This document shows, one piece after another, positions 1 through 64,000 of a stretch of DNA of 64,000 bases (its first letter is position 1; the number at the start of each line of letters is the position of its first letter). The notes beneath the pieces were generated by a model that ran no database searches, had not been told where the DNA came from, and saw nothing but the letters and a program-made list of their open reading frames with translations. The position numbers and the translations under genes are program-made. The stretch spans positions 62,001 through 126,000 of the forward strand of contig CAIPAH010000003.1 in assembly GCA_903862955.1 (NCBI GenBank), written 5' to 3'. Origin of the DNA: an uncultured Opitutia bacterium. GTDB lineage: Bacteria; Verrucomicrobiota; Verrucomicrobiia; Opitutales; Opitutaceae.

Positions 1-1
1 G

Positions 2-310
2 GGGATGGCGCTCTTCACGGTTTGCATGGGCAACGCGTTTGCGGCGTTCCCGGTGATCACGCTGGGGATCGGCCTGCCGTTCATCGTGCAGCAGCACGGA
101 GGCAACCCGGCGATCATGGCGGCGATCGGCATGCTCTGCGGCTACTGCGGCACCCTGCTCACGCCAATGGCGGCGAATTTCAACGTGGTGCCGGCGCTAC
201 TGCTCGAGCTGAAGGACAAGAATGCGGTGATCAAGGCGCAGGTGCCGATCGCGCTGACGATCCTGGCGGCGAACGTCGCGCTGATGTATTTCTGCGTGTA
301 TCGGTTCTGA
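2..310 (+). CDS. DUF979 family membrane protein, C-terminal fragment
   Basis: The reading frame is open from the left window edge to TGA at 308-310, so only about the last 103 residues are visible and the ATG at 5 is probably internal. The fragment has hydrophobic segments and the stretches GNAFAAFPVITLGIG, GYCGTLLTPMAANFN and LKDKNAVIKAQ. From memory these are typical of the C-terminus of DUF979 integral membrane proteins. That family is usually encoded beside a DUF969 protein, often near pyrrolidone-carboxylate peptidase, but those genes would lie outside this window. The transported substrate is unknown. Family assignment is by recognition of conserved stretches and is fairly sure; function is not. 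Confidence 0.75.
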   Translation, partial: GMALFTVCMGNAFAAFPVITLGIGLPFIVQQHGGNPAIMAAIGMLCGYCGTLLTPMAANFNVVPALLLELKDKNAVIKAQVPIALTILAANVALMYFCVYRF

Positions 311-317
311 GCGGTAG

Positions 318-423
318 GATGGCCACAAAAAGGCCCGAAGAGACGCAAAAAACCAATGGATCAGGCCTGCCGCGACGGGACAGCCGTTCCGGTCTTGTGC
401 GTGCTCGTGCCTTTTTGCGGCAA
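318..423. repeat. Degenerate intergenic inverted repeat
   Basis: The left arm at about 318-350 contains GCCACAAAAAGGC and the right arm at about 394-423 contains GCCTTTTTGCGGC. The arms pair imperfectly over about 30 bases around a 43-base loop. The element fills the gap between the DUF979 gene and the converging PEP-CTERM gene, so it could act as a shared 3' structure. It resembles in layout, but not in sequence, the other dyads in this window. Confidence 0.5.
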
Positions 424-428
424 ACGAC

Positions 429-3400
429 CTAGACGGCCCGGCGGCGGCGCCAGGCGAGGAGCAGGGTGGAGCAACCGGCCAGCACGGCGCCATAGACGGC
501 GGGCTCGGGCGCGGGCGTGATCTGGTGATCGTAGGGCAGCCACTTGGTGTCGTTGTTCGTGTAGCTGCCGCCGGTGAAATTGAATTGGTTGAGCGGGGCG
601 GAGCCGGCGCCGTTGCCGCTCGGGTCGGGCGTGGAGAGGGAGTAGAAGTAATCCACGGCATTCACCCAGTTGTTGACGGTGAGCGTGAGCAGCGTTGTGC
701 CGAAGCTCACGGAATTGGCGGTCAGGCTGGTGGCGACGGAGCTGCCGAAATCGAGGACGGAGTTGGCGTTGATCGTCAGGCTGCCGATGATGTTGCTCAG
801 CGAGCCGGCGGTGCCGTTGAGGTTGAGCGTGCCGCCGTTGAGGATGACGTTGATGCCGGAATTGTTGAACGCGGCGTTGAGGGTGAGGGTCGCGCCGGCG
901 TTGATGACGATGGTGCCGACGCCGGCGAAGGAACCGCCGGTCTGGAGGAAGCTGCTGCCCGAGCTGAGCGTGAGGATCTGCGCCCCGCCGGTGCCGAGCT
1001 GGACGGTGCCGGAATTGTTGAGCGAGGCGATGGCCGCGTTGTAGTCGTTGAGATTGAGGGTGGCGCCGGACGCCACGGTGAGCACGTTCGCGCTGTTGAA
1101 GACCGTCGCGGCTTGGGCGACGACCGTGCCGGCGTTGATGTTCACCGCGCCGGTGTAGCCGGAGTTGTTGCCGCCTAGCGTGAACGTGCCGGAACCGGCC
1201 TTCGTGAGCGTGCCGCTGCCGGTGAGATTGCCGGAGTAGGTCGAGCTGAGGTTGTTGGTGGCGTTGCCGACGGTCAGGTTGTTGGTGCCGAGGTTGACCG
1301 TGTTTGTGCTCGCGCCGTTGAGCGCGCCGAACGTCTGGCCGGTGGCGCCGAGGTTCACCGTCGTGCCGCCCGACAGGTTGACGTTTGCCAGGGTGCCGAG
1401 GGCGGTGGCGTTGTTCGAGTTGAGCGTGCCGTCGGTGACGTTGACGGTGGTCCCGTCAACCAAGCTGGTCGCGGCCGAGCCGAGGGTGGTGGCGCCGGTG
1501 TCCTGCAGGGTCACGTTGCGCGCGGTGCCGCCGTCGTTCAGGGCGCCGAGTGTCAGCAGCGTGCCGTTGGCGCGGTCGAAGGTCGCGTCGCCGGTCAGGG
1601 TCGTGGCGCCGAACGTGACTCCGGCGGTGCCGCTGCCGACATTGGCGCCCTTGGTCAGGTTGAGCTGCTGGGAGCCGATCGACAGCGTGCCCAGCGTGTG
1701 CGTGACGCCCGCGTTGCCGAGGGTGAGCACGTCCGACTCGAGGGTCGTGCTGCCGGTCACGGTCGTGTTGCGCGCGAAGTTGAGCCCGGCATTGTTGGCG
1801 AGCGAGAGCGTGCCGCCGTTGAGGATGAGCCCGCCGCCGCCCAGGGCGTTCGCGCTGGTCGTGGCGCGGAGAATGCCGTTGTTGAGCGTCGTGGTGCCGG
1901 TGTAGGTGTTGGCGCCGGAGAGGATCCACGTGCCGGCTCCATCCTTGAAGAGCGAGGTGAGGTTGGTGCCGGAATTGTTCACGATGGCGCCCGAGATGGC
2001 GTTGCTCGCCGTGCTGGAGCCCACGAGGTTGAGCGTCTTGCTGCCCGCGCCGGTGGCCGTGAAATTGGACGTGAACGTCAGGGAGCCCGCGCCCGAGGCG
2101 TCCAGTGTCGCGCCGCCGGTGGTGCCGGCGAGATTGACCACGCGATTCGTGCTCGAATTGCCGCTGCCGGTGTATTGGAGCGTGCCACCCACCGTCGTGG
2201 CGCCGATGGCAATGGTCCCATTCGCGGCCGTGGTCGGCGCGCCGAGCGCGGAGGCGGTGCTGAGGTTGGCGAGCGTGTTCACGCTCACGGTGCCGGAATT
2301 GATGGTCGTGGTGCCCGTGTAGGTGTTGGTGCCGGCGAGCGTGAGGGTGCCGGTGCCGTTCATGATCAACCCGCCGGTGGTGAGCGCGACGGTGTTGGTG
2401 AAGGCCATGTCGCCCGCGCCGCTGACGGTGATGGTGCGGGTCGCGCCGGTGATGGTGCCCGAGAAGGTGAGCAGCCCGGCGTCACTCTGGAACTGGGTGT
2501 TGGCGTTGAGCGTCAGGGCCCCGGTCCAGATATTGTTGTCCGAGATGTTGCGGACTGCGCCGGTGTTGGCGATGCCGGTGCCGCTGAGGGTCAGGGGCTC
2601 GCCCGTGATGGTCAGCCCGCCCTGCAGTTGCAGCGCCGCGCCCGATGCGACGGTGGTGCCGGCGGCGGAGGTGCCGAGGGCGGTGTTGCTCTGGATGTTG
2701 AGGACGCCCGCGCTGACCGTGGTGCCGCCGGTGTAGGAATTGTTGCCGCTCAGCACCATCGTGCCCGCGCCGGCCTTGGTCAGGCCGAAGGCACCGCTGA
2801 GGCTGGAGATGTCGGCGGAGACGATCAGGTCGTAGGGCGCGCTCGTGGAATCGCCGATCGTGAACGTGCGGCTGGCGGCGCCGAGGTCCACCTGGCCGAT
2901 GAGATAGGCTCCGAGGGGATTGTTGGTGGCCGTGTAGGTGACATTGCCGCCGAGCGTCAGGGTGCCACCGTTCGTCGTGACGATGTTGGTCGAGGTGGTC
3001 GTGGCGCCCGCGCCGCCAAACGTCAGGGACAGGACGGTCTGGTTGAAGCCATTGAGATCAAAATACGTCAGCGAGCCCACGGTGTTGGAGTTCACCGTCA
3101 CGTTGGTGAGCGCCGCACCGGAGCCCAGTGCATTGCTGGCGTTCAGTCTGACCGTGCCATTGTTGACGACGAGGTTGCTGTTGTTTGTCCACGTGCCGGC
3201 CGCGGCGTTGAGGATGAGCGTGCCGGCGCCCGACTTGGTGATCGTGCGGGCAGCGCTGTCGGTGAGGGCGCCGAGCGTGAGCACCGTGTTGTTCCCGGTG
3301 TTGAAGGTGGCGTTGCCGGAGACCGTGGTATTGCCAAAAGTGACGCCCGCAAGGCCGCTGCCGACGTTGCCGCCGGTCGTGATGTTGAGGGTGTTGGCGC

Positions 3401-4226
3401 CGGTCGTCAGCGTGCCCAGCGTGTGGGTGACGCCCGCGCCGCCGACGGTGGCGACGTCGGAGTTGATCGTCGCGGCCCCGGTGAGCGTGGTGTTGTTGCC
3501 GAAGCTGGTGGGGTTGTCGTTGGCAAGCTGCAGCGTGCCGGCACCCAGGGAAAGCGCGCCCGTGCCGAGCGCGCTGCCGTTGGTCGCGCGCAGCGTGCCC
3601 GCGGAGACGGTGGTCGTGCCGGAGTAGCCGGAGTTGTTGCCGGAGACGACCCAGGTGCCGGTGCCGGTCTTGGTGATGCCGCCGGTGCCGCTGACATTGC
3701 TCGAGAGCGCGCCGCCCGCACCCGTGCCCGTGAGCGTCAGAAGAAAGCCGCCGTTCGTCAGCGTGGAGCCCGCGATGCCAAGCGAGCCATTATTCGTGAA
3801 GGACTGTGCGGCGCCGAGAATGAGAGCAGTGTTGATCGACTTTTGGCCAGTCGTGGACGCGTTATTGATGCCGCCGGTGCCGGTGGTCAGCGTGCCGGCG
3901 CCGGATAGAGTCACCGTGCCCGTGGCGAGAGCAGTGAAGGCGAGGCCGTTGATGCTGCGATTCGCCGACAGGACAGGTTGGAAATTGAGGACCGAGTTGA
4001 ACGAGCCGATGTCATTGGTGATGTTGTTGGCCGGCGCGGTCCCGCCCCAGTTTGCCGCGGTGGCAAAGTCGGTGCCGACATCCGCCCAAGTCCGCGTGGC
4101 GGCGTGGACCGCGGTGGGCGCAAAAAGAAGTGCGGCGACGCTGGCCAGCGGAAACCACGCAGTGCGAACGCGTCGCGACATTGCGCGACAAAAGAATCCC
4201 GCTGGGCGTGGGAAGTGGAACGGCAT
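429..4226 (-). CDS. Autotransporter-associated beta-strand repeat protein with PEP-CTERM signal
   Basis: The 1265-residue predicted secreted or surface protein starts with a signal peptide (hydrophobic core after an Arg-rich stretch, cleavage near AVHA). An internal ATG at 4179-4181 would give a shorter, more conventional signal peptide. The body is Gly/Thr/Asn/Ser-rich with about five copies of the unit GTGTLxLSGxNTYTGTTTxxxG, as in autotransporter passenger-associated repeats that fold as a beta-helix. I find no cysteine in the mature part. There is no C-terminal beta-barrel. Instead the end is PAPEP, a hydrophobic helix and an RRRR cluster, a PEP-CTERM signal recognised by an exosortase (none here). 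The last 90 or so residues closely match the neighbour at 4380-9110, so the two are paralogues. A structural or adhesive matrix role is inferred. Confidence 0.85.
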   Translation of the reverse strand: MPFHFPRPAGFFCRAMSRRVRTAWFPLASVAALLFAPTAVHAATRTWADVGTDFATAANWGGTAPANNITNDIGSFNSVLNFQPVLSANRSINGLAFTALATGTVTLSGAGTLTTGTGGINNASTTGQKSINTALILGAAQSFTNNGSLGIAGSTLTNGGFLLTLTGTGAGGALSSNVSGTGGITKTGTGTWVVSGNNSGYSGTTTVSAGTLRATNGSALGTGALSLGAGTLQLANDNPTSFGNNTTLTGAATINSDVATVGGAGVTHTLGTLTTGANTLNITTGGNVGSGLAGVTFGNTTVSGNATFNTGNNTVLTLGALTDSAARTITKSGAGTLILNAAAGTWTNNSNLVVNNGTVRLNASNALGSGAALTNVTVNSNTVGSLTYFDLNGFNQTVLSLTFGGAGATTTSTNIVTTNGGTLTLGGNVTYTATNNPLGAYLIGQVDLGAASRTFTIGDSTSAPYDLIVSADISSLSGAFGLTKAGAGTMVLSGNNSYTGGTTVSAGVLNIQSNTALGTSAAGTTVASGAALQLQGGLTITGEPLTLSGTGIANTGAVRNISDNNIWTGALTLNANTQFQSDAGLLTFSGTITGATRTITVSGAGDMAFTNTVALTTGGLIMNGTGTLTLAGTNTYTGTTTINSGTVSVNTLANLSTASALGAPTTAANGTIAIGATTVGGTLQYTGSGNSSTNRVVNLAGTTGGATLDASGAGSLTFTSNFTATGAGSKTLNLVGSSTASNAISGAIVNNSGTNLTSLFKDGAGTWILSGANTYTGTTTLNNGILRATTSANALGGGGLILNGGTLSLANNAGLNFARNTTVTGSTTLESDVLTLGNAGVTHTLGTLSIGSQQLNLTKGANVGSGTAGVTFGATTLTGDATFDRANGTLLTLGALNDGGTARNVTLQDTGATTLGSAATSLVDGTTVNVTDGTLNSNNATALGTLANVNLSGGTTVNLGATGQTFGALNGASTNTVNLGTNNLTVGNATNNLSSTYSGNLTGSGTLTKAGSGTFTLGGNNSGYTGAVNINAGTVVAQAATVFNSANVLTVASGATLNLNDYNAAIASLNNSGTVQLGTGGAQILTLSSGSSFLQTGGSFAGVGTIVINAGATLTLNAAFNNSGINVILNGGTLNLNGTAGSLSNIIGSLTINANSVLDFGSSVATSLTANSVSFGTTLLTLTVNNWVNAVDYFYSLSTPDPSGNGAGSAPLNQFNFTGGSYTNNDTKWLPYDHQITPAPEPAVYGAVLAGCSTLLLAWRRRRAV

Positions 4227-4300
4227 CGGGTTTCCGATCCAAATCTTCTCCTACATGCCAATATTTTACAATCTTGGTATCGCGCGTAGAATTACCCACG

Positions 4301-4317
4301 AAAAGGAGGGTCCCTCC
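4301..4317 (-). terminator. Possible short terminator hairpin after the 1576-aa PEP-CTERM gene
   Basis: Read on the minus strand, GGAGG-GAC-CCTCC is followed by TTTT. It lies about 63 bases past the stop of the upstream gene and before the next PEP-CTERM gene. The stem is only five base pairs and the T-tract is short, so this is a weak candidate. It would separate the two paralogues into different transcripts. Confidence 0.35.
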
Positions 4318-4379
4318 GCGGATAAGACTCTTTCCCGCAGTGTCTTAAGAATCCCGGGACGAGCCCTTGGTTTCGCTGC

Positions 4380-7300
4380 TCAGGCTTTGACTGTCTTGCG
4401 GCGACGCCAGCCGACAAGAATTGCGCACAGGCCGACGAACATGGCTCCGTAGGTGGCGGGTTCCGGCGCCGGGGTGATTTGGTTGTCGTAGGTTTGCCAC
4501 TTGGTGTCGTTGTTCGTGTAGGTCCCGCCCGTGAACGTGATCTGGTTGAGAGGCGAATTCCCCTGGGCGCCGGGATTGGTCTGGTCGTAGAAGTAATCCA
4601 CGGCGTTGATCCAGTTGTTGACGGTCAGGCTCACGCTGGGCGCGATGCTCAGGCTGCTGATGTTGAGGATGCTCGCGGACGAGTTGCCAAAATCGAGGAC
4701 CGAGTTGCCGGAGATCGTCAGGCTGCCAAACGTGTCGGTCGTACCGGCGAGGTTGAGGGTGCCGCCCGCGAGCACCAGGTTCAGGTTCGCCGCATTGAAA
4801 TTGGCGCCCAAGGTCAGGGTTTCGCCGACGCCAATCGTCAGCGTGCCACTGCCGGTGATCGAGCCGCTGAGGAGGCCGGAGCTGCCGGACAGCGTCAATG
4901 CGCCGTTGGTGCCAAAGGCGAGCACGCCGGCGTTGTTGAACAGGCCGGTCAGCGTGCTGGCGGTCCCGTTCAGGTTGAGGGTGCCGCCGGACTGGTTGGT
5001 GACGGAACCGCTGGTCGACAGGGCATTCGCGGCGTTGGCGAGGAAGGTGGCGCCGGAATTGACGGTGATGGCATTGGCGTTCGAGAGCGCGTTGGCGGCG
5101 TTGGCCTGCAGCGTGCCCACGCCAACGGTCACGGTGCCCGTGTAACCTGAGTTAGCGGTGCCGAGGGCGAGCGTCCCGCTGCCGTCCTTGGTGAGGGCGG
5201 TGGTGGCGCCGCCGGTGAGCGCGCCGTTGAACGTGGTGTTGCCGGCGCCGCCGACGTTGAGCGTGCTGCCGTTGGAAACGGCGACCGGGCCGCTGAGCAC
5301 GAGGGTGCCCGCATCCGACTGCAGGCGCGAATTCGCCGTCACGCTGACATTGCCCGTGAGCGTGTTGGTGCCGGAAAGATTTTCGATCGCGCCATTGTTG
5401 GTGGCCGCGCCGTTGGTCGAGAGGGTGAAGTTGCTGCCGAGCGTCGAGCCGCCCTGGACCTCGAAGTTGCCGGTGCCGGAGACGGCGACGTTGGCGGTGC
5501 CGGTGGCATTCGTGATGCCGGCGACCACGACGCCGTTGCTCAGGTTGAGGTTGCCGGTGAAGCCCGTGCTGGCCGCGTTGAGAGTGAGCCGCCCCGTGCC
5601 GGTTTTGGCCAAGGTGCCGCTGCCCGTGACGGTGCCGGCAAACGTCGTCGAGGCGGCGCCGCCCAGCGTGAGCGTGCCGCTGCCGAGGGAAACGGTGCCG
5701 CCCGTGCCGGACACGTTCGCGACGGTCTCGGAGAATCCCCCGAGGTTAAAGGTGCCACTGTTCACGGTCAGGATGCCGGAGGTCGCGAGCTGGTTGGACG
5801 CGTTGTCATTCACCGTGCCCCCGGCGACCGTGAGGCTGCCGGCGAGCGAGGTTCCGCTGAGGTTCAGGATGCCGGAGTTGACCGTGGTCAGGCCGGTGTA
5901 GGTGTTGGCGCCGGAAAAGGTGGTGGTGCCGCTGCCGCTCAAGGTGACCCCGCCGGTGCCGGTCGCGATGGCGCTGGAGAAGATGCTGTTGCCCGTGCCG
6001 GTGAGGGTGAGGGTGTTGCCGGCCCCGGTGACGCCGCCGTTGATCGCGAGCGTGCCCGATCCGATATTAAACGTCGTGGCCCCGCCCAGCGTGATGGCGC
6101 CGTTCATGGTGGCGGTGTTGCCGGCGCCCGGTGTCGCATACAGGGCGCCGTTGCTGGAGGCGCCGGTGCCCGTCAGGTTGAGCGCGTTGGCCAGGGTCAG
6201 GCCGGAATTTACCTGCAGCGTGGCGCCCGACAGGACCGTCGTCGCGGCGGTGCCCAGGGCCGAGTTGCTGCCCGAAACCTGGACCGTGCCGCCGAAGACG
6301 TTGATGCCGCCAGTGAAGCCGCTGTTGTTGCCGGTGAGGACGAGCGTGCCGGCGCTGAGTTTCGACAGGCTGCCGCTGCCGCTCAGCGTGGAACCAAAAG
6401 TCAGAAGTCCCGCTCCCGTCACGTCGACCACGCTGTTGACGGACACTGCAATGTTGCCGCCGTTGATGGCTTGGTTGGACGCGGACTGTTGGATGATGCT
6501 CGGCAGCGCGCCATTCAACGTCAGGGTGTTGCCGCCTTGGGCGATCGCGAACGCGCCGGCGGCGGAGTCAAATTTGACCGCGTTGACGTAATAGTTGCTG
6601 TTCATGGCGGGCGCGAGGCGCGTCGAGCCGGTGAAGTCGAGCTTCTGGGTGCTGCCGATCGCGGTGCTCGGGCCGATGCCGCTCACCCAGTTCGCGGCGG
6701 TTGACCAGTTGTTGTTCCCGCTGCCGCCGTTCCACGTCAGGAAGGCGTTGTTCGGCGTGATGATGTAACCGTTCGGCTCGCCATTGCCCGTGGCCGTCAG
6801 GCTGCCGGCTTCAACGGCGCCGGAGCCGCTGCCGACGAAGTAAATCTGGGCCAGCAGTCCCGCGGCGATGCCCGAAGAGGTGGCGGCCAGCGTCGTGCTG
6901 CCGCTGGTCCAATTGGTGATGGTGAGGAGACCCGTGCCGGAGGTCAGGTTGGCAAAGACCAGCGTGTTCGTGGGCGAGCCGGTGCCAAAATTGATCGTGC
7001 CGTTGTTGAACGACAGGTTCCCGATCTGGGTCGAGAAGCCGTTCAGGTTGAGCGTGCTGTTGTTCAACGCGACGGCGGTGTTCGCGTTGAGCGTGTTGTT
7101 GGCGCCGAGTTGCAGCGTGCCGCCGTTCACCGTGGTGGCGCCCGTGTAGGTGTTGGCCCCGCTGACGACGAGGGTGCCGTTGCCGGACTTGGTCAGGCCG
7201 CCGGCGCCGGTGCCGCCGTTGGCGATGGCGCCCGAAATCGTCGACGTGCCGCTGTCCACCTGCGCGGTGAGCGTGTAACCCGTGTTGTTGGCCGACAAGT

Positions 7301-9110
7301 TGACGGCGCCCGACTGCGTCGCATTGGCCATCGTGAGGTTCCGGTTGCCGCCGGACTGCGTGAGGATGCCGCTCGTGGTGAGTCCCGAGAGTCCGGAATC
7401 GGCCTGGAGCGTGAGCGTATTGGCCACGGTGATGCTGCCCGCCGAGGAGCCGAGCGTCCCGCCGTTCAGCACCACCGTGCCGGTGCCGAGCGCGGTGTTG
7501 GTGTTCGCGTTGATTGTGCCGGCCGAAAGGGTCGTGCCGCCCGTGTAGGTATTGGCGCCGGACAGCGTCAGCGTGCCGGTGCCGGTCTTGGTGATGGCGG
7601 CGCCGGAGAGCACGCTGCTGACCGTCAGGTCGCTGGCAAGCGAGGTGTCCCGCGCCACGTTGAAAGTGGTGTTGGCGGACACGAGGGCCAGGTTGCCACC
7701 GAGGATCTGCGAGGTTTGGTGGGCCGCGTTGGTGTTGGCGGTCACGCCATTGCTCAGGGTGACGGTCTGGCCGGCGGTGATGTTGACGGCGCCTCCGTTC
7801 ATCGTGAAGGAGCCTGCGGTGGTGGAGGTGCCCACGTTGAGGGTGCCGTCCGCGTTCACCGTGATGGCGGAGGTGGGCGAGATCTGGTTGACATAACTCG
7901 CGCCGAGCGCGTGCCCGGCGCCCCAGATGTTGACCGCGGCGGTGTTGGCCAGGGAGCCGGTGCCGATCGTGAGCGAGCCATTGATGCCATACCAGCCGGC
8001 GGTCATCGGGCCGACCACGAGTTCCAGCGAGCCGCCGTTGACCACGGTGGCGCCGGTGTAGAAGGAGTTGTAGCCCCAGAGCGTCAGGTCTCCCGTGCCG
8101 TTCTTGATCAGGCCGCCGGTGTCGCCGGCAACGCCGAGGCTCGAATTGATGAACGTGTCACCGGCGCCATCGACGGTGAGCGTGTTGCTGCCGAGGGAGA
8201 ACAGGCTCGAGCCATCCGACTTGCCGAGGTAGAGGACGTTGCCGGCGGTGGCGTTGGAAACCGTGGCGTTCGAGCCCAGCGAAATGGCGCTGTTCCACGT
8301 GTTGTTGGCGCTGATGTTCTGGAAGGCGCCCGCGCCCGTGCCGTTGCCGTTGAGGACCAGGGTGCCGGCGTTGGTCGTCGTGATGTTGCCTTGGATCTGC
8401 AGGACGCCGCCGTTCGCCACCGTGGTGTTGGCGGTGTTCGAGGCCGTGCCCAGCGCGCCGGCATTTTGGATGGTCACCGTGCCCGAGTTGATGTTCGTGG
8501 CGCCGGTGTAGGTGTTGGCCCCGATGAGATTCAGCGTGCCCGTGCCCGCATACGTGAGGTTGCCCGCGGCGGTGCCACCGTTGCCGATCACGCCGCTGAC
8601 GTTCACCGCACCGCTGCCGTTGATGGTCAGCGTGCGTCCAACGGCGCCGGAACCGAGGTTCACGTTGCCGTAGAAGTTCATCGTCCCGGCATTGTTCGTC
8701 CAGGATTGATCCGCCCCGAGCGTGGTCTGGTTGTAGAAGGTCAGGGCGCCGGCGTCGGTGCTGGTCATCCCGGCGGTCAACGTGAGCGTGTTGACGTTGA
8801 TGCTGCCGGCCGCGTCAAATGTGTAGGCGTTCGATCCGCCGGCGTTGGAAAAATTGAGCGAGTAGGCGGCGGCCGTCGGCACGAGTTGAAGCGACTTCGA
8901 CAAACCCAGCACGGTATTGAAGGTGGCAATACTGAGGTTGCTCGGGACGCCTCCGCTCCAGTCGCCGCTGTTGCTCCAAAGACTGGAAGAGGTGCTGGTC
9001 CAGTTGTCCACCGACTGTGCGTTGGCCAGACGCGGCAGGCATGCCAGTGCGCCGAGCAGCATCCAAACAGCTCGCGACCTGATCTGCCTGTGGTTCAAGA
9101 AATACGTCAT
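4380..9110 (-). CDS. Large autotransporter-associated beta-strand repeat protein with PEP-CTERM signal
   Basis: This 1576-residue secreted repeat protein has a signal peptide ending near RLANAQ. It carries about eight recognisable copies of the unit GTGTLxLSGANTYTGxTTxNxGT spread along the chain, for example near the start and at roughly residues 490, 620 and 1130. The rest is low-complexity Gly/Thr/Asn/Ala sequence with no cysteine that I can find in the mature region. The C-terminus has NNWINAVDYFY, FTGGTYTNNDTKW, then PAPEPATYG, a hydrophobic segment and WRRRK: a PEP-CTERM sorting signal. The same block ends the neighbour at 429-4226. Such proteins are common in Verrucomicrobiota; processing by an exosortase is family knowledge. 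The molecular function is unknown. Confidence 0.87.
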   Translation of the reverse strand: MTYFLNHRQIRSRAVWMLLGALACLPRLANAQSVDNWTSTSSSLWSNSGDWSGGVPSNLSIATFNTVLGLSKSLQLVPTAAAYSLNFSNAGGSNAYTFDAAGSINVNTLTLTAGMTSTDAGALTFYNQTTLGADQSWTNNAGTMNFYGNVNLGSGAVGRTLTINGSGAVNVSGVIGNGGTAAGNLTYAGTGTLNLIGANTYTGATNINSGTVTIQNAGALGTASNTANTTVANGGVLQIQGNITTTNAGTLVLNGNGTGAGAFQNISANNTWNSAISLGSNATVSNATAGNVLYLGKSDGSSLFSLGSNTLTVDGAGDTFINSSLGVAGDTGGLIKNGTGDLTLWGYNSFYTGATVVNGGSLELVVGPMTAGWYGINGSLTIGTGSLANTAAVNIWGAGHALGASYVNQISPTSAITVNADGTLNVGTSTTAGSFTMNGGAVNITAGQTVTLSNGVTANTNAAHQTSQILGGNLALVSANTTFNVARDTSLASDLTVSSVLSGAAITKTGTGTLTLSGANTYTGGTTLSAGTINANTNTALGTGTVVLNGGTLGSSAGSITVANTLTLQADSGLSGLTTSGILTQSGGNRNLTMANATQSGAVNLSANNTGYTLTAQVDSGTSTISGAIANGGTGAGGLTKSGNGTLVVSGANTYTGATTVNGGTLQLGANNTLNANTAVALNNSTLNLNGFSTQIGNLSFNNGTINFGTGSPTNTLVFANLTSGTGLLTITNWTSGSTTLAATSSGIAAGLLAQIYFVGSGSGAVEAGSLTATGNGEPNGYIITPNNAFLTWNGGSGNNNWSTAANWVSGIGPSTAIGSTQKLDFTGSTRLAPAMNSNYYVNAVKFDSAAGAFAIAQGGNTLTLNGALPSIIQQSASNQAINGGNIAVSVNSVVDVTGAGLLTFGSTLSGSGSLSKLSAGTLVLTGNNSGFTGGINVFGGTVQVSGSNSALGTAATTVLSGATLQVNSGLTLANALNLTGTGASSNGALYATPGAGNTATMNGAITLGGATTFNIGSGTLAINGGVTGAGNTLTLTGTGNSIFSSAIATGTGGVTLSGSGTTTFSGANTYTGLTTVNSGILNLSGTSLAGSLTVAGGTVNDNASNQLATSGILTVNSGTFNLGGFSETVANVSGTGGTVSLGSGTLTLGGAASTTFAGTVTGSGTLAKTGTGRLTLNAASTGFTGNLNLSNGVVVAGITNATGTANVAVSGTGNFEVQGGSTLGSNFTLSTNGAATNNGAIENLSGTNTLTGNVSVTANSRLQSDAGTLVLSGPVAVSNGSTLNVGGAGNTTFNGALTGGATTALTKDGSGTLALGTANSGYTGTVTVGVGTLQANAANALSNANAITVNSGATFLANAANALSTSGSVTNQSGGTLNLNGTASTLTGLFNNAGVLAFGTNGALTLSGSSGLLSGSITGSGTLTIGVGETLTLGANFNAANLNLVLAGGTLNLAGTTDTFGSLTISGNSVLDFGNSSASILNISSLSIAPSVSLTVNNWINAVDYFYDQTNPGAQGNSPLNQITFTGGTYTNNDTKWQTYDNQITPAPEPATYGAMFVGLCAILVGWRRRKTVKA

Positions 9111-9163
9111 ATTTTTACTACGGCCAAAATCTAAGCCTCTGTTGCGGGAATATCACCCAATAA

Positions 9164-9191
9164 AATATAGGTATGAATACCCAGATAGCAA
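9164..9191 (-). promoter_or_regulatory. Putative sigma-70-type promoter for the 1576-aa PEP-CTERM gene
   Basis: On the minus strand TTGCTA (plus 9186-9191) is followed after 16 bases by TATATT (plus 9164-9169), about 54 bases before the ATG at 9110. The surrounding 9100-9310 interval is clearly richer in A+T than the rest of the window, which supports a promoter. Otherwise I see nothing in this 197-base gap. Confidence 0.45.
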
Positions 9192-9307
9192 TTAGGGGTG
9201 TTTTGACCGACTAACACTCCAGAGAGGCATGGCCGTCCCAATCTGTTGCATCTTCATTACATAACCATTTGGACCACAATATCCTGCAATTCCCGTGGCG
9301 TCCAAAC

Positions 9308-10411
9308 TCAGTTATTGAACCGGAATAGGGCAACGTCGCCGTCGGCAAAGACATACTCCTTGCCCTCGAGCCGGTATTTCCCGGCCTCGCGCGCGGCGGC
9401 GACGCTGCCGAGTTTGGTGAGGTCGGCGTAGGAAACGATTTCGGCCTTGATGAAGCCTTTCTCGAAGTCGGTGTGGATGACGCCGGCGGCCTGCGGGGCC
9501 TTCCAGCCTTTCTTGATCGTCCAGGCGCGGACTTCCTTTTCGCCGGCGGTGAAATACGTCATCAGCCCGAGCAGCGCATAGGTGCCCTTGATGAGCGCGG
9601 ACACGCCGGAATCGTCGACGCCGAGATCCTTCAAAAACGCCTTCGCCTCCTCGGGCGGGAGGTCGATCAACTCGGACTCGATCTTCGCGCTGATTGGCAC
9701 GTAGGCGGCGTCGTGGTGCGTGCGGACATACTCGGCGACCTTCTGCACGAACGGATTCTGTTCGGCGGTGGCGAGGTCGCTCTCGGCGACGTTGCACGCG
9801 AACAGCACGGGCTTGGCGGTGAGCAGCTGAAAGAGCTTCATCAACGCGGTCTCCTCGGGCGTGGCGGCGAGGGTGTTCGCGGTCTTGCCGGAGTTGAGGT
9901 GCGGGGAAAGTTTCTCGAGCAGCGCCATCTCAATGATGGCTTCCTTGTCGCCGGACTTGGCCTTCTTCTGGGTTTTCTCGATGCGCTTGGCGACGGCCTC
10001 GAGGTCGGCGAGCACGAGCTCGGTCGTGATCACCTCGATATCGCGCACGGGATCGACGCCGCCCATCGTGTGGATGATGTCGGAGTCCTCGAAGCAGCGG
10101 ACGACCTGGACGATGGCGTCGACCTCGCGGATGGTGGCGAGAAACTGGTTGCCGAGACCCTCGCCCTTGCTGGCGCCGGCGACGAGGCCGGCGATGTCGA
10201 CGAACTCGATGGCGGCGGGGACGACGACGTTGGTCTTGGCGATTTTCTGCAGCACGTAGGCGCGCTCATCGGGCACGACGACGACGCCAACGTTCGGATC
10301 GATGGTGCAGAACGGGTAATTCGCGGCCTCCGCCTTGCGGGAGCGGGTCAGGGCGTTGAAGAGGGTGGACTTGCCCACATTGGGCAGGCCGACGATGCCA
10401 GCTTTGAGCAT
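9308..10411 (-). CDS. ychF: Ribosome-associated ATPase YchF/EngD (OLA1 family)
   Basis: The 367-residue Obg-like ATPase has the usual length. G1 is GLPNVGKS at residues 8-15 and the GEGLGNQF region of the G domain is present. NVAESD stands where classical GTPases have NKxD, which explains the family's preference for ATP. The C-terminal TGS domain is seen as [13 protein letters not shown] through [15 protein letters not shown]. YchF binds ribosomes and affects stress responses and translation start fidelity. The ATG at 10411 was chosen because homologues begin [15 protein letters not shown]; the open frame upstream overlaps the DUF4242 gene and is not coding. The gene lies just downstream of the DUF4242 gene but behind a hairpin terminator. 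Confidence 0.97.
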
Positions 10412-10451
10412 AAGGAGCGAACCGTCTCGCGCCGCACGGGGCCGGTCAACG

Positions 10452-10483
10452 GAAAAGCCGCGCCGTCCGAGGACAGCGCGGCT
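10452..10483 (-). terminator. Rho-independent terminator after the DUF4242 gene
   Basis: On the minus strand AGCCGCGC (plus 10476-10483) pairs perfectly with GCGCGGCT (plus 10456-10463) around a 12-base loop that can itself pair, followed by a TTTT tract. It lies 26 bases past the DUF4242 stop and 41 bases before the ychF start, so ychF may be expressed separately. Confidence 0.7.
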
Positions 10484-10508
10484 CGGAAGTAACCAGCGAT
10501 TTAGCGAA

Positions 10509-10784
10509 TCAGGCCTCGGCCGTGACGGGGCTGATGATCTGGTGCACCTTGGAAACGCGGTTGGCGGGGAAGCCGCCCTGTTTGGCGTGCTCGCGCACCA
10601 TGGCCTCGTTCGGGGCAAGGTAGACGCAGTAGACCTTGTCGTCGGTCACGTAGCTTTCGACCCACTGAATTTGTGGGCCAAGTTTTTGGAGCACGCCGCA
10701 AGACTTCTGGGAGATGCCTTGGAGTTGCTCAGCCGTTAGTTTTCCGGCGCCGGGGATATCGCGTTCGATGACGTATTTGGGCAT
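10509..10784 (-). CDS. DUF4242 (SCO4226-type nickel-binding) small protein
   Basis: A 91-residue cytoplasmic protein beginning MPKYVIERDIPGAGKLTAEQL, with SQKSCGVLQKLGP, WVESYVTDDKVYCVY and REHAKQGGFPANRVS. This is the full DUF4242 fold, a ferredoxin-like alpha/beta domain. One member, SCO4226 of Streptomyces, is described as nickel-binding. Whether this copy binds metal, and what it does, cannot be told from sequence. It is transcribed on its own, with a hairpin terminator behind it, and diverges from rpsP. Confidence 0.85.
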   Translation of the reverse strand: MPKYVIERDIPGAGKLTAEQLQGISQKSCGVLQKLGPQIQWVESYVTDDKVYCVYLAPNEAMVREHAKQGGFPANRVSKVHQIISPVTAEA

Positions 10785-10924
10785 GGGATTATGGAGTTGT
10801 GTTCAGGGCGGCTGGGCCGCCGGGACCACGTTGACGCCGGCTGTGTTATCCACAAGCCCGGATCATTCCGGATTAGGTCCGTGACGACTTAACAGGCACC
10901 GGCGCCGCCACTGGGTATCCGGGC

Positions 10925-10953
10925 TTGACACCGGCTGGGCCGGGCGGTGTTGT
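10925..10953 (+). promoter_or_regulatory. Putative promoter of the rpsP operon
   Basis: A perfect -35 hexamer TTGACA (10925-10930) is followed after 17 bases by TGTTGT (10948-10953), a poor -10 match. It lies 44 bases before the rpsP ATG. The spacing is ideal and the position sensible, but the -10 is weak. The rest of the 212-base gap 10785-10996 holds one DnaA-box-like 9-mer and nothing else I recognise. Confidence 0.45.
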
Positions 10954-10996
10954 CCTCAGCTTTTCCACGCAAGAATCGCTCCGCAAAACATCCGTC

Positions 10997-11263
10997 ATGG
11001 CTCTCAAAATCCGTCTCACCCGCATCGGCGCCGTCCACCAGCCGCACTACCGCTTCGTCATTGCCGAGGCCCGTTCCCGCCGCGATGGCGATCCGGTTGA
11101 AGTCGTGGGTATTTATGATCCCCGCCTCAAGGGCGAGACCGTCAAGCTCAAGCTCGACCGCGTCGATTACTGGCTCAGCAAGGGCGCGAAGCCGACCGAC
11201 ACCGTCCACGCGATGATCAAGAAGGCCCGCCGCGCCGCGCCGGCTGCGGCGCCCGCCGCCTGA
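10997..11263 (+). CDS. rpsP: 30S ribosomal protein S16
   Basis: An 88-residue protein of the small ribosomal subunit starting MALKIRLTRIGAVHQPHYRFV, with AEARSRRDGDPVEVVGIYDP and DRVDYWLSKGAKPTDTVH, the conserved S16 core needed for 30S assembly. The C-terminus is a short Ala/Pro tail (AAPAAAPAA). It is the first gene of the rpsP-trmD-rplS group. There is no Shine-Dalgarno motif before the ATG. The usual second gene of this operon, rimM, is absent here. Confidence 0.98.
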   Translation: MALKIRLTRIGAVHQPHYRFVIAEARSRRDGDPVEVVGIYDPRLKGETVKLKLDRVDYWLSKGAKPTDTVHAMIKKARRAAPAAAPAA

Positions 11264-11269
11264 TTTTGG

Positions 11270-11375
11270 CGCACGCCAAGGCGCAAAGTCGCAAAGAAAC
11301 CCAGTTTTGGCCTCGGAATATTTCCGGGGCTTTTTTTTTGAATTCCGGCTTTGCGACTTGGCGTCTCTGCGTGAG
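11270..11375. repeat. Intergenic inverted repeat enclosing a terminator-like hairpin
   Basis: The left arm at 11270-11296 reads CGCACGCC then AAGTCGCAAAG, and the right arm at 11349-11375 reads CTTTGCGACTTGGCG then CTCTGCGTGAG. The arms pair over about 27 bases with a few mismatches. The dyad fills the gap between rpsP and trmD. Confidence 0.65.
11309..11339 (+). terminator. Rho-independent terminator or attenuator between rpsP and trmD
   Basis: CCTCGGAA (11311-11318), loop TAT, TTCCGGGG (11322-11329), then C and nine T (11331-11339). The outer G-C pair extends the stem to nine pairs, including one G-T wobble. By structure this is a convincing intrinsic terminator, although trmD and rplS follow in the same direction. 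It may uncouple S16 from the downstream genes. Confidence 0.7.
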
Positions 11376-11389
11376 ATAAATCCGAAACC

Positions 11390-12064
11390 ATGCCGCTCAA
11401 GATCGACGTCCTCACGCTGTTTCCGCGGATGCTCGATAGCGTCCTGGCCGAGAGCATTCTCGGCAAGGGCATCGCGGCGGGTCACTTGGGCGTCACCGTC
11501 CACGACCTGCGCGCCTGGACGACCGACAAGCACCGCACGGCCGACGACCGGCCGTTCGGGGGTGGGGCGGGCATGGTGATGAAGCCCGAACCGGCCATTG
11601 CCGCGGTCGAGGCGCTGCAAACCCCCGGCTGCCGGCGCATCTACCTGACTCCCGACGGCGTGCCGCTTTCCCCGGCGCTGGCGGAAGAACTTTCCCGGCA
11701 GCAACATCTGGTGCTGCTCAGCGGCCATTACGAGGGGATCGACCAGCGCATCCGCGACACGGTGATCGACCAGGAGATCAGCATCGGGGATTACGTGCTG
11801 ACGAACGGCACGCTGGCGGCGGCGGTTTTGATCGATGCGCTGGCCCGTTTCATCCCCGGCGTATTGGGGGAGGAAAAGTCATTGACGCACGAATCCTTCA
11901 CCAGCAAGTTGCTCGACTTTCCTCAATACACGCGTCCCGCCGAATATCGGGGCATGTCCGTTCCGGAGGTCTTACTTTCCGGAAACCATGCCGAAATCGA
12001 GAAGTGGCGGCACGCGCGACAGGTGGAAAAGACCCGCTCCGTCCGACCCGATTTACTCAAATAA
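11390..12064 (+). CDS. trmD: tRNA (guanine-N1-)-methyltransferase
   Basis: The 224-residue SPOUT enzyme makes m1G37 in tRNAs read at codons starting with C, preventing +1 frameshifts, with S-adenosylmethionine as donor. Visible signatures are LKIDVLTLFPRM at the start, RPFGGGAGMVMKPEP, LLSGHYEGIDQRI, SIGDYVLTNGTLAA in the trefoil-knot cofactor site, and EYRGMSVPEVLLSGNH. Length is at the short end of the family, lacking extra C-terminal sequence. It lies between rpsP and rplS, with rplS only 6 bases downstream. Confidence 0.97.
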   Translation: MPLKIDVLTLFPRMLDSVLAESILGKGIAAGHLGVTVHDLRAWTTDKHRTADDRPFGGGAGMVMKPEPAIAAVEALQTPGCRRIYLTPDGVPLSPALAEELSRQQHLVLLSGHYEGIDQRIRDTVIDQEISIGDYVLTNGTLAAAVLIDALARFIPGVLGEEKSLTHESFTSKLLDFPQYTRPAEYRGMSVPEVLLSGNHAEIEKWRHARQVEKTRSVRPDLLK

Positions 12065-12070
12065 ACAGCC

Positions 12071-12466
12071 ATGAACCCGATCATCTCCCAAATCACCGCC
12101 GAACAGGTGAAAAAAGACGTTACGCCCTTCAAAGTGGGCGACGGCGTGCGCGTGCACACCAAGGTGCGTGAAGGCGACAAGGAGCGCGTCCAGGTCTACT
12201 CCGGCATCGTCATCGCCCGGAAGGGTCACGGCATCCACGAGACCTTCACCGTCCGCCGCATCAGCTACGGCGAAGGCGTCGAGCGCGTGTTCCCGGTCAA
12301 CTCGCCGAACATCGAGAAGATCGAGGTCGAGCGCGAGTCCGAGGTCATGAAGGCCCGCCTTTACTACCTCCGCCACCGCACCGGCAAGGCCGCCGTTGCG
12401 GTCAAGGTGCGCGAGAACCGCACCGAGGAAGCCGCGGCCGCGCCTGCGCCCGCCGCCGCGAGCTGA
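12071..12466 (+). CDS. rplS: 50S ribosomal protein L19
   Basis: A 131-residue ribosomal protein located at the 30S-50S interface. The core [50 protein letters not shown] and [11 protein letters not shown] is standard L19. A C-terminal Glu/Ala/Pro tail ([13 protein letters not shown]) extends beyond the usual end, as in S16 of the same operon. It starts 6 bases after the trmD stop, so the two are co-transcribed. A strong terminator follows. Confidence 0.98.
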
Positions 12467-12490
12467 GTTCGCGTCACGCGATTGTTTTCC

Positions 12491-12519
12491 AGCGAGCCCC
12501 TTCCGGGGCTCGCTTTTTT
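12491..12519 (+). terminator. Rho-independent terminator of the rpsP-trmD-rplS operon
   Basis: AGCGAGCCCC (12491-12500), loop TTCC, GGGGCTCGCT (12505-12514) form a perfect 10-pair stem. With the last stem base it runs into six T. It sits 24 bases past the rplS stop. Confidence 0.93.
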
Positions 12520-12585
12520 ATTGTCCCGATTTCAGCTTTCCGGGGTCTGTCCTGACATTTACTGCTAACCGACCGTCCATTTCCC

Positions 12586-14574
12586 ATGTCACTGCAAACG
12601 CCCATCCTCGCCCAAGCCGCGGCGCAAGCCCGCGGTCTCGCCATTGACGCCGTGCACAAGGCCGGCATCGGCCACCTCGGCCTGCCGCTCGGCTGCGCCG
12701 AAATCGGAGCCGTGCTTTTCGGCCACGCACTTTCGCTCAATCCCGACCGGCCCCGCTGGATCAACCGCGACCGCTTCGTCCTCTCCGCCGGCCACGGCTC
12801 GATGTTCCTCTACGCCTGGCTGCACCTCGCGGGTTTCGAGCTCACGCTCGAGGACATCACGGAATTCCGTCAGCTGCATTCGAAGACGCCGGGACATCCG
12901 GAGTTCGGCCACACGGCGGGCGTTGAGGCCACCACCGGCCCGCTCGGCCAGGGCATCGGCAACGCCGTCGGCATGGCTGTCGCCGGCCAGATGGCCCGCG
13001 CGCGGTTCAACACCGCCGAGCACGAGCTCTTTGATTACCATGTCGTCTGCCTCGCGGGCGACGGTTGCATGCAGGAAGGCGTGGGCATGGAGGCGGTCGA
13101 GTTCGCCGGCCACCAGAAGCTCGATAATCTCATCCTGATCTACGACTCGAACGACGTGACGCTCGACGCGATGGCGAGCAAGACGCAGAGCGAGAACACC
13201 GCCGGGCGCTTCAAGGCCATCGAGTGGGACGTGCAGACGGTCGACGGCCAGGACATGGCCGCGTTTCTCAAGGCCTTCAACAAGGCGAAGAAGGCGAAGA
13301 GCGGCAAACCGCAGCTCATCATCACGCGCACCCTCATCGGCAAGGGCATTCCCGAGGTGGAGGGCACCGCGAAGGCGCACGGCGAGGGTGGGGCGAAGTT
13401 CGCCGACTCCGCCCGCCTCGGCCTCGGTCTCCCGGCCGACCAGCTTTTCTACGTCAGCCCGGAGGTCTACGAATATTTTGCCGACCACAAAGCCCGGCAG
13501 GTCCGCGCCTACAACCGCTGGCACAAGACGTTCAAAGCGTGGCGCGAGGCCAACTCCGACAAGGCCGCGCTACTCGACGGCGCCTCCACGCACCCGACGG
13601 CCCCGCATCTGCTGGAAAAGATCTCGGTGTTTCCTGCTGATGCGAAGCACCCCGGCACGCGCGGCTCGGGTCGCGAGGTCCTGCAACCACTCGCTGCCGA
13701 GTTGCCACTGTTGATCAGCGGCTCGGCTGACCTGCACGGTTCCACCTACAATTACATCAACTCCGACAAGGATTTCGATCCCACGAATCGCGCGGGACGG
13801 AACATCCGCTTCGGCATCCGCGAGCACGCGATGGCCGCCATGTGCAACGGCATCGCCTACGACGGCCTCTTCCGCCCGTCGTGTGCAACTTTCCTCGTGT
13901 TCGCCGACTACTCGCGTCCTTCGATGCGCCTCGCCGCGCTCGCGAAGCTGCCCGTCGTCTACATTTACACGCACGACTCCGTTGGCGTGGGCGAGGACGG
14001 TCCCACGCACCAACCGGTGGAAACGATTTCCGCGCTGCGGCTGATTCCGAATTTCGATGTCATCCGTCCCGCCGATGCCGAGGAAACTGCCGGCGCGTTT
14101 GCCGCGGCGTTGGAACGCGCGGACGGACCGACGCTGCTCGCGCTGACGCGCCAGGCCGTGCCGATGCTCAACGACATTCCCCCTCACATCCGCCGCGCGG
14201 GCGTGTTGAAGGGCGGCTACGTCGCCATCCAGGAAACGGCGCCGCTCACCACGATCCTCATCGCCACCGGCAGCGAACTGCAGCTTGCCGTCGCCGCGGC
14301 GAAGGAACTCGGCGCGGGCACGCGCGTCGTCTCGATGCCCTGCACCGAGCGCTTTGACCGCCAGCCCGAGGAATACCGTGAGAGCATTCTCCCGTCGTCC
14401 TGCCGCAAGCGCGTCGCGATCGAGGCGGGCGTCACGAGTTTCTGGCGGAAATACGTCGGACTTGATGGCAAGGTGGTTGGCATTGACCGCTTCGGCCTCA
14501 GCGCCCCGTTCGCCCAGGTCTTCAAGGAACTTGGGATCACCACGGAAGCCCTGGTCGCCGCCGCCCGCAGTTGA
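12586..14574 (+). CDS. tkt: Transketolase
   Basis: The 662-residue thiamine-diphosphate enzyme of the non-oxidative pentose phosphate pathway moves two-carbon units between ketose and aldose phosphates. The full-length domain order is present: a diphosphate-binding domain with [26 protein letters not shown] and the [13 protein letters not shown] cofactor motif near residue 160; a pyrimidine domain with [15 protein letters not shown] and [16 protein letters not shown]; and a C-terminal domain ending [16 protein letters not shown] and [16 protein letters not shown]. It follows the rplS terminator, so it is probably a separate transcript. With zwf at 40 kb the window holds both branches of the pathway. 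Confidence 0.98.
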
Positions 14575-14668
14575 TGCCACCCGCCCGGGCGGCGGAAATT
14601 CTGCAGCCATCCTGCAATTAGCGGGATGTGAAAAATTTGAATCTTTGCCGACTTGTGCTTGTGTTTGT

Positions 14669-14684
14669 GGTTAGCTCCCTAACC
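14669..14684 (+). promoter_or_regulatory. Candidate MarR/SlyA-type operator
   Basis: GGTTAG-CTCC-CTAACC is a perfect 6+6 palindrome 35 bases before the MarR start codon. The core TTAG-N4-CTAA matches 9 of 12 bases of the SlyA consensus TTAGCAAGCTAA, from memory. MarR-family regulators commonly repress their own operon from such sites. I could not place a convincing -35/-10 pair around it, so binding and autoregulation are inferred. Confidence 0.5.
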
Positions 14685-14718
14685 ATCCCAACTCTGAATA
14701 ATTAATTTCAGCCCAGCC

Positions 14719-15273
14719 GTGCCTCACCTCCTGCTCAAAGATCTCCCCCGTTACGAGTGCCTGCTCGAGTCGGCGAAAGAGTTTCCCGACCTCGATCCGT
14801 CGGCGTGCGAAGCTTTTCTGCACCTGTTGCGGTCAGCAGACGAGGGTGCGCGCGTGGTGCAGGGTCCCCTGGCGCAGCACAATATTTCGCAGGGCCGCTT
14901 CGGCGTCCTCATGCTGCTGCTCAAGCGGTGCGGTCGCAATGCGTCGACGCTGGGCCCGGCTGAACTGGCGGACGCCGCCGGGGTCAGTCGCGCCACGATG
15001 ACGGGTTTGATCGACACGCTGGAGCGCGACGGCTTGGTGACGCGGGAACCCGACACCGTGGATCGTCGCATGATGATCGTCTGCCTCACGCCCAAGGGTC
15101 ATGAGCTGCTACAGGCAATCCTGCCGGATCATTTCAAGCGCATGGCCTGGCTGATGTCGCCCCTGTCCGAGGACGAGCGCCAGACTCTCCTGCGTTTGCT
15201 GAACAAAATCCAGCGCCAGGCCGATTCGTCACCAGAGGCGAGTCCCGCGCCGGCGGCCCTGGCCGTCAGTTGA
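14719..15273 (+). CDS. MarR-family transcriptional regulator of the efflux operon
   Basis: A 184-residue dimeric winged-helix regulator. The DNA-binding part lies at about residues 60-125: GRFGVLMLLLKRCG, ELADAAGVSRATMTGLIDTLERDGLV (recognition helix) and the wing with the family's DRRM motif. The start is GTG; no ATG occurs in a sensible place nearby and no Shine-Dalgarno is visible. The gene is followed 58 bases later by an RND adaptor, pump and outer-membrane channel, the classic layout of a ligand-responsive repressor controlling efflux. The C-terminal Ser/Pro/Ala tail is not conserved. The ligand is unknown. Confidence 0.92.
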   Translation: MPHLLLKDLPRYECLLESAKEFPDLDPSACEAFLHLLRSADEGARVVQGPLAQHNISQGRFGVLMLLLKRCGRNASTLGPAELADAAGVSRATMTGLIDTLERDGLVTREPDTVDRRMMIVCLTPKGHELLQAILPDHFKRMAWLMSPLSEDERQTLLRLLNKIQRQADSSPEASPAPAALAVS

Positions 15274-15331
15274 GGCGCACTTATTGCTGAACCGTTCACC
15301 TCCCAACCATTTTCCTTTTACCCACACCATC

Positions 15332-16462
15332 ATGCTCAAGAAAATCATCATCGCCCTGGTCCTTATTGTCGCGGTCGTCTGCGTACTTTTCTACAGCAAG
15401 AAATCGCAGTTTACGGCCATGGGCGCTGCCCAGATGGCGATGGTCATGCCGCCTGAGACGGTCACCGCCACCGCCGCCATCCAGCAGGACTGGGAGACGA
15501 ATATTACTGCCACCGGCTCGGTGGTGGCCGTGCAAGGCGTGACGGTCTCGGCCGAGATGGCCGGAAAAGTCTCCAAGATCTCCTTCGAAGCCGGTTCTGC
15601 GGTCAAAGCGGGCGACCTGCTGGTGCAGCTCGACACGGCTACGGAAGAGGCCCAACTCGCCGCCGCCGAAGCGGGGGCCAAGTGGGCCCAGCTCAATTTG
15701 GATCGGGCCAAGGATCTTCGGGAAAAAAGCACCAACTCCCAATCTGACGTCGACAGCGCCACCGTGCAGGCGAAGCAGGCCGATGCCCAAGTGGAGGGCA
15801 TTCGCGCGGCGATCGCCAAGAAGACCATCAGGGCCCCCTTTGCCGGGAAACTCGGCCTCCGGTTGGTCAATCTGGGCCAGATCCTCAAGGAGGGCGACCC
15901 CATTGCCTCCCTGCAAACGCTCGATCCGATCTACGTGAACTTTTCGCTGCCGCAACAGCGCCTCGCCGAGCTGACGGTGGGTGGGGTGGTGCGGGTTACC
16001 AGTGATGCCGTGCCCGGCGAAACCCTCGAGGGCAAGGTCACGGCGGTGAATCCCGACGTCGATGCCGTGACGCGCAACGTGCGGGTGCAGGCCACGCTGA
16101 CGAATGCCAGCGAAAAACTGCGGCCGGGAATGTTCGCCACGGTCACCGTGGTGCTCCCGAACAAGGAAAGCGTGCGCGCGATCCCGGCGTCGTCCGTGCT
16201 TTATGCACCCTACGGTGATTCGGTCTTCGTGGTGGATGAAAAACAGGACGCCAAGAGCGGCAAGACGGAGAAAGTGCTCCGCCAGCAGTTCGTCCGGCTT
16301 GGTACAACGCGGGGCGATTTCGTCTCCGTGGTGTCGGGTTTGAAGGAAGGCGAGGTCATCGTGACCTCCGGGGTGTTCAAGCTACGGCCCGGTGAGGCGG
16401 TGGTCATCGACAACACCCTCGCGCCGAATGCCCAGCTCGCCCCGAAGCCGAGCGATACCTGA
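15332..16462 (+). CDS. RND efflux periplasmic adaptor (membrane fusion protein)
   Basis: The 376-residue adaptor bridges the inner-membrane RND pump and the outer-membrane TolC channel. An N-terminal membrane anchor (IIIALVLIVAVVCVLFY) is followed by the lipoyl-like half-motif VSAEMAGKVSKISFEAGSAV, a coiled-coil hairpin at about residues 90-155, the second half-motif TIRAPFAGKLGLR, and beta-barrel and membrane-proximal domains (RNVRVQATLTN, LRPGMFATVTV). The ATG at 15332 is chosen because it directly precedes the anchor; an in-frame alternative start exists 48 bases upstream. It is the second gene of the marR-adaptor-pump-tolC operon. Confidence 0.95.
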   Translation: MLKKIIIALVLIVAVVCVLFYSKKSQFTAMGAAQMAMVMPPETVTATAAIQQDWETNITATGSVVAVQGVTVSAEMAGKVSKISFEAGSAVKAGDLLVQLDTATEEAQLAAAEAGAKWAQLNLDRAKDLREKSTNSQSDVDSATVQAKQADAQVEGIRAAIAKKTIRAPFAGKLGLRLVNLGQILKEGDPIASLQTLDPIYVNFSLPQQRLAELTVGGVVRVTSDAVPGETLEGKVTAVNPDVDAVTRNVRVQATLTNASEKLRPGMFATVTVVLPNKESVRAIPASSVLYAPYGDSVFVVDEKQDAKSGKTEKVLRQQFVRLGTTRGDFVSVVSGLKEGEVIVTSGVFKLRPGEAVVIDNTLAPNAQLAPKPSDT

Positions 16463-16512
16463 GCCGAGCCTGAACCACTTCGACCCTTCCTGTTTGGCAA
16501 GCGCCACGTCCC

Positions 16513-19500
16513 ATGAACAAAGCCTTTACTGATCTCTTCATCCGCCGGCCGGTCCTGGCAATCGTTGTCAGCCTGGTCATCGTCATCGCCGGCATCCAGG
16601 CTTACCGCTCGCTGAACATCCGCCAGTACCCGCGCAGCGACAACGCCTCCGTCACCATTTCCACCGTGTACGTCGGCGCCAGCGCCGAGCTCGTGCGCGG
16701 ATTCGTCACCACCCCCCTGGAGCAGGCCATCGCGGCCGCGGATGGCATCGATTACATCGAGTCGAAGAGCCTGCAGGGCTACTCGCTCATCAACGTCCGC
16801 CTCAAGCTCAACTACGAGCCGATCAAGGCCCTCGCCGAAATCAGCGCGAAGGTGAACCAGGTCCGCAACGACCTGCCGCCCGAAGCCGAGGTGCCGGCGA
16901 TCAGCGTGCAGTCGGCGGACAGCCAGTTCGCCTCGGCGTATCTCAGCTTCGCGTCCGACGTCCTGTCGCAAAACGAAATCACCGATTACCTCGTGCGCGT
17001 GGTGCAGCCGCGCCTTTCCGCCGTGGCCGGGGTGCAGCGCGCCGACATCATCGGCGCCCGCACCTTCGCCATGCGCATCTGGCTCAAGTCCGACCGGATG
17101 GCGGCGTACAACATCAGCCCGTCGCAGGTGCGCGCCGCGCTGGCCGCCAACAACTACCTCTCCGCCATCGGCACGACCAAGGGCGCGCTCGTGCAGGTCA
17201 ACCTGACGGCCGACACCGACCTGCACTCCGTCGGGGATTTCAAGCGCCTGATCGTCCGGCAGCAGAACGACACGATTGTCCGCCTCGAGGATATTGCGGA
17301 CGTGGCGCTGGGCTCCGAAGACTACGACACCACGGTGCGCATGACCGGCAAGACCGCCGTGTTCATCGGGATTTATCCGCTGCCCAACGCCAACACGATT
17401 GATGTCGTCAAGCGCGTGCGGACGGAACTCGAGGCGGTCAAGAAGGGCCTGCCGAACGGACTGGAAGCCGGCATCGGCTACGACGCCTCGGAGTATATCG
17501 AGAACGCGATCCATGATGTTTTCCACACCATGATGGACACGCTGTTGATCGTGATGGTCGTGATCTTCCTCTTCCTTGGCTCCTGGCGTTCGGTGCTCGT
17601 GCCGGTTGCGGCCATCCCCGTTTCGCTGATTGGCGCGCTCTTTCTGATGCAGGTATTCGGCTTCACCATCAACTTGCTGACGCTGCTCGCCATTGTGCTC
17701 TCGGTGGGTCTCGTGGTCGACGACGCCATTGTCGTGGTGGAAAACGTCGAGCGTCACCTGCGCGAAGGCCGCACGCCGATCGATGCGGCGCTGATTGGCG
17801 CCCGCGAACTCGTCGGGCCGATCATCGCGATGACCATCACGCTGGCGGCGGTTTACGCGCCCATCGGTCTGCAGGGTGGCCTCACCGGCACCCTGTTCCG
17901 GGAATTTGCGCTCACGCTGGCGGGGGCGGTGACAATCTCCGGAATCGTGGCGCTCACGCTTTCGCCCATGATGTCCTCGCGTCTCCTCCAGAGTGCGGAG
18001 GCGGAGGAGCGTGGGTTCGCGGGCTGGGTCAACCATAAGTTTGACGCGTTGCGCCAATCCTACGGGCGGGCCCTGGGTGGCACGCTGAACGCGCGACCCG
18101 CCGTTTACCTGGTGTGGGCGGTGTTCGGCTTGTTGTGGATCCCGATGTACATGTTTTCGCCCAAGGAACTGGCCCCCACCGAGGACCAGGGCGTGATCTT
18201 CGGCATCATCAATGCCGCCTCGAACGTCTCGGCCGACCAGAAGAACGTCTATGGTAAGGCCGCGGAAAAAGCATTTCTGGTGACGCCCGAGCGGGACCTG
18301 ACCTTCCAGATCATGCTCCCGCCGGCCGCGGGAGCATCGGTCGGCGCGGACGGTTTCAGCGGCATGGTCGTGAAGCCGTGGAATCAGCGCAAGCGCACCA
18401 CCGCCCAGATTCTGCCCGAGGTGCAGGGCCGGCTGTCGCAAATTCCCGGGCTCCAAATCTTCGTCGCGCTGCCCTCGGCGCTGCCGGGCGGCAGCAATTT
18501 CCCGGTGGAGTTCGTCATCGCGTCGACGGCGGACGCTTCCCAGATGTTGGCGTTTGCGCAAAAGATCCAGATGAAGGCCGCGCAGAGCGGCATCTTCTAC
18601 TTTCCGCCGCTGATTGACCTCAAGATCGACCAGCCGCAGGCGCAGATCATGATCGACCGGGAAAAAGCCGGGACCCTGGGGGTCAGCCTGGCCCAAGTGG
18701 GGGCCGACCTCGCCTCGGCCATGGGCGGCAATTACGTCAATCGCTTCAACATCAGCGGCCGCAGCTACAAGGTGATCCCGCAGCTCAAGCGCGGGGAACG
18801 CCTCAATGCCGACCAGTTGAAGGACATCTATGTCACCGGGCCCAACGGTCAGCTCGTGCCCCTCAGCACGATCGCGACCATCCGCAACGAGACGGTGCCC
18901 CGTTCGCTCAATCGCCTGCAGCAGCTCAACGCGGTGAAATTGTCCGGACTGACCAACCGCACGCTGGACGAGGCGCTCAAGGTCCTGGAAAACGCGGCGC
19001 GGGAAATCCTGCCTCCGGGCTACAGCATCGATTACACGGGTGAATCCCGCCAGCTCCGGCAGGAGGGCAACAAATTTGTGCCCGCCTTCATGCTCGCCGT
19101 GGTGCTTATCTTCCTGGCGCTGGCCGTCCAGTTTAACTCGTTCCGCGACCCGCTCGTCATTCTGCTCGGATCCGTCCCGCTCGCCATGTTTGGGGCGCTG
19201 CTCTTCACCTTCCTGAAGATGCCGAATCCGAACGTGCCCTCCTGGACCTCCGGCTGGACCACGACGATGAACATCTACGCGCAGGTCGGCCTGGTCACGC
19301 TGGTGGGCCTGGTCGCCAAGAACGGCATCCTGATCGTGGAGTTCGCCAACAAGCTCCAGGAGGCCGGCAAACCGAAGCTCGAGGCCATCCACGACGCGGC
19401 CATGACCCGGCTGCGCCCGATCCTGATGACCTCGGTGGCCACCATTGCGGGCCATTTCCCGCTGACCCTCGTCACCGGTGCCGGCGCCGCCGCCCGTAAC

Positions 19501-19662
19501 TCCATCGGTCTGGTGCTCGTCGGCGGCATGACCATCGGCACGATTTTCACGCTTTTCGTCGTTCCCTCGCTCTACATCCTCATCGCCAAGGACCACACCA
19601 AAGACCGACAGTCGGCGACCGTGCCGGCCCCCGGTCTGGCCAGCGCGGTTCCGGCCAAGTAA
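16513..19662 (+). CDS. RND efflux pump, HAE1 family (AcrB/MexB-like)
   Basis: The 1049-residue inner-membrane proton-driven drug/solute pump begins with the typical FTDLFIRRPVLAIVVSLVI helix. It has two large periplasmic loops and about 12 transmembrane helices. The proton-relay pair D403-D404 is seen in LSVGLVVDDAIVVVENVERH in TM4, and the partner lysine in GLVAKNGILIVEFAN in TM10. The length is standard for the hydrophobic and amphiphilic efflux (HAE1) subfamily rather than heavy-metal pumps. It is preceded by its adaptor and followed 5 bases later by a TolC gene, so the full tripartite pump is encoded. The substrate cannot be predicted. Confidence 0.97.
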   Translation: MNKAFTDLFIRRPVLAIVVSLVIVIAGIQAYRSLNIRQYPRSDNASVTISTVYVGASAELVRGFVTTPLEQAIAAADGIDYIESKSLQGYSLINVRLKLNYEPIKALAEISAKVNQVRNDLPPEAEVPAISVQSADSQFASAYLSFASDVLSQNEITDYLVRVVQPRLSAVAGVQRADIIGARTFAMRIWLKSDRMAAYNISPSQVRAALAANNYLSAIGTTKGALVQVNLTADTDLHSVGDFKRLIVRQQNDTIVRLEDIADVALGSEDYDTTVRMTGKTAVFIGIYPLPNANTIDVVKRVRTELEAVKKGLPNGLEAGIGYDASEYIENAIHDVFHTMMDTLLIVMVVIFLFLGSWRSVLVPVAAIPVSLIGALFLMQVFGFTINLLTLLAIVLSVGLVVDDAIVVVENVERHLREGRTPIDAALIGARELVGPIIAMTITLAAVYAPIGLQGGLTGTLFREFALTLAGAVTISGIVALTLSPMMSSRLLQSAEAEERGFAGWVNHKFDALRQSYGRALGGTLNARPAVYLVWAVFGLLWIPMYMFSPKELAPTEDQGVIFGIINAASNVSADQKNVYGKAAEKAFLVTPERDLTFQIMLPPAAGASVGADGFSGMVVKPWNQRKRTTAQILPEVQGRLSQIPGLQIFVALPSALPGGSNFPVEFVIASTADASQMLAFAQKIQMKAAQSGIFYFPPLIDLKIDQPQAQIMIDREKAGTLGVSLAQVGADLASAMGGNYVNRFNISGRSYKVIPQLKRGERLNADQLKDIYVTGPNGQLVPLSTIATIRNETVPRSLNRLQQLNAVKLSGLTNRTLDEALKVLENAAREILPPGYSIDYTGESRQLRQEGNKFVPAFMLAVVLIFLALAVQFNSFRDPLVILLGSVPLAMFGALLFTFLKMPNPNVPSWTSGWTTTMNIYAQVGLVTLVGLVAKNGILIVEFANKLQEAGKPKLEAIHDAAMTRLRPILMTSVATIAGHFPLTLVTGAGAAARNSIGLVLVGGMTIGTIFTLFVVPSLYILIAKDHTKDRQSATVPAPGLASAVPAK

Positions 19663-19667
19663 TTTCT

Positions 19668-21011
19668 ATGAAACCCGTCCGTCTTCCCCTCGTTTTGACC
19701 CTGCCGCTCGCGGGGATCCTCCTGGCGTTCGCGCCCCTTTCCGCTGCCCCGGAGCCGGAGCAGCCCATGCCCGGCTCGCTGGACCTGAAGTCGGCGATCG
19801 GCTTCGCCATTGAGAACAACTTCGACATCCGCCAGGCCCGCGAACGCATCAAGCAACAGGACGGCGTGGTGATCGAGGTCACCGCCCGGGCGATTCCCAA
19901 CGTCGCCGCCACCGGCTACTACGAGCATCTCGACAAGTCCATCTCCTCGCAGTTTCCCGCCAGTGACCGCTACTGGTCCGTCAGCCTCACGGCGACGCAG
20001 ACGTTGTTCGCCGGCGGCGGGGTGCGCTCGGCCATCAAGAGCGCCGACCTGGCCCGTGACGCCGCCATGCTCGACCTGAAGAACGTCATCAACAACGCCC
20101 TCCTGTCCGTGCGCATCGCGTTCTACGACGTGCTGCTCAACCAGGAGAAGATCAAGGTGCAGGAGCAGAACGTCGAGTTGCTCCGCCAGCAGCTGAAGAA
20201 CGTCACCGACCGCTTCAACGCCGGCACCGTTTCCTCCTTTGAAAAGCTGCGCGCCGAGGTCGCCGTGGCCAACGCCCAGGTGCCCCTCATCACCGCGCGC
20301 AACGACTACCGCCTGTCCATCGAGTCCCTGCGCCTCGCGCTCGGCTTCACCCGCAACAGCCAGGATACGCTGACGAAGGTCCCCGACATCCTCGGCAGCC
20401 TCGACTACACGCCCACCAGCTTTGACCTCCAGGCCGCGTTCGACTCGGCGCACAACAACCGCCCCGACCTGCAACGCCTGGCCAAGCTTTCGGAGGCCGG
20501 CGAGCAGACGGTCACGACGGCCCGTTCCAACTATTACCCGAATCTCCAGCTCTACGGCGGCTGGGCGCTCCGCAAGGGCGTGAGCAACACCCTCAGCGAT
20601 TCGCCCGACGGCTTCCTCGTCGGCGTGCAGTCGCAGTGGAACATCTTTGATGGCCGCGCCACCGGTGGCCGCGTCGCGCAGGCCCGCTCCGTCCTCCAGC
20701 AGACCAAGCTCGCCCAAGTCCAGGCCCAGCTCGATGCCGAGGTCGAGGTCCGCCGGGCTTTCTCGTCTTGGCAGGAATCCACCGAGCTCGTCGACGCCTC
20801 GCAAAAGGTCGTCGCCCAAGCCGAGGAGGCGGTTCGCCTCGCCACCGCGCGTTACGACGCCGGCACCGCCACGCAGCTGGATGTGCTGCAGTCCCAGGTT
20901 GACCTGACGACGGCCCGCACCAACCAGCTCCAAGCCTACTACAATTACAACACGGCCGTCGCCACGCTCCGCAAGGCGATGGGCCTTCCCGACCAGTCGG
21001 TGAACGGTTGA
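19668..21011 (+). CDS. TolC-family outer-membrane efflux channel
   Basis: A 447-residue protein with a signal peptide (cleavage near PLSAAP) and the two repeated alpha-helical/beta segments of TolC. Repeat one includes FDIRQARERIKQQDG and repeat two NRPDLQRLAKLSEAG. Long heptad-rich helices and the conserved RFNAGTVSSFEKLRAEV and YDAGTATQLDVLQSQVDL stretches form the periplasmic tunnel. It starts 5 bases after the RND pump stop, so it is the exit duct of that pump. The end QAYYNYNTAVATLRKAMG is typical of the family. Confidence 0.95.
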   Translation: MKPVRLPLVLTLPLAGILLAFAPLSAAPEPEQPMPGSLDLKSAIGFAIENNFDIRQARERIKQQDGVVIEVTARAIPNVAATGYYEHLDKSISSQFPASDRYWSVSLTATQTLFAGGGVRSAIKSADLARDAAMLDLKNVINNALLSVRIAFYDVLLNQEKIKVQEQNVELLRQQLKNVTDRFNAGTVSSFEKLRAEVAVANAQVPLITARNDYRLSIESLRLALGFTRNSQDTLTKVPDILGSLDYTPTSFDLQAAFDSAHNNRPDLQRLAKLSEAGEQTVTTARSNYYPNLQLYGGWALRKGVSNTLSDSPDGFLVGVQSQWNIFDGRATGGRVAQARSVLQQTKLAQVQAQLDAEVEVRRAFSSWQESTELVDASQKVVAQAEEAVRLATARYDAGTATQLDVLQSQVDLTTARTNQLQAYYNYNTAVATLRKAMGLPDQSVNG

Positions 21012-21108
21012 TCCGCGGAAATCTCCGCTCTCGGGCGGGGTAGTCGCCGTTCCTGACTCCCCCGGCCGGTTCGCCCCCCAGAGTGAAGCGGACGGTCTGT
21101 CCTCTCGC

Positions 21109-24102
21109 ATGAAACTCAGCCGCCTTATCGTCCTCGGGCTGGCGATAGTCGGCGTCCTCGTGTTCGCCGCCGCGGTGACCGTCTTCACACCCGGCTTCCA
21201 AACGTGGGCCGCCCGGCGGGCACTGGCGTCGCGGCCGGATTGGGCTGTCACTTTCACTCGCGTTTCCGCGGGCCTGGGCCAGGTCCACCTCGAGGGCGTG
21301 CGGGTGGTCCGGTCCGGCGCGGTGCTCACGTTGCCGGTTGTGGACGTGACCCTTCCCGTGATCCCGGCCGCCTGGCGGCAGCGGGTGCAAATTTCTCGGC
21401 TGGAGGCCAAGGGGTGGACGCTGGATTTGACGCACGCGCCGACGTCCTCGTCCCCGAACGTTGCAGACACTTCTGCGCCGCACCCGCGGGAGTTTTCGCT
21501 GCTGCCTTCCGCGTATGCCGACACGCCGGCGGCGCCATCGCCGGTGGTCTTCGCCGGGATCTTCGACCACCTGCACCTGCCCGTGGATCTCTCGCTGGCG
21601 GGCGTGGATCTGGCCGGCGAGGTCCTGCTGCCTGCGTTGCCCGGACGGCCGGCGGCGAGGGCGAAAGTGACGCTGACGGGCGGAAATCTGGCTGCCGGTC
21701 ACCCGGGCAAATTTGATTACACGGCGGTCATTATCTTCGAGGGGGCGGAGGCGCCCGTGCATGAGTTGAAGGTGGAGGGCGAGCTGGGCGTGGTGATGGA
21801 CACGCCGCGCAGCATCGCGCGTTTCGTGGCGGCCACGACGGCGGAGGCGAGCGGCCCGAAGTTTCCCGAGAACGTCCGCCTCGAGTTCGACGTCTCCGCC
21901 GCCCAGTCGGCCGGCGGCGAAAATTACGCAGTGGTGCTGCTGTCCGGATCGAAGCAGCTCGCCGCGATCGAAACGAGTTATGCCGCGGGCGAGAGTCATC
22001 TGCGCGGCACCTGGCGGCTCGACCTGCATCACACCGACTTGGCGCCGTTCTTGTTTGGGCGGGAGCTGCCGGTGTTCGCCGGGGTGGGCGAGGGGCGGTT
22101 CGACGTCGACACGACCTTTGTCGAGTTGAACGCGAGCGGACGACTGGATGCCACCGCAGACGGCTTGGCGGCGATCAATCCCGAGTTGGCGATCCTGGGT
22201 GCGGTGCACCTGACCGCCGATTTTGATTTTGCCCAGCGGGGCGACGCCACTCGCGTCGAGCGGCTGTCGGTCACTTTGGCGCGGACCAAGCCGGTGGCGA
22301 CGGTGCGGGCGCTGCAGGCGTTTGAGTTCAACCTGAAGACGGGAGAATTGAACGTCGCGGACCCGGCCAGCGAGCTGCTCGGTGTGGTCTTCCAAGGCCT
22401 GCCGGTCGCATGGGTGAGACCCTTGCTCCGCCGGACCGGGTTGGACGTGACCGGCAACGAATTGCAGGGCGAATTCGCGGCGAGCGCGCGCAACGGCGGC
22501 TTTTCCATCCGACCGAAATCGCCGCTGACGGTGGGTAACCTGACGGTCACGGGCGCCGATGGGCGCGTGTTCCTGCGGGGCGTGGACATCGCGCTGACCG
22601 GTTCGGCGGATTACGCGCCGCAAGGCTGGCAGGTGGCCTGCGCGCCGTTGGCGGTCAGCAGCGGCGGCGTGCCGTTGTTCGCCCTCGAGTTGAGGGCCGG
22701 GCAGCTATCCGGCAAGGACCAGCCCATCAAGCTGGCGGGCGACTGGACGGCCCATCTGCCGGCGGTGCTGCAGCAACGCGAATTGGGCGGCGTGCTGACG
22801 TCCGGCGAGGCGCAGGGCGACTTTGCCGCGAGTTTCGACGCCAAGCGCGAGATCCAAATCAAGCTGGCGCTCACTCATCTCGTTTCGGCCAGCGCGGGTG
22901 AACTGCCTTCGCTCCAGGCGGACGTCCGCGCGGATGTGCAGCCCGACGGCAACATCACCTTCAATGCGCCTTTCCGGTTCGAGCGCGGCGCGAGCAAATC
23001 CGATTTTACCCTGGCCGGAACGGCCGTCGCCGCCGGGGGCAAGATCGCGCTGACGGGGCGGGTCACCAGCACGAGTTTGCGCCTCGACGACATGCAGGCG
23101 TTTGCGCTGCCGTTTCTTTCCGCCGCCGATGCTTCCGCCGCCGGTCCCGTCGCCGCGCCTGATCACGCGGCGCCCTTTTGGCGGGCGGTCACCGGGCAGT
23201 GCACGCTCGCATTGAAGCAATTTTCCTACGGTGACCAACTTCAGCTGACTGACGTGAGTGGAGTGCTGAGAATCGAGCCGGCGGTGTTGCGGCTCGAGGA
23301 CGGCCGCGCCGGTTTTGGGCCGGACAGCACGGTGCAGATCAGCGGCGGCCTCACGGCGCAGGGGGCGGGCTCGCCCGGCTACGGGCTCGCGGCGGATGTT
23401 TCGCTGGGCAATTTTGACGTGGGGGCGGTGTTCCGTGCGCTCGATCCCACGCGCACGCCGACGGTGGAAGGCCGCGTCACGCTCGTGAGCCACCTCACGG
23501 GTTCGGGCGCGACGCTGGCGGATCTGGCGGAACATACCCGCGGGGAAATGAAGTTGTCCGGCAAGAGCGGCATCTTCCGCGCGCTATCGGCCGACTTGTC
23601 CGACCGGATCCAGAAAACCCAATCCCGCGTGGCCGCGATCGGCAGCCTGCTGGGGGTGGTCACCGACGATTACGTCAACAAGTCGAAGATCCTCGCCGAT
23701 ATTGCAAAGTCGCTTTCGGAAATCCCCTTCGACCAGCTGAGCCTGACTGCCACGCGCGATGACGCCCTGAATCTCGTGATCAAGGATTTTTCGCTCATCT
23801 CCCCCGAAGTGCGCATCGGCGGTGGCGGCGTAATTCACTATGCGCCGGGCGTGCCTGTCGTTTCCCAGGCACTGGAGGTGCAGCTGAACCTCGGGGCGCG
23901 AGGGCGGTTGGGCGACCAGATCAAGCGGGCGGGCCTGTTGGATCAGCAGCTGGATAATCTCGGCTACGCGCCGTTTGCCGTGCCGTTGCGCATCGGTGGC
24001 ACCCTCGCTCGGCCCGATACCAGCGCGATCCGCGACGCGCTGCTCAACTCCGCCTTGGAGCGCAGCGGCCTGCTGGACAGCCTGTTTGGCCGGGGCAAGT
24101 AA
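21109..24102 (+). CDS. AsmA-like envelope protein
   Basis: A 997-residue protein with one N-terminal transmembrane helix (residues about 5-27) followed by a long periplasmic region of beta-rich repeats. The opening is typical of AsmA/TamB/DUF748-type proteins, and the C-terminal third resembles the AsmA C-terminal domain: LTGSGATLADLAEHTRGEMKLSGKSG, LLGVVTDDYVNKSKILADI, SPEVRIGGGGVIHYAP. AsmA-clan proteins are hydrophobic-groove bridges implicated in moving phospholipids between membranes. It lies 97 bases after the TolC gene and 77 bases before the Aas-like gene, all on one strand, which fits an envelope-lipid role. The exact subfamily is uncertain. Confidence 0.72.
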   Translation: MKLSRLIVLGLAIVGVLVFAAAVTVFTPGFQTWAARRALASRPDWAVTFTRVSAGLGQVHLEGVRVVRSGAVLTLPVVDVTLPVIPAAWRQRVQISRLEAKGWTLDLTHAPTSSSPNVADTSAPHPREFSLLPSAYADTPAAPSPVVFAGIFDHLHLPVDLSLAGVDLAGEVLLPALPGRPAARAKVTLTGGNLAAGHPGKFDYTAVIIFEGAEAPVHELKVEGELGVVMDTPRSIARFVAATTAEASGPKFPENVRLEFDVSAAQSAGGENYAVVLLSGSKQLAAIETSYAAGESHLRGTWRLDLHHTDLAPFLFGRELPVFAGVGEGRFDVDTTFVELNASGRLDATADGLAAINPELAILGAVHLTADFDFAQRGDATRVERLSVTLARTKPVATVRALQAFEFNLKTGELNVADPASELLGVVFQGLPVAWVRPLLRRTGLDVTGNELQGEFAASARNGGFSIRPKSPLTVGNLTVTGADGRVFLRGVDIALTGSADYAPQGWQVACAPLAVSSGGVPLFALELRAGQLSGKDQPIKLAGDWTAHLPAVLQQRELGGVLTSGEAQGDFAASFDAKREIQIKLALTHLVSASAGELPSLQADVRADVQPDGNITFNAPFRFERGASKSDFTLAGTAVAAGGKIALTGRVTSTSLRLDDMQAFALPFLSAADASAAGPVAAPDHAAPFWRAVTGQCTLALKQFSYGDQLQLTDVSGVLRIEPAVLRLEDGRAGFGPDSTVQISGGLTAQGAGSPGYGLAADVSLGNFDVGAVFRALDPTRTPTVEGRVTLVSHLTGSGATLADLAEHTRGEMKLSGKSGIFRALSADLSDRIQKTQSRVAAIGSLLGVVTDDYVNKSKILADIAKSLSEIPFDQLSLTATRDDALNLVIKDFSLISPEVRIGGGGVIHYAPGVPVVSQALEVQLNLGARGRLGDQIKRAGLLDQQLDNLGYAPFAVPLRIGGTLARPDTSAIRDALLNSALERSGLLDSLFGRGK

Positions 24103-24179
24103 CGCTGGAAGCCGGGCGCGGGCCCGAGGAAAAGCGTTGAAAATAAACCCGGCGGCGTCGGCATTAGGTGTCCGCGCCC

Positions 24180-26432
24180 ATGCCACCCCTGCTACCCCGC
24201 CGGCGCTCCTACGTCCCGGCCTACTTGGAGTTTCCCGCGCGAGCCATTGCCCGCGCGCTTTACCGTGTGCGGAGCCTGGGCACCGAGCATATCCCGGCGA
24301 CGGGTGGCGTGCTGGTCATCGCGAACCACCTTTCCTACGTCGATCCCGTCGTCCTCCAGATGGCGTGTCCGCGACCGCTGCGGTTCATCGGCTACAAGGG
24401 CCTCCGCGACAATGCGGTCTTTGACTGGTGCTTCCGCAAGGCCGGCGTGCTGTCCATCTCGGCCACCAGCCCGGCGGAGGGCTTGCGCCGGGCCATCAAG
24501 GCGGCGACGTCGGGCGAGGCGGTCGTGATTTTTCCCGAGGGACACATCTCGCGCACCGGCCAGTTGATGGCCATCCAGCGCGGCTTCGAGGTGATCGCGC
24601 GGCGGGCCAATGTCCCGGTCGTGCCGGCGTTCATCGACGGCGTATGGGGCTCGGTCTTTTCCTTCGCGGGCAATTCCTATCTTTGGAAGTCGCCCCGCCT
24701 GATGCCCACGCCGGTGTGCGTGCAATTCGGTGCGCCGATCGCGCCCGACGAGGCTTCGCCCGCACGTGCGCGCCAGGCGCTGCTGGATCTAGGCGCAGAG
24801 GCGTTCTCCCAGCGTCCGGTGCTGCGCCGGCACCTGGGTCGGGAATGCATTCAGGCACTGGTGAAGCACCCGCGTCGCATTGCGCTGGTGGATCGCACCG
24901 CCGAGCGCCGGGTGGTGCGCGCCGGTCAACTCGCGGCCGCCGCCGCTGCGCTGTCCCGCCACTTGCTGCGCACGGTGCCCGAGCGCCGCGTGGGCATTGT
25001 CCTGCCGCCGGGCGCGGGCGCGTTCATCGCCAACCTCGCGGTGCTTTGCGCCGGCAAGATCCCGGTGAACCTCAACTTTACCGCCGGCAAGGCTGCCCTG
25101 GAGGCCAGCATGAAGATCGCGGGCGTGAAGACCGTGCTGTCCGCCGACGTGCTGCGGCAGCGCGTGCCAAATTTTCCGTGGCCCGAGCAAACACTCGACC
25201 TGGCGAAAACGCTGGCGGCGATGGGCGGCAAGCGCGCGATCCTGCCATGGCTGGTGGGCGTGTGGCTCCTGCCGAATCAATGGTTCGCGAGTCTGCTGGG
25301 CCTGCCGAAAGTGGGGGACAACGAGGAGGCCGGCCTGCTGTTCACGAGCGGCAGCTCGGGCGAGCCGAAGGGCGTCGCGCTCTCGCACCGCAACATCCTC
25401 GCCAACTGCTCGCAGATTTCCTCGCTCTCCATCCTCCCGGAATCGGCGTCGCTCGTGGGCTGCCTGCCGCTGTTCCACAGCATGGGGTTCACGGTCACGC
25501 TCTGGTATCCGCTGATCCGCGGTTGCGTGGTCGTCACGGTCCCGAGCCCGCTCGACACGCGCAAGATCATCGACGCCATCAAGGAGGAGGGTGCCACCGT
25601 GCTGATCGGCGCGCCGACCTTCATCCGCCCGATCCTGCGCAAGGCGCACCCGAGCGAACTGCGCTCGCTGGAGTTGGTCGTCACGGGCGCGGAAAAGCTG
25701 CCTGACGACCTCTACAAGGCGTTCCTCGAGACGTTCCACATCGAAATCCTGCAAGGCTACGGGCTCACCGAGACGACGCCCGCCAGCAATATCAACCAGC
25801 CGCATCCGGCGGTGACGACACCCACCGCCGAGCCGCAGATCGGCAAACGCGCCGGATCCACCGGCCGACTCCTGCCCGGAATGGCGGTGCGAATCGTAAA
25901 TCCTGAAACCGCCGAGGAGGTGCCGCCCGGCGAACAAGGCATTGTGTGGTTCAAGGGCGCAAACGTCTTCAGCGGCTACCTCGACGATCCGCAAAAGACT
26001 GCCGCGGCCTTCCGCGACGGCTGGTTCGTCACCGGCGACCTCGGCCGGATGGACGAGGAGGGATTCCTGTTTATCGAGGGCCGGCTGTCGCGGTTTTCGA
26101 AGATCGGCGGCGAGATGGTGCCGCATGGCACGGTGGAGCAGAAGCTGGCCGAGGTGTTCGGCTGGGACGAGACGGAGAGCTACAGCGCCGTGGTGATGGG
26201 CGTGCCCGACTCGACCAAGGGCGAGGCGTTGGTGCTGCTGACGACGCGGCATGTGAACTCGGACCAGGTCCGCGAAAAACTGCTCGCGAGCGGCCTGCCG
26301 AATCTCTGGGTGCCAAAGATTGTCCACCGTGTCGAAAAAATCCCCGTTCTCGGCACCGGCAAACTGGACCTCAAGGGCTGCCGCGACCTGGCGCTGGAAG
26401 GAACCGGCCAAAAGGTAAAAAGTGAAGCATGA
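24180..26432 (+). CDS. Aas-like bifunctional acyltransferase / acyl-ACP synthetase
   Basis: A fusion of about 750 residues. The N-terminal PlsC-type acyltransferase has the HX4D motif (NHLSYVD, H50 and D55) and FPEGHISRTG near residue 118. The C-terminal AMP-forming ligase has the P-loop FTSGSSGEPKG near residue 390, GYGLTETTPA, WFVTGDLGRMDEEG and a terminal GTGKLDLKG. E. coli Aas has the same order and rescues lysophospholipids using acyl-ACP. It lacks an attached LplT-like transporter. A GTG 12 bases upstream (24168) is an alternative start. It may act with the AsmA-like protein just upstream on phospholipid repair; that is inferred. Confidence 0.88.
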   Translation: MPPLLPRRRSYVPAYLEFPARAIARALYRVRSLGTEHIPATGGVLVIANHLSYVDPVVLQMACPRPLRFIGYKGLRDNAVFDWCFRKAGVLSISATSPAEGLRRAIKAATSGEAVVIFPEGHISRTGQLMAIQRGFEVIARRANVPVVPAFIDGVWGSVFSFAGNSYLWKSPRLMPTPVCVQFGAPIAPDEASPARARQALLDLGAEAFSQRPVLRRHLGRECIQALVKHPRRIALVDRTAERRVVRAGQLAAAAAALSRHLLRTVPERRVGIVLPPGAGAFIANLAVLCAGKIPVNLNFTAGKAALEASMKIAGVKTVLSADVLRQRVPNFPWPEQTLDLAKTLAAMGGKRAILPWLVGVWLLPNQWFASLLGLPKVGDNEEAGLLFTSGSSGEPKGVALSHRNILANCSQISSLSILPESASLVGCLPLFHSMGFTVTLWYPLIRGCVVVTVPSPLDTRKIIDAIKEEGATVLIGAPTFIRPILRKAHPSELRSLELVVTGAEKLPDDLYKAFLETFHIEILQGYGLTETTPASNINQPHPAVTTPTAEPQIGKRAGSTGRLLPGMAVRIVNPETAEEVPPGEQGIVWFKGANVFSGYLDDPQKTAAAFRDGWFVTGDLGRMDEEGFLFIEGRLSRFSKIGGEMVPHGTVEQKLAEVFGWDETESYSAVVMGVPDSTKGEALVLLTTRHVNSDQVREKLLASGLPNLWVPKIVHRVEKIPVLGTGKLDLKGCRDLALEGTGQKVKSEA

Positions 26433-26441
26433 CCGCTGTTC

Positions 26442-27539
26442 TCACCGCACCACGCGGGCGCTGCCGCCAGCCATCAGCTTCTCGACTTCCTTGACCGTGG
26501 CCATCGAGGTGTCGCCAGGGGTCGTCATCGCGAGCGCGCCGTGGGCGGCGCCGTAGTTGACGGCCTTGGCGGCGTCTCCCGTCTTGAGAAAGCCGTAGAT
26601 CAGCCCGCTGGCGAAGCTGTCGCCGCCGCCGACGCGGTCGAGGATCTCGAGGGCGGGGTAGGCGCGGCTCTCGTGGAACTGGCCGCCGGCATAGCAGATG
26701 GCGCTCCAGTCGTTGACCGTCGCGGAGATCACGGTGCGCAGCGTGGTGGCGACGACCTGGAAGTTTTTGTATTTCGCGACGGCGTTCGTGATCATCTGCT
26801 TGAACGCGGCGGTCTCGATGTGGCTGATGTTCTCATCGGTGCCCTCGACCTCGAAGCCGAGCGAGGCGGTGAAGTCCTCCTCGTTGCCGATCATCACGTC
26901 CACGTATTTGGCGATCTCCTGGTTGACGGCGCGGGCCTTGGCTTGGCCGCCGATGCTCTTCCACAGCGATGGACGGTAGTTGAGGTCGTAGGAAACGATG
27001 GTGCCGTGCTTTTTTGCGGCCTTCACCGCCTCGATCGTCAGCGCGGCGGTGCTCTCGGACAGCGCGGCAAAGATGCCGCCGGTGTGGAACCAGCGCACGC
27101 CGCGAGCGCCGAAGATTTTCTCCCAGTCGAAGTCGCCGGGCTTGAGCTGGCTGGCGGCGGTGTGGCCGCGATCGGAGACGCCCACCGCACCGCGCACGCC
27201 GAAGCCGCGCTCGGTGAAATTGAGGCCGTTGCGCACGGTCCGGCCGATGCCGTCGTCCTCGCGCCACTTGAGGAACTCGGTACTGACGCCGCCCTGCAGG
27301 ATGAAGTCCTCGATCAGGTGGCCGACCTCGTTGTCCACGAACGCCGTGCAAACCGCGGTGCGCAGGCCGAAGCACTTGCGGAGGCCGCGCGCGACGTTGT
27401 ATTCGCCGCCGCCCTCCCAGGCCGTGAAGGCGCGGGCGGTGCGGATGCGAGTCTCGCCGGGGTCGAGGCGGAGCATGACCTCGCCGAGCGAGAGCAGGTC
27501 AAACTGGCACTGGTCGGCGGGCTTGAGGGTAAGGCTCAT
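26442..27539 (-). CDS. kdgK: PfkB-family sugar kinase, probably 2-dehydro-3-deoxygluconokinase
   Basis: A 365-residue ribokinase-fold enzyme. LSLGEVMLRLDPGETRIRTA and WEGGGEYNVARGL at the N-terminus resemble KDG kinases, and the anion-hole/catalytic motif DRVGGGDSFASGLIYG lies around residues 303-316 (catalytic Asp near 306; GGGDS rather than the usual GAGDx). The reaction would be KDG + ATP to KDPG, feeding the Entner-Doudoroff pathway and uronate use. The substrate is inferred from family resemblance. The ATG at 27539 is chosen because homologous sequence starts there. It converges with the Aas-like gene and diverges from the FAD dehydrogenase. Confidence 0.82.
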   Translation of the reverse strand: MSLTLKPADQCQFDLLSLGEVMLRLDPGETRIRTARAFTAWEGGGEYNVARGLRKCFGLRTAVCTAFVDNEVGHLIEDFILQGGVSTEFLKWREDDGIGRTVRNGLNFTERGFGVRGAVGVSDRGHTAASQLKPGDFDWEKIFGARGVRWFHTGGIFAALSESTAALTIEAVKAAKKHGTIVSYDLNYRPSLWKSIGGQAKARAVNQEIAKYVDVMIGNEEDFTASLGFEVEGTDENISHIETAAFKQMITNAVAKYKNFQVVATTLRTVISATVNDWSAICYAGGQFHESRAYPALEILDRVGGGDSFASGLIYGFLKTGDAAKAVNYGAAHGALAMTTPGDTSMATVKEVEKLMAGGSARVVR

Positions 27540-27599
27540 GGTCGGAATGGTGCCGAGCACTTCAAAACCACCGGGCCGGAAATGGAAGCACTTTCGCCA

Positions 27600-27722
27600 C
27601 AAGGATTGCCCACGGAGCACACGGAAAACACGGAATTCAGCATCGAAAAGCAGATGGTGTTTTGAGCATGTGACCGTGATTTTTATCCGTGTATTCCGTG
27701 TGATCCGCGGGCAATTTCCTTG
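27600..27722. repeat. Intergenic inverted repeat in the kdgK-FAD dehydrogenase divergent gap
   Basis: The left arm at 27600-27636 (CAAGGATTGCCCACGGAGCA, then CACGGAAAACACGGAAT) pairs with the right arm at 27684-27722 (ATCCGTGTATTCCGTGTGAT, then CCGCGGGCAATTTCCTTG). Roughly 33 of 37 positions match apart from a 2-base indel. The right arm ends 9 bases before the FAD-dehydrogenase ATG, so the 5' leader of that gene would contain half of the structure. Confidence 0.75.
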
Positions 27723-27731
27723 TTACGTGCC

Positions 27732-29168
27732 ATGCCTTCATTTCGTTCCGCCACCCTCCAGCTGAAGCGCCGTCTTGGTTCGCGCGTGGTCGCGACCGGG
27801 GACGCGGCGCGCTTTGCCGCGTCGTTCGACAGCAGCAAGGTCTCGTTCCTCCCCGCCGCGGTCATCAAGCCGCGGAAGGAGGCGGATATCGGTGTGGCGC
27901 TGCAGCTGGCGCACAAATACCGCGTGCCGGTGACGGTCCGCGGCCGCGGCACGACGTTGATGGGCTCGGCGGCCCCCGTGCAGGGCGGCTGGGTGATCGA
28001 CATGCTGGCGCTCAACCGCATCAGCATCGACGTCGACGCGGGCATGGCCCACGTGCAATGCGGCGCGACCGTGGGCAACATCCAGCGGGCGGCGGAGGCG
28101 GTGGGCTGGTTCTACCCGCCAGACCCGTCGTCGAAGGAGTATTGCACCATCGGCGGCAACATCGCGTGTAACGCCGGCGGGATGCACGGTGGCAAATATG
28201 GGGTGACGCGGGATTTTGTCATCGCGCTGCGCGGCTACCTGGCCAGCGGCGAGTTCGTGGAGTGGGGGACGGCGACGAAGAAATTTTCCGCCGGCTTCAA
28301 CCTTCGCGACCTGTGGATCGGCAGCGAGGGCATGCTGGGGATCGTCACCGGCGCAGTGCTCAAGCTCATTCCCCGGCCGGCGATGCGCTGGACCCTGCTG
28401 ACGTCGTTCCGCGACGAGACCGCGGCGCTGCGGGCGGCCCTGGCGCTGTTCCGCCAGCATGCGCAACCGGCAATCTGTGAATTCCTGGACCGGGAAAGCG
28501 TGCTCTGCGCCGAGCGCGCGACGCAGACGACGGTGTTTCCCGGCCAGGCGGGCCGGCCAGTGATCCTGTTGGAACTTGCTGGCAGCGCCGCGGAAGTGCG
28601 CGAGCAGAAGGCCGTCGTGCTGGCGTGGGCGAAGCAACACGCCACCGCGCACCGCGCTGCACGCAACCGCGCCGAAGCCGAGTCACTCTGGGCGGTGCGC
28701 CGCAAATGCTCCGGGGCGATGTTCGAACTGGGCGACGCGAAGCTCAACGAGGACATCGTCGTGCCGATGAAGAACTACGTCACTTTCATCAAGTTTCTCA
28801 GCCGGCTGAAGCGGCGCTCGGGCCTGCCCATCCCGACCTTTGGTCACCTGGCGGACGGCAACCTGCACGTGAACATCATGTATCATCGCGCCGACCGCGC
28901 CGAGACCCGCGCTGCGGAACAGGCGGTGGGGGAACTCATGCGCACGGTGGTGAAACTCGGCGGCGCGATCTCGGGCGAGCATGGGATCGGCTTGGCCAAG
29001 ACGCCATTCTTGCGGGTCCAGCATTCACCCGCGCAGGTGAAGGCGATGCGCGCCGTGAAGCAGGCGCTCGACCCGCGGGGAATTTTGAATCCGGGGAAGA
29101 TGTTCGAGCCGGTCCGGATCTGGAAGTTCCCAAAGCTGCAAGTGCACCTGCCTTGGGATCACAAGTGA
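27732..29168 (+). CDS. FAD-binding oxidoreductase, GlcD/D-lactate dehydrogenase type
   Basis: A 478-residue flavoprotein with an N-terminal PCMH-type FAD domain (about 35-215) and a C-terminal FAD-linked oxidase domain. Diagnostic stretches are TVRGRGTTLMGSAAP, FYPPDPSSKEYCTIGGNIACNAGG, WIGSEGMLGIVTGAVLKL, HLADGNLHVNIM and SGEHGIGLAKTPFL. Such enzymes oxidise 2-hydroxy acids (glycolate, D-lactate, D-2-hydroxyglutarate) and pass electrons to an acceptor. There is no fused iron-sulfur domain and no glcE/glcF next to it. The ATG at 27732 is preferred over an upstream TTG at 27720. The substrate is undetermined. Confidence 0.9.
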   Translation: MPSFRSATLQLKRRLGSRVVATGDAARFAASFDSSKVSFLPAAVIKPRKEADIGVALQLAHKYRVPVTVRGRGTTLMGSAAPVQGGWVIDMLALNRISIDVDAGMAHVQCGATVGNIQRAAEAVGWFYPPDPSSKEYCTIGGNIACNAGGMHGGKYGVTRDFVIALRGYLASGEFVEWGTATKKFSAGFNLRDLWIGSEGMLGIVTGAVLKLIPRPAMRWTLLTSFRDETAALRAALALFRQHAQPAICEFLDRESVLCAERATQTTVFPGQAGRPVILLELAGSAAEVREQKAVVLAWAKQHATAHRAARNRAEAESLWAVRRKCSGAMFELGDAKLNEDIVVPMKNYVTFIKFLSRLKRRSGLPIPTFGHLADGNLHVNIMYHRADRAETRAAEQAVGELMRTVVKLGGAISGEHGIGLAKTPFLRVQHSPAQVKAMRAVKQALDPRGILNPGKMFEPVRIWKFPKLQVHLPWDHK

Positions 29169-29181
29169 CGTATTGCGAGGG

Positions 29182-29234
29182 CGCGAAGAGACGAAGACGC
29201 AGAGTGGTTTGGCCGGAAGCCAGGAAACCCGGAA
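29182..29234. repeat. Solo repeat half-arms (two kinds side by side)
   Basis: GCGAAGAGACGAAGACGCAGAG at about 29182-29204 resembles the arms of the rpsP-trmD dyad. It is followed by a 24-base segment at 29211-29234 beginning GGCCGGAAGCCAGGAAACCC, which matches the left arm of the dyad at 63699 at 22 of 24 bases. I find no pairing partner for either nearby, so this looks like a decayed or composite element. It lies between the converging FAD-dehydrogenase and histidine-phosphatase genes. Confidence 0.55.
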
Positions 29235-29275
29235 CGAGGATTGGCTCAGCGCTTCCGAGATCAGGCGGCGAACGG

Positions 29276-29983
29276 TCACTTCGTCCGCTGCGTGGTTTGG
29301 GGCTGCGAGGGCAGCGGCCAGCCAGGGCCCTTGCCGGCCCACGTCTGCTTCTCGAGCGGCACGTGGGAGACGTCGTTGAACACCTGCAACTTGATGCTGC
29401 CGTCGGCGTGGATCTGGATGACCGTGAGCGAGCAGTTCGCGATCTCCATGTTGAGCCAATGCTGGGTGTCGACGCCGAGCGCGCGGCAGACAAACCAGCG
29501 GATGACGTTGCCGTGGGCGACGAGGATTTCGTGGGTCGAGGGGCCGACTTTCACAGGAACGGAATACTTGGCCCAAGCGTGGGCCAGCTGCGTGTCCGCC
29601 GCCGCCTGCTCGGACTTGGCCGCCTGGCCGACGCGGCTGGGGCCGGCCTCGTTGAGCAGGGCGTCGCGGGCGCAGATCAGGCCGAGCTTCGCGGCGATGA
29701 TGTCACCAGTCTCGCGGGCGCGGGCAAACTCGCTGCTCGTGACGGAATCGAACTTGAGCGGCAGCGCCGCGAGTCGTGCGGCCACGAACGCCGCTTGTTC
29801 GTGCCCGAGCGGGTTGAGCGCATTGGCGGTGCGGTCGTCCGCGTCCTTCACGGCGTCATACAACCCGTGTCGGATCAGGAACAGCGTGCGGGTGGGCTGT
29901 TCGGCGGGTGGGAGAACCTCCGCGGCACCAGACAACAGCGGGAGAACCACTAGCAGGAGCAGACGAACGAGGGATTTGGCCAT
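29276..29983 (-). CDS. Exported histidine-phosphatase-family protein
   Basis: A 235-residue protein with an N-terminal signal peptide (about residues 1-21, cleavage near GAAEV) followed by a phosphoglycerate-mutase-like fold. The catalytic histidine is in LFLIRHG (R38-H39-G40). Further conserved pieces are NPLGHEQAAFVAARL, SSEFARARETGDIIA and the second His in VAHGNVIRW. It would act in the periplasm as a phosphatase of unknown substrate. A start 12 bases upstream (29995) is possible. It diverges from the sialidase-like gene. Confidence 0.87.
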   Translation of the reverse strand: MAKSLVRLLLLVVLPLLSGAAEVLPPAEQPTRTLFLIRHGLYDAVKDADDRTANALNPLGHEQAAFVAARLAALPLKFDSVTSSEFARARETGDIIAAKLGLICARDALLNEAGPSRVGQAAKSEQAAADTQLAHAWAKYSVPVKVGPSTHEILVAHGNVIRWFVCRALGVDTQHWLNMEIANCSLTVIQIHADGSIKLQVFNDVSHVPLEKQTWAGKGPGWPLPSQPQTTQRTK

Positions 29984-30119
29984 GTCACCAAGCATGGCCT
30001 GTCACTGGCACCCGCAAGAGAAATTGACGCTCCGGGGCCCTTCGCGCATTGCGGGGAGGCAATTGCCGTGCGTCGGCCTTCCTCCGCGTGCGCTGCAAAT
30101 CCCCAAACCCGCCCGAACC

Positions 30120-31325
30120 ATGCGCCGTCTCACCTGCCTGTCGTTCTCCCGCCTGCTTCTCGGAATTCTGCCAGCGGCGTGGGCCTGCGGCGAAACGCAG
30201 GTGAAACCTCTGCCCTTTGCCCGGGCGGAGTTTATCGTGCCGCCGGCGATGATCATCCCGCACTCCCCCGAGCGGGTGTTCATCGGTCCCGGGACGACGC
30301 AGCTGCCGAACGGGGACATCCTCCTGCTCGCGCCGTGGGGCACGGCGCCGGCGAAGTTTGAGGAACTGCGCGGCACGTATCCTCTCCCGCATTTCTACCG
30401 CAGCAAGGACCACGGCCGCACCTGGCGCGAGGAGGGCCGCATCGCGATGGAGTGGAAAATTGGCGGCACGACCAATGATGGCGGCTTTGGCTTCCTGCGG
30501 CTGAAAGACGGCCGGCTCGCGCTGGCGGGTCACCGTTACGTCGCGGACAACAAGGGCGGCGGGCTCCCGTTCATTTCGTTTTCGTCGGACAACGGTGCCA
30601 TCTGGACGCCGGCGCAGCTCATGGGCAAGGGCGTCACGCCGGAGGAGCCGTGGTATGTGATGGACGACCGCCTGATCCAGCTCAGCAGCGGACGCCTGCT
30701 GCTGGCCGCCTGCCGGGCGGTGCGCGGTAGCGGGTCGGAGGGTGCTCTCGGTGAGTCGGGTTGCTTCTACAGCGATGACGCAGGCGCGACGTGGAAAGTG
30801 TCGCAGCTCGTTCTGCCAAAAGGCGCGCTGCGCGGCATGGCCGAGCCGTGCGTGGCGGAACTGCCGGATCACAGCGTGCTGATGCTCGCGCGTTCCGGCA
30901 CCGGCTACCTCATGAGTTCCTGGTCGAAGGATGGTGGCGTCACCTGGTCGCCCCCGCAGAACAGCCCGCTGCTCTCGCCCTGCACGTCGCTGACGCTGAA
31001 GACGCTGCCCGATGGCCGGCTGATCGTGTTCTACAACCACGTGAAGGAGGACAGCCCCGGCAGCCTGTTTCCGCGCTGCCCGCTGGTCTATGCGGTTTCG
31101 TCCGACGGCAAATCCTGGAGTCAGCCCGTGATCGTTGACGACGAAGGCTGGGACCCGGTGCGGCCGACGCGTGAAAATATTTATCCGTCGATCTGCTTCC
31201 TCGACGAGGGTATGCTCGTGGTGTGGTCGACGCATTTTTCCACGTCCGGGATGTCGCGGCGGACGCTCGAGGAAAACACCGTGGGCGGCGGCAAGCGCGC
31301 GATCTTGAAATATCCGGCAAAGTGA
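30120..31325 (+). CDS. Sialidase-like (BNR/Asp-box) exported protein
   Basis: A 401-residue secreted six-bladed beta-propeller protein. A signal peptide ends near AAWACG. About five Asp-box motifs of the form SxDxGxTW are seen: SKDHGRTW near residue 95, SDNGAIW, SDDAGATW, SKDGGVTW and SSDGKSW. This is the hallmark of exo-alpha-sialidases and related glycosidases that trim terminal sugars. A clear N-terminal RIP motif of classical GH33 sialidases is not seen, so sialic acid specificity is unproven. The GNAT gene starts 13 bases downstream in the same direction. Confidence 0.82.
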   Translation: MRRLTCLSFSRLLLGILPAAWACGETQVKPLPFARAEFIVPPAMIIPHSPERVFIGPGTTQLPNGDILLLAPWGTAPAKFEELRGTYPLPHFYRSKDHGRTWREEGRIAMEWKIGGTTNDGGFGFLRLKDGRLALAGHRYVADNKGGGLPFISFSSDNGAIWTPAQLMGKGVTPEEPWYVMDDRLIQLSSGRLLLAACRAVRGSGSEGALGESGCFYSDDAGATWKVSQLVLPKGALRGMAEPCVAELPDHSVLMLARSGTGYLMSSWSKDGGVTWSPPQNSPLLSPCTSLTLKTLPDGRLIVFYNHVKEDSPGSLFPRCPLVYAVSSDGKSWSQPVIVDDEGWDPVRPTRENIYPSICFLDEGMLVVWSTHFSTSGMSRRTLEENTVGGGKRAILKYPAK

Positions 31326-31338
31326 GCCGGATGTCCGC

Positions 31339-31767
31339 ATGCCCGCCCATCCCCTGAAGATTCGCCCGTATCGCCCTGCCGACGAGGATGCCGTCATCGC
31401 GCTCTGGCGCGAGTGCGACCTGCTGCGCTGGAGCAACCCGAAAAAAGACATCGCCCGGAAGATGAAGGTGAATCCCGAGTGGTTCCTCGTCGGCGAGATC
31501 GACGGCAAGGTGGTCGCAACCTGCATGGTCGGCTACGAGGGTCACCGCGCCTGGATAAATCTGCTCGGAGTGGCGCCGGCCCACCAGCGCGGCGGCTGCG
31601 GCAAGGCGATGCTGGCGGAGGCTGAGCGACTGATGCGCGGCGTGGGCTGTGCGAAGATCAATCTGATGGTCCGCACGTCCAATCTCGGCGTGATCGCGTT
31701 CTACGAGCGGCTGGGCTTCAAGCGCGACGACATCGTCGGACTGGGGAAGCGACTTGAGTCTGACTGA
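31339..31767 (+). CDS. GNAT N-acetyltransferase, YpeA-like
   Basis: A 142-residue single-domain acetyltransferase using acetyl-CoA. The layout and several stretches match E. coli YpeA: IALWRECDLLRWSNP near the start, IARKMKVNPEWFLVGEIDGKVV, the acetyl-CoA loop HQRGGCGKAMLAEAE (Q/RxxGxG/A), and IAFYERLGFKRDDIVGLGKRL at the end. The acceptor is unknown. It follows the sialidase-like gene by 13 bases and converges with the MFS gene 7 bases away. Confidence 0.88.
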   Translation: MPAHPLKIRPYRPADEDAVIALWRECDLLRWSNPKKDIARKMKVNPEWFLVGEIDGKVVATCMVGYEGHRAWINLLGVAPAHQRGGCGKAMLAEAERLMRGVGCAKINLMVRTSNLGVIAFYERLGFKRDDIVGLGKRLESD

Positions 31768-31774
31768 GACTCGG

Positions 31775-33232
31775 TCAGGCGGACTCGACGGCGGCGTCGT
31801 CGGGAACGGTGGTGCGGTTGCTGACGTTGTTGCCGTCGTTGGAGCGCAAGCCCCAGAAGGTGACCGACGACGCCATGGTCAGGAGGCCCATCGTGACAAA
31901 CGCCTTGTGCAGGGCGGGCACCATTTCCGCGGGATTCCCTTGGTGCAGCCCGCGCAGGAACCAGCCGGCGACGAGCGAGGCCGACGCGACGCCGAAGCTG
32001 AGCGACATCTGCTGGCCCGTGCTGGCGATGCTGCTGGCCTTGCTGGCGTCGACGTCCTTCACATCCGCATACGTCAGCGAGTTCATGCTCGTGAACTGCA
32101 GCGACATGAAGAATCCCTGGCAGAAACCGAGGGTGAGGATGGCCCACACCGGTGAGCCCGGCCCGATCTTGGTGAACAGCAACAGCACTACGCCGATGAG
32201 CAGGGTGTTGGAGATCAGGATGGTGCGGTGGCCGAAGCGCGCGAGCAGCGGTCGGCTGGAAAGTTTCATCAGCATGGCGGCACCGGCGGTCGGCATCGTC
32301 AGCAGGCCGGCTTGCCACGGCGCGTAGCCCAGGCCGAGTTGATAGAGCAACGGCAGCAGGAAGGGCATGCCGCCGACGCCGAGACGCGTGACAAAGCCGC
32401 CGATGACCGAGACCCGGAACGTGCGGATGTTGAAGAGCCACAGTGCGAGCACGGGCGACTTCGTGCGCCGGGCGTGCCAGGCGTAGGCCGCCAGGAGGGC
32501 CAGCGACGCGGCCGTGAGGAGGCTCAGGTTTTGGACCGCCAGGTTATGCTCACCGAAGACCTCCAGCACATACGACAGGAGCGCGATGCCCGCGCCGAAG
32601 AGCAGGAAGCCCACGCGATCCAGCGGGGGCGTTTCGGCCTCGCGAAAATCGGGCATGTAGCGATGCACGAGCCACAGCCCGCCGGCGGCAAAGGGCAGGT
32701 TGACGAAGAAAATCATGCGCCAGTGCAGCCAGTGCACGATCACGCCGCCGACAAACGGGCCCACCATCGGGCCGATCAGCGCGGGGATGATCACATAGTT
32801 CATCGTCCGCAGCAGCTCGGAGCGCGGAAACGCGCGCACGAGGGCGATGCGTGCCACGGGCGTCATCATCGCGCCGCCGATGCCCTGCAGGATGCGGGAC
32901 CCAACCAGCATCGGGACATTCGCCGAGACGCCGCACAGCAGTGAGCCCGCCGCGAAGAGCCAGACGGCGACCAGGAAGACGCGCCGCGTGCCGAACTTGT
33001 CCGCCATCCAGCCACTGATGGGGATGAAGACTGCTAGGCTCAGCGTGTAGCTCGTAAGGACGGCTTTGAGGGCCAGCGGCAGGACGTGGAGGTTTTCGGC
33101 CATCACAGGTACCGCCGTGTTCACGATCGTGGCGTCCAGGTTCTCCATGAACAGCGCCACGGCCACGAGCCAGGGAAGGTAGCTCCGGGTCTCGGCGGAG
33201 ATGACGGGTTCGGTCGCGGCGGCGGTGGGCAC
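31775..33232 (-). CDS. MFS transporter, DHA2 family (MdtD/EmrB-like)
   Basis: A 485-residue inner-membrane proton-coupled exporter predicted to have about 14 transmembrane helices. Signatures include FMENLDATIVNTAVPVMAENL in helix 1, the motif-A loop GWMADKFGTRRVFLVAVW, LQGIGGAMMTPVARIAL, and GPMVGPFVGGVIV (motif C of drug:H+ antiporters). It is most like E. coli MdtD, with the shared FTSMNSLTYADV-type segment. The start codon is GTG. Its upstream gap with SMC (33233-33387) shows no clear promoter. Substrate unknown. Confidence 0.92.
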   Translation of the reverse strand: MPTAAATEPVISAETRSYLPWLVAVALFMENLDATIVNTAVPVMAENLHVLPLALKAVLTSYTLSLAVFIPISGWMADKFGTRRVFLVAVWLFAAGSLLCGVSANVPMLVGSRILQGIGGAMMTPVARIALVRAFPRSELLRTMNYVIIPALIGPMVGPFVGGVIVHWLHWRMIFFVNLPFAAGGLWLVHRYMPDFREAETPPLDRVGFLLFGAGIALLSYVLEVFGEHNLAVQNLSLLTAASLALLAAYAWHARRTKSPVLALWLFNIRTFRVSVIGGFVTRLGVGGMPFLLPLLYQLGLGYAPWQAGLLTMPTAGAAMLMKLSSRPLLARFGHRTILISNTLLIGVVLLLFTKIGPGSPVWAILTLGFCQGFFMSLQFTSMNSLTYADVKDVDASKASSIASTGQQMSLSFGVASASLVAGWFLRGLHQGNPAEMVPALHKAFVTMGLLTMASSVTFWGLRSNDGNNVSNRTTVPDDAAVESA

Positions 33233-33387
33233 GGTCTGGCACCGCTAGCTGGACCGGGCGGATTGGCAAACCGGACTTTTGGGCGCCGGGGGGATGGCGG
33301 CGGGAGGCGGCCATGGCGAGCGCAAAACCGGGCGGTCATTTTTCCGTTTGCCCGCGCTCGCGCGGACCGCTCACATTGTCCGCTTTA

Positions 33388-36300
33388 ATGTATCTCAAGG
33401 CGCTAAAACTGCACGGCTTCAAGTCCTTCGCCGATGCCACCACTCTCCAATTTGAACCCGGCGTGACCGCGGTGGTCGGGCCCAACGGCTGCGGCAAATC
33501 GAACATCGCCGACGCCATCCGGTGGGTGCTGGGCGAGCAGAGCGCGAAGGCCCTCCGCGGCGGCAAGATGCAGGACGTGATCTTCGAGGGCGCCGACACC
33601 CGCAAGGCCTCCTCCATGTGCGAGGTCTCGCTGCTCCTGACGGAGTGCGAGAAGCAGCTCGGCAGCGAGTTCCACGAGATCGAGATCACCCGCCGGGTGC
33701 ACCGCGACGGCCAGAGCGAGTATGCCTTCAACGGCCAGTCGTGCCGGCTGAAGGACATCCAGAAGCTTTTCATGGACACCGGCGTGGGCCGGACGAGCTA
33801 CTCGATCATGGCGCAGGGCCAGATCGACCAGATCCTGTCCTCGAAGCCCGAGGAGCGCCGCGCCGTCTTCGAAGAGGCCGCGGGCATCACGAAATACAAG
33901 AGCGCCCGCCGCGAGGCGTTGAACAAACTGGCGCTGACCGACCAGAACCTGGCCCGCGTCGCCGATGTCGTCGCCGAGGTCGGCCGCCAGATCGGCAGCC
34001 TCCGCCGCCAGGCCGCCAAGGCGATGCGCTACAAGCGTCTTAGCTTCCGCCTGCGTCACCTCAGCCTCGCGTGGAGCAGCCACCAGCACGCACAGTTGAC
34101 GGAAACGCTCAGCGCGCTGGAAGCCAAGGTCGCAGCCCTGCGGGCCGAGGCGAACGAGCGCCGCGCCGGCCTCGAGGCGCAGCAAGGTGCGCTGGAGGAA
34201 CGGAAATCCGGACGCTCACGCCTGAACCAGCGCGTGCAGGACGCGCAGCAGGCGGTCTTCGATTTGCGCTCGCAGAAGGAGTCGGCGGAGAACCAGGCCA
34301 ATCTCGCGCAGATCAAGCGCACGGGATTGGAGGACCGGTTGGCGTCGTCGCGCGACAGCCTCGGCGAGATCGAGATGCAGCTCCGCGAGGTGTCCGCCCA
34401 GGTCGACACCGGGGCGCAGGACAAGCAGATGCAGCTCGGCCTGCTCGGCAGCAGCGACGCGGTGTTCCAGCAGCGCAACCGCGAGCTGGCCATCGCCGAA
34501 GGCGAACTGAGCAAGCTCGAGCAGGAGCTGCAGCAGGCGAAATTCAATTTGCTCCAGCTTGAAAGCACGGTCGCGCGGCTGCGCACCGACTGCTCGGGCT
34601 ACGAGGTGGACCAGAAAACCAGCGTGCTGCGCCACGACGCCGTCGCGCAGGAGATCGTCCAAGTGCGAGGCGTGCACACCGCCGCCGAAGCCGCTGCGGC
34701 GGAGTTTGCCGCCCGCGTCGAGACCCAGCTCGCGGAGAAGTCGCGCATTCACAACGAGGCCACAGCCGCGCAGCAGGCGATCACGGATCTGACGCGGGAG
34801 TTCCGCGAGTCGCAGCGCAAGCTGCAGGACATCGACCGCCAGCTTGCCCAGCGCACGGCCCGGCTGCGTTTGCTCCAGCAACTGCAGGAGAAGTGGGAAG
34901 GCTTCGGCGAGGGTGCGAAGGCCGTGCTGCAGGGCCGGCTGGATGCGGCGCTTGCGGGCGCCAAGGTCACGCCCATCACCCACGGGCTTGAGGTGAAGCC
35001 CGAGTTTGGCAAGGCCGTGGAGACGATCCTCGGCGCGGCGGCGGAGGCCATCAGCGTCAGTGACCTGGCCACGGCTCAGCGCATTTTGGCCCAGCTCGAT
35101 GGCGAACAGATCGGCTCCGCGGTGCTGCACGTCGGCGAAGCGGTGCGGCCGGCCGGCGCCGAGCCGACGGACGTCCCGGCGTTCCTGCGCCCGGCGACGC
35201 AAGCTTTGGCCGGCGATGCGGCCGGGCATCCGGCGGCGAGCATACTCGCGAGCTGCTACATTGCGGACGACCTCGGTGCATTTCTCGAATTTTGGAAGGC
35301 CACGCCCGGGTTTGCGTTTCTCGCCGTGGCCACGCGCAAGGGCGACTTGGTGGACCGTCGGGGTCTCGTTTACGGCGGGCATCACAACGCGCGGAAATCC
35401 TCGGGCAGCATTGTCCAGCGCGAGATCGACCTGCGCGAGACGGCGAAGGCCCTCGTCGACGACCAGAAGCTGCACGATGACCAGAAGGCGGCGATCGACG
35501 CCCTCAGTGTGCGGCTGGCGGCGGCGGAGCAGGCCCTGGAGCATCGCCGGGCGGAGGTCCTGACCATCACCCAGACCGTGGCGGCCGTGCAGGCGGAACA
35601 GCGCAGCGCGCAGCGTTCGTTGGAGGACGTGACCAATCGTTTGCGTCGCATGGAGAACGAGGTGCTGACCCTCGAGCAGGCCCGCAACGAGGCCCATGCC
35701 CGCTGGGAAAAAGCCCAGGCCGGGCTGGCCCAGGCGGATGCGGAAGCGGGCGACCAGCGCACGCGGATCCAAAAACTTGAGACGCGCATCGTGGAAACAC
35801 GCACGGATCGCGACGTGAAGCGCGAGACCCTTGCCCAGGCCCGCCTCGAACTTGCCGAGCGCCGCCAGAAGGTCGAAGTCCTCGACCGCGGCCTCGGGGA
35901 AATGGAAAAGCGCCGCCACCAGTTGGGCGAGCTGCTGGTGCAGCGCCAGACGGAGATCGAGGCGTGGACCGAGCAGACGGCCGAGCTGGAACGCGAGTCC
36001 CAGGCGCAGCATGCCCGCGCCGGGCAGATCACGGGGACGCTCGGCGTCGCCCAGGAGCAGGTGGAGAAGATCCGCGTCGAACTGGTCGGCTTGGAACGCG
36101 AAATCAGTTCCCTGGAGACGGCGCAGGCCTCGCTGCACACGCAGTCCGAGGCGGCACACGACGAATTGAGCACGCAGGAGATCAAGCTCGCCGAGACGCG
36201 CCAGCGGGCGCTGTTCCTCACGGAGGAGGTCTCGCGCGAGTTTCAGGCGGACATCGCCACGCTCAATTGGAAACAGTTGCTGTGGCACGCCGACGACGAG

Positions 36301-37200
36301 CCCGAGGGCGTGAAGCCGCTCGATCTCGACGAGGAAGAGGACGCAGAGGGCGGTCAGCAGGCAGCGGCCAGCGGTCAGCCGGATGCCAGCACGGAAGCCG
36401 CCAAGCCGCGGAAGCGGAAGGCAAAGGCCCCGCGCGGCGAACCGACCGAGGCCGACCTGGCGGCGTTGAACGCGACCAATTGGGATGAAATCAAGGCGGA
36501 GGCGGATGCGCTGCGTTCCCGACTGAACAGCATGGGTGCGGTCAACCTCGTCGCCATCGAGGAGTATGCCGAGCTGAAGCAGCGCCACGACTTCCTCACC
36601 GCGCAGAGCACCGATCTCACGACGGCGAAGGCGGACCTGTTGAAGGCCATCGACGAGATCAACCAGACGTCGCAGCGGCAGTTCGCGCTGACCTTCGAGC
36701 AGATCAAGAAGAACTTTGCCTACACTTTCGAGACACTGTTCGGCGGCGGCCGGGCGGCGCTGGAGCTGATCCAGGCCGAGGACATCCTCGAGAGCGGCAT
36801 CGAGATCGTCGCGCAGCCGCCGGGCACGAAACTGAAGAGCATTTCGCTGCTGTCGGGCGGACAGAAGACCCTGACGGCCGTGGCGCTGCTGTTCGCGCTC
36901 TACATGGTCAAGCCGTCGCCGTTCTGCTTGCTCGACGAGTTGGACGCTCCGCTCGACGAGTCGAACATCGGCCGGTTCACGGACCTGCTGAAGAAGTTCG
37001 TGGGCGAGTCGCAGTTCATCATCATCACGCACAACAAGCGCACGGTCTCGGCCGCGAGCGCGATCTACGGCGTGACGATGGAGGAGCGCGGCGTGTCGAA
37101 GACCGTCTCAATGCGTTTCAACCAGGACCGCGGCGAAGCCGAGGTGCACACGCCGAATCTCGCCGACGCTGTGAAGGGCGCGAAGCCGGTCGCGGTCTGA
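33388..37200 (+). CDS. smc: Chromosome segregation protein SMC
   Basis: A 1270-residue condensin subunit that organises DNA with ScpA/ScpB. Domains are the N-terminal ATPase half with Walker A GPNGCGKSN (31-39) and QGQIDQIL Q-loop region, a long coiled coil, a hinge at about 505-670, a second coiled coil, and the C-terminal half with signature LLSGGQKTLTAVAL near 1154 and Walker B CLLDELDAPLDESN near 1180. About 50 residues at roughly 970-1025 form an unusual acidic then Lys/Arg-rich low-complexity insertion, before MGAVNLVAIEEY. The start ATG at 33388 matches the family start MYLKALKLHGFKSF; the open frame further upstream is not conserved. Confidence 0.97.
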   Translation: MYLKALKLHGFKSFADATTLQFEPGVTAVVGPNGCGKSNIADAIRWVLGEQSAKALRGGKMQDVIFEGADTRKASSMCEVSLLLTECEKQLGSEFHEIEITRRVHRDGQSEYAFNGQSCRLKDIQKLFMDTGVGRTSYSIMAQGQIDQILSSKPEERRAVFEEAAGITKYKSARREALNKLALTDQNLARVADVVAEVGRQIGSLRRQAAKAMRYKRLSFRLRHLSLAWSSHQHAQLTETLSALEAKVAALRAEANERRAGLEAQQGALEERKSGRSRLNQRVQDAQQAVFDLRSQKESAENQANLAQIKRTGLEDRLASSRDSLGEIEMQLREVSAQVDTGAQDKQMQLGLLGSSDAVFQQRNRELAIAEGELSKLEQELQQAKFNLLQLESTVARLRTDCSGYEVDQKTSVLRHDAVAQEIVQVRGVHTAAEAAAAEFAARVETQLAEKSRIHNEATAAQQAITDLTREFRESQRKLQDIDRQLAQRTARLRLLQQLQEKWEGFGEGAKAVLQGRLDAALAGAKVTPITHGLEVKPEFGKAVETILGAAAEAISVSDLATAQRILAQLDGEQIGSAVLHVGEAVRPAGAEPTDVPAFLRPATQALAGDAAGHPAASILASCYIADDLGAFLEFWKATPGFAFLAVATRKGDLVDRRGLVYGGHHNARKSSGSIVQREIDLRETAKALVDDQKLHDDQKAAIDALSVRLAAAEQALEHRRAEVLTITQTVAAVQAEQRSAQRSLEDVTNRLRRMENEVLTLEQARNEAHARWEKAQAGLAQADAEAGDQRTRIQKLETRIVETRTDRDVKRETLAQARLELAERRQKVEVLDRGLGEMEKRRHQLGELLVQRQTEIEAWTEQTAELERESQAQHARAGQITGTLGVAQEQVEKIRVELVGLEREISSLETAQASLHTQSEAAHDELSTQEIKLAETRQRALFLTEEVSREFQADIATLNWKQLLWHADDEPEGVKPLDLDEEEDAEGGQQAAASGQPDASTEAAKPRKRKAKAPRGEPTEADLAALNATNWDEIKAEADALRSRLNSMGAVNLVAIEEYAELKQRHDFLTAQSTDLTTAKADLLKAIDEINQTSQRQFALTFEQIKKNFAYTFETLFGGGRAALELIQAEDILESGIEIVAQPPGTKLKSISLLSGGQKTLTAVALLFALYMVKPSPFCLLDELDAPLDESNIGRFTDLLKKFVGESQFIIITHNKRTVSAASAIYGVTMEERGVSKTVSMRFNQDRGEAEVHTPNLADAVKGAKPVAV

Positions 37201-37209
37201 TTGCCCGGC

Positions 37210-37292
37210 GTGGCACGGGTCGCTGGCCCGTGATGATTAATTTAGCCAAGCGGTTGATTCCGCCAAACCCACGGGCCGGAGACCCGTGCCAC
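37210..37292. repeat. Strong inverted repeat between converging smc and gspE-like genes
   Basis: Two 23-base arms at 37210-37232 and 37270-37292 begin GTGGCACGGGTC and end GACCCGTGCCAC, pairing at 21 of 23 positions around a 37-base loop. There is no T-tract, but the position between two stop codons allows a two-way terminator or mRNA 3' stabiliser. It could also be a member of an interspersed repeat family. Confidence 0.8.
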
Positions 37293-37299
37293 GTCAGCC

Positions 37300-39486
37300 T
37301 TACGCGATCAGGTCAGGCGGGACGTTGCTGAGGGCTTCCTCGATCGTGGTGAGGCCCATCTTGACCTTGAGGAAGGAGTCCTGGTGGAGCGTCTTCATGC
37401 CGCCCTTCATCGCGATGCGCTTCAGGCCGGCGACCTCGACCTCCTTGTTGATCGCCTCGGTGAGCTCCTCGCTGTTGACCATGAGCTCATGGATGCCGAC
37501 GCGGCCCTTGTAGCCGAGGCCGCCGCAGGTGGGGCAGCCCTGGGGGTTGGCCTTGAAGACCTGGCCGCTCCAGCCTAGCGCCTTTTCCATCAGCTCCTTT
37601 TCGCGGCCCTCGGGCTCGTAGGGCGTCTTGCAGGACTTGCAGACGCGGCGGAGGAGGCGCTGGGCGCAGACGCAGACGAGCGAGGCGGAAATGTTGAACG
37701 GCTCGACGCCCATCTCACCGATACGGGCGATGGTGGAGGGCGCGTCGTTGGTGTGCAGCGTGGACACGAGCAAGTGGCCGGTGAGCGCGGCCTCGACGGC
37801 GATGCCGGCGGTTTCCTCGTCGCGAATTTCGCCCACGAGGATGATGTCGGGGTCCATGCGGAGGTAGCACCGCAGCGCGCGCGCGAAGGTCAGGCCGATC
37901 GCGCGGCTCATCTGCATCTGGTTGATGCCGGGCAGCGTGTATTCAATCGGGTCCTCGGCGGTCTGGATGTTGACGTCGGGCGTGTTCACTTCGCCCAAGG
38001 CGGAGTAAAGCGTCATCGACTTGCCCGAGCCGGTCGGCCCGCAGTGCAGGATCATGCCGTAGGGCTGGCGGATGCACTCGCGGTATTTGGCCAGGTTTTC
38101 CTCGGAGAAGCCGAGGGCGGGGAGGGGCAGCGTGGACTTCTGCTTGTCCAGGATACGCATGACGACCTTCTCGCCGTAGTTCATCGGCCCGGTGGCCACG
38201 CGAAGGTCGATGTCGATGTTCTTCTTGGTGTATTTCTTGAAGACGATGCGTCCGTCCTGCGGCAACCGGCGCTCGGAGATGTCCAGGTTGCACATGATCT
38301 TGATGCGCGTGACCATGGAGTTCGCCGCCAGCTTGGGCAGGCGCAGCTTTTCCTGGCAGAGACCGTCAATGCGGTAGCGGATCAGGAGGTCCTTTTCCAT
38401 CGGCTCCACGTGGATGTCCGACGCGCCCTGCACGTAGGCGTCCTCGATGATGCGGTTGGTCAGCTGGATGATGGGCGCCGAATCCTCCTTCTCGAGATCG
38501 GCGGCGTTCATTTCCGCCGCGGAACTTTCCGTGCTGTAGGCGGAACTGATGACCTCGACGACGGACCCGACGTCCACGGCGTTGGGGTCGCCGGCCTTGC
38601 TGTCCTTGAAATATTTCTTGAGGAACGCCTCGAACAGTGTCGCCGAAACCACGCGGACCTCCTCGATGCCCATCTCGGTCGCCTGGGAGAACGACTCGCG
38701 CTTGGCGTAGTCGAGCGGATTGGCCATCAGCACGGCCACGGAATTGGGGCTGCAGCGCTTGTGCGGGAAGATGCCCTCGCGGCGGATCAGGGCGTCACCG
38801 GTGATTTCAAGGAGCTTCTCGTCCACCTCGACCTCGTCGACCTTCGTGACGAGGGGCAGGTCGGTGAGTTTGGAGATGAACTTGGCCGTGTCGTCCGCGC
38901 TCAGCTCGAACTTCGGATCGAGCATGCGCTGCAGCAGCGCGGAGGAATACTCGGCGACTTCCTTGAGGAGAATGAGGTCCTTGTCCGTGAACTCGCCGTC
39001 CGTGCCCGCGCTCAGCTCCTTGTTGAGGACCTGGATCGCGCCGATGACCTTGTTCGTGGCCTTGAGCGGCACCGTGAGCATCGACCGGACGTCGAAGCCC
39101 GTGGTCTTCGTCAGCGACGACATGAACGGCGCCTGGCTGTCGGAGCTGCGATAGAACACCGGTTCCGCCGTGCTGATGACCTTGCCGACGACCCCCGTGC
39201 CCAGTGGCAGGCGGAGGGCGAGGAGCTTGGTGGCGGTTTCCTTGAGCTTAACCTCGAGGTCGGGCTGCTTGGCCCAAAGGGTGGGGGAGTAGTAGACGTG
39301 CCGGAACGTGATGTCGTTGCCCTCCACGATGTAGAAGGTCATCGACTGGGCCTGCAGTGCCTCAACGACCTTGGAGGCCGTGAGTTCGATCACCGAATCC
39401 AAGTCTTCCCGGTTAGGCGTCGCCTTCGAGATAACCTTGATCAGCAGCGAGCGCCGTAGGGTGCCGGCAATATTGGGAGTGGCCAT
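37300..39486 (-). CDS. GspE/PulE/PilB-type secretion ATPase with N-terminal GAF domain
   Basis: A 728-residue hexameric motor ATPase of type II secretion or type IV pilus assembly. Residues about 20-195 form a GAF domain ([53 protein letters not shown]), followed by a linker and T2SSE N-domain. The ATPase core has ASDIHVEP, Walker A GPTGSGKS near 482, [15 protein letters not shown] near 545 and [15 protein letters not shown]. The C-terminal zinc site is CKSCKTP plus CPTCGG. The GAF fusion suggests ligand control of the motor. No other secretion genes are adjacent. Confidence 0.93.
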
Positions 39487-39580
39487 TGGGTGGGCGCGTC
39501 AAAACGTGATTCTGGAATTGTCAGCGAAGGTCCGCGCCCGCAATGAGAAAGAACACCCACCGCCCCCGGGCGGCGCCTCC

Positions 39581-40006
39581 ATGTTCCGCTGGCTGCAGAG
39601 TTTATTTTTCAGGGGAAAATCCGCGCCCCCATCCCGGGGCGAAACCGGCGAGCGGCTGGCGGCGGACTTCCTGCGGCGCGAGCGCGGATTCACCGTGGTG
39701 GCGGCCAATTGGCGCCTGCCGCGCGACCGGCGGGCGGAGCTGGACCTGGTGTGCCGCGACGGCGACGTGCTGGTCTTCGTCGAGGTGAAAACGCGCTCGA
39801 TCGGCGCGCTGGTGCCGGGATTTTATGCGGTGAACGAACGCAAGAAGCGGGCACTCCTCCGTGCCTGCAAGGCCTACCTGGGGCAATTGCGCACCCGGCC
39901 GCAGACGTATCGCTTCGACGTGGTGGAGGTCGGCTTGCCGGCCGATGACGCGCGGGGCGCGGCGCCCGAAATCCGGCACTATCAGAACATTTCCCTATTC
40001 CCGTAA
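39581..40006 (+). CDS. YraN family (UPF0102) putative endonuclease
   Basis: A 141-residue protein with the restriction-endonuclease-like fold of UPF0102. Key stretches are GETGERLAADFLRRERGFTVVAANWR, then the active-site-like AELDLVCRDGDVLVFVEVKTR (D, E and K of the PD-(D/E)XK core), and CKAYLGQL with YRFDVVEV. Cellular role is poorly known; a nuclease-like DNA or RNA function is inferred from the fold. The start is ATG 39581; longer open sequence upstream overlaps the divergent GspE-like start. The gap 39487-39580 is otherwise featureless. Confidence 0.9.
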   Translation: MFRWLQSLFFRGKSAPPSRGETGERLAADFLRRERGFTVVAANWRLPRDRRAELDLVCRDGDVLVFVEVKTRSIGALVPGFYAVNERKKRALLRACKAYLGQLRTRPQTYRFDVVEVGLPADDARGAAPEIRHYQNISLFP

Positions 40007-40054
40007 CATCGTCGCGGATGACCAGCATTTCCCTTGCGCACGTTCCCGCGCTGG

Positions 40055-40060
40055 GGAGGA
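40055..40060 (+). promoter_or_regulatory. Shine-Dalgarno motif deciding the zwf start
   Basis: GGAGGA (within CTGGGGAGGA) lies 11 bases before the ATG at 40072. It is the only clear anti-16S match I find at a sensible distance from any start in the window, and it favours 40072 over the in-frame ATG at 40018. Confidence 0.55.
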
Positions 40061-40071
40061 TTCCACCCGTC

Positions 40072-41610
40072 ATGGCCGACAATTCGCGTCACCCGTTTCT
40101 CCAGGGGCTCAGCAAGCACCGCGGCGCGCCCCCCACCGTCGTCGTCATCTTCGGTGCGTCGGGCGACCTCACGTCGCGGAAGCTCATCCCGGCCGTCTAC
40201 AATCTCGGCGTGGACAACCTGCTGCCGGCGGACTTCTACCTCGTGGGCTACGGCCGCAAGGAGATCCCGGACGAGGAGTTTCGCACGCTGGCCGCCAACG
40301 CGATCAAGGAGTTTTCCCGGCGTGAACTGAACCAGAATGCCTGGGGCCGCATCGCCGCGCACACGAGCTACGTGGCGGGGGGCTACGATGACAAAGCCGC
40401 GTTCGACCGGCTGGCCGCGCACATCGCGGAGATCGAGAAGGGCATCGGGCGCGAGGTGCAGCCGCTGTTCTACATTTCCACGCCGCCGTCCGTTTTCGAG
40501 CCGATCCTGCTGAATCTCGGCGCGTCCGGCCTCGCGGGCAAATACGCCGGACAGGCGCACCATGCGAAGGTGATTATCGAAAAGCCCTTCGGCCGCGACC
40601 TCGCGTCGGCCCAGCAGCTCAACGTCACGCTCCGGCGGGTCTTCGAGGAGCACCAAGTCTACCGGATCGATCATTACCTCGGGAAGGAAACCGTGCAGGA
40701 TCTGCTTGTGCAGCGTTTCTCCAACGCGATCTTTGAGCCGCTCTGGAACCGCAACTTCATCGACAGCGTCCAGATCACGGTGGCCGAGGAAGTCGGCGTG
40801 GGCTCGCGCGGCGGCTATTACGAGCAGAGCGGCTGCCTGCGGGACATGATCCAGAACCACACGATGCAACTCCTCGCGCTCACGGCGATGGAGCCGCCCG
40901 TGGCCTACGAGGCCGAGGCGTTGCGGGACGAAAAAGTGAAGGTGCTCAAGGCCATCCAGCCTCTCAATCCCGCCCCGGGTGGCGACGTGGCCCGCGCGCA
41001 ATACACCGCCGGCATGATGGGCGGCAAGAAGGTGCCGGGTTACCTGCAGGAGGAGGGCATCGCGCCAGACTCCCACACCGAGACCTACGCGGCGGCGCGG
41101 TTGTGGATCAACAACTGGCGCTGGCAGGGCGTGCCGTTCTATGTGCGGTCGGGCAAGCGCATGGCGCGGCGCGTCTCGGAGATCGCGATCAACTTCAAGG
41201 CGGCGCCGGGCACGCTCTTCGCCGAGAGCAACGGCTTCAATCTCGCGGCCAACACGCTGTCCTTCCAGATCCAGCCCGACGAGGGGCTCAGCCTCATCCT
41301 CAACACCAAGATCCCCGGACTCGAGACGCGCACGCAGCCGGTGAAGATGAGTTTCCGTTACTCGACGACCTTCGGCTCCAACACGCCCGAGGCCTACGAG
41401 CGACTCGTGCTCGACGCGATGATCGGGGACGGGACGCTCTTCATCCGAGGCGACGAGGCCGAGACCTCGTGGGCGCTCTACACGCCCGTGCTCGAAGCCT
41501 GGGCCGCCGCCGGCCGTACCGGCCTCGACTCCTATCCGGCGGGCGGCTGGGGACCGCCCAGCAGCGACGCCATCCTCGCCCAAAAGAAACACGTCTGGCG
41601 TCAGCCCTAG
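40072..41610 (+). CDS. zwf: Glucose-6-phosphate 1-dehydrogenase
   Basis: A 512-residue enzyme oxidising glucose-6-phosphate to 6-phosphogluconolactone with NADP+, the entry to the oxidative pentose phosphate and Entner-Doudoroff routes. The nucleotide site is VVIFGASGDLTSRKLIP, the catalytic signature is RIDHYLGKETVQDLL near residues 198-212, and substrate-binding KPFGRDLASA and WNRNFIDSVQITVAE are intact. An alternative ATG at 40018 would add 18 residues without similarity to the family. It is followed 5 bases later by its probable assembly factor OpcA. Confidence 0.97.
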   Translation: MADNSRHPFLQGLSKHRGAPPTVVVIFGASGDLTSRKLIPAVYNLGVDNLLPADFYLVGYGRKEIPDEEFRTLAANAIKEFSRRELNQNAWGRIAAHTSYVAGGYDDKAAFDRLAAHIAEIEKGIGREVQPLFYISTPPSVFEPILLNLGASGLAGKYAGQAHHAKVIIEKPFGRDLASAQQLNVTLRRVFEEHQVYRIDHYLGKETVQDLLVQRFSNAIFEPLWNRNFIDSVQITVAEEVGVGSRGGYYEQSGCLRDMIQNHTMQLLALTAMEPPVAYEAEALRDEKVKVLKAIQPLNPAPGGDVARAQYTAGMMGGKKVPGYLQEEGIAPDSHTETYAAARLWINNWRWQGVPFYVRSGKRMARRVSEIAINFKAAPGTLFAESNGFNLAANTLSFQIQPDEGLSLILNTKIPGLETRTQPVKMSFRYSTTFGSNTPEAYERLVLDAMIGDGTLFIRGDEAETSWALYTPVLEAWAAAGRTGLDSYPAGGWGPPSSDAILAQKKHVWRQP

Positions 41611-41615
41611 CCGCC

Positions 41616-42602
41616 ATGTCGGAAATCTTCGATGCGCTTCCCGGCCTGGACGTGCCCGTCGGCGCGATTGCGCAGAGCCTGACGAAGATGTGGTCGGACA
41701 CGGCGGCCGCGGGCCGGGCCGCGCCGGAGGCCGAGGACGCGAAGGCAACCCAGGTCAATTTTGTCCTCCACCTCGGTCTCAAGACGACGCCCGCGGACGG
41801 CGTCGCGCAGTTCCAGACCGCGGTTGAGTTTTCAAAGCGCTATCCCAGCCGAGTGGTCGTGCTGTGCCCGGAGCACGACAATTCGAGCGCCACTGAGATG
41901 CACGCGAAGGTCTACGGCGAGTGTCACCTCGGCAAATCGAAGAGCGACAAGCGGTGCGTGGAGTTCGTGATGCTCAGCTATCCGCGGAGCGCGCGGCAGT
42001 TCCTGGAGAACCAGGTGTCCATCTGCCTCTCGACCGACCTGCCGCTCTACTACTGGGTGCACCGGTTTGCCGACAGCTCGAAGCTGGCGGACTACAATTA
42101 CCTGCTGACGCGGGCGAAGCGCGTCCTCCTCGACAGCGCAATCGCGCCGGCAGATTCGCTGACCTATCCCTGGCCGCGTCCCGAGACGCTGCGGGACCTC
42201 GTGCATGCCCGCCTGCTGCCGATCCGCCAGGGTTTGGGACAATTCCTCAGCCGCTATCCGATGGCCGCGCTCTGTGCCGACTTGGAAACCGTCGCGCTCT
42301 CGCACGACGCCCCGCATGCCGCGGAAGGCCGCGTACTACTGGCGTGGCTGAAGGAACGCATCGGCCAATGCGGCGAGAACCGGGCGAAATTCTCGCTGGC
42401 GCCGCTGCCCGCGGGCACGCCGGGGAGCTTTGTGCTGCAATTCACGTATGCCGGCGGCAAGAAGAGCTTTTCGTGGCAGGGCGACCTGGCCAAGGGCAGC
42501 GCGCTCTTCACGGCCGATTTCGGCAGCGGCCGAACCACGCTCCCTGCCGCCGTCAGCCTGCTCTCGCCCGAGGCGGCGCTGACCGAGGCGATGTTCTTTT
42601 GA
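41616..42602 (+). CDS. opcA: OpcA-like glucose-6-phosphate dehydrogenase assembly protein
   Basis: A 328-residue protein starting 5 bases after zwf. From recall of the family, ATQVNFVLHLGL near the start, RVVVLCPEHD, and the long conserved middle CVEFVMLSYPRSARQFLENQVSICLSTDLPLYYWVH fit OpcA, a redox-linked allosteric activator and assembly factor of G6PDH in cyanobacteria and actinobacteria. The adjacency to zwf strongly supports this. Biochemical proof outside those phyla is not something I can cite. An in-frame open region extends upstream inside zwf but is not coding. Confidence 0.85.
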   Translation: MSEIFDALPGLDVPVGAIAQSLTKMWSDTAAAGRAAPEAEDAKATQVNFVLHLGLKTTPADGVAQFQTAVEFSKRYPSRVVVLCPEHDNSSATEMHAKVYGECHLGKSKSDKRCVEFVMLSYPRSARQFLENQVSICLSTDLPLYYWVHRFADSSKLADYNYLLTRAKRVLLDSAIAPADSLTYPWPRPETLRDLVHARLLPIRQGLGQFLSRYPMAALCADLETVALSHDAPHAAEGRVLLAWLKERIGQCGENRAKFSLAPLPAGTPGSFVLQFTYAGGKKSFSWQGDLAKGSALFTADFGSGRTTLPAAVSLLSPEAALTEAMFF

Positions 42603-42620
42603 TCGCTGAGGCATCGAACA

Positions 42621-42713
42621 GGGCGAATCGCGGAAACGTGGAAGACCGGAAAAGTCAGCGAGCGGACGTAACAATTCCGGGCTTCCGCTCCTTCGCGTTT
42701 TTGCGATTATCCC
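42621..42713. repeat. Degenerate inverted repeat between opcA and the VOC gene
   Basis: The left arm at 42621-42654 (with AATCGCGGAAACG) and the right arm at 42682-42713 (with CGTTTTTGCGATT) pair at about 70 percent over 30 bases. The right arm ends 5 bases before the VOC-protein ATG. It fills the 116-base gap. Confidence 0.5.
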
Positions 42714-42718
42714 TGCCG

Positions 42719-43105
42719 ATGAAAACACGCGTGACTGGTCTCGGCGGGATTTTCTTCAAGGTGAACAACCCTGGCAAACTCGGGGCGTGGTATAAGAAGC
42801 ATCTCGGGCTGGCCGTGGAAGAGTGGGGTGGAATGACCTTCGAGTGGCGCGACGCCAAGGCGCCGAAGAAGAAAGGCTGCACGGTCTGGTCGCCGTTTCC
42901 CAAGAACTCACCGTATTTCGGCCGCGGCAAACAGGGCCACATGATCAACTACCGCGTGGCCAACCTGAAGCAGGTGGTCGCAGCGCTGAAAAAGGAGAAG
43001 GTCTGGATCGACCCGAAGGGCATCGAAAAGTCCGACTTCGGCCAGTTCGCCTGGATCAAGGACGGCGAAGGCAACCGCATCGAGCTCTGGCAGCCGCCGG
43101 CATAG
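42719..43105 (+). CDS. VOC-superfamily (glyoxalase/dioxygenase-like) protein
   Basis: A 128-residue vicinal-oxygen-chelate fold protein: TGLGGIFFKVNNPGKLGAWYKKHLGL at the start, INYRVANLKQVVAALKKEKV in the second half-module, and the terminal strand IKDGEGNRIELWQPP carrying the usual Glu ligand. The common N-terminal His ligand is replaced by Lys in IFFKVNN, so metal binding or catalysis is uncertain. Many short VOC proteins of this shape have no assigned reaction. It converges with the phospholipase-D gene. Confidence 0.82.
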   Translation: MKTRVTGLGGIFFKVNNPGKLGAWYKKHLGLAVEEWGGMTFEWRDAKAPKKKGCTVWSPFPKNSPYFGRGKQGHMINYRVANLKQVVAALKKEKVWIDPKGIEKSDFGQFAWIKDGEGNRIELWQPPA

Positions 43106-43120
43106 CGCTAGTCCGCGACG

Positions 43121-44272
43121 TCAGCCCAGCGCGCGCAGCTGGCGGCGGACGAGCCAGGGGTCGATCTTGGTGAAGAGGAAGCACGCCCAGTGTCCGCGGA
43201 GGCGCGTGAGCCAGCTGCGGCCGGAGCGCCAGGCATGGCGGGTGATTTCGACCGAATGGCGCAGATCTGCGGCGAACATTGCGCGGGCCTCGGCGGCGAG
43301 GTTGGCGTCCTCCACGCGGACCATCAGCTCGTAGTTGATGCCGAAGGAGCGGATGTCGAGGTTGGCGGAGCCGACGTAAACCACGTCGTCCACGATCGCC
43401 AGCTTGGCGTGCAGGATCTGCGGTTGGTATTCGTGAATCCTGATGCCGGCGCGCAGCAGCGAGCCATACAGCGTGCGGGCGGCGGTCTGCGCGATCGGCA
43501 CGTCGGACCGGCCGGCGAGCAGGATCTCGACGGTGCCGCCGCGACGCGCGACGCGGCGCAGGGCGCGACGGAGGCGGAAGTTGGGCACGAAATAGCCTGA
43601 AATAAGCTGCACGTTCTTAGCGCGGCGCAGGGTCTTCAGCAGGCTGGTGGCGAACGGATCGCGGAGGACGCGCGGCCCGCCCAGCAGGACGGGTCCATGC
43701 GCGCCGACGCGCACCCGCCGGCGCAGCGGAAGGCGGATGCGCCGGAGCACGCGATGAGCCAGGTCGAAACGCCGGAACATGCCGTCGAAGGCCGTGGCGA
43801 GTGGCCTGACCGCCGCGGGGTCATGCAACTCCCAGCCCAAGTCCCGCCAGCCATGCGTGATGCCGTCGCCGTTGTATTCGTGGGCGACATTGAAACCGCC
43901 CACGAAGGCCACGCGGTCATCGATCAGCAGCAGCTTGCGGTGGTCGCGGAAAAGAAAGCCCCGCACGGTGAGCGGATTGAAGACGCGCGCCTCGCCGCCG
44001 TGCGCGTGGAGTTCCTTCCAGTAACCCGCGGGGAGCTGGCCCGAGCCGAGGCCGTCAAGGAGGACGTGGACCTTGACCTTGCGCGCAGCGGCGGCGGTCA
44101 GCGCGAGCCGAAAGCTTTCCCCCGTCTCGTCCGCGCGAAAGATATACATCTCGAAGCGGATGGAGTGTTTGGCGGCGGCGATCGCCGGCAGCATGCGCTC
44201 AAACGCCGCCGCGCCCGTCGTCAACCAGCGGACATTGGGCGAGAAGTGGGATTTTGGACTCGGCGCAGCCAT
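43121..44272 (-). CDS. Cardiolipin synthase / phospholipase D family protein (ClsB-like)
   Basis: A 383-residue enzyme with two HKD motifs: HRKLLLIDDRVAFVGGFN near residue 110 and HAKLAIVDDVVYVGSANLD near 287. It has no N-terminal membrane helices, unlike ClsA, and so resembles ClsB-type cardiolipin synthases that join phospholipid headgroups at the inner membrane. An Arg-rich stretch (RRIRLPLRRRVRVG) in the middle could bind acidic lipids. Other PLD-family functions cannot be excluded. The ATG at 44272 fits the family start. Confidence 0.86.
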   Translation of the reverse strand: MAAPSPKSHFSPNVRWLTTGAAAFERMLPAIAAAKHSIRFEMYIFRADETGESFRLALTAAAARKVKVHVLLDGLGSGQLPAGYWKELHAHGGEARVFNPLTVRGFLFRDHRKLLLIDDRVAFVGGFNVAHEYNGDGITHGWRDLGWELHDPAAVRPLATAFDGMFRRFDLAHRVLRRIRLPLRRRVRVGAHGPVLLGGPRVLRDPFATSLLKTLRRAKNVQLISGYFVPNFRLRRALRRVARRGGTVEILLAGRSDVPIAQTAARTLYGSLLRAGIRIHEYQPQILHAKLAIVDDVVYVGSANLDIRSFGINYELMVRVEDANLAAEARAMFAADLRHSVEITRHAWRSGRSWLTRLRGHWACFLFTKIDPWLVRRQLRALG

Positions 44273-44344
44273 GTCATTCTGACCGGCACGGATGCAATGG
44301 GTTACGGACGAAAACGCCGGTCCGGAGGAGAAGGGCGCCCGAGG

Positions 44345-45625
44345 TCAGCTCACGTGGACTACGGCATACGTCCGCTTGCCCTTGCGGAGGAGGACGTATT
44401 TGCCGAACAGCAGGTCCCCGGACGTGACGGTGCGGGCGACGTCCGCGACGCGGGTGTTGTTCAAATTGATGCCGCCGCCCTCGACGTCCTTGCGGGCTTG
44501 GCCCTTCGACGGGCAGAGGCCGGCGTGGACGAGCAGATCGGTGATTCCCAAGCCGGCGCCGAAGGTCGCGGCGGGCAATTCCTTCGTCGGCACCTCGCCG
44601 ACCACGTCGTTGAACAGCGCCTCAGTGACGCCGTCGAGGGAGCCGCCGAAGAGGATGTCGCTGGCCTTGATCGCGGCGGCGAGCGCATCGGGTCCGTGCA
44701 CGAGCGTGGTGAGCTCACGGGCCAGCGCTTTCTGGGCGGTGCGGGCGCCGGGGTTCGACTTCAGTTCGGCCTCGAGCGCAGTGATTTCGTCGTGGGAGAG
44801 AAACGTGAGCACGCGCAGCAGCTTGCCCACATCGGCGTCGTCGGCCTGCACGAAGAACTGGTAGAAACGGTAGGGCGACGTGCGCTTCGCATCGAGCCAG
44901 ACGGCGCCCGACGCGGTTTTGCCGTATTTTGTGCCGTCGGCCTTGGTGAGCAGCGGAAACACCAGACCCCAGGCGCTGAGGCTGCCGCCGTGCTTCTTGC
45001 GGATGAGGTCGGTGCCGGCGGTGATGTTGCCCCACTGGTCGGTGGCGCCGACCTGCAGTTCGCAGTTCATCTCCGTGCGGAGGTGGAGGAAGTCGTTCGC
45101 CTGCAGCAGCTGGTAGCTGAATTCCGTGTAGCTGATGCCGCTCTCGCCCTCGAGGCGGGCGCGCACGCTGTCCTTGGCCATCATGACATTGACGGAAAAG
45201 TGCTTTCCGACGTCGCGGAGGAACTCGAGAAAGCTGAGCGGCGCGGTCCACGTGGAGTTGTCGACGAGGCGGGCGGGGTTGGACGCGGCCTTGAAATCGA
45301 GGAAACGCGAGAGCTGTTCCCGAATCGCGGCGATGTTGTGGGCGACCTGCTCAGGGGTCTGCAGGTTGCGCTCGTCGGATTTGCCGGACGGATCGCCGAC
45401 CATGCCCGTGGCGCCGCCGGCGAGGGCGATCGGGATGTGACCGGCGAGCTGGAAGCGCCGCAGGGCGAGGAGCGGCACGAGGTTGCCCACGTGGAGCGAG
45501 TCGGCGGTGGGGTCGAAGCCGCAGTAGAGCGTGAGGGGTCCCGCGGCCAGGCGCTTGGTCAGCGCAGCCAGGTCGGTGCAATCGGCATAGAGGCCGCGCC
45601 ACTGGAGGTCTTCGAGGATCGTCAT
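44345..45625 (-). CDS. tyrS: Tyrosine--tRNA ligase
   Basis: A 426-residue class Ic synthetase charging tRNA-Tyr. The HIGH-like motif is SLHVGN (H45), preceded by TLYCGFDPTADS; the tyrosine pocket has NSTWTAPLSFLEFLRDVGKHFSVN; QVGATDQWGNI and the KMSKS counterpart KYGKT near residue 230 are present. A C-terminal S4 RNA-binding domain (about 360-426) ends in LLRKGKRTYAVVHV. The ATG at 45625 is chosen over an upstream in-frame start because MTILEDLQWRG matches the family start. It stands alone, divergent from the peroxiredoxin gene. Confidence 0.97.
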   Translation of the reverse strand: MTILEDLQWRGLYADCTDLAALTKRLAAGPLTLYCGFDPTADSLHVGNLVPLLALRRFQLAGHIPIALAGGATGMVGDPSGKSDERNLQTPEQVAHNIAAIREQLSRFLDFKAASNPARLVDNSTWTAPLSFLEFLRDVGKHFSVNVMMAKDSVRARLEGESGISYTEFSYQLLQANDFLHLRTEMNCELQVGATDQWGNITAGTDLIRKKHGGSLSAWGLVFPLLTKADGTKYGKTASGAVWLDAKRTSPYRFYQFFVQADDADVGKLLRVLTFLSHDEITALEAELKSNPGARTAQKALARELTTLVHGPDALAAAIKASDILFGGSLDGVTEALFNDVVGEVPTKELPAATFGAGLGITDLLVHAGLCPSKGQARKDVEGGGINLNNTRVADVARTVTSGDLLFGKYVLLRKGKRTYAVVHVS

Positions 45626-45822
45626 GGGGACGCGCGAGTTAACGCGCCGGGAGAGGAGTGGCGCAAACAAATCTTATGCCCGCCGCGGGGAAAATAGAAT
45701 GGCCTCTTCTTTCCGGAAAAACGGTTTGCCGCCGCGGTGTCGCGGGGTCTATCTGTCACGTTCACCCGCGACGCCTCCCGGCAGCCGCGACCCTTCCACC
45801 ACCACCTCAACCCTCCTCGACC

Positions 45823-46296
45823 ATGCCGCTCGCCGTTGGCTCCAAAGCCCCTGATTTCACCCTCAAGACGAAGACCCCCGAGGGTCTCAAGGACATCAAG
45901 CTCAGCGATAATTTCGGCAAGAAGCAGGTGGTCCTGCTGTTCTACCCGCTGGCCTTCACCGGCACCTGCACGCAGGAGATGTGCGACATGACCACGGGCC
46001 TGGACCAGTATTCGGCGCTGGGCGCGCAGGTTTACGGCATCAGCGTCGACAGCCCGTTTTCCAACGATGCCTGGGCCAAGGAACACAAGATCGGCATCAC
46101 GCTGCTCTCCGACCTCAACAAGACCACGACGAAGGCCTACGACGTGGTGTTCCCGAACCTCGCCGGCGTGGGCGACACGTCGGCGCGCGCGGCATTCGTC
46201 ATCGGCAAGGACGGCGTGATCAAATACGCCGAGCAGACCGCCACGCCGAAGGACCTGCCCAACTTTGCCGCCGTCAAGGCCGCCCTGGCCAAATAA
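45823..46296 (+). CDS. Thioredoxin-fold peroxiredoxin (AhpC/TSA family)
   Basis: A 157-residue peroxidase that reduces hydrogen and organic peroxides in the cytoplasm. The active-site motif PLAFTGTC (P42, T46, C49) is intact, with a second cysteine at 54 in QEMCD that could act as resolving residue. [24 protein letters not shown] and [13 protein letters not shown] are typical. The 197-base gap upstream (45626-45822) holds a weak promoter-like pair (TTGCCG at 45726, 18 bases, TATCTG) and nothing else I recognise. Aconitase follows 34 bases downstream. Confidence 0.92.
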
Positions 46297-46330
46297 TCCC
46301 CTCCGCGTTCCGCACCGACTTTTCTCCCCG

Positions 46331-49168
<2,838 letters not shown>

Positions 49169-49222
49169 GCCCCGCAGCCTTGCCGGATGGACGGCAAAGG
49201 CTAGCGTGTCGGTCAGTTCCTC

Positions 49223-49732
49223 ATGTCCGAAACCGCCAAACCCACCTATCTCGTCGATGCGTATTCCGACCCCGTGGTCGTGCGCATCGACGGCCGCGCG
49301 TGTTTCCAGAACAGCGCGTGCCTGAAGGATTTCATCTCGGAGATGATCCGGCAGGGTAAAACCCGCTTCGTGCTCGATTTCCTGCACTGCACGAGCATGG
49401 ACAGCACCTTTCTCGGCGTGCTGGCGGGCTCGGCGCTGGAACTCAAGAAGGTCGCCCCTGAGAGCAGCTTCGTGCTGGCCCGGGTGGGCCCGCGCAACCT
49501 CGAGTTGATCCGCAACCTAGGGTTGCACCGGCTGCTGACGGTGGACGCGGGGGATTTCCAGATGAGCTTCGACAAGTGCGACACAGCGCTGCAATGCCCG
49601 GACCGCACGGAGCTGGAGAGCGCCCGGCTGGTGCTGGAGGCGCACGAAAGCCTGGTGTCCGTCGATGAGGCCAACCGGGGCAAATTCCAGGACGTGCTCG
49701 CGTTCCTGCGGAACCGCGTCGAGCAGAAATAA
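49223..49732 (+). CDS. STAS-domain protein (anti-sigma factor antagonist-like)
   Basis: A 169-residue protein whose first 110 or so residues form a STAS fold. It has a beta-strand VVVRIDGRACFQ, then KTRFVLDFLHCTSMDSTFLGVLAGSALEL, equivalent to the DxSxVxxIDSSGxG phosphorylation loop of SpoIIAA-like proteins, with Ser and Thr available. The C-terminal part is helical and unassigned. The next gene, 132 bases downstream, encodes a SpoIIE-type phosphatase, the natural partner that would dephosphorylate it. The matching kinase is not in this window. Confidence 0.87.
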   Translation: MSETAKPTYLVDAYSDPVVVRIDGRACFQNSACLKDFISEMIRQGKTRFVLDFLHCTSMDSTFLGVLAGSALELKKVAPESSFVLARVGPRNLELIRNLGLHRLLTVDAGDFQMSFDKCDTALQCPDRTELESARLVLEAHESLVSVDEANRGKFQDVLAFLRNRVEQK

Positions 49733-49864
49733 GGCTCTGCCAGGAGCGTGGACCGCCGGCTATTGCTGGTCTTGCCAACAGGCAAACGGGGTCCGCCGTG
49801 GGTGGCATAAGCACACTCCGCGATTGCCCGGCAGCGCCGGGTCTGCCAGACATCGGCTTCTCCC

Positions 49865-51304
49865 ATGTTCCTGGTCCTGATCATCGGCCTTATTCTCGGT
49901 GCGTGTGCCATGTTGCTGCCCGTCTACCGGGCCCGGCGCTCCAACCACCGGCTCGAGGAGGAGAAGCAGCAGGTGACCCAGGAACGCCAGCTGGTGGTCG
50001 ATTTCATGCATCACATGGTCGAGGCCCTGGGCGAGGGGCTGAGTCGCGAGGCGCTCCATCAGCGCGTCGTGCACGCGGCCATCCTGTGCTCGGGTGCGCT
50101 CAGCGCGTGCCTGTTTGAGAGAACGGAGGATGGGAAAATGCGCAGCGCGGCAGTCGAGGGCCTGTTTCCGCCCCACCGGCCGTTGCCGACTGCCGTGCGG
50201 GAGAAGCTCGCGACCCGCGCCCGCTTCATCGAGCAGGTGCTCAAGACCGAGGCCTTTCCCGCCAATGAGGGCGTCGTCGGCGCAGTGGTGCAGACAGGCC
50301 GCGGGCAGCTGATTGCCGACGCCGCCGCGGACCCGCGCGTCGTGGTCCACGAGGATCCCGCGTTGCGCGTGCGCTCGCTCATCGCCGTGCCGTTGCAGTT
50401 TCGCGACCGGTTTTTCGGCGTGCTGGCGGTGGCGAATTCGGCGGACGGGGAGCCTTTCACGCAGACCGATTTTTCGCTGATGCAGTCGCTGGCCGAGCAG
50501 GCCGCGCTGGCGCTCCACAACCAGGAGTTTCTCAATTTCCAGATCGAAAAGCGTCAGCTTGATCTCGACCTCTCGCTGGCGAGTAGCATCCAGCAGATGC
50601 TGCTGCCCAAGGAGCCGCCCAAGATGGCGGGACTCGACATCGATGCGCGTTACACGCCGGCGCAGAAGGTCAGCGGCGATTTCTACGACCTCTTCGCGCT
50701 CTCGGACACGCGGTTGGGCGTGGCCGTGGCGGACGTGTCCGGCAAGGGCATCCCCGCGTCGCTCTTGATGGCCATGTGCCGCACCAACCTGCGCCAGATC
50801 GCGCCGCGCCACGACTCACCGGCCAAGACCCTGGCCGACCTGAACCGCGCCCTCGGCGGCGACCTGCGGGGCATGTTCATCACGATTCTCTACGCCGTCA
50901 TCGATACGGCCCGCGGCGAGGTGACGTTTGCGCGGGCCGGCCATGAGCTGCCGTTGTTTTCCCGGCGCGACCGCGTGACGGGCGTGCCGGTGGGCGAATA
51001 CGTGGGCTCGGAAGGCATGCCGCTCGGCCTGGTGCCGGACGAGATATTCTCCTCGGTGATCGCGGACCGGACAGAGCCCTTCGCGGTGGGGGATGCTCTC
51101 GTGCTCTACACGGACGGCCTCACCGAGGCGCCCAACGAGGAGGACAAGGAGTTTTCGGGCGCCCGCCTGGCCGATGCCGTGCATGCCCTGCACCAGCGCA
51201 GCGCGCGGGAGCTTAACGACGGCATTCTCGAAACCGTGCACCGTTTTGCCGGCACGGTGGCCCTCCGCGACGACCTCACGCTGGTCACGATCAAGCGCGT
51301 CTGA
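49865..51304 (+). CDS. GAF-domain SpoIIE/RsbU-type serine phosphatase
   Basis: A 479-residue PPM-family phosphatase. An N-terminal membrane helix (FLVLIIGLILGACAMLLPVY) and a short coiled coil lead to a GAF sensor domain at about residues 55-225. The phosphatase domain starts at DLSLASSIQQMLLPKEPP and has metal-binding aspartates in VSGDFYD, VAVADVSGKGIPASL and LYTDGLTEAPNEED. It probably dephosphorylates a STAS anti-anti-sigma protein such as the product just upstream, in response to a ligand bound by GAF; that pairing is inferred from neighbourhood. The membrane helix places the sensor at the inner membrane. Confidence 0.93.
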   Translation: MFLVLIIGLILGACAMLLPVYRARRSNHRLEEEKQQVTQERQLVVDFMHHMVEALGEGLSREALHQRVVHAAILCSGALSACLFERTEDGKMRSAAVEGLFPPHRPLPTAVREKLATRARFIEQVLKTEAFPANEGVVGAVVQTGRGQLIADAAADPRVVVHEDPALRVRSLIAVPLQFRDRFFGVLAVANSADGEPFTQTDFSLMQSLAEQAALALHNQEFLNFQIEKRQLDLDLSLASSIQQMLLPKEPPKMAGLDIDARYTPAQKVSGDFYDLFALSDTRLGVAVADVSGKGIPASLLMAMCRTNLRQIAPRHDSPAKTLADLNRALGGDLRGMFITILYAVIDTARGEVTFARAGHELPLFSRRDRVTGVPVGEYVGSEGMPLGLVPDEIFSSVIADRTEPFAVGDALVLYTDGLTEAPNEEDKEFSGARLADAVHALHQRSARELNDGILETVHRFAGTVALRDDLTLVTIKRV

Positions 51305-51366
51305 GGCTGGGATTGGCCTGAAAGACGGTTTGCCTCGGCGCGGGACCCCGCCTCACTCTGGTGCGC

Positions 51367-52587
51367 ATGCCGTCAAAACCTGACACGCTCGACCGTTTCT
51401 CCCTGCCGGATGCCGCCGGGCATTTTGGCGGCTATGGCGGCGTATTTGTGCCGGAAACGCTGATGACCGCCCTGTCGGAGCTGGCGGCGGCCTACGAGGT
51501 GGCGCGCAAGGATCCCAAGTTCCAGGCCGAGCTGAGGCATTATTTGAAGGAGTTCGCGGGGCGTCCGACCGAGCTGTATTTTGCCGAGGGCCTGACGAAG
51601 CATGCGGGCGGGGCGAAGATTTACCTGAAGCGCGAGGACCTGCTGCACACCGGGGCGCACAAGATCAACAACGCGCTGGCGCAGGCGCTGCTCGCGAAGC
51701 GGATGGGCAAGAAGCGCATCATCGCCGAGACGGGCGCGGGCCAGCACGGCGTCGCGACGGCGGCGGCTTGCGCGAAGTTCGGGCTGGAGTGCGTCGTCTA
51801 CATGGGCGCGCACGACATGGCGCGGCAGGCGCTGAATGTTTTTCGGATGCGGCTGATGGGCGCGGAAGTCCGCGGTGTCGAAGCTGGGCAGAAGACGCTG
51901 AAGGAGGCCATCAACGAGGCCATGCGCGACTGGGTGACGAATGTGCGGACGACGCACTACATCCTCGGCACCGCCTACGGCTCGCACCCGTATCCGATGA
52001 TGGTCCGCGATTTTCACCGCGTCATCGGCCAGGAAGCGAAGGAGCAGATTCTCGCGCGCGAGGGCCGGCTGCCGGACGAGCTGATCGCGTGTGTCGGGGG
52101 CGGCAGCAACGCCATCGGGCTTTTCTTTGAGTTCCTCGAGGAGCCGAACGTGCGCATGATCGGCGTCGAAGCCGGCGGCCGTGGCATCACCCAAGGCGCC
52201 CATGCCGCGCGCTTCGCGGGCGGCCGGCTTGGCGTGCTCCAAGGCTGCAAGACCTTCCTGCTCCAGAACGCGGACGGACAGATCGAGCTGACGCATTCGG
52301 TCAGCGCCGGCCTCGATTACGCCGCGGTGGGGCCGGAACACGCGTTCTACCGCGAGCGCGGTCGGATCGAATTTGCCTACGCGACGGACGACGAGGTGCT
52401 CGAGGTGTTCCAACTCTGCTCGCGTCTCGAGGGCATCATCCCCGCGCTCGAATCGACCCATGCCCTCGTCGAGGGCCTGAAGCGCGCAAAGCAGTTGGGG
52501 AAAGACAAAGTTATCATCGTCAACCTGTCGGGGCGCGGCGATAAAGACGTTGAGCAAGTCGCCAAAATCCTCGCTGCCAAATCATGA
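51367..52587 (+). CDS. trpB: Tryptophan synthase beta subunit
   Basis: A 406-residue PLP enzyme condensing indole with serine to tryptophan. The N-terminus [16 protein letters not shown], the cofactor lysine in [12 protein letters not shown] (K99), the [16 protein letters not shown] stretch and the phosphate loop [12 protein letters not shown] are intact, and the C-terminus has LSGRGDKDV. The type is the common TrpB1. trpA is not next to it, and the neighbours are a phosphatase and yicC, so trp genes are dispersed or trpA lies elsewhere. The ATG at 51367 is preferred over a GTG two codons upstream. Confidence 0.97.
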
Positions 52588-52591
52588 CTTC

Positions 52592-52670
52592 GTTTCACCA
52601 CGAAGCGCACCAAGGGCACGCAGAACAAACCTCCCGACCCTTTGTGATCTACGTGCCCTTCGTGGTTAAC
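52592..52670. repeat. Degenerate inverted repeat between trpB and yicC
   Basis: The left arm at 52592-52629 contains CACCACGAAG and GGGCACGCAG; the right arm at 52641-52670 contains TACGTGCCCTTCGTGGTTAA. They pair well apart from an extra 8 or so bases in the left arm. The right arm ends 11 bases before the yicC ATG. The CCACGAAGG-type arm sequence differs from the other dyads in this window. Confidence 0.65.
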
Positions 52671-52681
52671 TCGATTTTCTG

Positions 52682-53554
52682 ATGAAAAGCATGACCGGAT
52701 ATGGGCGAGGCCTTGCCTCTCTCGGCACGCAGACGCTCACGGTGCAGGTCAGCTCCGTGAACCGGAAGACGCTCGACCTGGCCATCAAGCTGCCGGAGGA
52801 GTGGGAGAGCTTGGAGGCATCCCTCGGTGAGCAAGTGCGCAAGGTCGCGCTGCGGGGACGCGTCAGCGTCGTGGTTGAGCTTACGGGCGAGAACGGCGCC
52901 GGGGAACTTGTGTGGGACGACATTGAAATCGGCGAGACGCTCGACCGGCTGTCCGACCTGGCGGACGCGCGGGGCATCTCCTTCACGCCGTCGCCGGAAC
53001 TGCTCTGGTCGATCGCCAATTCGCGGCGCAAGACCGCGGAGCTGCCGACGGCCGAGGACGCCGCGCCGGTGATCCGCACGGCGCTGGCCGACGCGCTGCG
53101 GGGTTTCGGTGCCATGCGGGCGAAGGAAGGCGAGTCGTTGCTGATCGATTTCATCACGCGGCTGAACACGCTGCGGGTGCACGTGGATGCGATCACCGCC
53201 CGGGCGCCGCAGGTGACGGCGGGTTACCGCGAGCAGCTCCTCGCGAGGCTGCGGCAGGCCGGGCTGGAGCTGGACATCAATGACGAGCGCGTGCTGCGGG
53301 AGATCGCGTTGTTCGCGGACCGCTGCGACGTGACTGAGGAGCTGACGCGTCTGCGGAGCCATTTCGAGCAGTTCACGGCGTTGATCAAATCCGGCGGGGA
53401 GATCGGCCGGAAATCGGAGTTCATCCTCCAGGAGATCGGCCGCGAGGTGAACACGATCGGCAGCAAGGCGAACGACCTGACGATTTCGCGGGCGGTGATC
53501 GAGCTGAAGAACGAGCTTGAGCGCGTGCGCGAGCAGATGGCGAACGTGGAGTAG
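52682..53554 (+). CDS. yicC: YicC family protein (putative endoribonuclease)
   Basis: A 290-residue protein with the N-terminal YicC-like domain (MKSMTGYGRG at the start, VQVSSVNRKTLDLAIKLPEEW) and the C-terminal DUF1732 domain (ISRSVIE-like end: ITISRAVIELKNELERVREQ, preceded by GRKSEFILQEIGREVNTIGSKAND). E. coli YicC is reported as an endoribonuclease acting on small RNAs. It is usually next to gmk; here gmk is absent. It converges with lspA, separated by a hairpin. Confidence 0.93.
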   Translation: MKSMTGYGRGLASLGTQTLTVQVSSVNRKTLDLAIKLPEEWESLEASLGEQVRKVALRGRVSVVVELTGENGAGELVWDDIEIGETLDRLSDLADARGISFTPSPELLWSIANSRRKTAELPTAEDAAPVIRTALADALRGFGAMRAKEGESLLIDFITRLNTLRVHVDAITARAPQVTAGYREQLLARLRQAGLELDINDERVLREIALFADRCDVTEELTRLRSHFEQFTALIKSGGEIGRKSEFILQEIGREVNTIGSKANDLTISRAVIELKNELERVREQMANVE

Positions 53555-53557
53555 TGC

Positions 53558-53580
53558 GGGCGGGATCAGCGATCCCGCCC
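53558..53580. terminator. Two-way hairpin between yicC and lspA
   Basis: GGGCGGGATC (53558-53567), loop AGC, GATCCCGCCC (53571-53580): a perfect 10-pair stem that begins 3 bases after the yicC stop and ends just before the lspA stop. The T-tract is minimal in both directions, so termination strength is uncertain. Confidence 0.6.
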
Positions 53581-53581
53581 T

Positions 53582-54127
53582 TCAGCCTCCCTCCGGCTGG
53601 CGGAGAGAGTGGATGAGATACAACACCACGCCGCAGCAGATGCCGGAGTCGGCGATGTTGAAGGTCGGGTAGGCGTAGCCGCCGAAGTGGAAGTCGAGAA
53701 AATCCACCACATGGTGGTAGAGCAGGCGGTCGGTGAGGTTGCCGATGATGCCGCCGCAGAGCAGCCCGAAGCAGATCTGGGCCATCCGGTCTTGCAGCCC
53801 GAGGGCGTGACGCCAGATGAAGATCGCGATCAGCGTGCCGGCGGCGAGCAGCGCCAGCAGCACGGACCGTCCGGTCAGCATGCTCCAAGCGGCGCCGGTG
53901 TTGCCGACGTGGACCAGGTAAAAGAAGCCGCGGATGACCGGGATGGCGCCCGCGGGCTGGCCGTAGGTGCCGAGCGGGAGGTGGGTGACGATCCAAGCCT
54001 TGCTGGCCTGGTCGAGGGCGAGCACGGCGAACAGGATCGCCAGCAGGAGGCGGTAGGCGCGCCAGCGCCGGTGCAACGGCACGGGCGGGGCGGGGACGGT
54101 TGGGGAGGTGGGTTCGCCGGGCGACAC
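53582..54127 (-). CDS. lspA: Lipoprotein signal peptidase (signal peptidase II)
   Basis: A 181-residue inner-membrane aspartyl protease that cleaves prolipoprotein signal peptides. About four transmembrane helices are visible. The catalytic aspartates sit in GNLTDRL (near residue 130) and FNIADSG (near 155). The VGNTGAAWS stretch matches the conserved N-x-G-x-x-[FW] region. The start is GTG with a Pro-rich 20-residue cytosolic tail; no internal ATG is available. It is the last gene of an ileS / TraR-DksA-like / lspA operon, 16 bases after its upstream gene. Confidence 0.95.
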   Translation of the reverse strand: MSPGEPTSPTVPAPPVPLHRRWRAYRLLLAILFAVLALDQASKAWIVTHLPLGTYGQPAGAIPVIRGFFYLVHVGNTGAAWSMLTGRSVLLALLAAGTLIAIFIWRHALGLQDRMAQICFGLLCGGIIGNLTDRLLYHHVVDFLDFHFGGYAYPTFNIADSGICCGVVLYLIHSLRQPEGG

Positions 54128-54143
54128 GATGGGGCCGGACGGC

Positions 54144-55061
54144 TTATTCCTCGCCGCGGCTGCTGTCGTCGTCCGAGATCTTGCCGCCCTCTTCGCCGAG
54201 TTCGCCGAAGAGTCCGCCGGCGGTGCGCGCGCGATAGCGATTCCGTTCCAGGCCCTTCTGGGCCTCGGCGGAATGGCGCGTGAACGGCACTGCGAGCAGG
54301 CGATCCTTGGAAATCGGCTTCTGGGTGATTTCGCAGATGCCGTAGGTGCCGGCGTGGATGCGCTTGATGGCGGCGTCGATCTCGGAAAGGGCCTCCTGTT
54401 CGCTGGACACGAGGCTGAGGGCGAAGTCGCGGTCGAAGGTGTCAGTGCCCGCGTCGGCCATGTGCTGGCCGTAGCTGGAAAGGTCGCCGCTGTCGTCCTT
54501 GCTCGAGCGCTTCAGCGTCTCCTCGGAGTGCAGGGTGATGCCAGCCGTGAGGTGGTTGCGGAGATCGACGAGGAGTTTGTAGAAGCGCTTGTATTTTTCG
54601 GGGACGTCCTTGCCCTCGTCGAGCACGGGTGCCTTGGCGCGCTTGGGATTGAAGCCGAGGATTTCAGAGAGGGACGCAGCCTTGATGTGGTGCGGCTTGG
54701 CGGGCTTGGGCAGTTCCAGGACCTTGGCGGGCGCCTTGGGGGCGGTTTTGGCGCCCTTGCCGAAGGGCGCGGCGGTCTTGCTGGTGACGGTTTTGGCGAT
54801 GGCGCGGACCTCATCGAGGCTGAACGCGATGGGTTTGGCCGGAGCCTTTTGCTTCAGCTTGAGAATGTTGTCGCGGAGAGCGGTTTTTTTGGACGGTTTT
54901 TCCATGGTGGAGGGAGCTGCCTTGGCGGCCGCCGGCGCCGGTTTTGACACCGGGGCGGAATGGCCGGCCGAGGATTTTTTCGGCGCGGACTTGGCGGCGG
55001 GCGCGGCTGGCTTCTTCGCGGGTGCTTTTTTCGCGATGGGTTTCTTGTTGGATTTGGCCAT
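54144..55061 (-). CDS. TraR/DksA-family protein with histone-H1-like tail
   Basis: A 305-residue protein. Residues 1-60 are Lys/Ala/Pro-rich (KKAPAKKPAAPAAKSAPKK and similar), like bacterial histone-H1 tails. Residues about 160-290 are a TraR/DksA coiled coil and zinc-finger-like end: DRDFALSLVSSEQEALSEID, then YGICEITQKPISKDRLLAVPF. Only the first cysteine (about 243) of the usual C4 zinc site remains; the other positions are Thr, His and Ala, so zinc binding is doubtful. DksA-type proteins bind RNA polymerase. It sits between ileS and lspA on one strand, 28 bases after ileS. Confidence 0.85.
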   Translation of the reverse strand: MAKSNKKPIAKKAPAKKPAAPAAKSAPKKSSAGHSAPVSKPAPAAAKAAPSTMEKPSKKTALRDNILKLKQKAPAKPIAFSLDEVRAIAKTVTSKTAAPFGKGAKTAPKAPAKVLELPKPAKPHHIKAASLSEILGFNPKRAKAPVLDEGKDVPEKYKRFYKLLVDLRNHLTAGITLHSEETLKRSSKDDSGDLSSYGQHMADAGTDTFDRDFALSLVSSEQEALSEIDAAIKRIHAGTYGICEITQKPISKDRLLAVPFTRHSAEAQKGLERNRYRARTAGGLFGELGEEGGKISDDDSSRGEE

Positions 55062-55071
55062 GGGGAGAATC

Positions 55072-55081
55072 GGGGGGGGGG
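55072..55081 (-). other. Homopolymer of ten C in the leader of the DksA-like gene
   Basis: A run of ten G on the plus strand (ten C in the mRNA) lies 10 bases before the ATG of the TraR/DksA-like gene and 8 bases past the ileS stop. Such tracts can vary in length by slippage. Confidence 0.9.
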
Positions 55082-55089
55082 TAAGAAAG

Positions 55090-57939
55090 TCAGGATTTCA
55101 AGGCGTCGATGCAGCGGGGGCAGACATCGCCGAGGGGTGAGGGTTCGAGGGCTGGCACCCAGCGCCAGCATCGGGGGCAGCGCACGTGGCCCAGCTCGCT
55201 GCAGGGGCGAACCAGAACCGCGGGAGTTGCCCCGGCGGAGGGCGTTAAAGTGACATGGGAGACGATAAAAAGTTCTGGCAGAAAGTCGCGGTGTTTTTCC
55301 AGACGGCGGAAATTTTCGTCTTGAGCTGCACCGCTGAGTGTGACCGCCGCATCGAGGGATTTGCCAAGCTGGCCGGCGGCGCGGAGCGGCTCGATCGCCT
55401 CGTTGACCTGGGCGCGAACCTTGAGCAGCGCCCCGACGTCGGCCTCGAGGGCGGCATCGGTCCACTCCGCCGGGATGGCGGGCCAGTCCTGCAGGTGAAC
55501 CGAATCGGAGGAGTATTCCTGGCCGGTGGTCGCGAAGGACCATGCCTCATCTGTCGTGAAGGTGAGGATGGGGGCGAGCACCTTCACCAGCGCGCGGAAG
55601 ATATGGTGGATCGCGGTCTGCGACGAGCGTCGCAGGGGAGAGTGCGTGCCCAGCGTGTAGAGCCGGTCCTTCAGGATGTCGTGGTAGGTGGCCGACAGCG
55701 TGACCGAGCAGAACTGGTTGCAGAGCTGGTAGACGCGGTGGAACTCGTAGGCTTCATACGCGGCCGTACACTCGCGCACGAGCACGGCGAGCTGGTGCAG
55801 TGCCCAGCGGTCGAGGACGTCGAGCTTGGCATACGCCACGGCGTCGCGGGCAAAGTCGAAATCGAACAGGTTCGAGATCTGGTAGCGGAAGGTATTGCGG
55901 ATGAGCCGGTAGGTTTCGCCGACGTGCCCGAGGATCTCCTTCGAGATCGGGATGTCGTCGCGGAAATCCTGCGAGGCGATCCAGAGGCGGAGGACATCGG
56001 CACCGTAGTCGGCGACGTAGGCGTCGCTGGTCTGGGGCTTTTCGTAGCTGCTGCTCTTGGAGATCTTGTTGCGCTCCTGGTCGACGATGAAGCCGTGGGT
56101 GAGCACGGCCTTGTAGGGCGCGGCGCCGAAGGCGATCACGCTCGTCCACAGCGAGGACTGGAACCAGCCGCGGTGCTGGTCGCTGCCCTCGAGGTAGAGG
56201 TCGGCGGGCCACTGCGTGTTGCCCTGGCCGCGCTTGAGCACGGCGGCATGGGACGAGCCGGAGTCGATCCACACGTCGAGCGTGTCGCGGCCGCAGGTCA
56301 ATTCGGTCGCCGCCGGCCAGCCGGCGGGAAGCTTCACGTCCTCGAGGATCTGCGCGGGCGTGGCGTCATACCAAAGATTTGAGCCGGCCTTTTGGATCTT
56401 GTCGGCAACGGCGCGGGCGACGCCGGCGTCGAGGTAGGCGTTTTTCTTGGCGTCGAAGAACGCCGGGATGGGCACGCCCCAGGAACGCTGGCGGCTGATG
56501 CACCAGTCGGGACGCGATTCGACGGCGCCGCGGATGCGGGCCTCGCCCCACGCGGGGATCCAGCCGTGGTGGGCGGCGATGCCGGCGATAGCTGCGAGCG
56601 CGGTGGCGCGGGTGTTGTTCTTGTCGAGCGACACGAACCACTGGTCGACGGCGCGGAAGATGATGGGCGTCTTGGAGCGCCAGCAATGCGGGTAGCTGTG
56701 CGCATACTTGGCCTTCGCGAGCAGCGCGTTGGCGGCCGCAAGCTTCTTCAGCACAGCCAGGTTGGCCGGCGCGGGGCGCTTGGCGGCGAGATCCTCGACG
56801 GTTTCGAGCGTGGTGAGGCCGACGAGGTCGGCCGGGATGCGGCCGTCGTCGAGGTAGCGGCCGTCGTCGCCAACGGGGCAGTAGATCTCGAGCTTGTATT
56901 TCAGGCCCGTCTGGTAGTCGTCCGCACCGTGGCCGGGCGCAGTGTGGACGGCGCCGGTGCCGCTGTCGGTCGTGACGTAATCGGCGAGCACGACCGGGGA
57001 CGCGCGGTCGATGAAGGGATGACGCGGGGCAAGTTTCTCGAGTTCGGCGCCCTTGCGTTTGGCGACGATGGCGGGAGCAGCCTCGATCTTGGCGGCGGCG
57101 AGCACCGAACCCAGCAGCGCCTCGGCGACGAGGATGCGTTCCGCACCGAGGTCCGCGACGACGTAGTCCACCGTGGGGTGAAGCGCGATCGCGAGGTTCG
57201 CGGGGATCGTCCAGGGCGTCGTCGTCCAGATGACGACGTAGAGCGGCTTGTCGTCGGGCAGGCCGAACTTTTTGGCCTCGTCGGCGGGCACGAGGAATTT
57301 CACCCAGATGGCGAGGGCGGTGTGGTCCTTGTATTCGATCTCGGCCTCGGCGAGGGCGGTTTCGAAGGGGATGGACCAGTAAACGGGCTTCTTGGCGCGG
57401 TAGGTCAGGCCGTTTTCGACGAAGGCGGCGAAGGTGCGGACGATGTCGGCCTCGAACGCGGGGGCCTTGGTCTTGTATTCGTTCTTCCAATCGGCGAGGA
57501 CGCCGAGGCGCTTGAACTGCGCAGTCTGCTTGGCGATCCAGGACTCGGAAAATGCATCGCAGCGGGCGCGCAACTGGGCGGTCGTGACCGTCTCGTTTTT
57601 CTCGCGGAGCTCGGACGTGACCTTCTGCTCGATCGGCAGGCCGTGGCAGTCCCAGCCGGGCACATACGGCGTGCGGAAGCCGCGCATCGACTTGTAGCGG
57701 TTGATCAGGTCCTTGAGGGTCTTGTTCAGCGCGGTGCCGATGTGGACATCGCCGTTGGTGAAAGGCGGGCCGTCGTGCAAAACGAAGGCAGGCGAGGTGG
57801 CGCGGTGCTGCTGGATGGCGGCATACAGGCCTGTTTTTTCCCAATGGGCGACCCGCCCGGGCTCCCGCTGGGCCAGGCCGGCCCGCATGGGGAAGTCCGT
57901 CTTAGGGAGCTGCAGCGTGTCTTTAAGTTCGAGCGCCAT
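55090..57939 (-). CDS. ileS: Isoleucine--tRNA ligase
   Basis: A 949-residue class Ia synthetase. HIGH motif is DVHIGTALNK (H66), with PYVPGWDCHGLPIE after it; the editing (CP1) domain occupies about 190-400 with VIWTTTPWTIPANLAI; the KMSKS counterpart is KISKS near 623. WIDSGSSH and LYLEGSDQHRGWFQSSL are conserved. The C-terminal zinc knuckle has HVRCPRCWRW and DVCPRCID. It heads the ileS-TraR/DksA-lspA operon; the gap to hemE upstream (57940-58081) holds only a weak dyad. Length is normal for bacterial type IleRS. Confidence 0.98.
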   Translation of the reverse strand: MALELKDTLQLPKTDFPMRAGLAQREPGRVAHWEKTGLYAAIQQHRATSPAFVLHDGPPFTNGDVHIGTALNKTLKDLINRYKSMRGFRTPYVPGWDCHGLPIEQKVTSELREKNETVTTAQLRARCDAFSESWIAKQTAQFKRLGVLADWKNEYKTKAPAFEADIVRTFAAFVENGLTYRAKKPVYWSIPFETALAEAEIEYKDHTALAIWVKFLVPADEAKKFGLPDDKPLYVVIWTTTPWTIPANLAIALHPTVDYVVADLGAERILVAEALLGSVLAAAKIEAAPAIVAKRKGAELEKLAPRHPFIDRASPVVLADYVTTDSGTGAVHTAPGHGADDYQTGLKYKLEIYCPVGDDGRYLDDGRIPADLVGLTTLETVEDLAAKRPAPANLAVLKKLAAANALLAKAKYAHSYPHCWRSKTPIIFRAVDQWFVSLDKNNTRATALAAIAGIAAHHGWIPAWGEARIRGAVESRPDWCISRQRSWGVPIPAFFDAKKNAYLDAGVARAVADKIQKAGSNLWYDATPAQILEDVKLPAGWPAATELTCGRDTLDVWIDSGSSHAAVLKRGQGNTQWPADLYLEGSDQHRGWFQSSLWTSVIAFGAAPYKAVLTHGFIVDQERNKISKSSSYEKPQTSDAYVADYGADVLRLWIASQDFRDDIPISKEILGHVGETYRLIRNTFRYQISNLFDFDFARDAVAYAKLDVLDRWALHQLAVLVRECTAAYEAYEFHRVYQLCNQFCSVTLSATYHDILKDRLYTLGTHSPLRRSSQTAIHHIFRALVKVLAPILTFTTDEAWSFATTGQEYSSDSVHLQDWPAIPAEWTDAALEADVGALLKVRAQVNEAIEPLRAAGQLGKSLDAAVTLSGAAQDENFRRLEKHRDFLPELFIVSHVTLTPSAGATPAVLVRPCSELGHVRCPRCWRWVPALEPSPLGDVCPRCIDALKS

Positions 57940-58000
57940 GCCAAAAGAAAACGCGCGAGGCTAGGCTGCGCCGCGAGTGAGTCAAGGCTGGGGGCAGTGG

Positions 58001-58076
58001 TCGGCGATCAGCGTTCAGCCATCAGCTTGCTCCACCTTCAAACCGACAAGATTCGAGGCTGAAAGCGGACAGCTTC
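58001..58076. repeat. Weak degenerate dyad between ileS and hemE
   Basis: GATCAGCGTTCAGCCATCAG at about 58007-58026 and the segment with GAGGCTGAAAGCGGACAGC at about 58050-58070 pair partly. The gap 57940-58081 lies upstream of ileS and downstream of hemE. It may be one more member of the intergenic repeats but pairing is poor. Confidence 0.3.
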
Positions 58077-58081
58077 CGGCC

Positions 58082-59113
58082 TCACTTCCACCCGGTGACC
58101 GTCCCGACGAGGGCTTCCATGCACTCCAGCTTGGCCTGGGGCAGGATGCCGTGGCCGAGATTGAAGATGTGACCGGGCAGGCCGCGCATGGACTCGAGGA
58201 GGCGCGTCGTCTCGTGGCGGACGATGGCGGGCGTGGTGTTGAGCAGGACCGGATCGAGATTGCCCTGCACGGCGACGTTCGCCGGGAGCGAGCGGCGGAC
58301 GATGGCGAGGTCGCTGGTCCAGTCGACGCTCACGACGCGCGCGCCGGCGAACGCCTGGTCCGTGACGTGCGGTGCGGTGCCCTTGGCGTAGATGATGATG
58401 GGAAACTCCCGCGGCAGGGCGGCGATGATCTGGCGGATCCACTTGAGCGACGCAGCCTCATAGTCGGCTCCAGCGATGATGCCACCCCAGGAATCGAAAA
58501 TCTGGATCGCGTCAGCCCCGGCGCGGATCTGCATCTGGAAATACGCGATGAGCGCGGCGGTGAGTTTCTCCAGGAGGGCGTCGAACAGCGCGCGATCCGT
58601 GTAGAACAGCAGCTTGATGCGCTCGAACTCGTCCGAGCTGCCGCCCTCGACCATGTAGGTGGCGAGCGTCCACGGCGAACCGCCGAAGCCGAGCAGGGCC
58701 TTCTGGCCGCCGAGTTGCTTTTTGAGCAGGGCGAGGGTGTCCGCCACGTAGCGCAGGCGGTCGGGCACGGCGGCGGTCGGGGTCAACGCGTCGACCTGGG
58801 CGCGGGTTTCGAGGCGGAACTCCATGGCGATGCCGCCTTCATCACGGAAACGGTAGCCCTGGCCGAGCGCCTCAGGGATGACGAGGATGTCGGAGAACAG
58901 GATCGCGGCATCGAGACCGGAAAAGCGCTGGAGCGGCTGGAGCGTGACCTCGGCGGCGAGCGCGGGTGTACGCACCATTTCCAGGAACGACGATTTCGCC
59001 TTCAGCGCGCGATACTCGGGCAGGTAGCGGCCGGCCTGGCGCATGACCCACAACGGCGGGCGCTCGAGGGCGGTGCAGGCACAGGCGGAAAGAAAGCGTT
59101 CGCGGGAGGTCAT
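58082..59113 (-). CDS. hemE: Uroporphyrinogen decarboxylase
   Basis: A 343-residue TIM-barrel enzyme converting uroporphyrinogen III to coproporphyrinogen III in haem synthesis, without cofactor. The signature PPLWVMRQAGRYLPEYR at about 18-34 is complete, with ILFSDILVIPEALGQGY, GGSPWTLATYMVEGG, IFDSWGG and GLPGHIFNLGHGILPQ. It stands alone on the minus strand between ileS and dacA, with no other hem genes nearby. The ATG at 59113 matches the family start. Confidence 0.98.
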   Translation of the reverse strand: MTSRERFLSACACTALERPPLWVMRQAGRYLPEYRALKAKSSFLEMVRTPALAAEVTLQPLQRFSGLDAAILFSDILVIPEALGQGYRFRDEGGIAMEFRLETRAQVDALTPTAAVPDRLRYVADTLALLKKQLGGQKALLGFGGSPWTLATYMVEGGSSDEFERIKLLFYTDRALFDALLEKLTAALIAYFQMQIRAGADAIQIFDSWGGIIAGADYEAASLKWIRQIIAALPREFPIIIYAKGTAPHVTDQAFAGARVVSVDWTSDLAIVRRSLPANVAVQGNLDPVLLNTTPAIVRHETTRLLESMRGLPGHIFNLGHGILPQAKLECMEALVGTVTGWK

Positions 59114-59204
59114 GCGGTGGAACGACGGAGAATTAACGATTCGCGCCCCACGTCAAAGCCCGTCCGAGGGGCGGCGAAGCGGGGACGACCGTCAGAGTCG
59201 GCCA

Positions 59205-60212
59205 TTATTTCTTGGGCGGCGGCAGCGCGAACTTGATGTCCGGGCTTCCGGGCACGGCGGGGACCGGTGCGGCGGTGACCGGCGATGGCTCGGGCGCGGG
59301 GCCGGTTTCCGGTGTGAATGCGTGGCCGGTGAGGGGGAGGGCGGAAAAGCCGCGCTCGATGAGCTCGGCGACCTTGATGTCGCGGGTCTTGGAATCGGGG
59401 CTGCCCATGACGACGACGATGATGCGGCGGCCGTTGCGCTGGGCGGTGGCGGAGAGGCAGAACGCCGCGCCGTTGGTGAAGCCGGTCTTGAGGCCGTCCA
59501 CGCCGTCCACCTTGCCGAGCAGGTGGTCGTGGTTGTTCATCACGATGACCCGGTCGAAGGGCCGGACGCCCTCGCCGAATTTGCGGGTCTTCACGGACGT
59601 GTATTTGAGGACGTCGGTCTTCAACACGAGGTGGCGGCAGAGCAGGGCGAAATCGAGTGGCGTGGTGAGATCGCCGTCGGCCAAGTGGCGGCTCGCGGGA
59701 GGCAGGCCGTGCGGGCTGCGGAAGGTGGTGTGCGTCATGCCGAGCTCGCGGGCCTTGGCGTTCATCAGCTCGACGAAGGCGTCGACGGAGCCCGCGGCGG
59801 TGCGCGCGAGGGCGTGGGCGGCATCATTGGCCGACTGGATCATCATCGCGTAGAGCAGTTCCTCGACGGGGAAGACTTCCTTTTCCTTCAACCACACCTG
59901 CGTGCCGCCGATCTTGGAATCGGCCGCACTGACCGTGACGGGCGTTTGCAGCGAGATCGCGCCGCTCTGGAGTTTGTCGTGGATCACGAGGAACGTCATG
60001 AGCTTCGTCATGCTCGCGGGCGGGCTGGCCTCGCCATCGTGGTCCTCGAAGAGGATCTGGCCCGTGGCGGCGTCCATGATGACGGCGCCCTTGTAGGCCG
60101 TGCCGTCCGGAACGCTGGCAGGGCGCGTGGGATGCGACTTGGCGAGCAACGTCGCAGGCGCAAGCGCGGCGCAGATCAGAAAAACGAGGAAGGTCGGACG
60201 CGGAAAAATCAT
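59205..60212 (-). CDS. dacA: D-alanyl-D-alanine carboxypeptidase (PBP5/DacA family)
   Basis: A 335-residue exported penicillin-binding protein that removes the terminal D-Ala of peptidoglycan pentapeptides. A signal peptide (about 1-24, ending ATLLA) precedes the S11 peptidase domain with SxxK as SMTK (S67, K70), SAN near 126 and KTG in LKTGFTNGAA near 241. The C-terminal anchoring beta-domain of full PBP5 is replaced by a Pro-rich tail (PEPSPVTAAPVPAVPG), so membrane anchoring differs or is lost. The ATG at 60212 is chosen because it directly precedes the signal peptide. Confidence 0.94.
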   Translation of the reverse strand: MIFPRPTFLVFLICAALAPATLLAKSHPTRPASVPDGTAYKGAVIMDAATGQILFEDHDGEASPPASMTKLMTFLVIHDKLQSGAISLQTPVTVSAADSKIGGTQVWLKEKEVFPVEELLYAMMIQSANDAAHALARTAAGSVDAFVELMNAKARELGMTHTTFRSPHGLPPASRHLADGDLTTPLDFALLCRHLVLKTDVLKYTSVKTRKFGEGVRPFDRVIVMNNHDHLLGKVDGVDGLKTGFTNGAAFCLSATAQRNGRRIIVVVMGSPDSKTRDIKVAELIERGFSALPLTGHAFTPETGPAPEPSPVTAAPVPAVPGSPDIKFALPPPKK

Positions 60213-60365
60213 GCGTGAGAGCGAACAGGAGTTTCGCCGCGCGGGGCGAGCAGAAATGTGCAGTGAAGCGCGCAATTTGCCCCTGGGTCGGTGCGGCGGG
60301 CGAATGACCGGAAGCGTCGCGGCAGTTGAATCATGCGCAACCTTTGGTTAGGTTTGCGACCTCCC

Positions 60366-61337
60366 ATGGCCGTTCAATTCAAGGACTACTACGAAACCCT
60401 CGGCGTGAGCCGCACCGCGACCCCCGAGGAAATCAAGCAGGCGTTCCGCAAGCTGGCGCGCGTGCACCACCCGGACGTCGCCAAAAACAAGGTGGCCGGG
60501 GAGGTGAAATTCAAGGAGATCAACGAGGCTTACGAGGTGCTCGGCGACCCCGAGAAGCGGAAGCGCTATGATGAACTCGGCGCCAACTGGCAGGATGGCG
60601 GCGCGGCGCAGGGAGCAGGCCCACGGTATCGCCGGCAGACGGGGGCGGGGCCGGACTTCGAGTTCGACGGCACGGGGTTCAGCGACTTTTTCGAGTCCTT
60701 CTTTGGCAGCGGGCGCGGCGCGGGCGGACCGCGGCGGCGCGGGCCGGTGGCGATGGACGAGGATGAAGAAGATTTTTCGCACCCCGGGAACGATGTGGAG
60801 GCTGATTTGCTGGTCACGCTCGAGGACGCGCTGCGCGGCTCGAAGCGCAAGGTCACGCTGCGCCGGCCAGCCCGGGATGGCGGCGAGGACCGGCTCGACA
60901 CCTACCAGGTGAAAATCCCGGCGGGCGTTCACGAAGGCCAGCGTATCCGGCTGGCCGGGCAGGGCGGGGCGGGTCACGGCGGCGCGCCGGCGGGCGATCT
61001 TTACCTGCGGGTGCGGCTCGCGCGGCATCCGGATTTCACCGTCGATGGCACCGACCTCAATTTCGACCTCGACCTCGCGCCGTGGGAAGCGGTGCTGGGT
61101 GTGACGGTGAAGATCCCCGCGCTGGATGGCGTGACGTCGCTGCGCGTGCCGCCGGGCACGATGGCGGGCAGCCGCTTGCGCCTGCGCGGGCTCGGGCTGC
61201 CGCGCGAAGACAAGACGCGCGGTGATCTCTACGCCACGGTGCGAATCCAGGTTCCTGCGACGGTCACCGCCGAGGAGCGCGCGCAGTGGGAGAAGCTGGC
61301 GAAGGACTCGAAGTTCAATCCGCGCAAACCGGCCTGA
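60366..61337 (+). CDS. CbpA-like DnaJ co-chaperone
   Basis: A 323-residue type II Hsp40. The J domain (about 5-70) has the HPD motif at 35-37 within FRKLARVHHPDVAKN. A Gly/Arg/Asp/Phe-rich linker follows (DFFESFFGSGRGAGG). Two C-terminal substrate-binding domains contain IPAGVHEGQRIRLAGQGG and VPPGTMAGSRLRLRGLGLP. The cysteine-rich zinc domain of DnaJ is missing, which makes it CbpA-like rather than DnaJ. It would stimulate DnaK; dnaK is not in the window. The ATG at 60366 is preferred to an upstream one at 60333. Confidence 0.93.
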   Translation: MAVQFKDYYETLGVSRTATPEEIKQAFRKLARVHHPDVAKNKVAGEVKFKEINEAYEVLGDPEKRKRYDELGANWQDGGAAQGAGPRYRRQTGAGPDFEFDGTGFSDFFESFFGSGRGAGGPRRRGPVAMDEDEEDFSHPGNDVEADLLVTLEDALRGSKRKVTLRRPARDGGEDRLDTYQVKIPAGVHEGQRIRLAGQGGAGHGGAPAGDLYLRVRLARHPDFTVDGTDLNFDLDLAPWEAVLGVTVKIPALDGVTSLRVPPGTMAGSRLRLRGLGLPREDKTRGDLYATVRIQVPATVTAEERAQWEKLAKDSKFNPRKPA

Positions 61338-61342
61338 GGCAA

Positions 61343-61399
61343 GTAGCGCAGGCGTCCCCGCCTGCATCCGAAACTGGGCAAGCGGGACGCCTGCGCTAC
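61343..61399. repeat. Inverted repeat between the co-chaperone and the cNMP-binding gene
   Basis: GTAGCGCAGGCGTCCC at 61343-61358 has its exact reverse complement at 61384-61399, 16 of 16 bases, around a 25-base loop that contains a further GC-rich pairing (CCCGCCTGC). It lies between two converging genes, with no T-tract. Confidence 0.8.
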
Positions 61400-61417
61400 G
61401 CTCGCCGATCCGGCCGG

Positions 61418-61771
61418 TCAGAGACGCTCGTCCATTTTCCGCAGGCGTCCGGCCATGACGGTCATGAGCTGGATGGCGAAGAATGGGTTTTGCTGGACGA
61501 GGAAGAGGAAGCGGCGCCGGTCAATGCTCACGAGTTTGGTGGGGGCGGTCACCGTCGCGGTCGCGTTGCGGGGTTTTTCCTCGATGAGGGCCATTTCCCC
61601 GAACACGCCTCCAGCCTCGATCGTTTCGACGAGCTGGCCGTGGATCACGATGTCCACTTTGCCCTCGATGACGGCATACATGCAGTGGGCGGCATCTCCC
61701 TCGCGAAACACGACTAAACCCGGGGCGGCCGTGGTGTACTCCTGATCCTTGTCGAACAGATTGATCTTCAT
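61418..61771 (-). CDS. Cyclic-nucleotide-binding-domain protein
   Basis: A 117-residue protein that is essentially one cNMP-binding domain: VVFREGDAAHCMYAVIEGKVDIVIHG, then the phosphate-binding cassette GGVFGEMALIEEKPRNATATVTA, and RRRFLFLVQQNPFFAIQLMTVMAGRL. There is no DNA-binding helix-turn-helix, so it is not a Crp-type regulator; it may sense a nucleotide and act by protein contact. The start at 61771 (MKINLFDKDQ) is chosen because the 30 residues before it, from 61861, look unconserved. It lies downstream of prfC on the same strand. Confidence 0.85.
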   Translation of the reverse strand: MKINLFDKDQEYTTAAPGLVVFREGDAAHCMYAVIEGKVDIVIHGQLVETIEAGGVFGEMALIEEKPRNATATVTAPTKLVSIDRRRFLFLVQQNPFFAIQLMTVMAGRLRKMDERL

Positions 61772-61920
61772 GGTGGTCGGACGGGCTGCAGCGAAACCGT
61801 CGGCGATTCGCCGCGCAATCGTAACCACCGCTGTCACCCAATCGTAACCCTCCTTCGCCAAGGCTTCGGCGGGCAGGCCCTCCCTCGCCCAAGCAAGCTA
61901 CACGGGCGAGCCAACCGGCG

Positions 61921-63624
61921 CTAAACTTGTTCCAAGGGCAGATCGTGCAGCTTCAGCTCAGGATTTTTCTCAATGAAGTAGCGCATGGTCCAATCGTTGG
62001 GGAACAGGACGACGGGCTGGTCGAGCTTGTCGGTGGCGAAGGCCACGCCGGTGGCGACGATGAGCCGGCTGACGTCGGGCAATTTTTCCGCGGGATTCAC
62101 GGGTGCGAGCCACTTCATCAGGGTCCAGTTGCAGGGATCCAGCCGGGAGGCCGCGCCGTATTCGCTCTCGAGGCGGAACTGCACGACCTCGAATTGCAGG
62201 GCGCCGACGGCCGCGAGCAAGGTCGACGTGGTCATGCCGGCGCGGAGCGTGATGGATTGCACGACGCCCTCCTGCAGCAACTGATCGAGGCCGGCGCGGA
62301 ATTTTTTGGCGTCGGACGGATTCGGGTTGCTGATGAACGTGAAGACTTCGGGCGGGAAGCGCGGGATCTCGTCATACACGATGCCCTTGTCCTCGGTCAG
62401 CGTGTCCCCGATGCCGAATTCCCCGTGGCCGACGAGCCCGATGACATCGCCCGGCCAGGCCTCGTCGACGGTCTCGCGTTCCTGGCCGAAGAGCTTGTGC
62501 GAGGACGACAGGCGGACGGTTTTACCCGTGCGCTGGTGCGTGACGAGCATGTCGCGCGTGAACTTGCCCGAGCAGATGCGCACGAACGCGATGCGGTCGC
62601 GGTGCTTCGGGTCCATGTTGGCCTGGATCTTGAAAACGAAGGCGGAGAAGCGGGGGTAGTCGACAGCGACGAGTGACGAGGGACCCGTAGCGAGCGCGCC
62701 GGCGGCCGCGGCAGTGGTGCTGGAGAGCTCGATCTGCTCGCGGGCTACGCGTCCCTTGCCGGGCGTCGCTGCGACCGCGGCATTGCGGTGCGGCTGGGGC
62801 GGGACGGAGTCGTGGAGGAAGCCGTCGAGCAGGAGCTGGATGCCGAAGTTGTTCACGGCGCTGCCAAAATAGACGGGCGTCTGGCGGCCGCCGCGCACGG
62901 CGGCGAGGTCGAAGCCGTGGCCCGCACCGTCGAGCATCGCGAGCTGTTCGGTCACCTGCTCGTAGGTGTAGTCGTCGAGTTTCTCGCGGACGACCGGGTC
63001 CTCGAGCGAGGTGACGTTGACGGGCGCCTGGTATTTGCCGCCAGCGACGCGCTCGAAGAGGTGGACCTCGCGGGTGCGGCGGTCGAACACGCCGCGGAAG
63101 GACGGGCCGTTGCCAAGCGGCCAGACGACGGGCGACGACTGGAGCCCGAGCACCTGCTCGAGCTCATCGAGGAGCTCGAGGCCGTTGCGCGTCGGCCGGT
63201 CGCACTTGTTCATGAATGTGAAGATCGGGACGCCGCGGCGGCGGCAGACTTCGAAGAGCTTCCGGGTCTGCGCCTCGACGCCCTTGGCGGCGTCGATGAC
63301 CATGAGGGCGGCGTCGACGGCGGTGAGGACGCGATAGGTGTCCTCGGAAAAGTCCTTGTGGCCGGGCGTGTCCAACAGGTTGACGGCGTAGCCCGTGTAA
63401 TCGAATTGAAGGACGGTGGAGCTGATGGAAATGCCGCGCTGCTTCTCCAGTTCCATCCAGTCCGAGGCGGTGGCGCGCTGGTTCTTGCGCGCGGTGACGG
63501 TGCCGGCGAGATGGATGGCGTTGCCGTAAAGCAGGAATTTCTCCGTGAGCGTCGTCTTGCCCGCATCGGGGTGCGAGATGATCGCAAAGGTGCGACGGCG
63601 GGCGATTTCAGCGGCGGGCGACAT
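61921..63624 (-). CDS. prfC: Peptide chain release factor 3
   Basis: A 567-residue translational GTPase that recycles RF1/RF2. G1 is HPDAGKTTL near residue 17, switch regions ATASDWMELEKQRGISI and LLDTPGHKDFSEDT, and NKCD as G4. Domain II begins FVFKIQANMDPKHRDRIAFVR. The C-terminal domain has GALQFEVVQFRLESEYGA. A stretch of about 35 extra residues, Ala/Thr/Ser-rich, lies between the G domain and domain II (about 276-323), making it longer than E. coli RF3. The ATG at 63624 is preferred to the in-frame start at 63666. Confidence 0.97.
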   Translation of the reverse strand: MSPAAEIARRRTFAIISHPDAGKTTLTEKFLLYGNAIHLAGTVTARKNQRATASDWMELEKQRGISISSTVLQFDYTGYAVNLLDTPGHKDFSEDTYRVLTAVDAALMVIDAAKGVEAQTRKLFEVCRRRGVPIFTFMNKCDRPTRNGLELLDELEQVLGLQSSPVVWPLGNGPSFRGVFDRRTREVHLFERVAGGKYQAPVNVTSLEDPVVREKLDDYTYEQVTEQLAMLDGAGHGFDLAAVRGGRQTPVYFGSAVNNFGIQLLLDGFLHDSVPPQPHRNAAVAATPGKGRVAREQIELSSTTAAAAGALATGPSSLVAVDYPRFSAFVFKIQANMDPKHRDRIAFVRICSGKFTRDMLVTHQRTGKTVRLSSSHKLFGQERETVDEAWPGDVIGLVGHGEFGIGDTLTEDKGIVYDEIPRFPPEVFTFISNPNPSDAKKFRAGLDQLLQEGVVQSITLRAGMTTSTLLAAVGALQFEVVQFRLESEYGAASRLDPCNWTLMKWLAPVNPAEKLPDVSRLIVATGVAFATDKLDQPVVLFPNDWTMRYFIEKNPELKLHDLPLEQV

Positions 63625-63698
63625 GGGAGAAAGGGTCAAGGCTACCGGGGTGGGCGAGGGCCGCACCAGAAAAATCGCGGTGTCATCCGGCGCGGTTT

Positions 63699-63752
63699 AG
63701 CCGGAAGCCAGGAAACCAGGAATGGCTGTTCTTGGCTTCCTGGCTTCCGGCT
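63699..63752. repeat. Inverted repeat between prfC and the methyltransferase gene
   Basis: Two 24-base arms, 63699-63722 (beginning AGCCGGAAGCCAGGAA) and 63729-63752, pair at 22 of 24 bases around a 6-base loop, giving a long hairpin. Its left arm recurs as a solo copy at 29211-29234. It lies 74 bases before the next start codon, in the 201-base divergent gap 63625-63825, in which I see nothing else. Confidence 0.82.
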
Positions 63753-63825
63753 TCACTTACTCCGGCTTCGGACATGGACTGGGATTGCGGATTGCGAAAG
63801 TCCCCGGGGTTGGGGTGAATGCGTC

Positions 63826-64000
63826 ATGGCCACGCCGACGCTCAAGCTGAAAACCAATGCCAAGCCGCGTGTGCTGGCCGGCCACCCGTGGGTGTTTGCC
63901 AACGAGGTCGAAGTGCTGCTGCCGGCGGACCAGGACGGAGAGGTCGTGGAATGTCGCGACCGCGCGGACCGGTTTCTCGGGACCGGGATCTACAATTCCA
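63826..64000 (+). CDS. Class I SAM-dependent rRNA methyltransferase (RlmI-like), N-terminal fragment
   Basis: Only the first 58 residues are in the window; the frame is open to the right edge. KPRVLAGHPWVFANEVE is the typical start of the PUA-like domain of the RlmI/YccW group, which methylate cytosine 5 in 23S rRNA, and GTGIYNS fits the end of that domain's first strand set. The methyltransferase domain lies beyond the window, so specificity cannot be judged. Confidence 0.82.
   Translation, partial: MATPTLKLKTNAKPRVLAGHPWVFANEVEVLLPADQDGEVVECRDRADRFLGTGIYNS

Follow-up and report, generated by a model that had tools for sequence, protein, structure and literature searches.

A conserved terminator behind rpsP lies between the arms of a dispersed palindromic repeat in an Opitutaceae genome

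Dispersed palindromes of bacterial genomes are known as REP and REPIN sequences, with their RAYT genes (PMC3116915, PMC3733652), and genes flanked by long inverted repeats, with gene-less copies dispersed elsewhere, are known from TIRtrons (PMC3733652) and MITE-like inverted repeats. REP/REPIN sequences are short palindromes that form inverted doublets around a spacer, come in genome-specific flavours and flank a gene, and a REP palindrome carries GTAG or CGTC, left unpaired, at one of its ends (PMC3733652). REP/REPIN palindromes with RAYT genes, and TIRtrons, are the nearest known kind to the repeat that we describe here from an Opitutaceae genome and its relatives, which shares all of these features except the tag. 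Three differences from REP/REPIN concern the arms, in which units of 8 or 9 nt stand in arrays, the spacers, which are unique and can contain a gene or a terminator, and the flanked gene, which (comparing on that gene alone) belongs to the PD-(D/E)XK superfamily and is not a HUH tyrosine transposase.

In the intervening sequences of 23S rRNA, complementary arms bracket a gene for a four-helix-bundle protein. The site considered here is not in an rRNA gene; it lies within a group of ribosomal-protein genes. In E. coli and many bacteria the order of this group is rpsP-rimM-trmD-rplS, as an operon that is continuous in E. coli, and in other bacteria khpA and rimM sit between rpsP and trmD.

The window, a 64,000-nt stretch of an uncultured Opitutia bacterium, comes from a genome of 3.61 Mb that is rated 100% complete. 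In it rpsP, trmD and rplS are consecutive and all on the plus strand, and the gap of 126 nt between rpsP and trmD holds no rimM. Pfam identities and adjacency thus confirm what a sequence-only reading of this DNA had claimed of the gene order. The features are as follows.

10997..11263, plus strand: rpsP, ribosomal protein S16 (PF00886, E=1e-21)
11265..11296, plus strand: left arm of the outer dyad, CGCnAAGn units, by sequence a member of a dispersed palindromic repeat (inverted-repeat search; genome pattern matches)
11309..11339, plus strand: intrinsic terminator of rpsP, stem 11309-11331 and nine T 11331-11339 (terminator scan, -15.5 kcal/mol)
11349..11380, minus strand: right arm of the outer dyad, the inverted repeat copy (inverted-repeat search; genome pattern matches)
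11390..12064, plus strand: trmD, tRNA (guanine-1) methyltransferase (PF01746, E=8.3e-62)
12071..12466, plus strand: rplS, ribosomal protein L19 (PF01245, E=2.1e-44), starting 6 nt past the trmD stop
12491..12514, plus strand: terminator stem after rplS, then a T run (terminator scan, -21.6 kcal/mol)

Elsewhere in the window, the minus strand of 4380-9110 encodes a repetitive protein of 1576 aa that contains passenger-associated transport repeats (PF12951) and, at its C terminus, a PEP-CTERM motif (PF07589, E=0.00012).

The inner hairpin has the form of an intrinsic terminator, with a GC-rich stem of 10 pairs, a 3-nt loop and a run of nine T, and its energy is that of the hairpin folded alone. 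It ranks second among the 18 terminator-like sites listed in 15 kb, a class of site that is not rare, since shuffled sequence averages 13.0 of them. This hairpin and its T tract lie inside an inverted repeat, as the sequence-only reading had described. That reading called the repeat imperfect and 27 bases long; the dyad is real, but the description as a unique 27-base repeat gives way to arms of ∼32 nt made of 8-nt CGCnAAGn units. The two 32-nt arms are 78% complementary, and a 22-nt core reaches 86%. A chance dyad is rejected by two kinds of shuffle: the local complementarity of the terminator flanks is 18 (shuffled flanks average 7.9 and reach 18 once in 2,000), and the region 11255-11395 (141 nt) has a folding energy of -56.8 kcal/mol (z = -3.88; none of 200 shuffles equally stable). 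RNA of the whole gap folds at -53.4 kcal/mol. An Rfam RNA element was likewise rejected, the three matches in 10780-12620 each falling under half of their gathering score.

Sequences like the arms recur across the genome. A 23-nt arm pattern with up to 3 mismatches has 35 matches, two being the arms of this site and 33 elsewhere, versus 0 for the reversed pattern used as control. Thirty of the 35 matches were fetched and read as 22 distinct elements. By script, 20 of these pair as inverted arms (L021 loosely), giving two inverted copies and a hairpin-capable spacer as in a REPIN; L018 and L029 are solo arms. Judged by eye, loops vary from copy to copy, from 7 to ∼100 nt, elements often stand just past a stop codon, and the copies mostly have TCAC...GTGA feet. 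No GTAG or CGTC tag was seen by eye at the feet of the arms, a difference from REP. By a crude reading-frame call, the neighbouring genes are tandem at 9 of 21 sites, convergent at 7, divergent at 3 and undecided at 2; the 16 tandem or convergent sites are a further likeness to REP/REPIN. Terminators as general cargo of these palindromes were rejected, because just 3 of 20 loops have at least five consecutive T and, by eye, a strong hairpin with a T run is found only at rpsP-trmD.

Beyond this genome, a stricter pattern with a 9-nt period is present in 109 of 150 family genomes, with up to 154 matches per genome, and its reversed control is zero in most of the 150, with a maximum of 7. Flavours of the repeat tend, by eye, toward genome specificity. 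As background, similar-looking arms are known from other phyla. In the open-access literature we found no paper carrying CGCAAAG-type arm strings and none on Verrucomicrobia interspersed palindromic repeats of this kind, and CACGAAG/CACAGAG-type strings were found only in an unrelated paper. From these pattern matches, we conclude that the outer arms are members of a dispersed palindromic repeat.

In other genomes, two long loops enclose genes for small, nuclease-like proteins of the GxxExxY family, L260 (the gene of L268; TIGR04256 and PF13366) and L261 (PF13366, E=5.4e-34). The family is multi-copy and a PF13366 gene is present in 129 of 150 family genomes. Among the 30 best-scoring family loci, taken one per genome and hence not a random sample, 25 have a forward CRCRRAG-type arm within 150 nt upstream of the PF13366/TIGR04256 gene, 26 have a reverse arm within 250 nt downstream, and 23 have both. 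Inward-facing motifs cluster close to the gene, with 50 within 150 nt upstream versus 12 at 500-1500 nt, and 49 versus 11 downstream. Arms of this type on both sides were found at 1 of 30 loci of the four-helix-bundle family PF05635, chosen in the same way, and at 0 of 30 trmD loci, a weak control because rplS starts directly behind trmD and leaves no intergenic room; an upstream forward arm is present in 12 of the 30 trmD loci. A second comparison used no motif. Flank complementarity of at least 14 was reached by 29 of 30 family GxxExxY loci, by 20 of 27 loci from elsewhere in the phylum (30 sampled, minus three family loci already counted), by 23 of 30 PF05635 loci and by 1 of 30 trmD loci. 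When flanks were paired across loci, 36 of 90 family GxxExxY pairs, 17 of 81 other phylum GxxExxY pairs and 17 of 90 PF05635 pairs reached 14, the first of these fractions being high because the arms resemble one another.

Genomes with the gene also tend to have the repeat. Matches occur in 104 of 129 genomes with GxxExxY versus 5 of 21 without (maximum 4), a correlation that is partly circular because arms at GxxExxY genes count as matches. With two matches per GxxExxY gene subtracted, more than 4 extra remain in 36 of the 129 genomes and in 0 of the 21. In the sister genome G580, the arm at a GxxExxY gene (L287), the arm at rpsP-trmD (L141) and an arm at a second site (L328) have a CACGC..AGACGC unit in common. 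The window's own genome has three GxxExxY genes, whose arms are of other flavours, and none of the three is a copy with the CGCAAAG flavour.

Four-helix-bundle genes were rejected as partners of the GxxExxY-type arm motif, on the 1 locus in 30 given above. PF05635 is itself a multi-copy family, with a gene in 81 of 100 family genomes, and inverted periodic arms bracket 23 of its 30 loci (L297-L326). These arms are of GTTGAGA, AGTCAGG, GGTAAGC and AGTAGCG types, distinct from those at GxxExxY, and arm class therefore follows the enclosed gene. Since these genes too are bracketed, a bracketed gene may also be cargo. The Pfam name of the family, 23S_rRNA_IVP, refers to 23S rRNA intervening sequences, which the PF05635 loci resemble in having a small-protein gene between complementary arms, and from which they differ in the classes of their arms. 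The genome of the window has three PF05635 matches, one of which (G000:C23:85084-85398) is interrupted by a TAG stop.

We propose, as an unproven reading of these sequences, that the palindromes derive from a GxxExxY-linked mobile element. The outer dyad is a copy of a dispersed repeat, whose inverted arms consist of degenerate units 8 or 9 nt long (CRCRRAG and one or two more bases) and bracket whatever lies between them, be it short unique DNA, a GxxExxY gene as in relatives or, here, a resident terminator. The arm family may be mobile or under within-genome gene conversion, as differences among species and presence/absence among congeners suggest, and the GxxExxY gene, given its association with the arms, would be the likeliest mobilising relative. 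There is close to an even chance that GxxExxY is instead a passenger and that the arms are spread by another enzyme, such as a RAYT-like tyrosine transposase, or by plain recombination. The bracketing of four-helix-bundle genes by other inverted arms suits a passenger, as it indicates bracketed genes of several kinds, and PMC3733652 describes palindromic repeats whose movement is ascribed to RAYTs. A passenger is harder to reconcile with an arm class that tracks the enclosed gene or with the partial rank correlations in 100 genomes, which are 0.36 for repeat count and GxxExxY given four-helix-bundle genes and 0.13 for the reverse.

A more specific form of the GxxExxY proposal is tentative, and we hold it to be less likely than a passenger. 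An undescribed class of mobile element is predicted, in which inverted arrays of units 8 to 9 nt long are recognised by the PD-(D/E)XK GxxExxY protein, which sets them around resident DNA, including intrinsic terminators. The palindrome in the window would be a gene-less derivative, PF05635 genes would form a parallel class with arm motifs of their own, and the rpsP-trmD gap would be a recurrent target in which arms land on either side of a stop signal and leave it unharmed. No paper tying GxxExxY or PDDEXK_3 to flanking inverted repeats was found in the open-access literature searched.

Many relatives that lack the arms keep a terminator. In the family (Opitutaceae), 137 genomes with trmD yielded 121 loci that were read and 118 gaps, after L175, L177 and L187, with no detectable S16, were dropped. 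By a simple terminator score with a cut-off of 14, 102 of the 118 gaps have a terminator, versus 25 of 570 dinucleotide shuffles, and the strong terminator that the sequence-only reading saw between rpsP and trmD is in this respect conserved across the family. Eight of the 16 low-scoring gaps hold a CGCCC...GGGCG dyad, which the score penalises, and four are gaps of 29-35 nt. The latter four (L181, L190, L200 and L208) are of genus g269 and lack the terminator; the genus g269 genomes G571, G603, G617 and G634 have no PF13366 match and no repeat match (G634 by elimination). Outside the family, 177 genomes of the order were searched and the returned loci read, and 5 of 14 scored gaps reach 14. 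Where both sites were scored, in 41 loci, the terminator behind rpsP (median 18.6; 35 at 14 or more) comes near the one behind rplS (median 19.8; 40 at 14 or more). Terminator sequences among 109 gaps are of type A (GCCTCGG...CCGGGGC) in 66, type B (ATCGCCC...GGGCGAT) in 27, type C (GGTTCGG...) in 8 and other types in 8. The site shares with intrinsic terminators of ribosomal-protein operons a GC-rich hairpin, a following T run and a conserved position, and differs in that repeat arms wrap it in a minority of species and no antiterminator fold was seen. Further palindromes, recognised by eye, stand near some of these terminators. In L234 and L236 a second palindrome of CACGAATGAACAC type is 3' of a type A terminator, and in the 444-nt gap of Cerasicoccus maritimus (L072) CCGCAGAGAACGCGGAG-type arms, past the rpsP terminator, surround a couple of hundred nt in which a short ORF may lie.

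On this comparative evidence, the terminator is the conserved end of the S16 unit in this family. Its conservation and spacing suggest that the rpsP transcript ends there and that rpsP is mostly transcribed alone, with trmD-rplS supplied by the fraction of polymerases that read through or from an unrecognised start. In 39 of 109 gaps no more than 30 nt separate the end of the terminator stem from the start of trmD (58 nt in the window), and trmD thus probably depends on read-through. Termination of rpsP could instead be full, with trmD-rplS transcribed from a promoter of its own in the gap or from a leaderless start. We regard such complete uncoupling as unlikely: the near equality of the scores after rpsP and rplS is what it predicts, but in the 39 gaps the stem is too near trmD for a usual promoter and leader, and a sigma-70-like scan of 5000-20000 gave one site, at 9191, and none in the gap, although chance alone predicts just 1.7 sites and the promoters of this group may depart from the consensus.

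Regulation by attenuation is somewhat less probable again. In such an attenuator, RNA of the gap would toggle between terminator and antiterminator, via S16, polymerase speed or a ligand, and so tune TrmD and L19. A conserved terminator shortly upstream of trmD, with scant room for another promoter in the 39 gaps, is compatible with this arrangement, but the minimum-energy folds of 11264-11342 and 11200-11342, which were the folds computed, retain the terminator and contain no antiterminator upstream of it. The dyad was rejected as an antiterminator on the same ground, since RNA that ends at the T tract still folds into the terminator. Nor can the dyad decide termination, because its right arm is 3' of the terminator and is transcribed only afterwards. 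The gathering-score result for Rfam families in 10780-12620 also speaks against an attenuator, as does the variation of terminator sequence among species, which suits a plain terminator. The suggestion in the sequence-only reading of attenuation, or of uncoupled synthesis of S16 versus TrmD and L19, accordingly divides: a partly separate S16 transcript is backed by the conserved terminators and their spacing, and a role for the dyad in an attenuator is opposed by the folds, by the place of the right arm and by relatives that keep the terminator without the dyad. Any effect of the dyad can only be on read-through RNA or on DNA. In read-through RNA, the arms could pair into a long stem whose loop carries the terminator; such a stem might be a site of cleavage, might make the mRNA more stable or might have no effect.

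Arms around the terminator come and go among relatives. In the flank analysis, which took the 109 gaps with any terminator candidate and a length of at most 320 nt, 106 remained after near-identical gaps were removed. Arm scores of at least 12 were found in 16 of 65 type A gaps versus 0 of 41 others, and 49 of the 65 score below 12. The 16 wrapped gaps are spread over nine genera, and their arm sequences vary widely from species to species. When all 65 type A gaps are taken together, a left flank matches the right flank of its own gap (mean 8.8) better than that of another gap (6.7), and 0 of 10,000 permutations reach the observed mean; we rely on this test and set aside a permutation over the 16 wrapped gaps, which is biased because those gaps were picked by arm score. 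On a tree of S16 and TrmD, the wrapped state requires at least 13 changes for 16 wrapped rows, a count inflated by the poor resolution of ∼110 residues.

Comparison within the genus is more direct. Among seven congeners at rpsP-trmD, five are wrapped (the window's genome G000, with G580, G369, G627 and G611), G597 keeps a single arm by eye, and G345 has a type B terminator and no arms. At a second site, between genes taken by eye as halves of metH, 10 of 11 genus genomes could be compared, G637 being without a match to the flanking genes. The element is present in G000, G580 and G369, and short arm-less spacers are present in G597, G639, G627, G636 and G638. A different insert of ∼130 nt with GAAGCACGA-type arms is found at this site in G611 and G345 (L332 and L333), where G000 has the CGCAAAG element (by eye). 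Filled and short-spacer orthologues were both seen at this one inspected site, where no target-site duplication was recognised by eye; that duplication and the gene family are the points on which the element seems to differ from TIRtrons and MITE-like repeats. In these comparisons, the arms show gain and loss between congeners and are not a fixed structure. That the outer dyad is a functional RNA stem kept by compensatory changes, and no mobile repeat, is very improbable, for although the arms match better within than across gaps despite wide species differences, the same arm motif recurs at many unrelated sites of the genome, G345 has the terminator without arms, and most type A gaps score low for arms.

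The sequence-only reading had tied the dyad and terminator to the missing rimM, a connection that wider searches did not support. PF01782 (RimM) has zero matches in the window's own genome and in 0 of 387 genomes across the phylum, and the NCBIfam RimM model TIGR02273 has zero in 57 genomes including the window's own; each model detected RimM in 10 of 14 control genomes. Relocation of rimM elsewhere in the genome is rejected by these empty searches, and loss of rimM is, by these profile searches, a phylum-wide trait. It is no explanation for the dyad, which is missing from relatives whose genes stand in this same order. The gap is ∼325 nt in two other Verrucomicrobia (L066 and L073), and in L066, which belongs to subdivision 3, it holds a gene for a KhpA-type KH-domain protein (L066:2669-2994; PF13083, E=2.5e-18).

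Taken as a whole, we consider it probable that a conserved terminator ends the S16 transcript within a repeat copy of mobile appearance, that trmD-rplS is supplied by read-through, and that GxxExxY is the likeliest mobilising relative; the outer arms would have no action on termination. The conserved terminator points to a split, in this lineage, of an operon that E. coli keeps in one piece. With that split and the phylum-wide absence of rimM, the balance of S16, TrmD and L19 becomes a measurable question. Of broader interest is that GxxExxY genes are tightly bracketed by arms of the class to which the palindrome around the terminator belongs. The family names GxxExxY and four-helix bundle give no cellular role, and class-specific bracketing by inverted arms offers a testable lead on the roles of both families and on the origin of a common class of bacterial palindromes.
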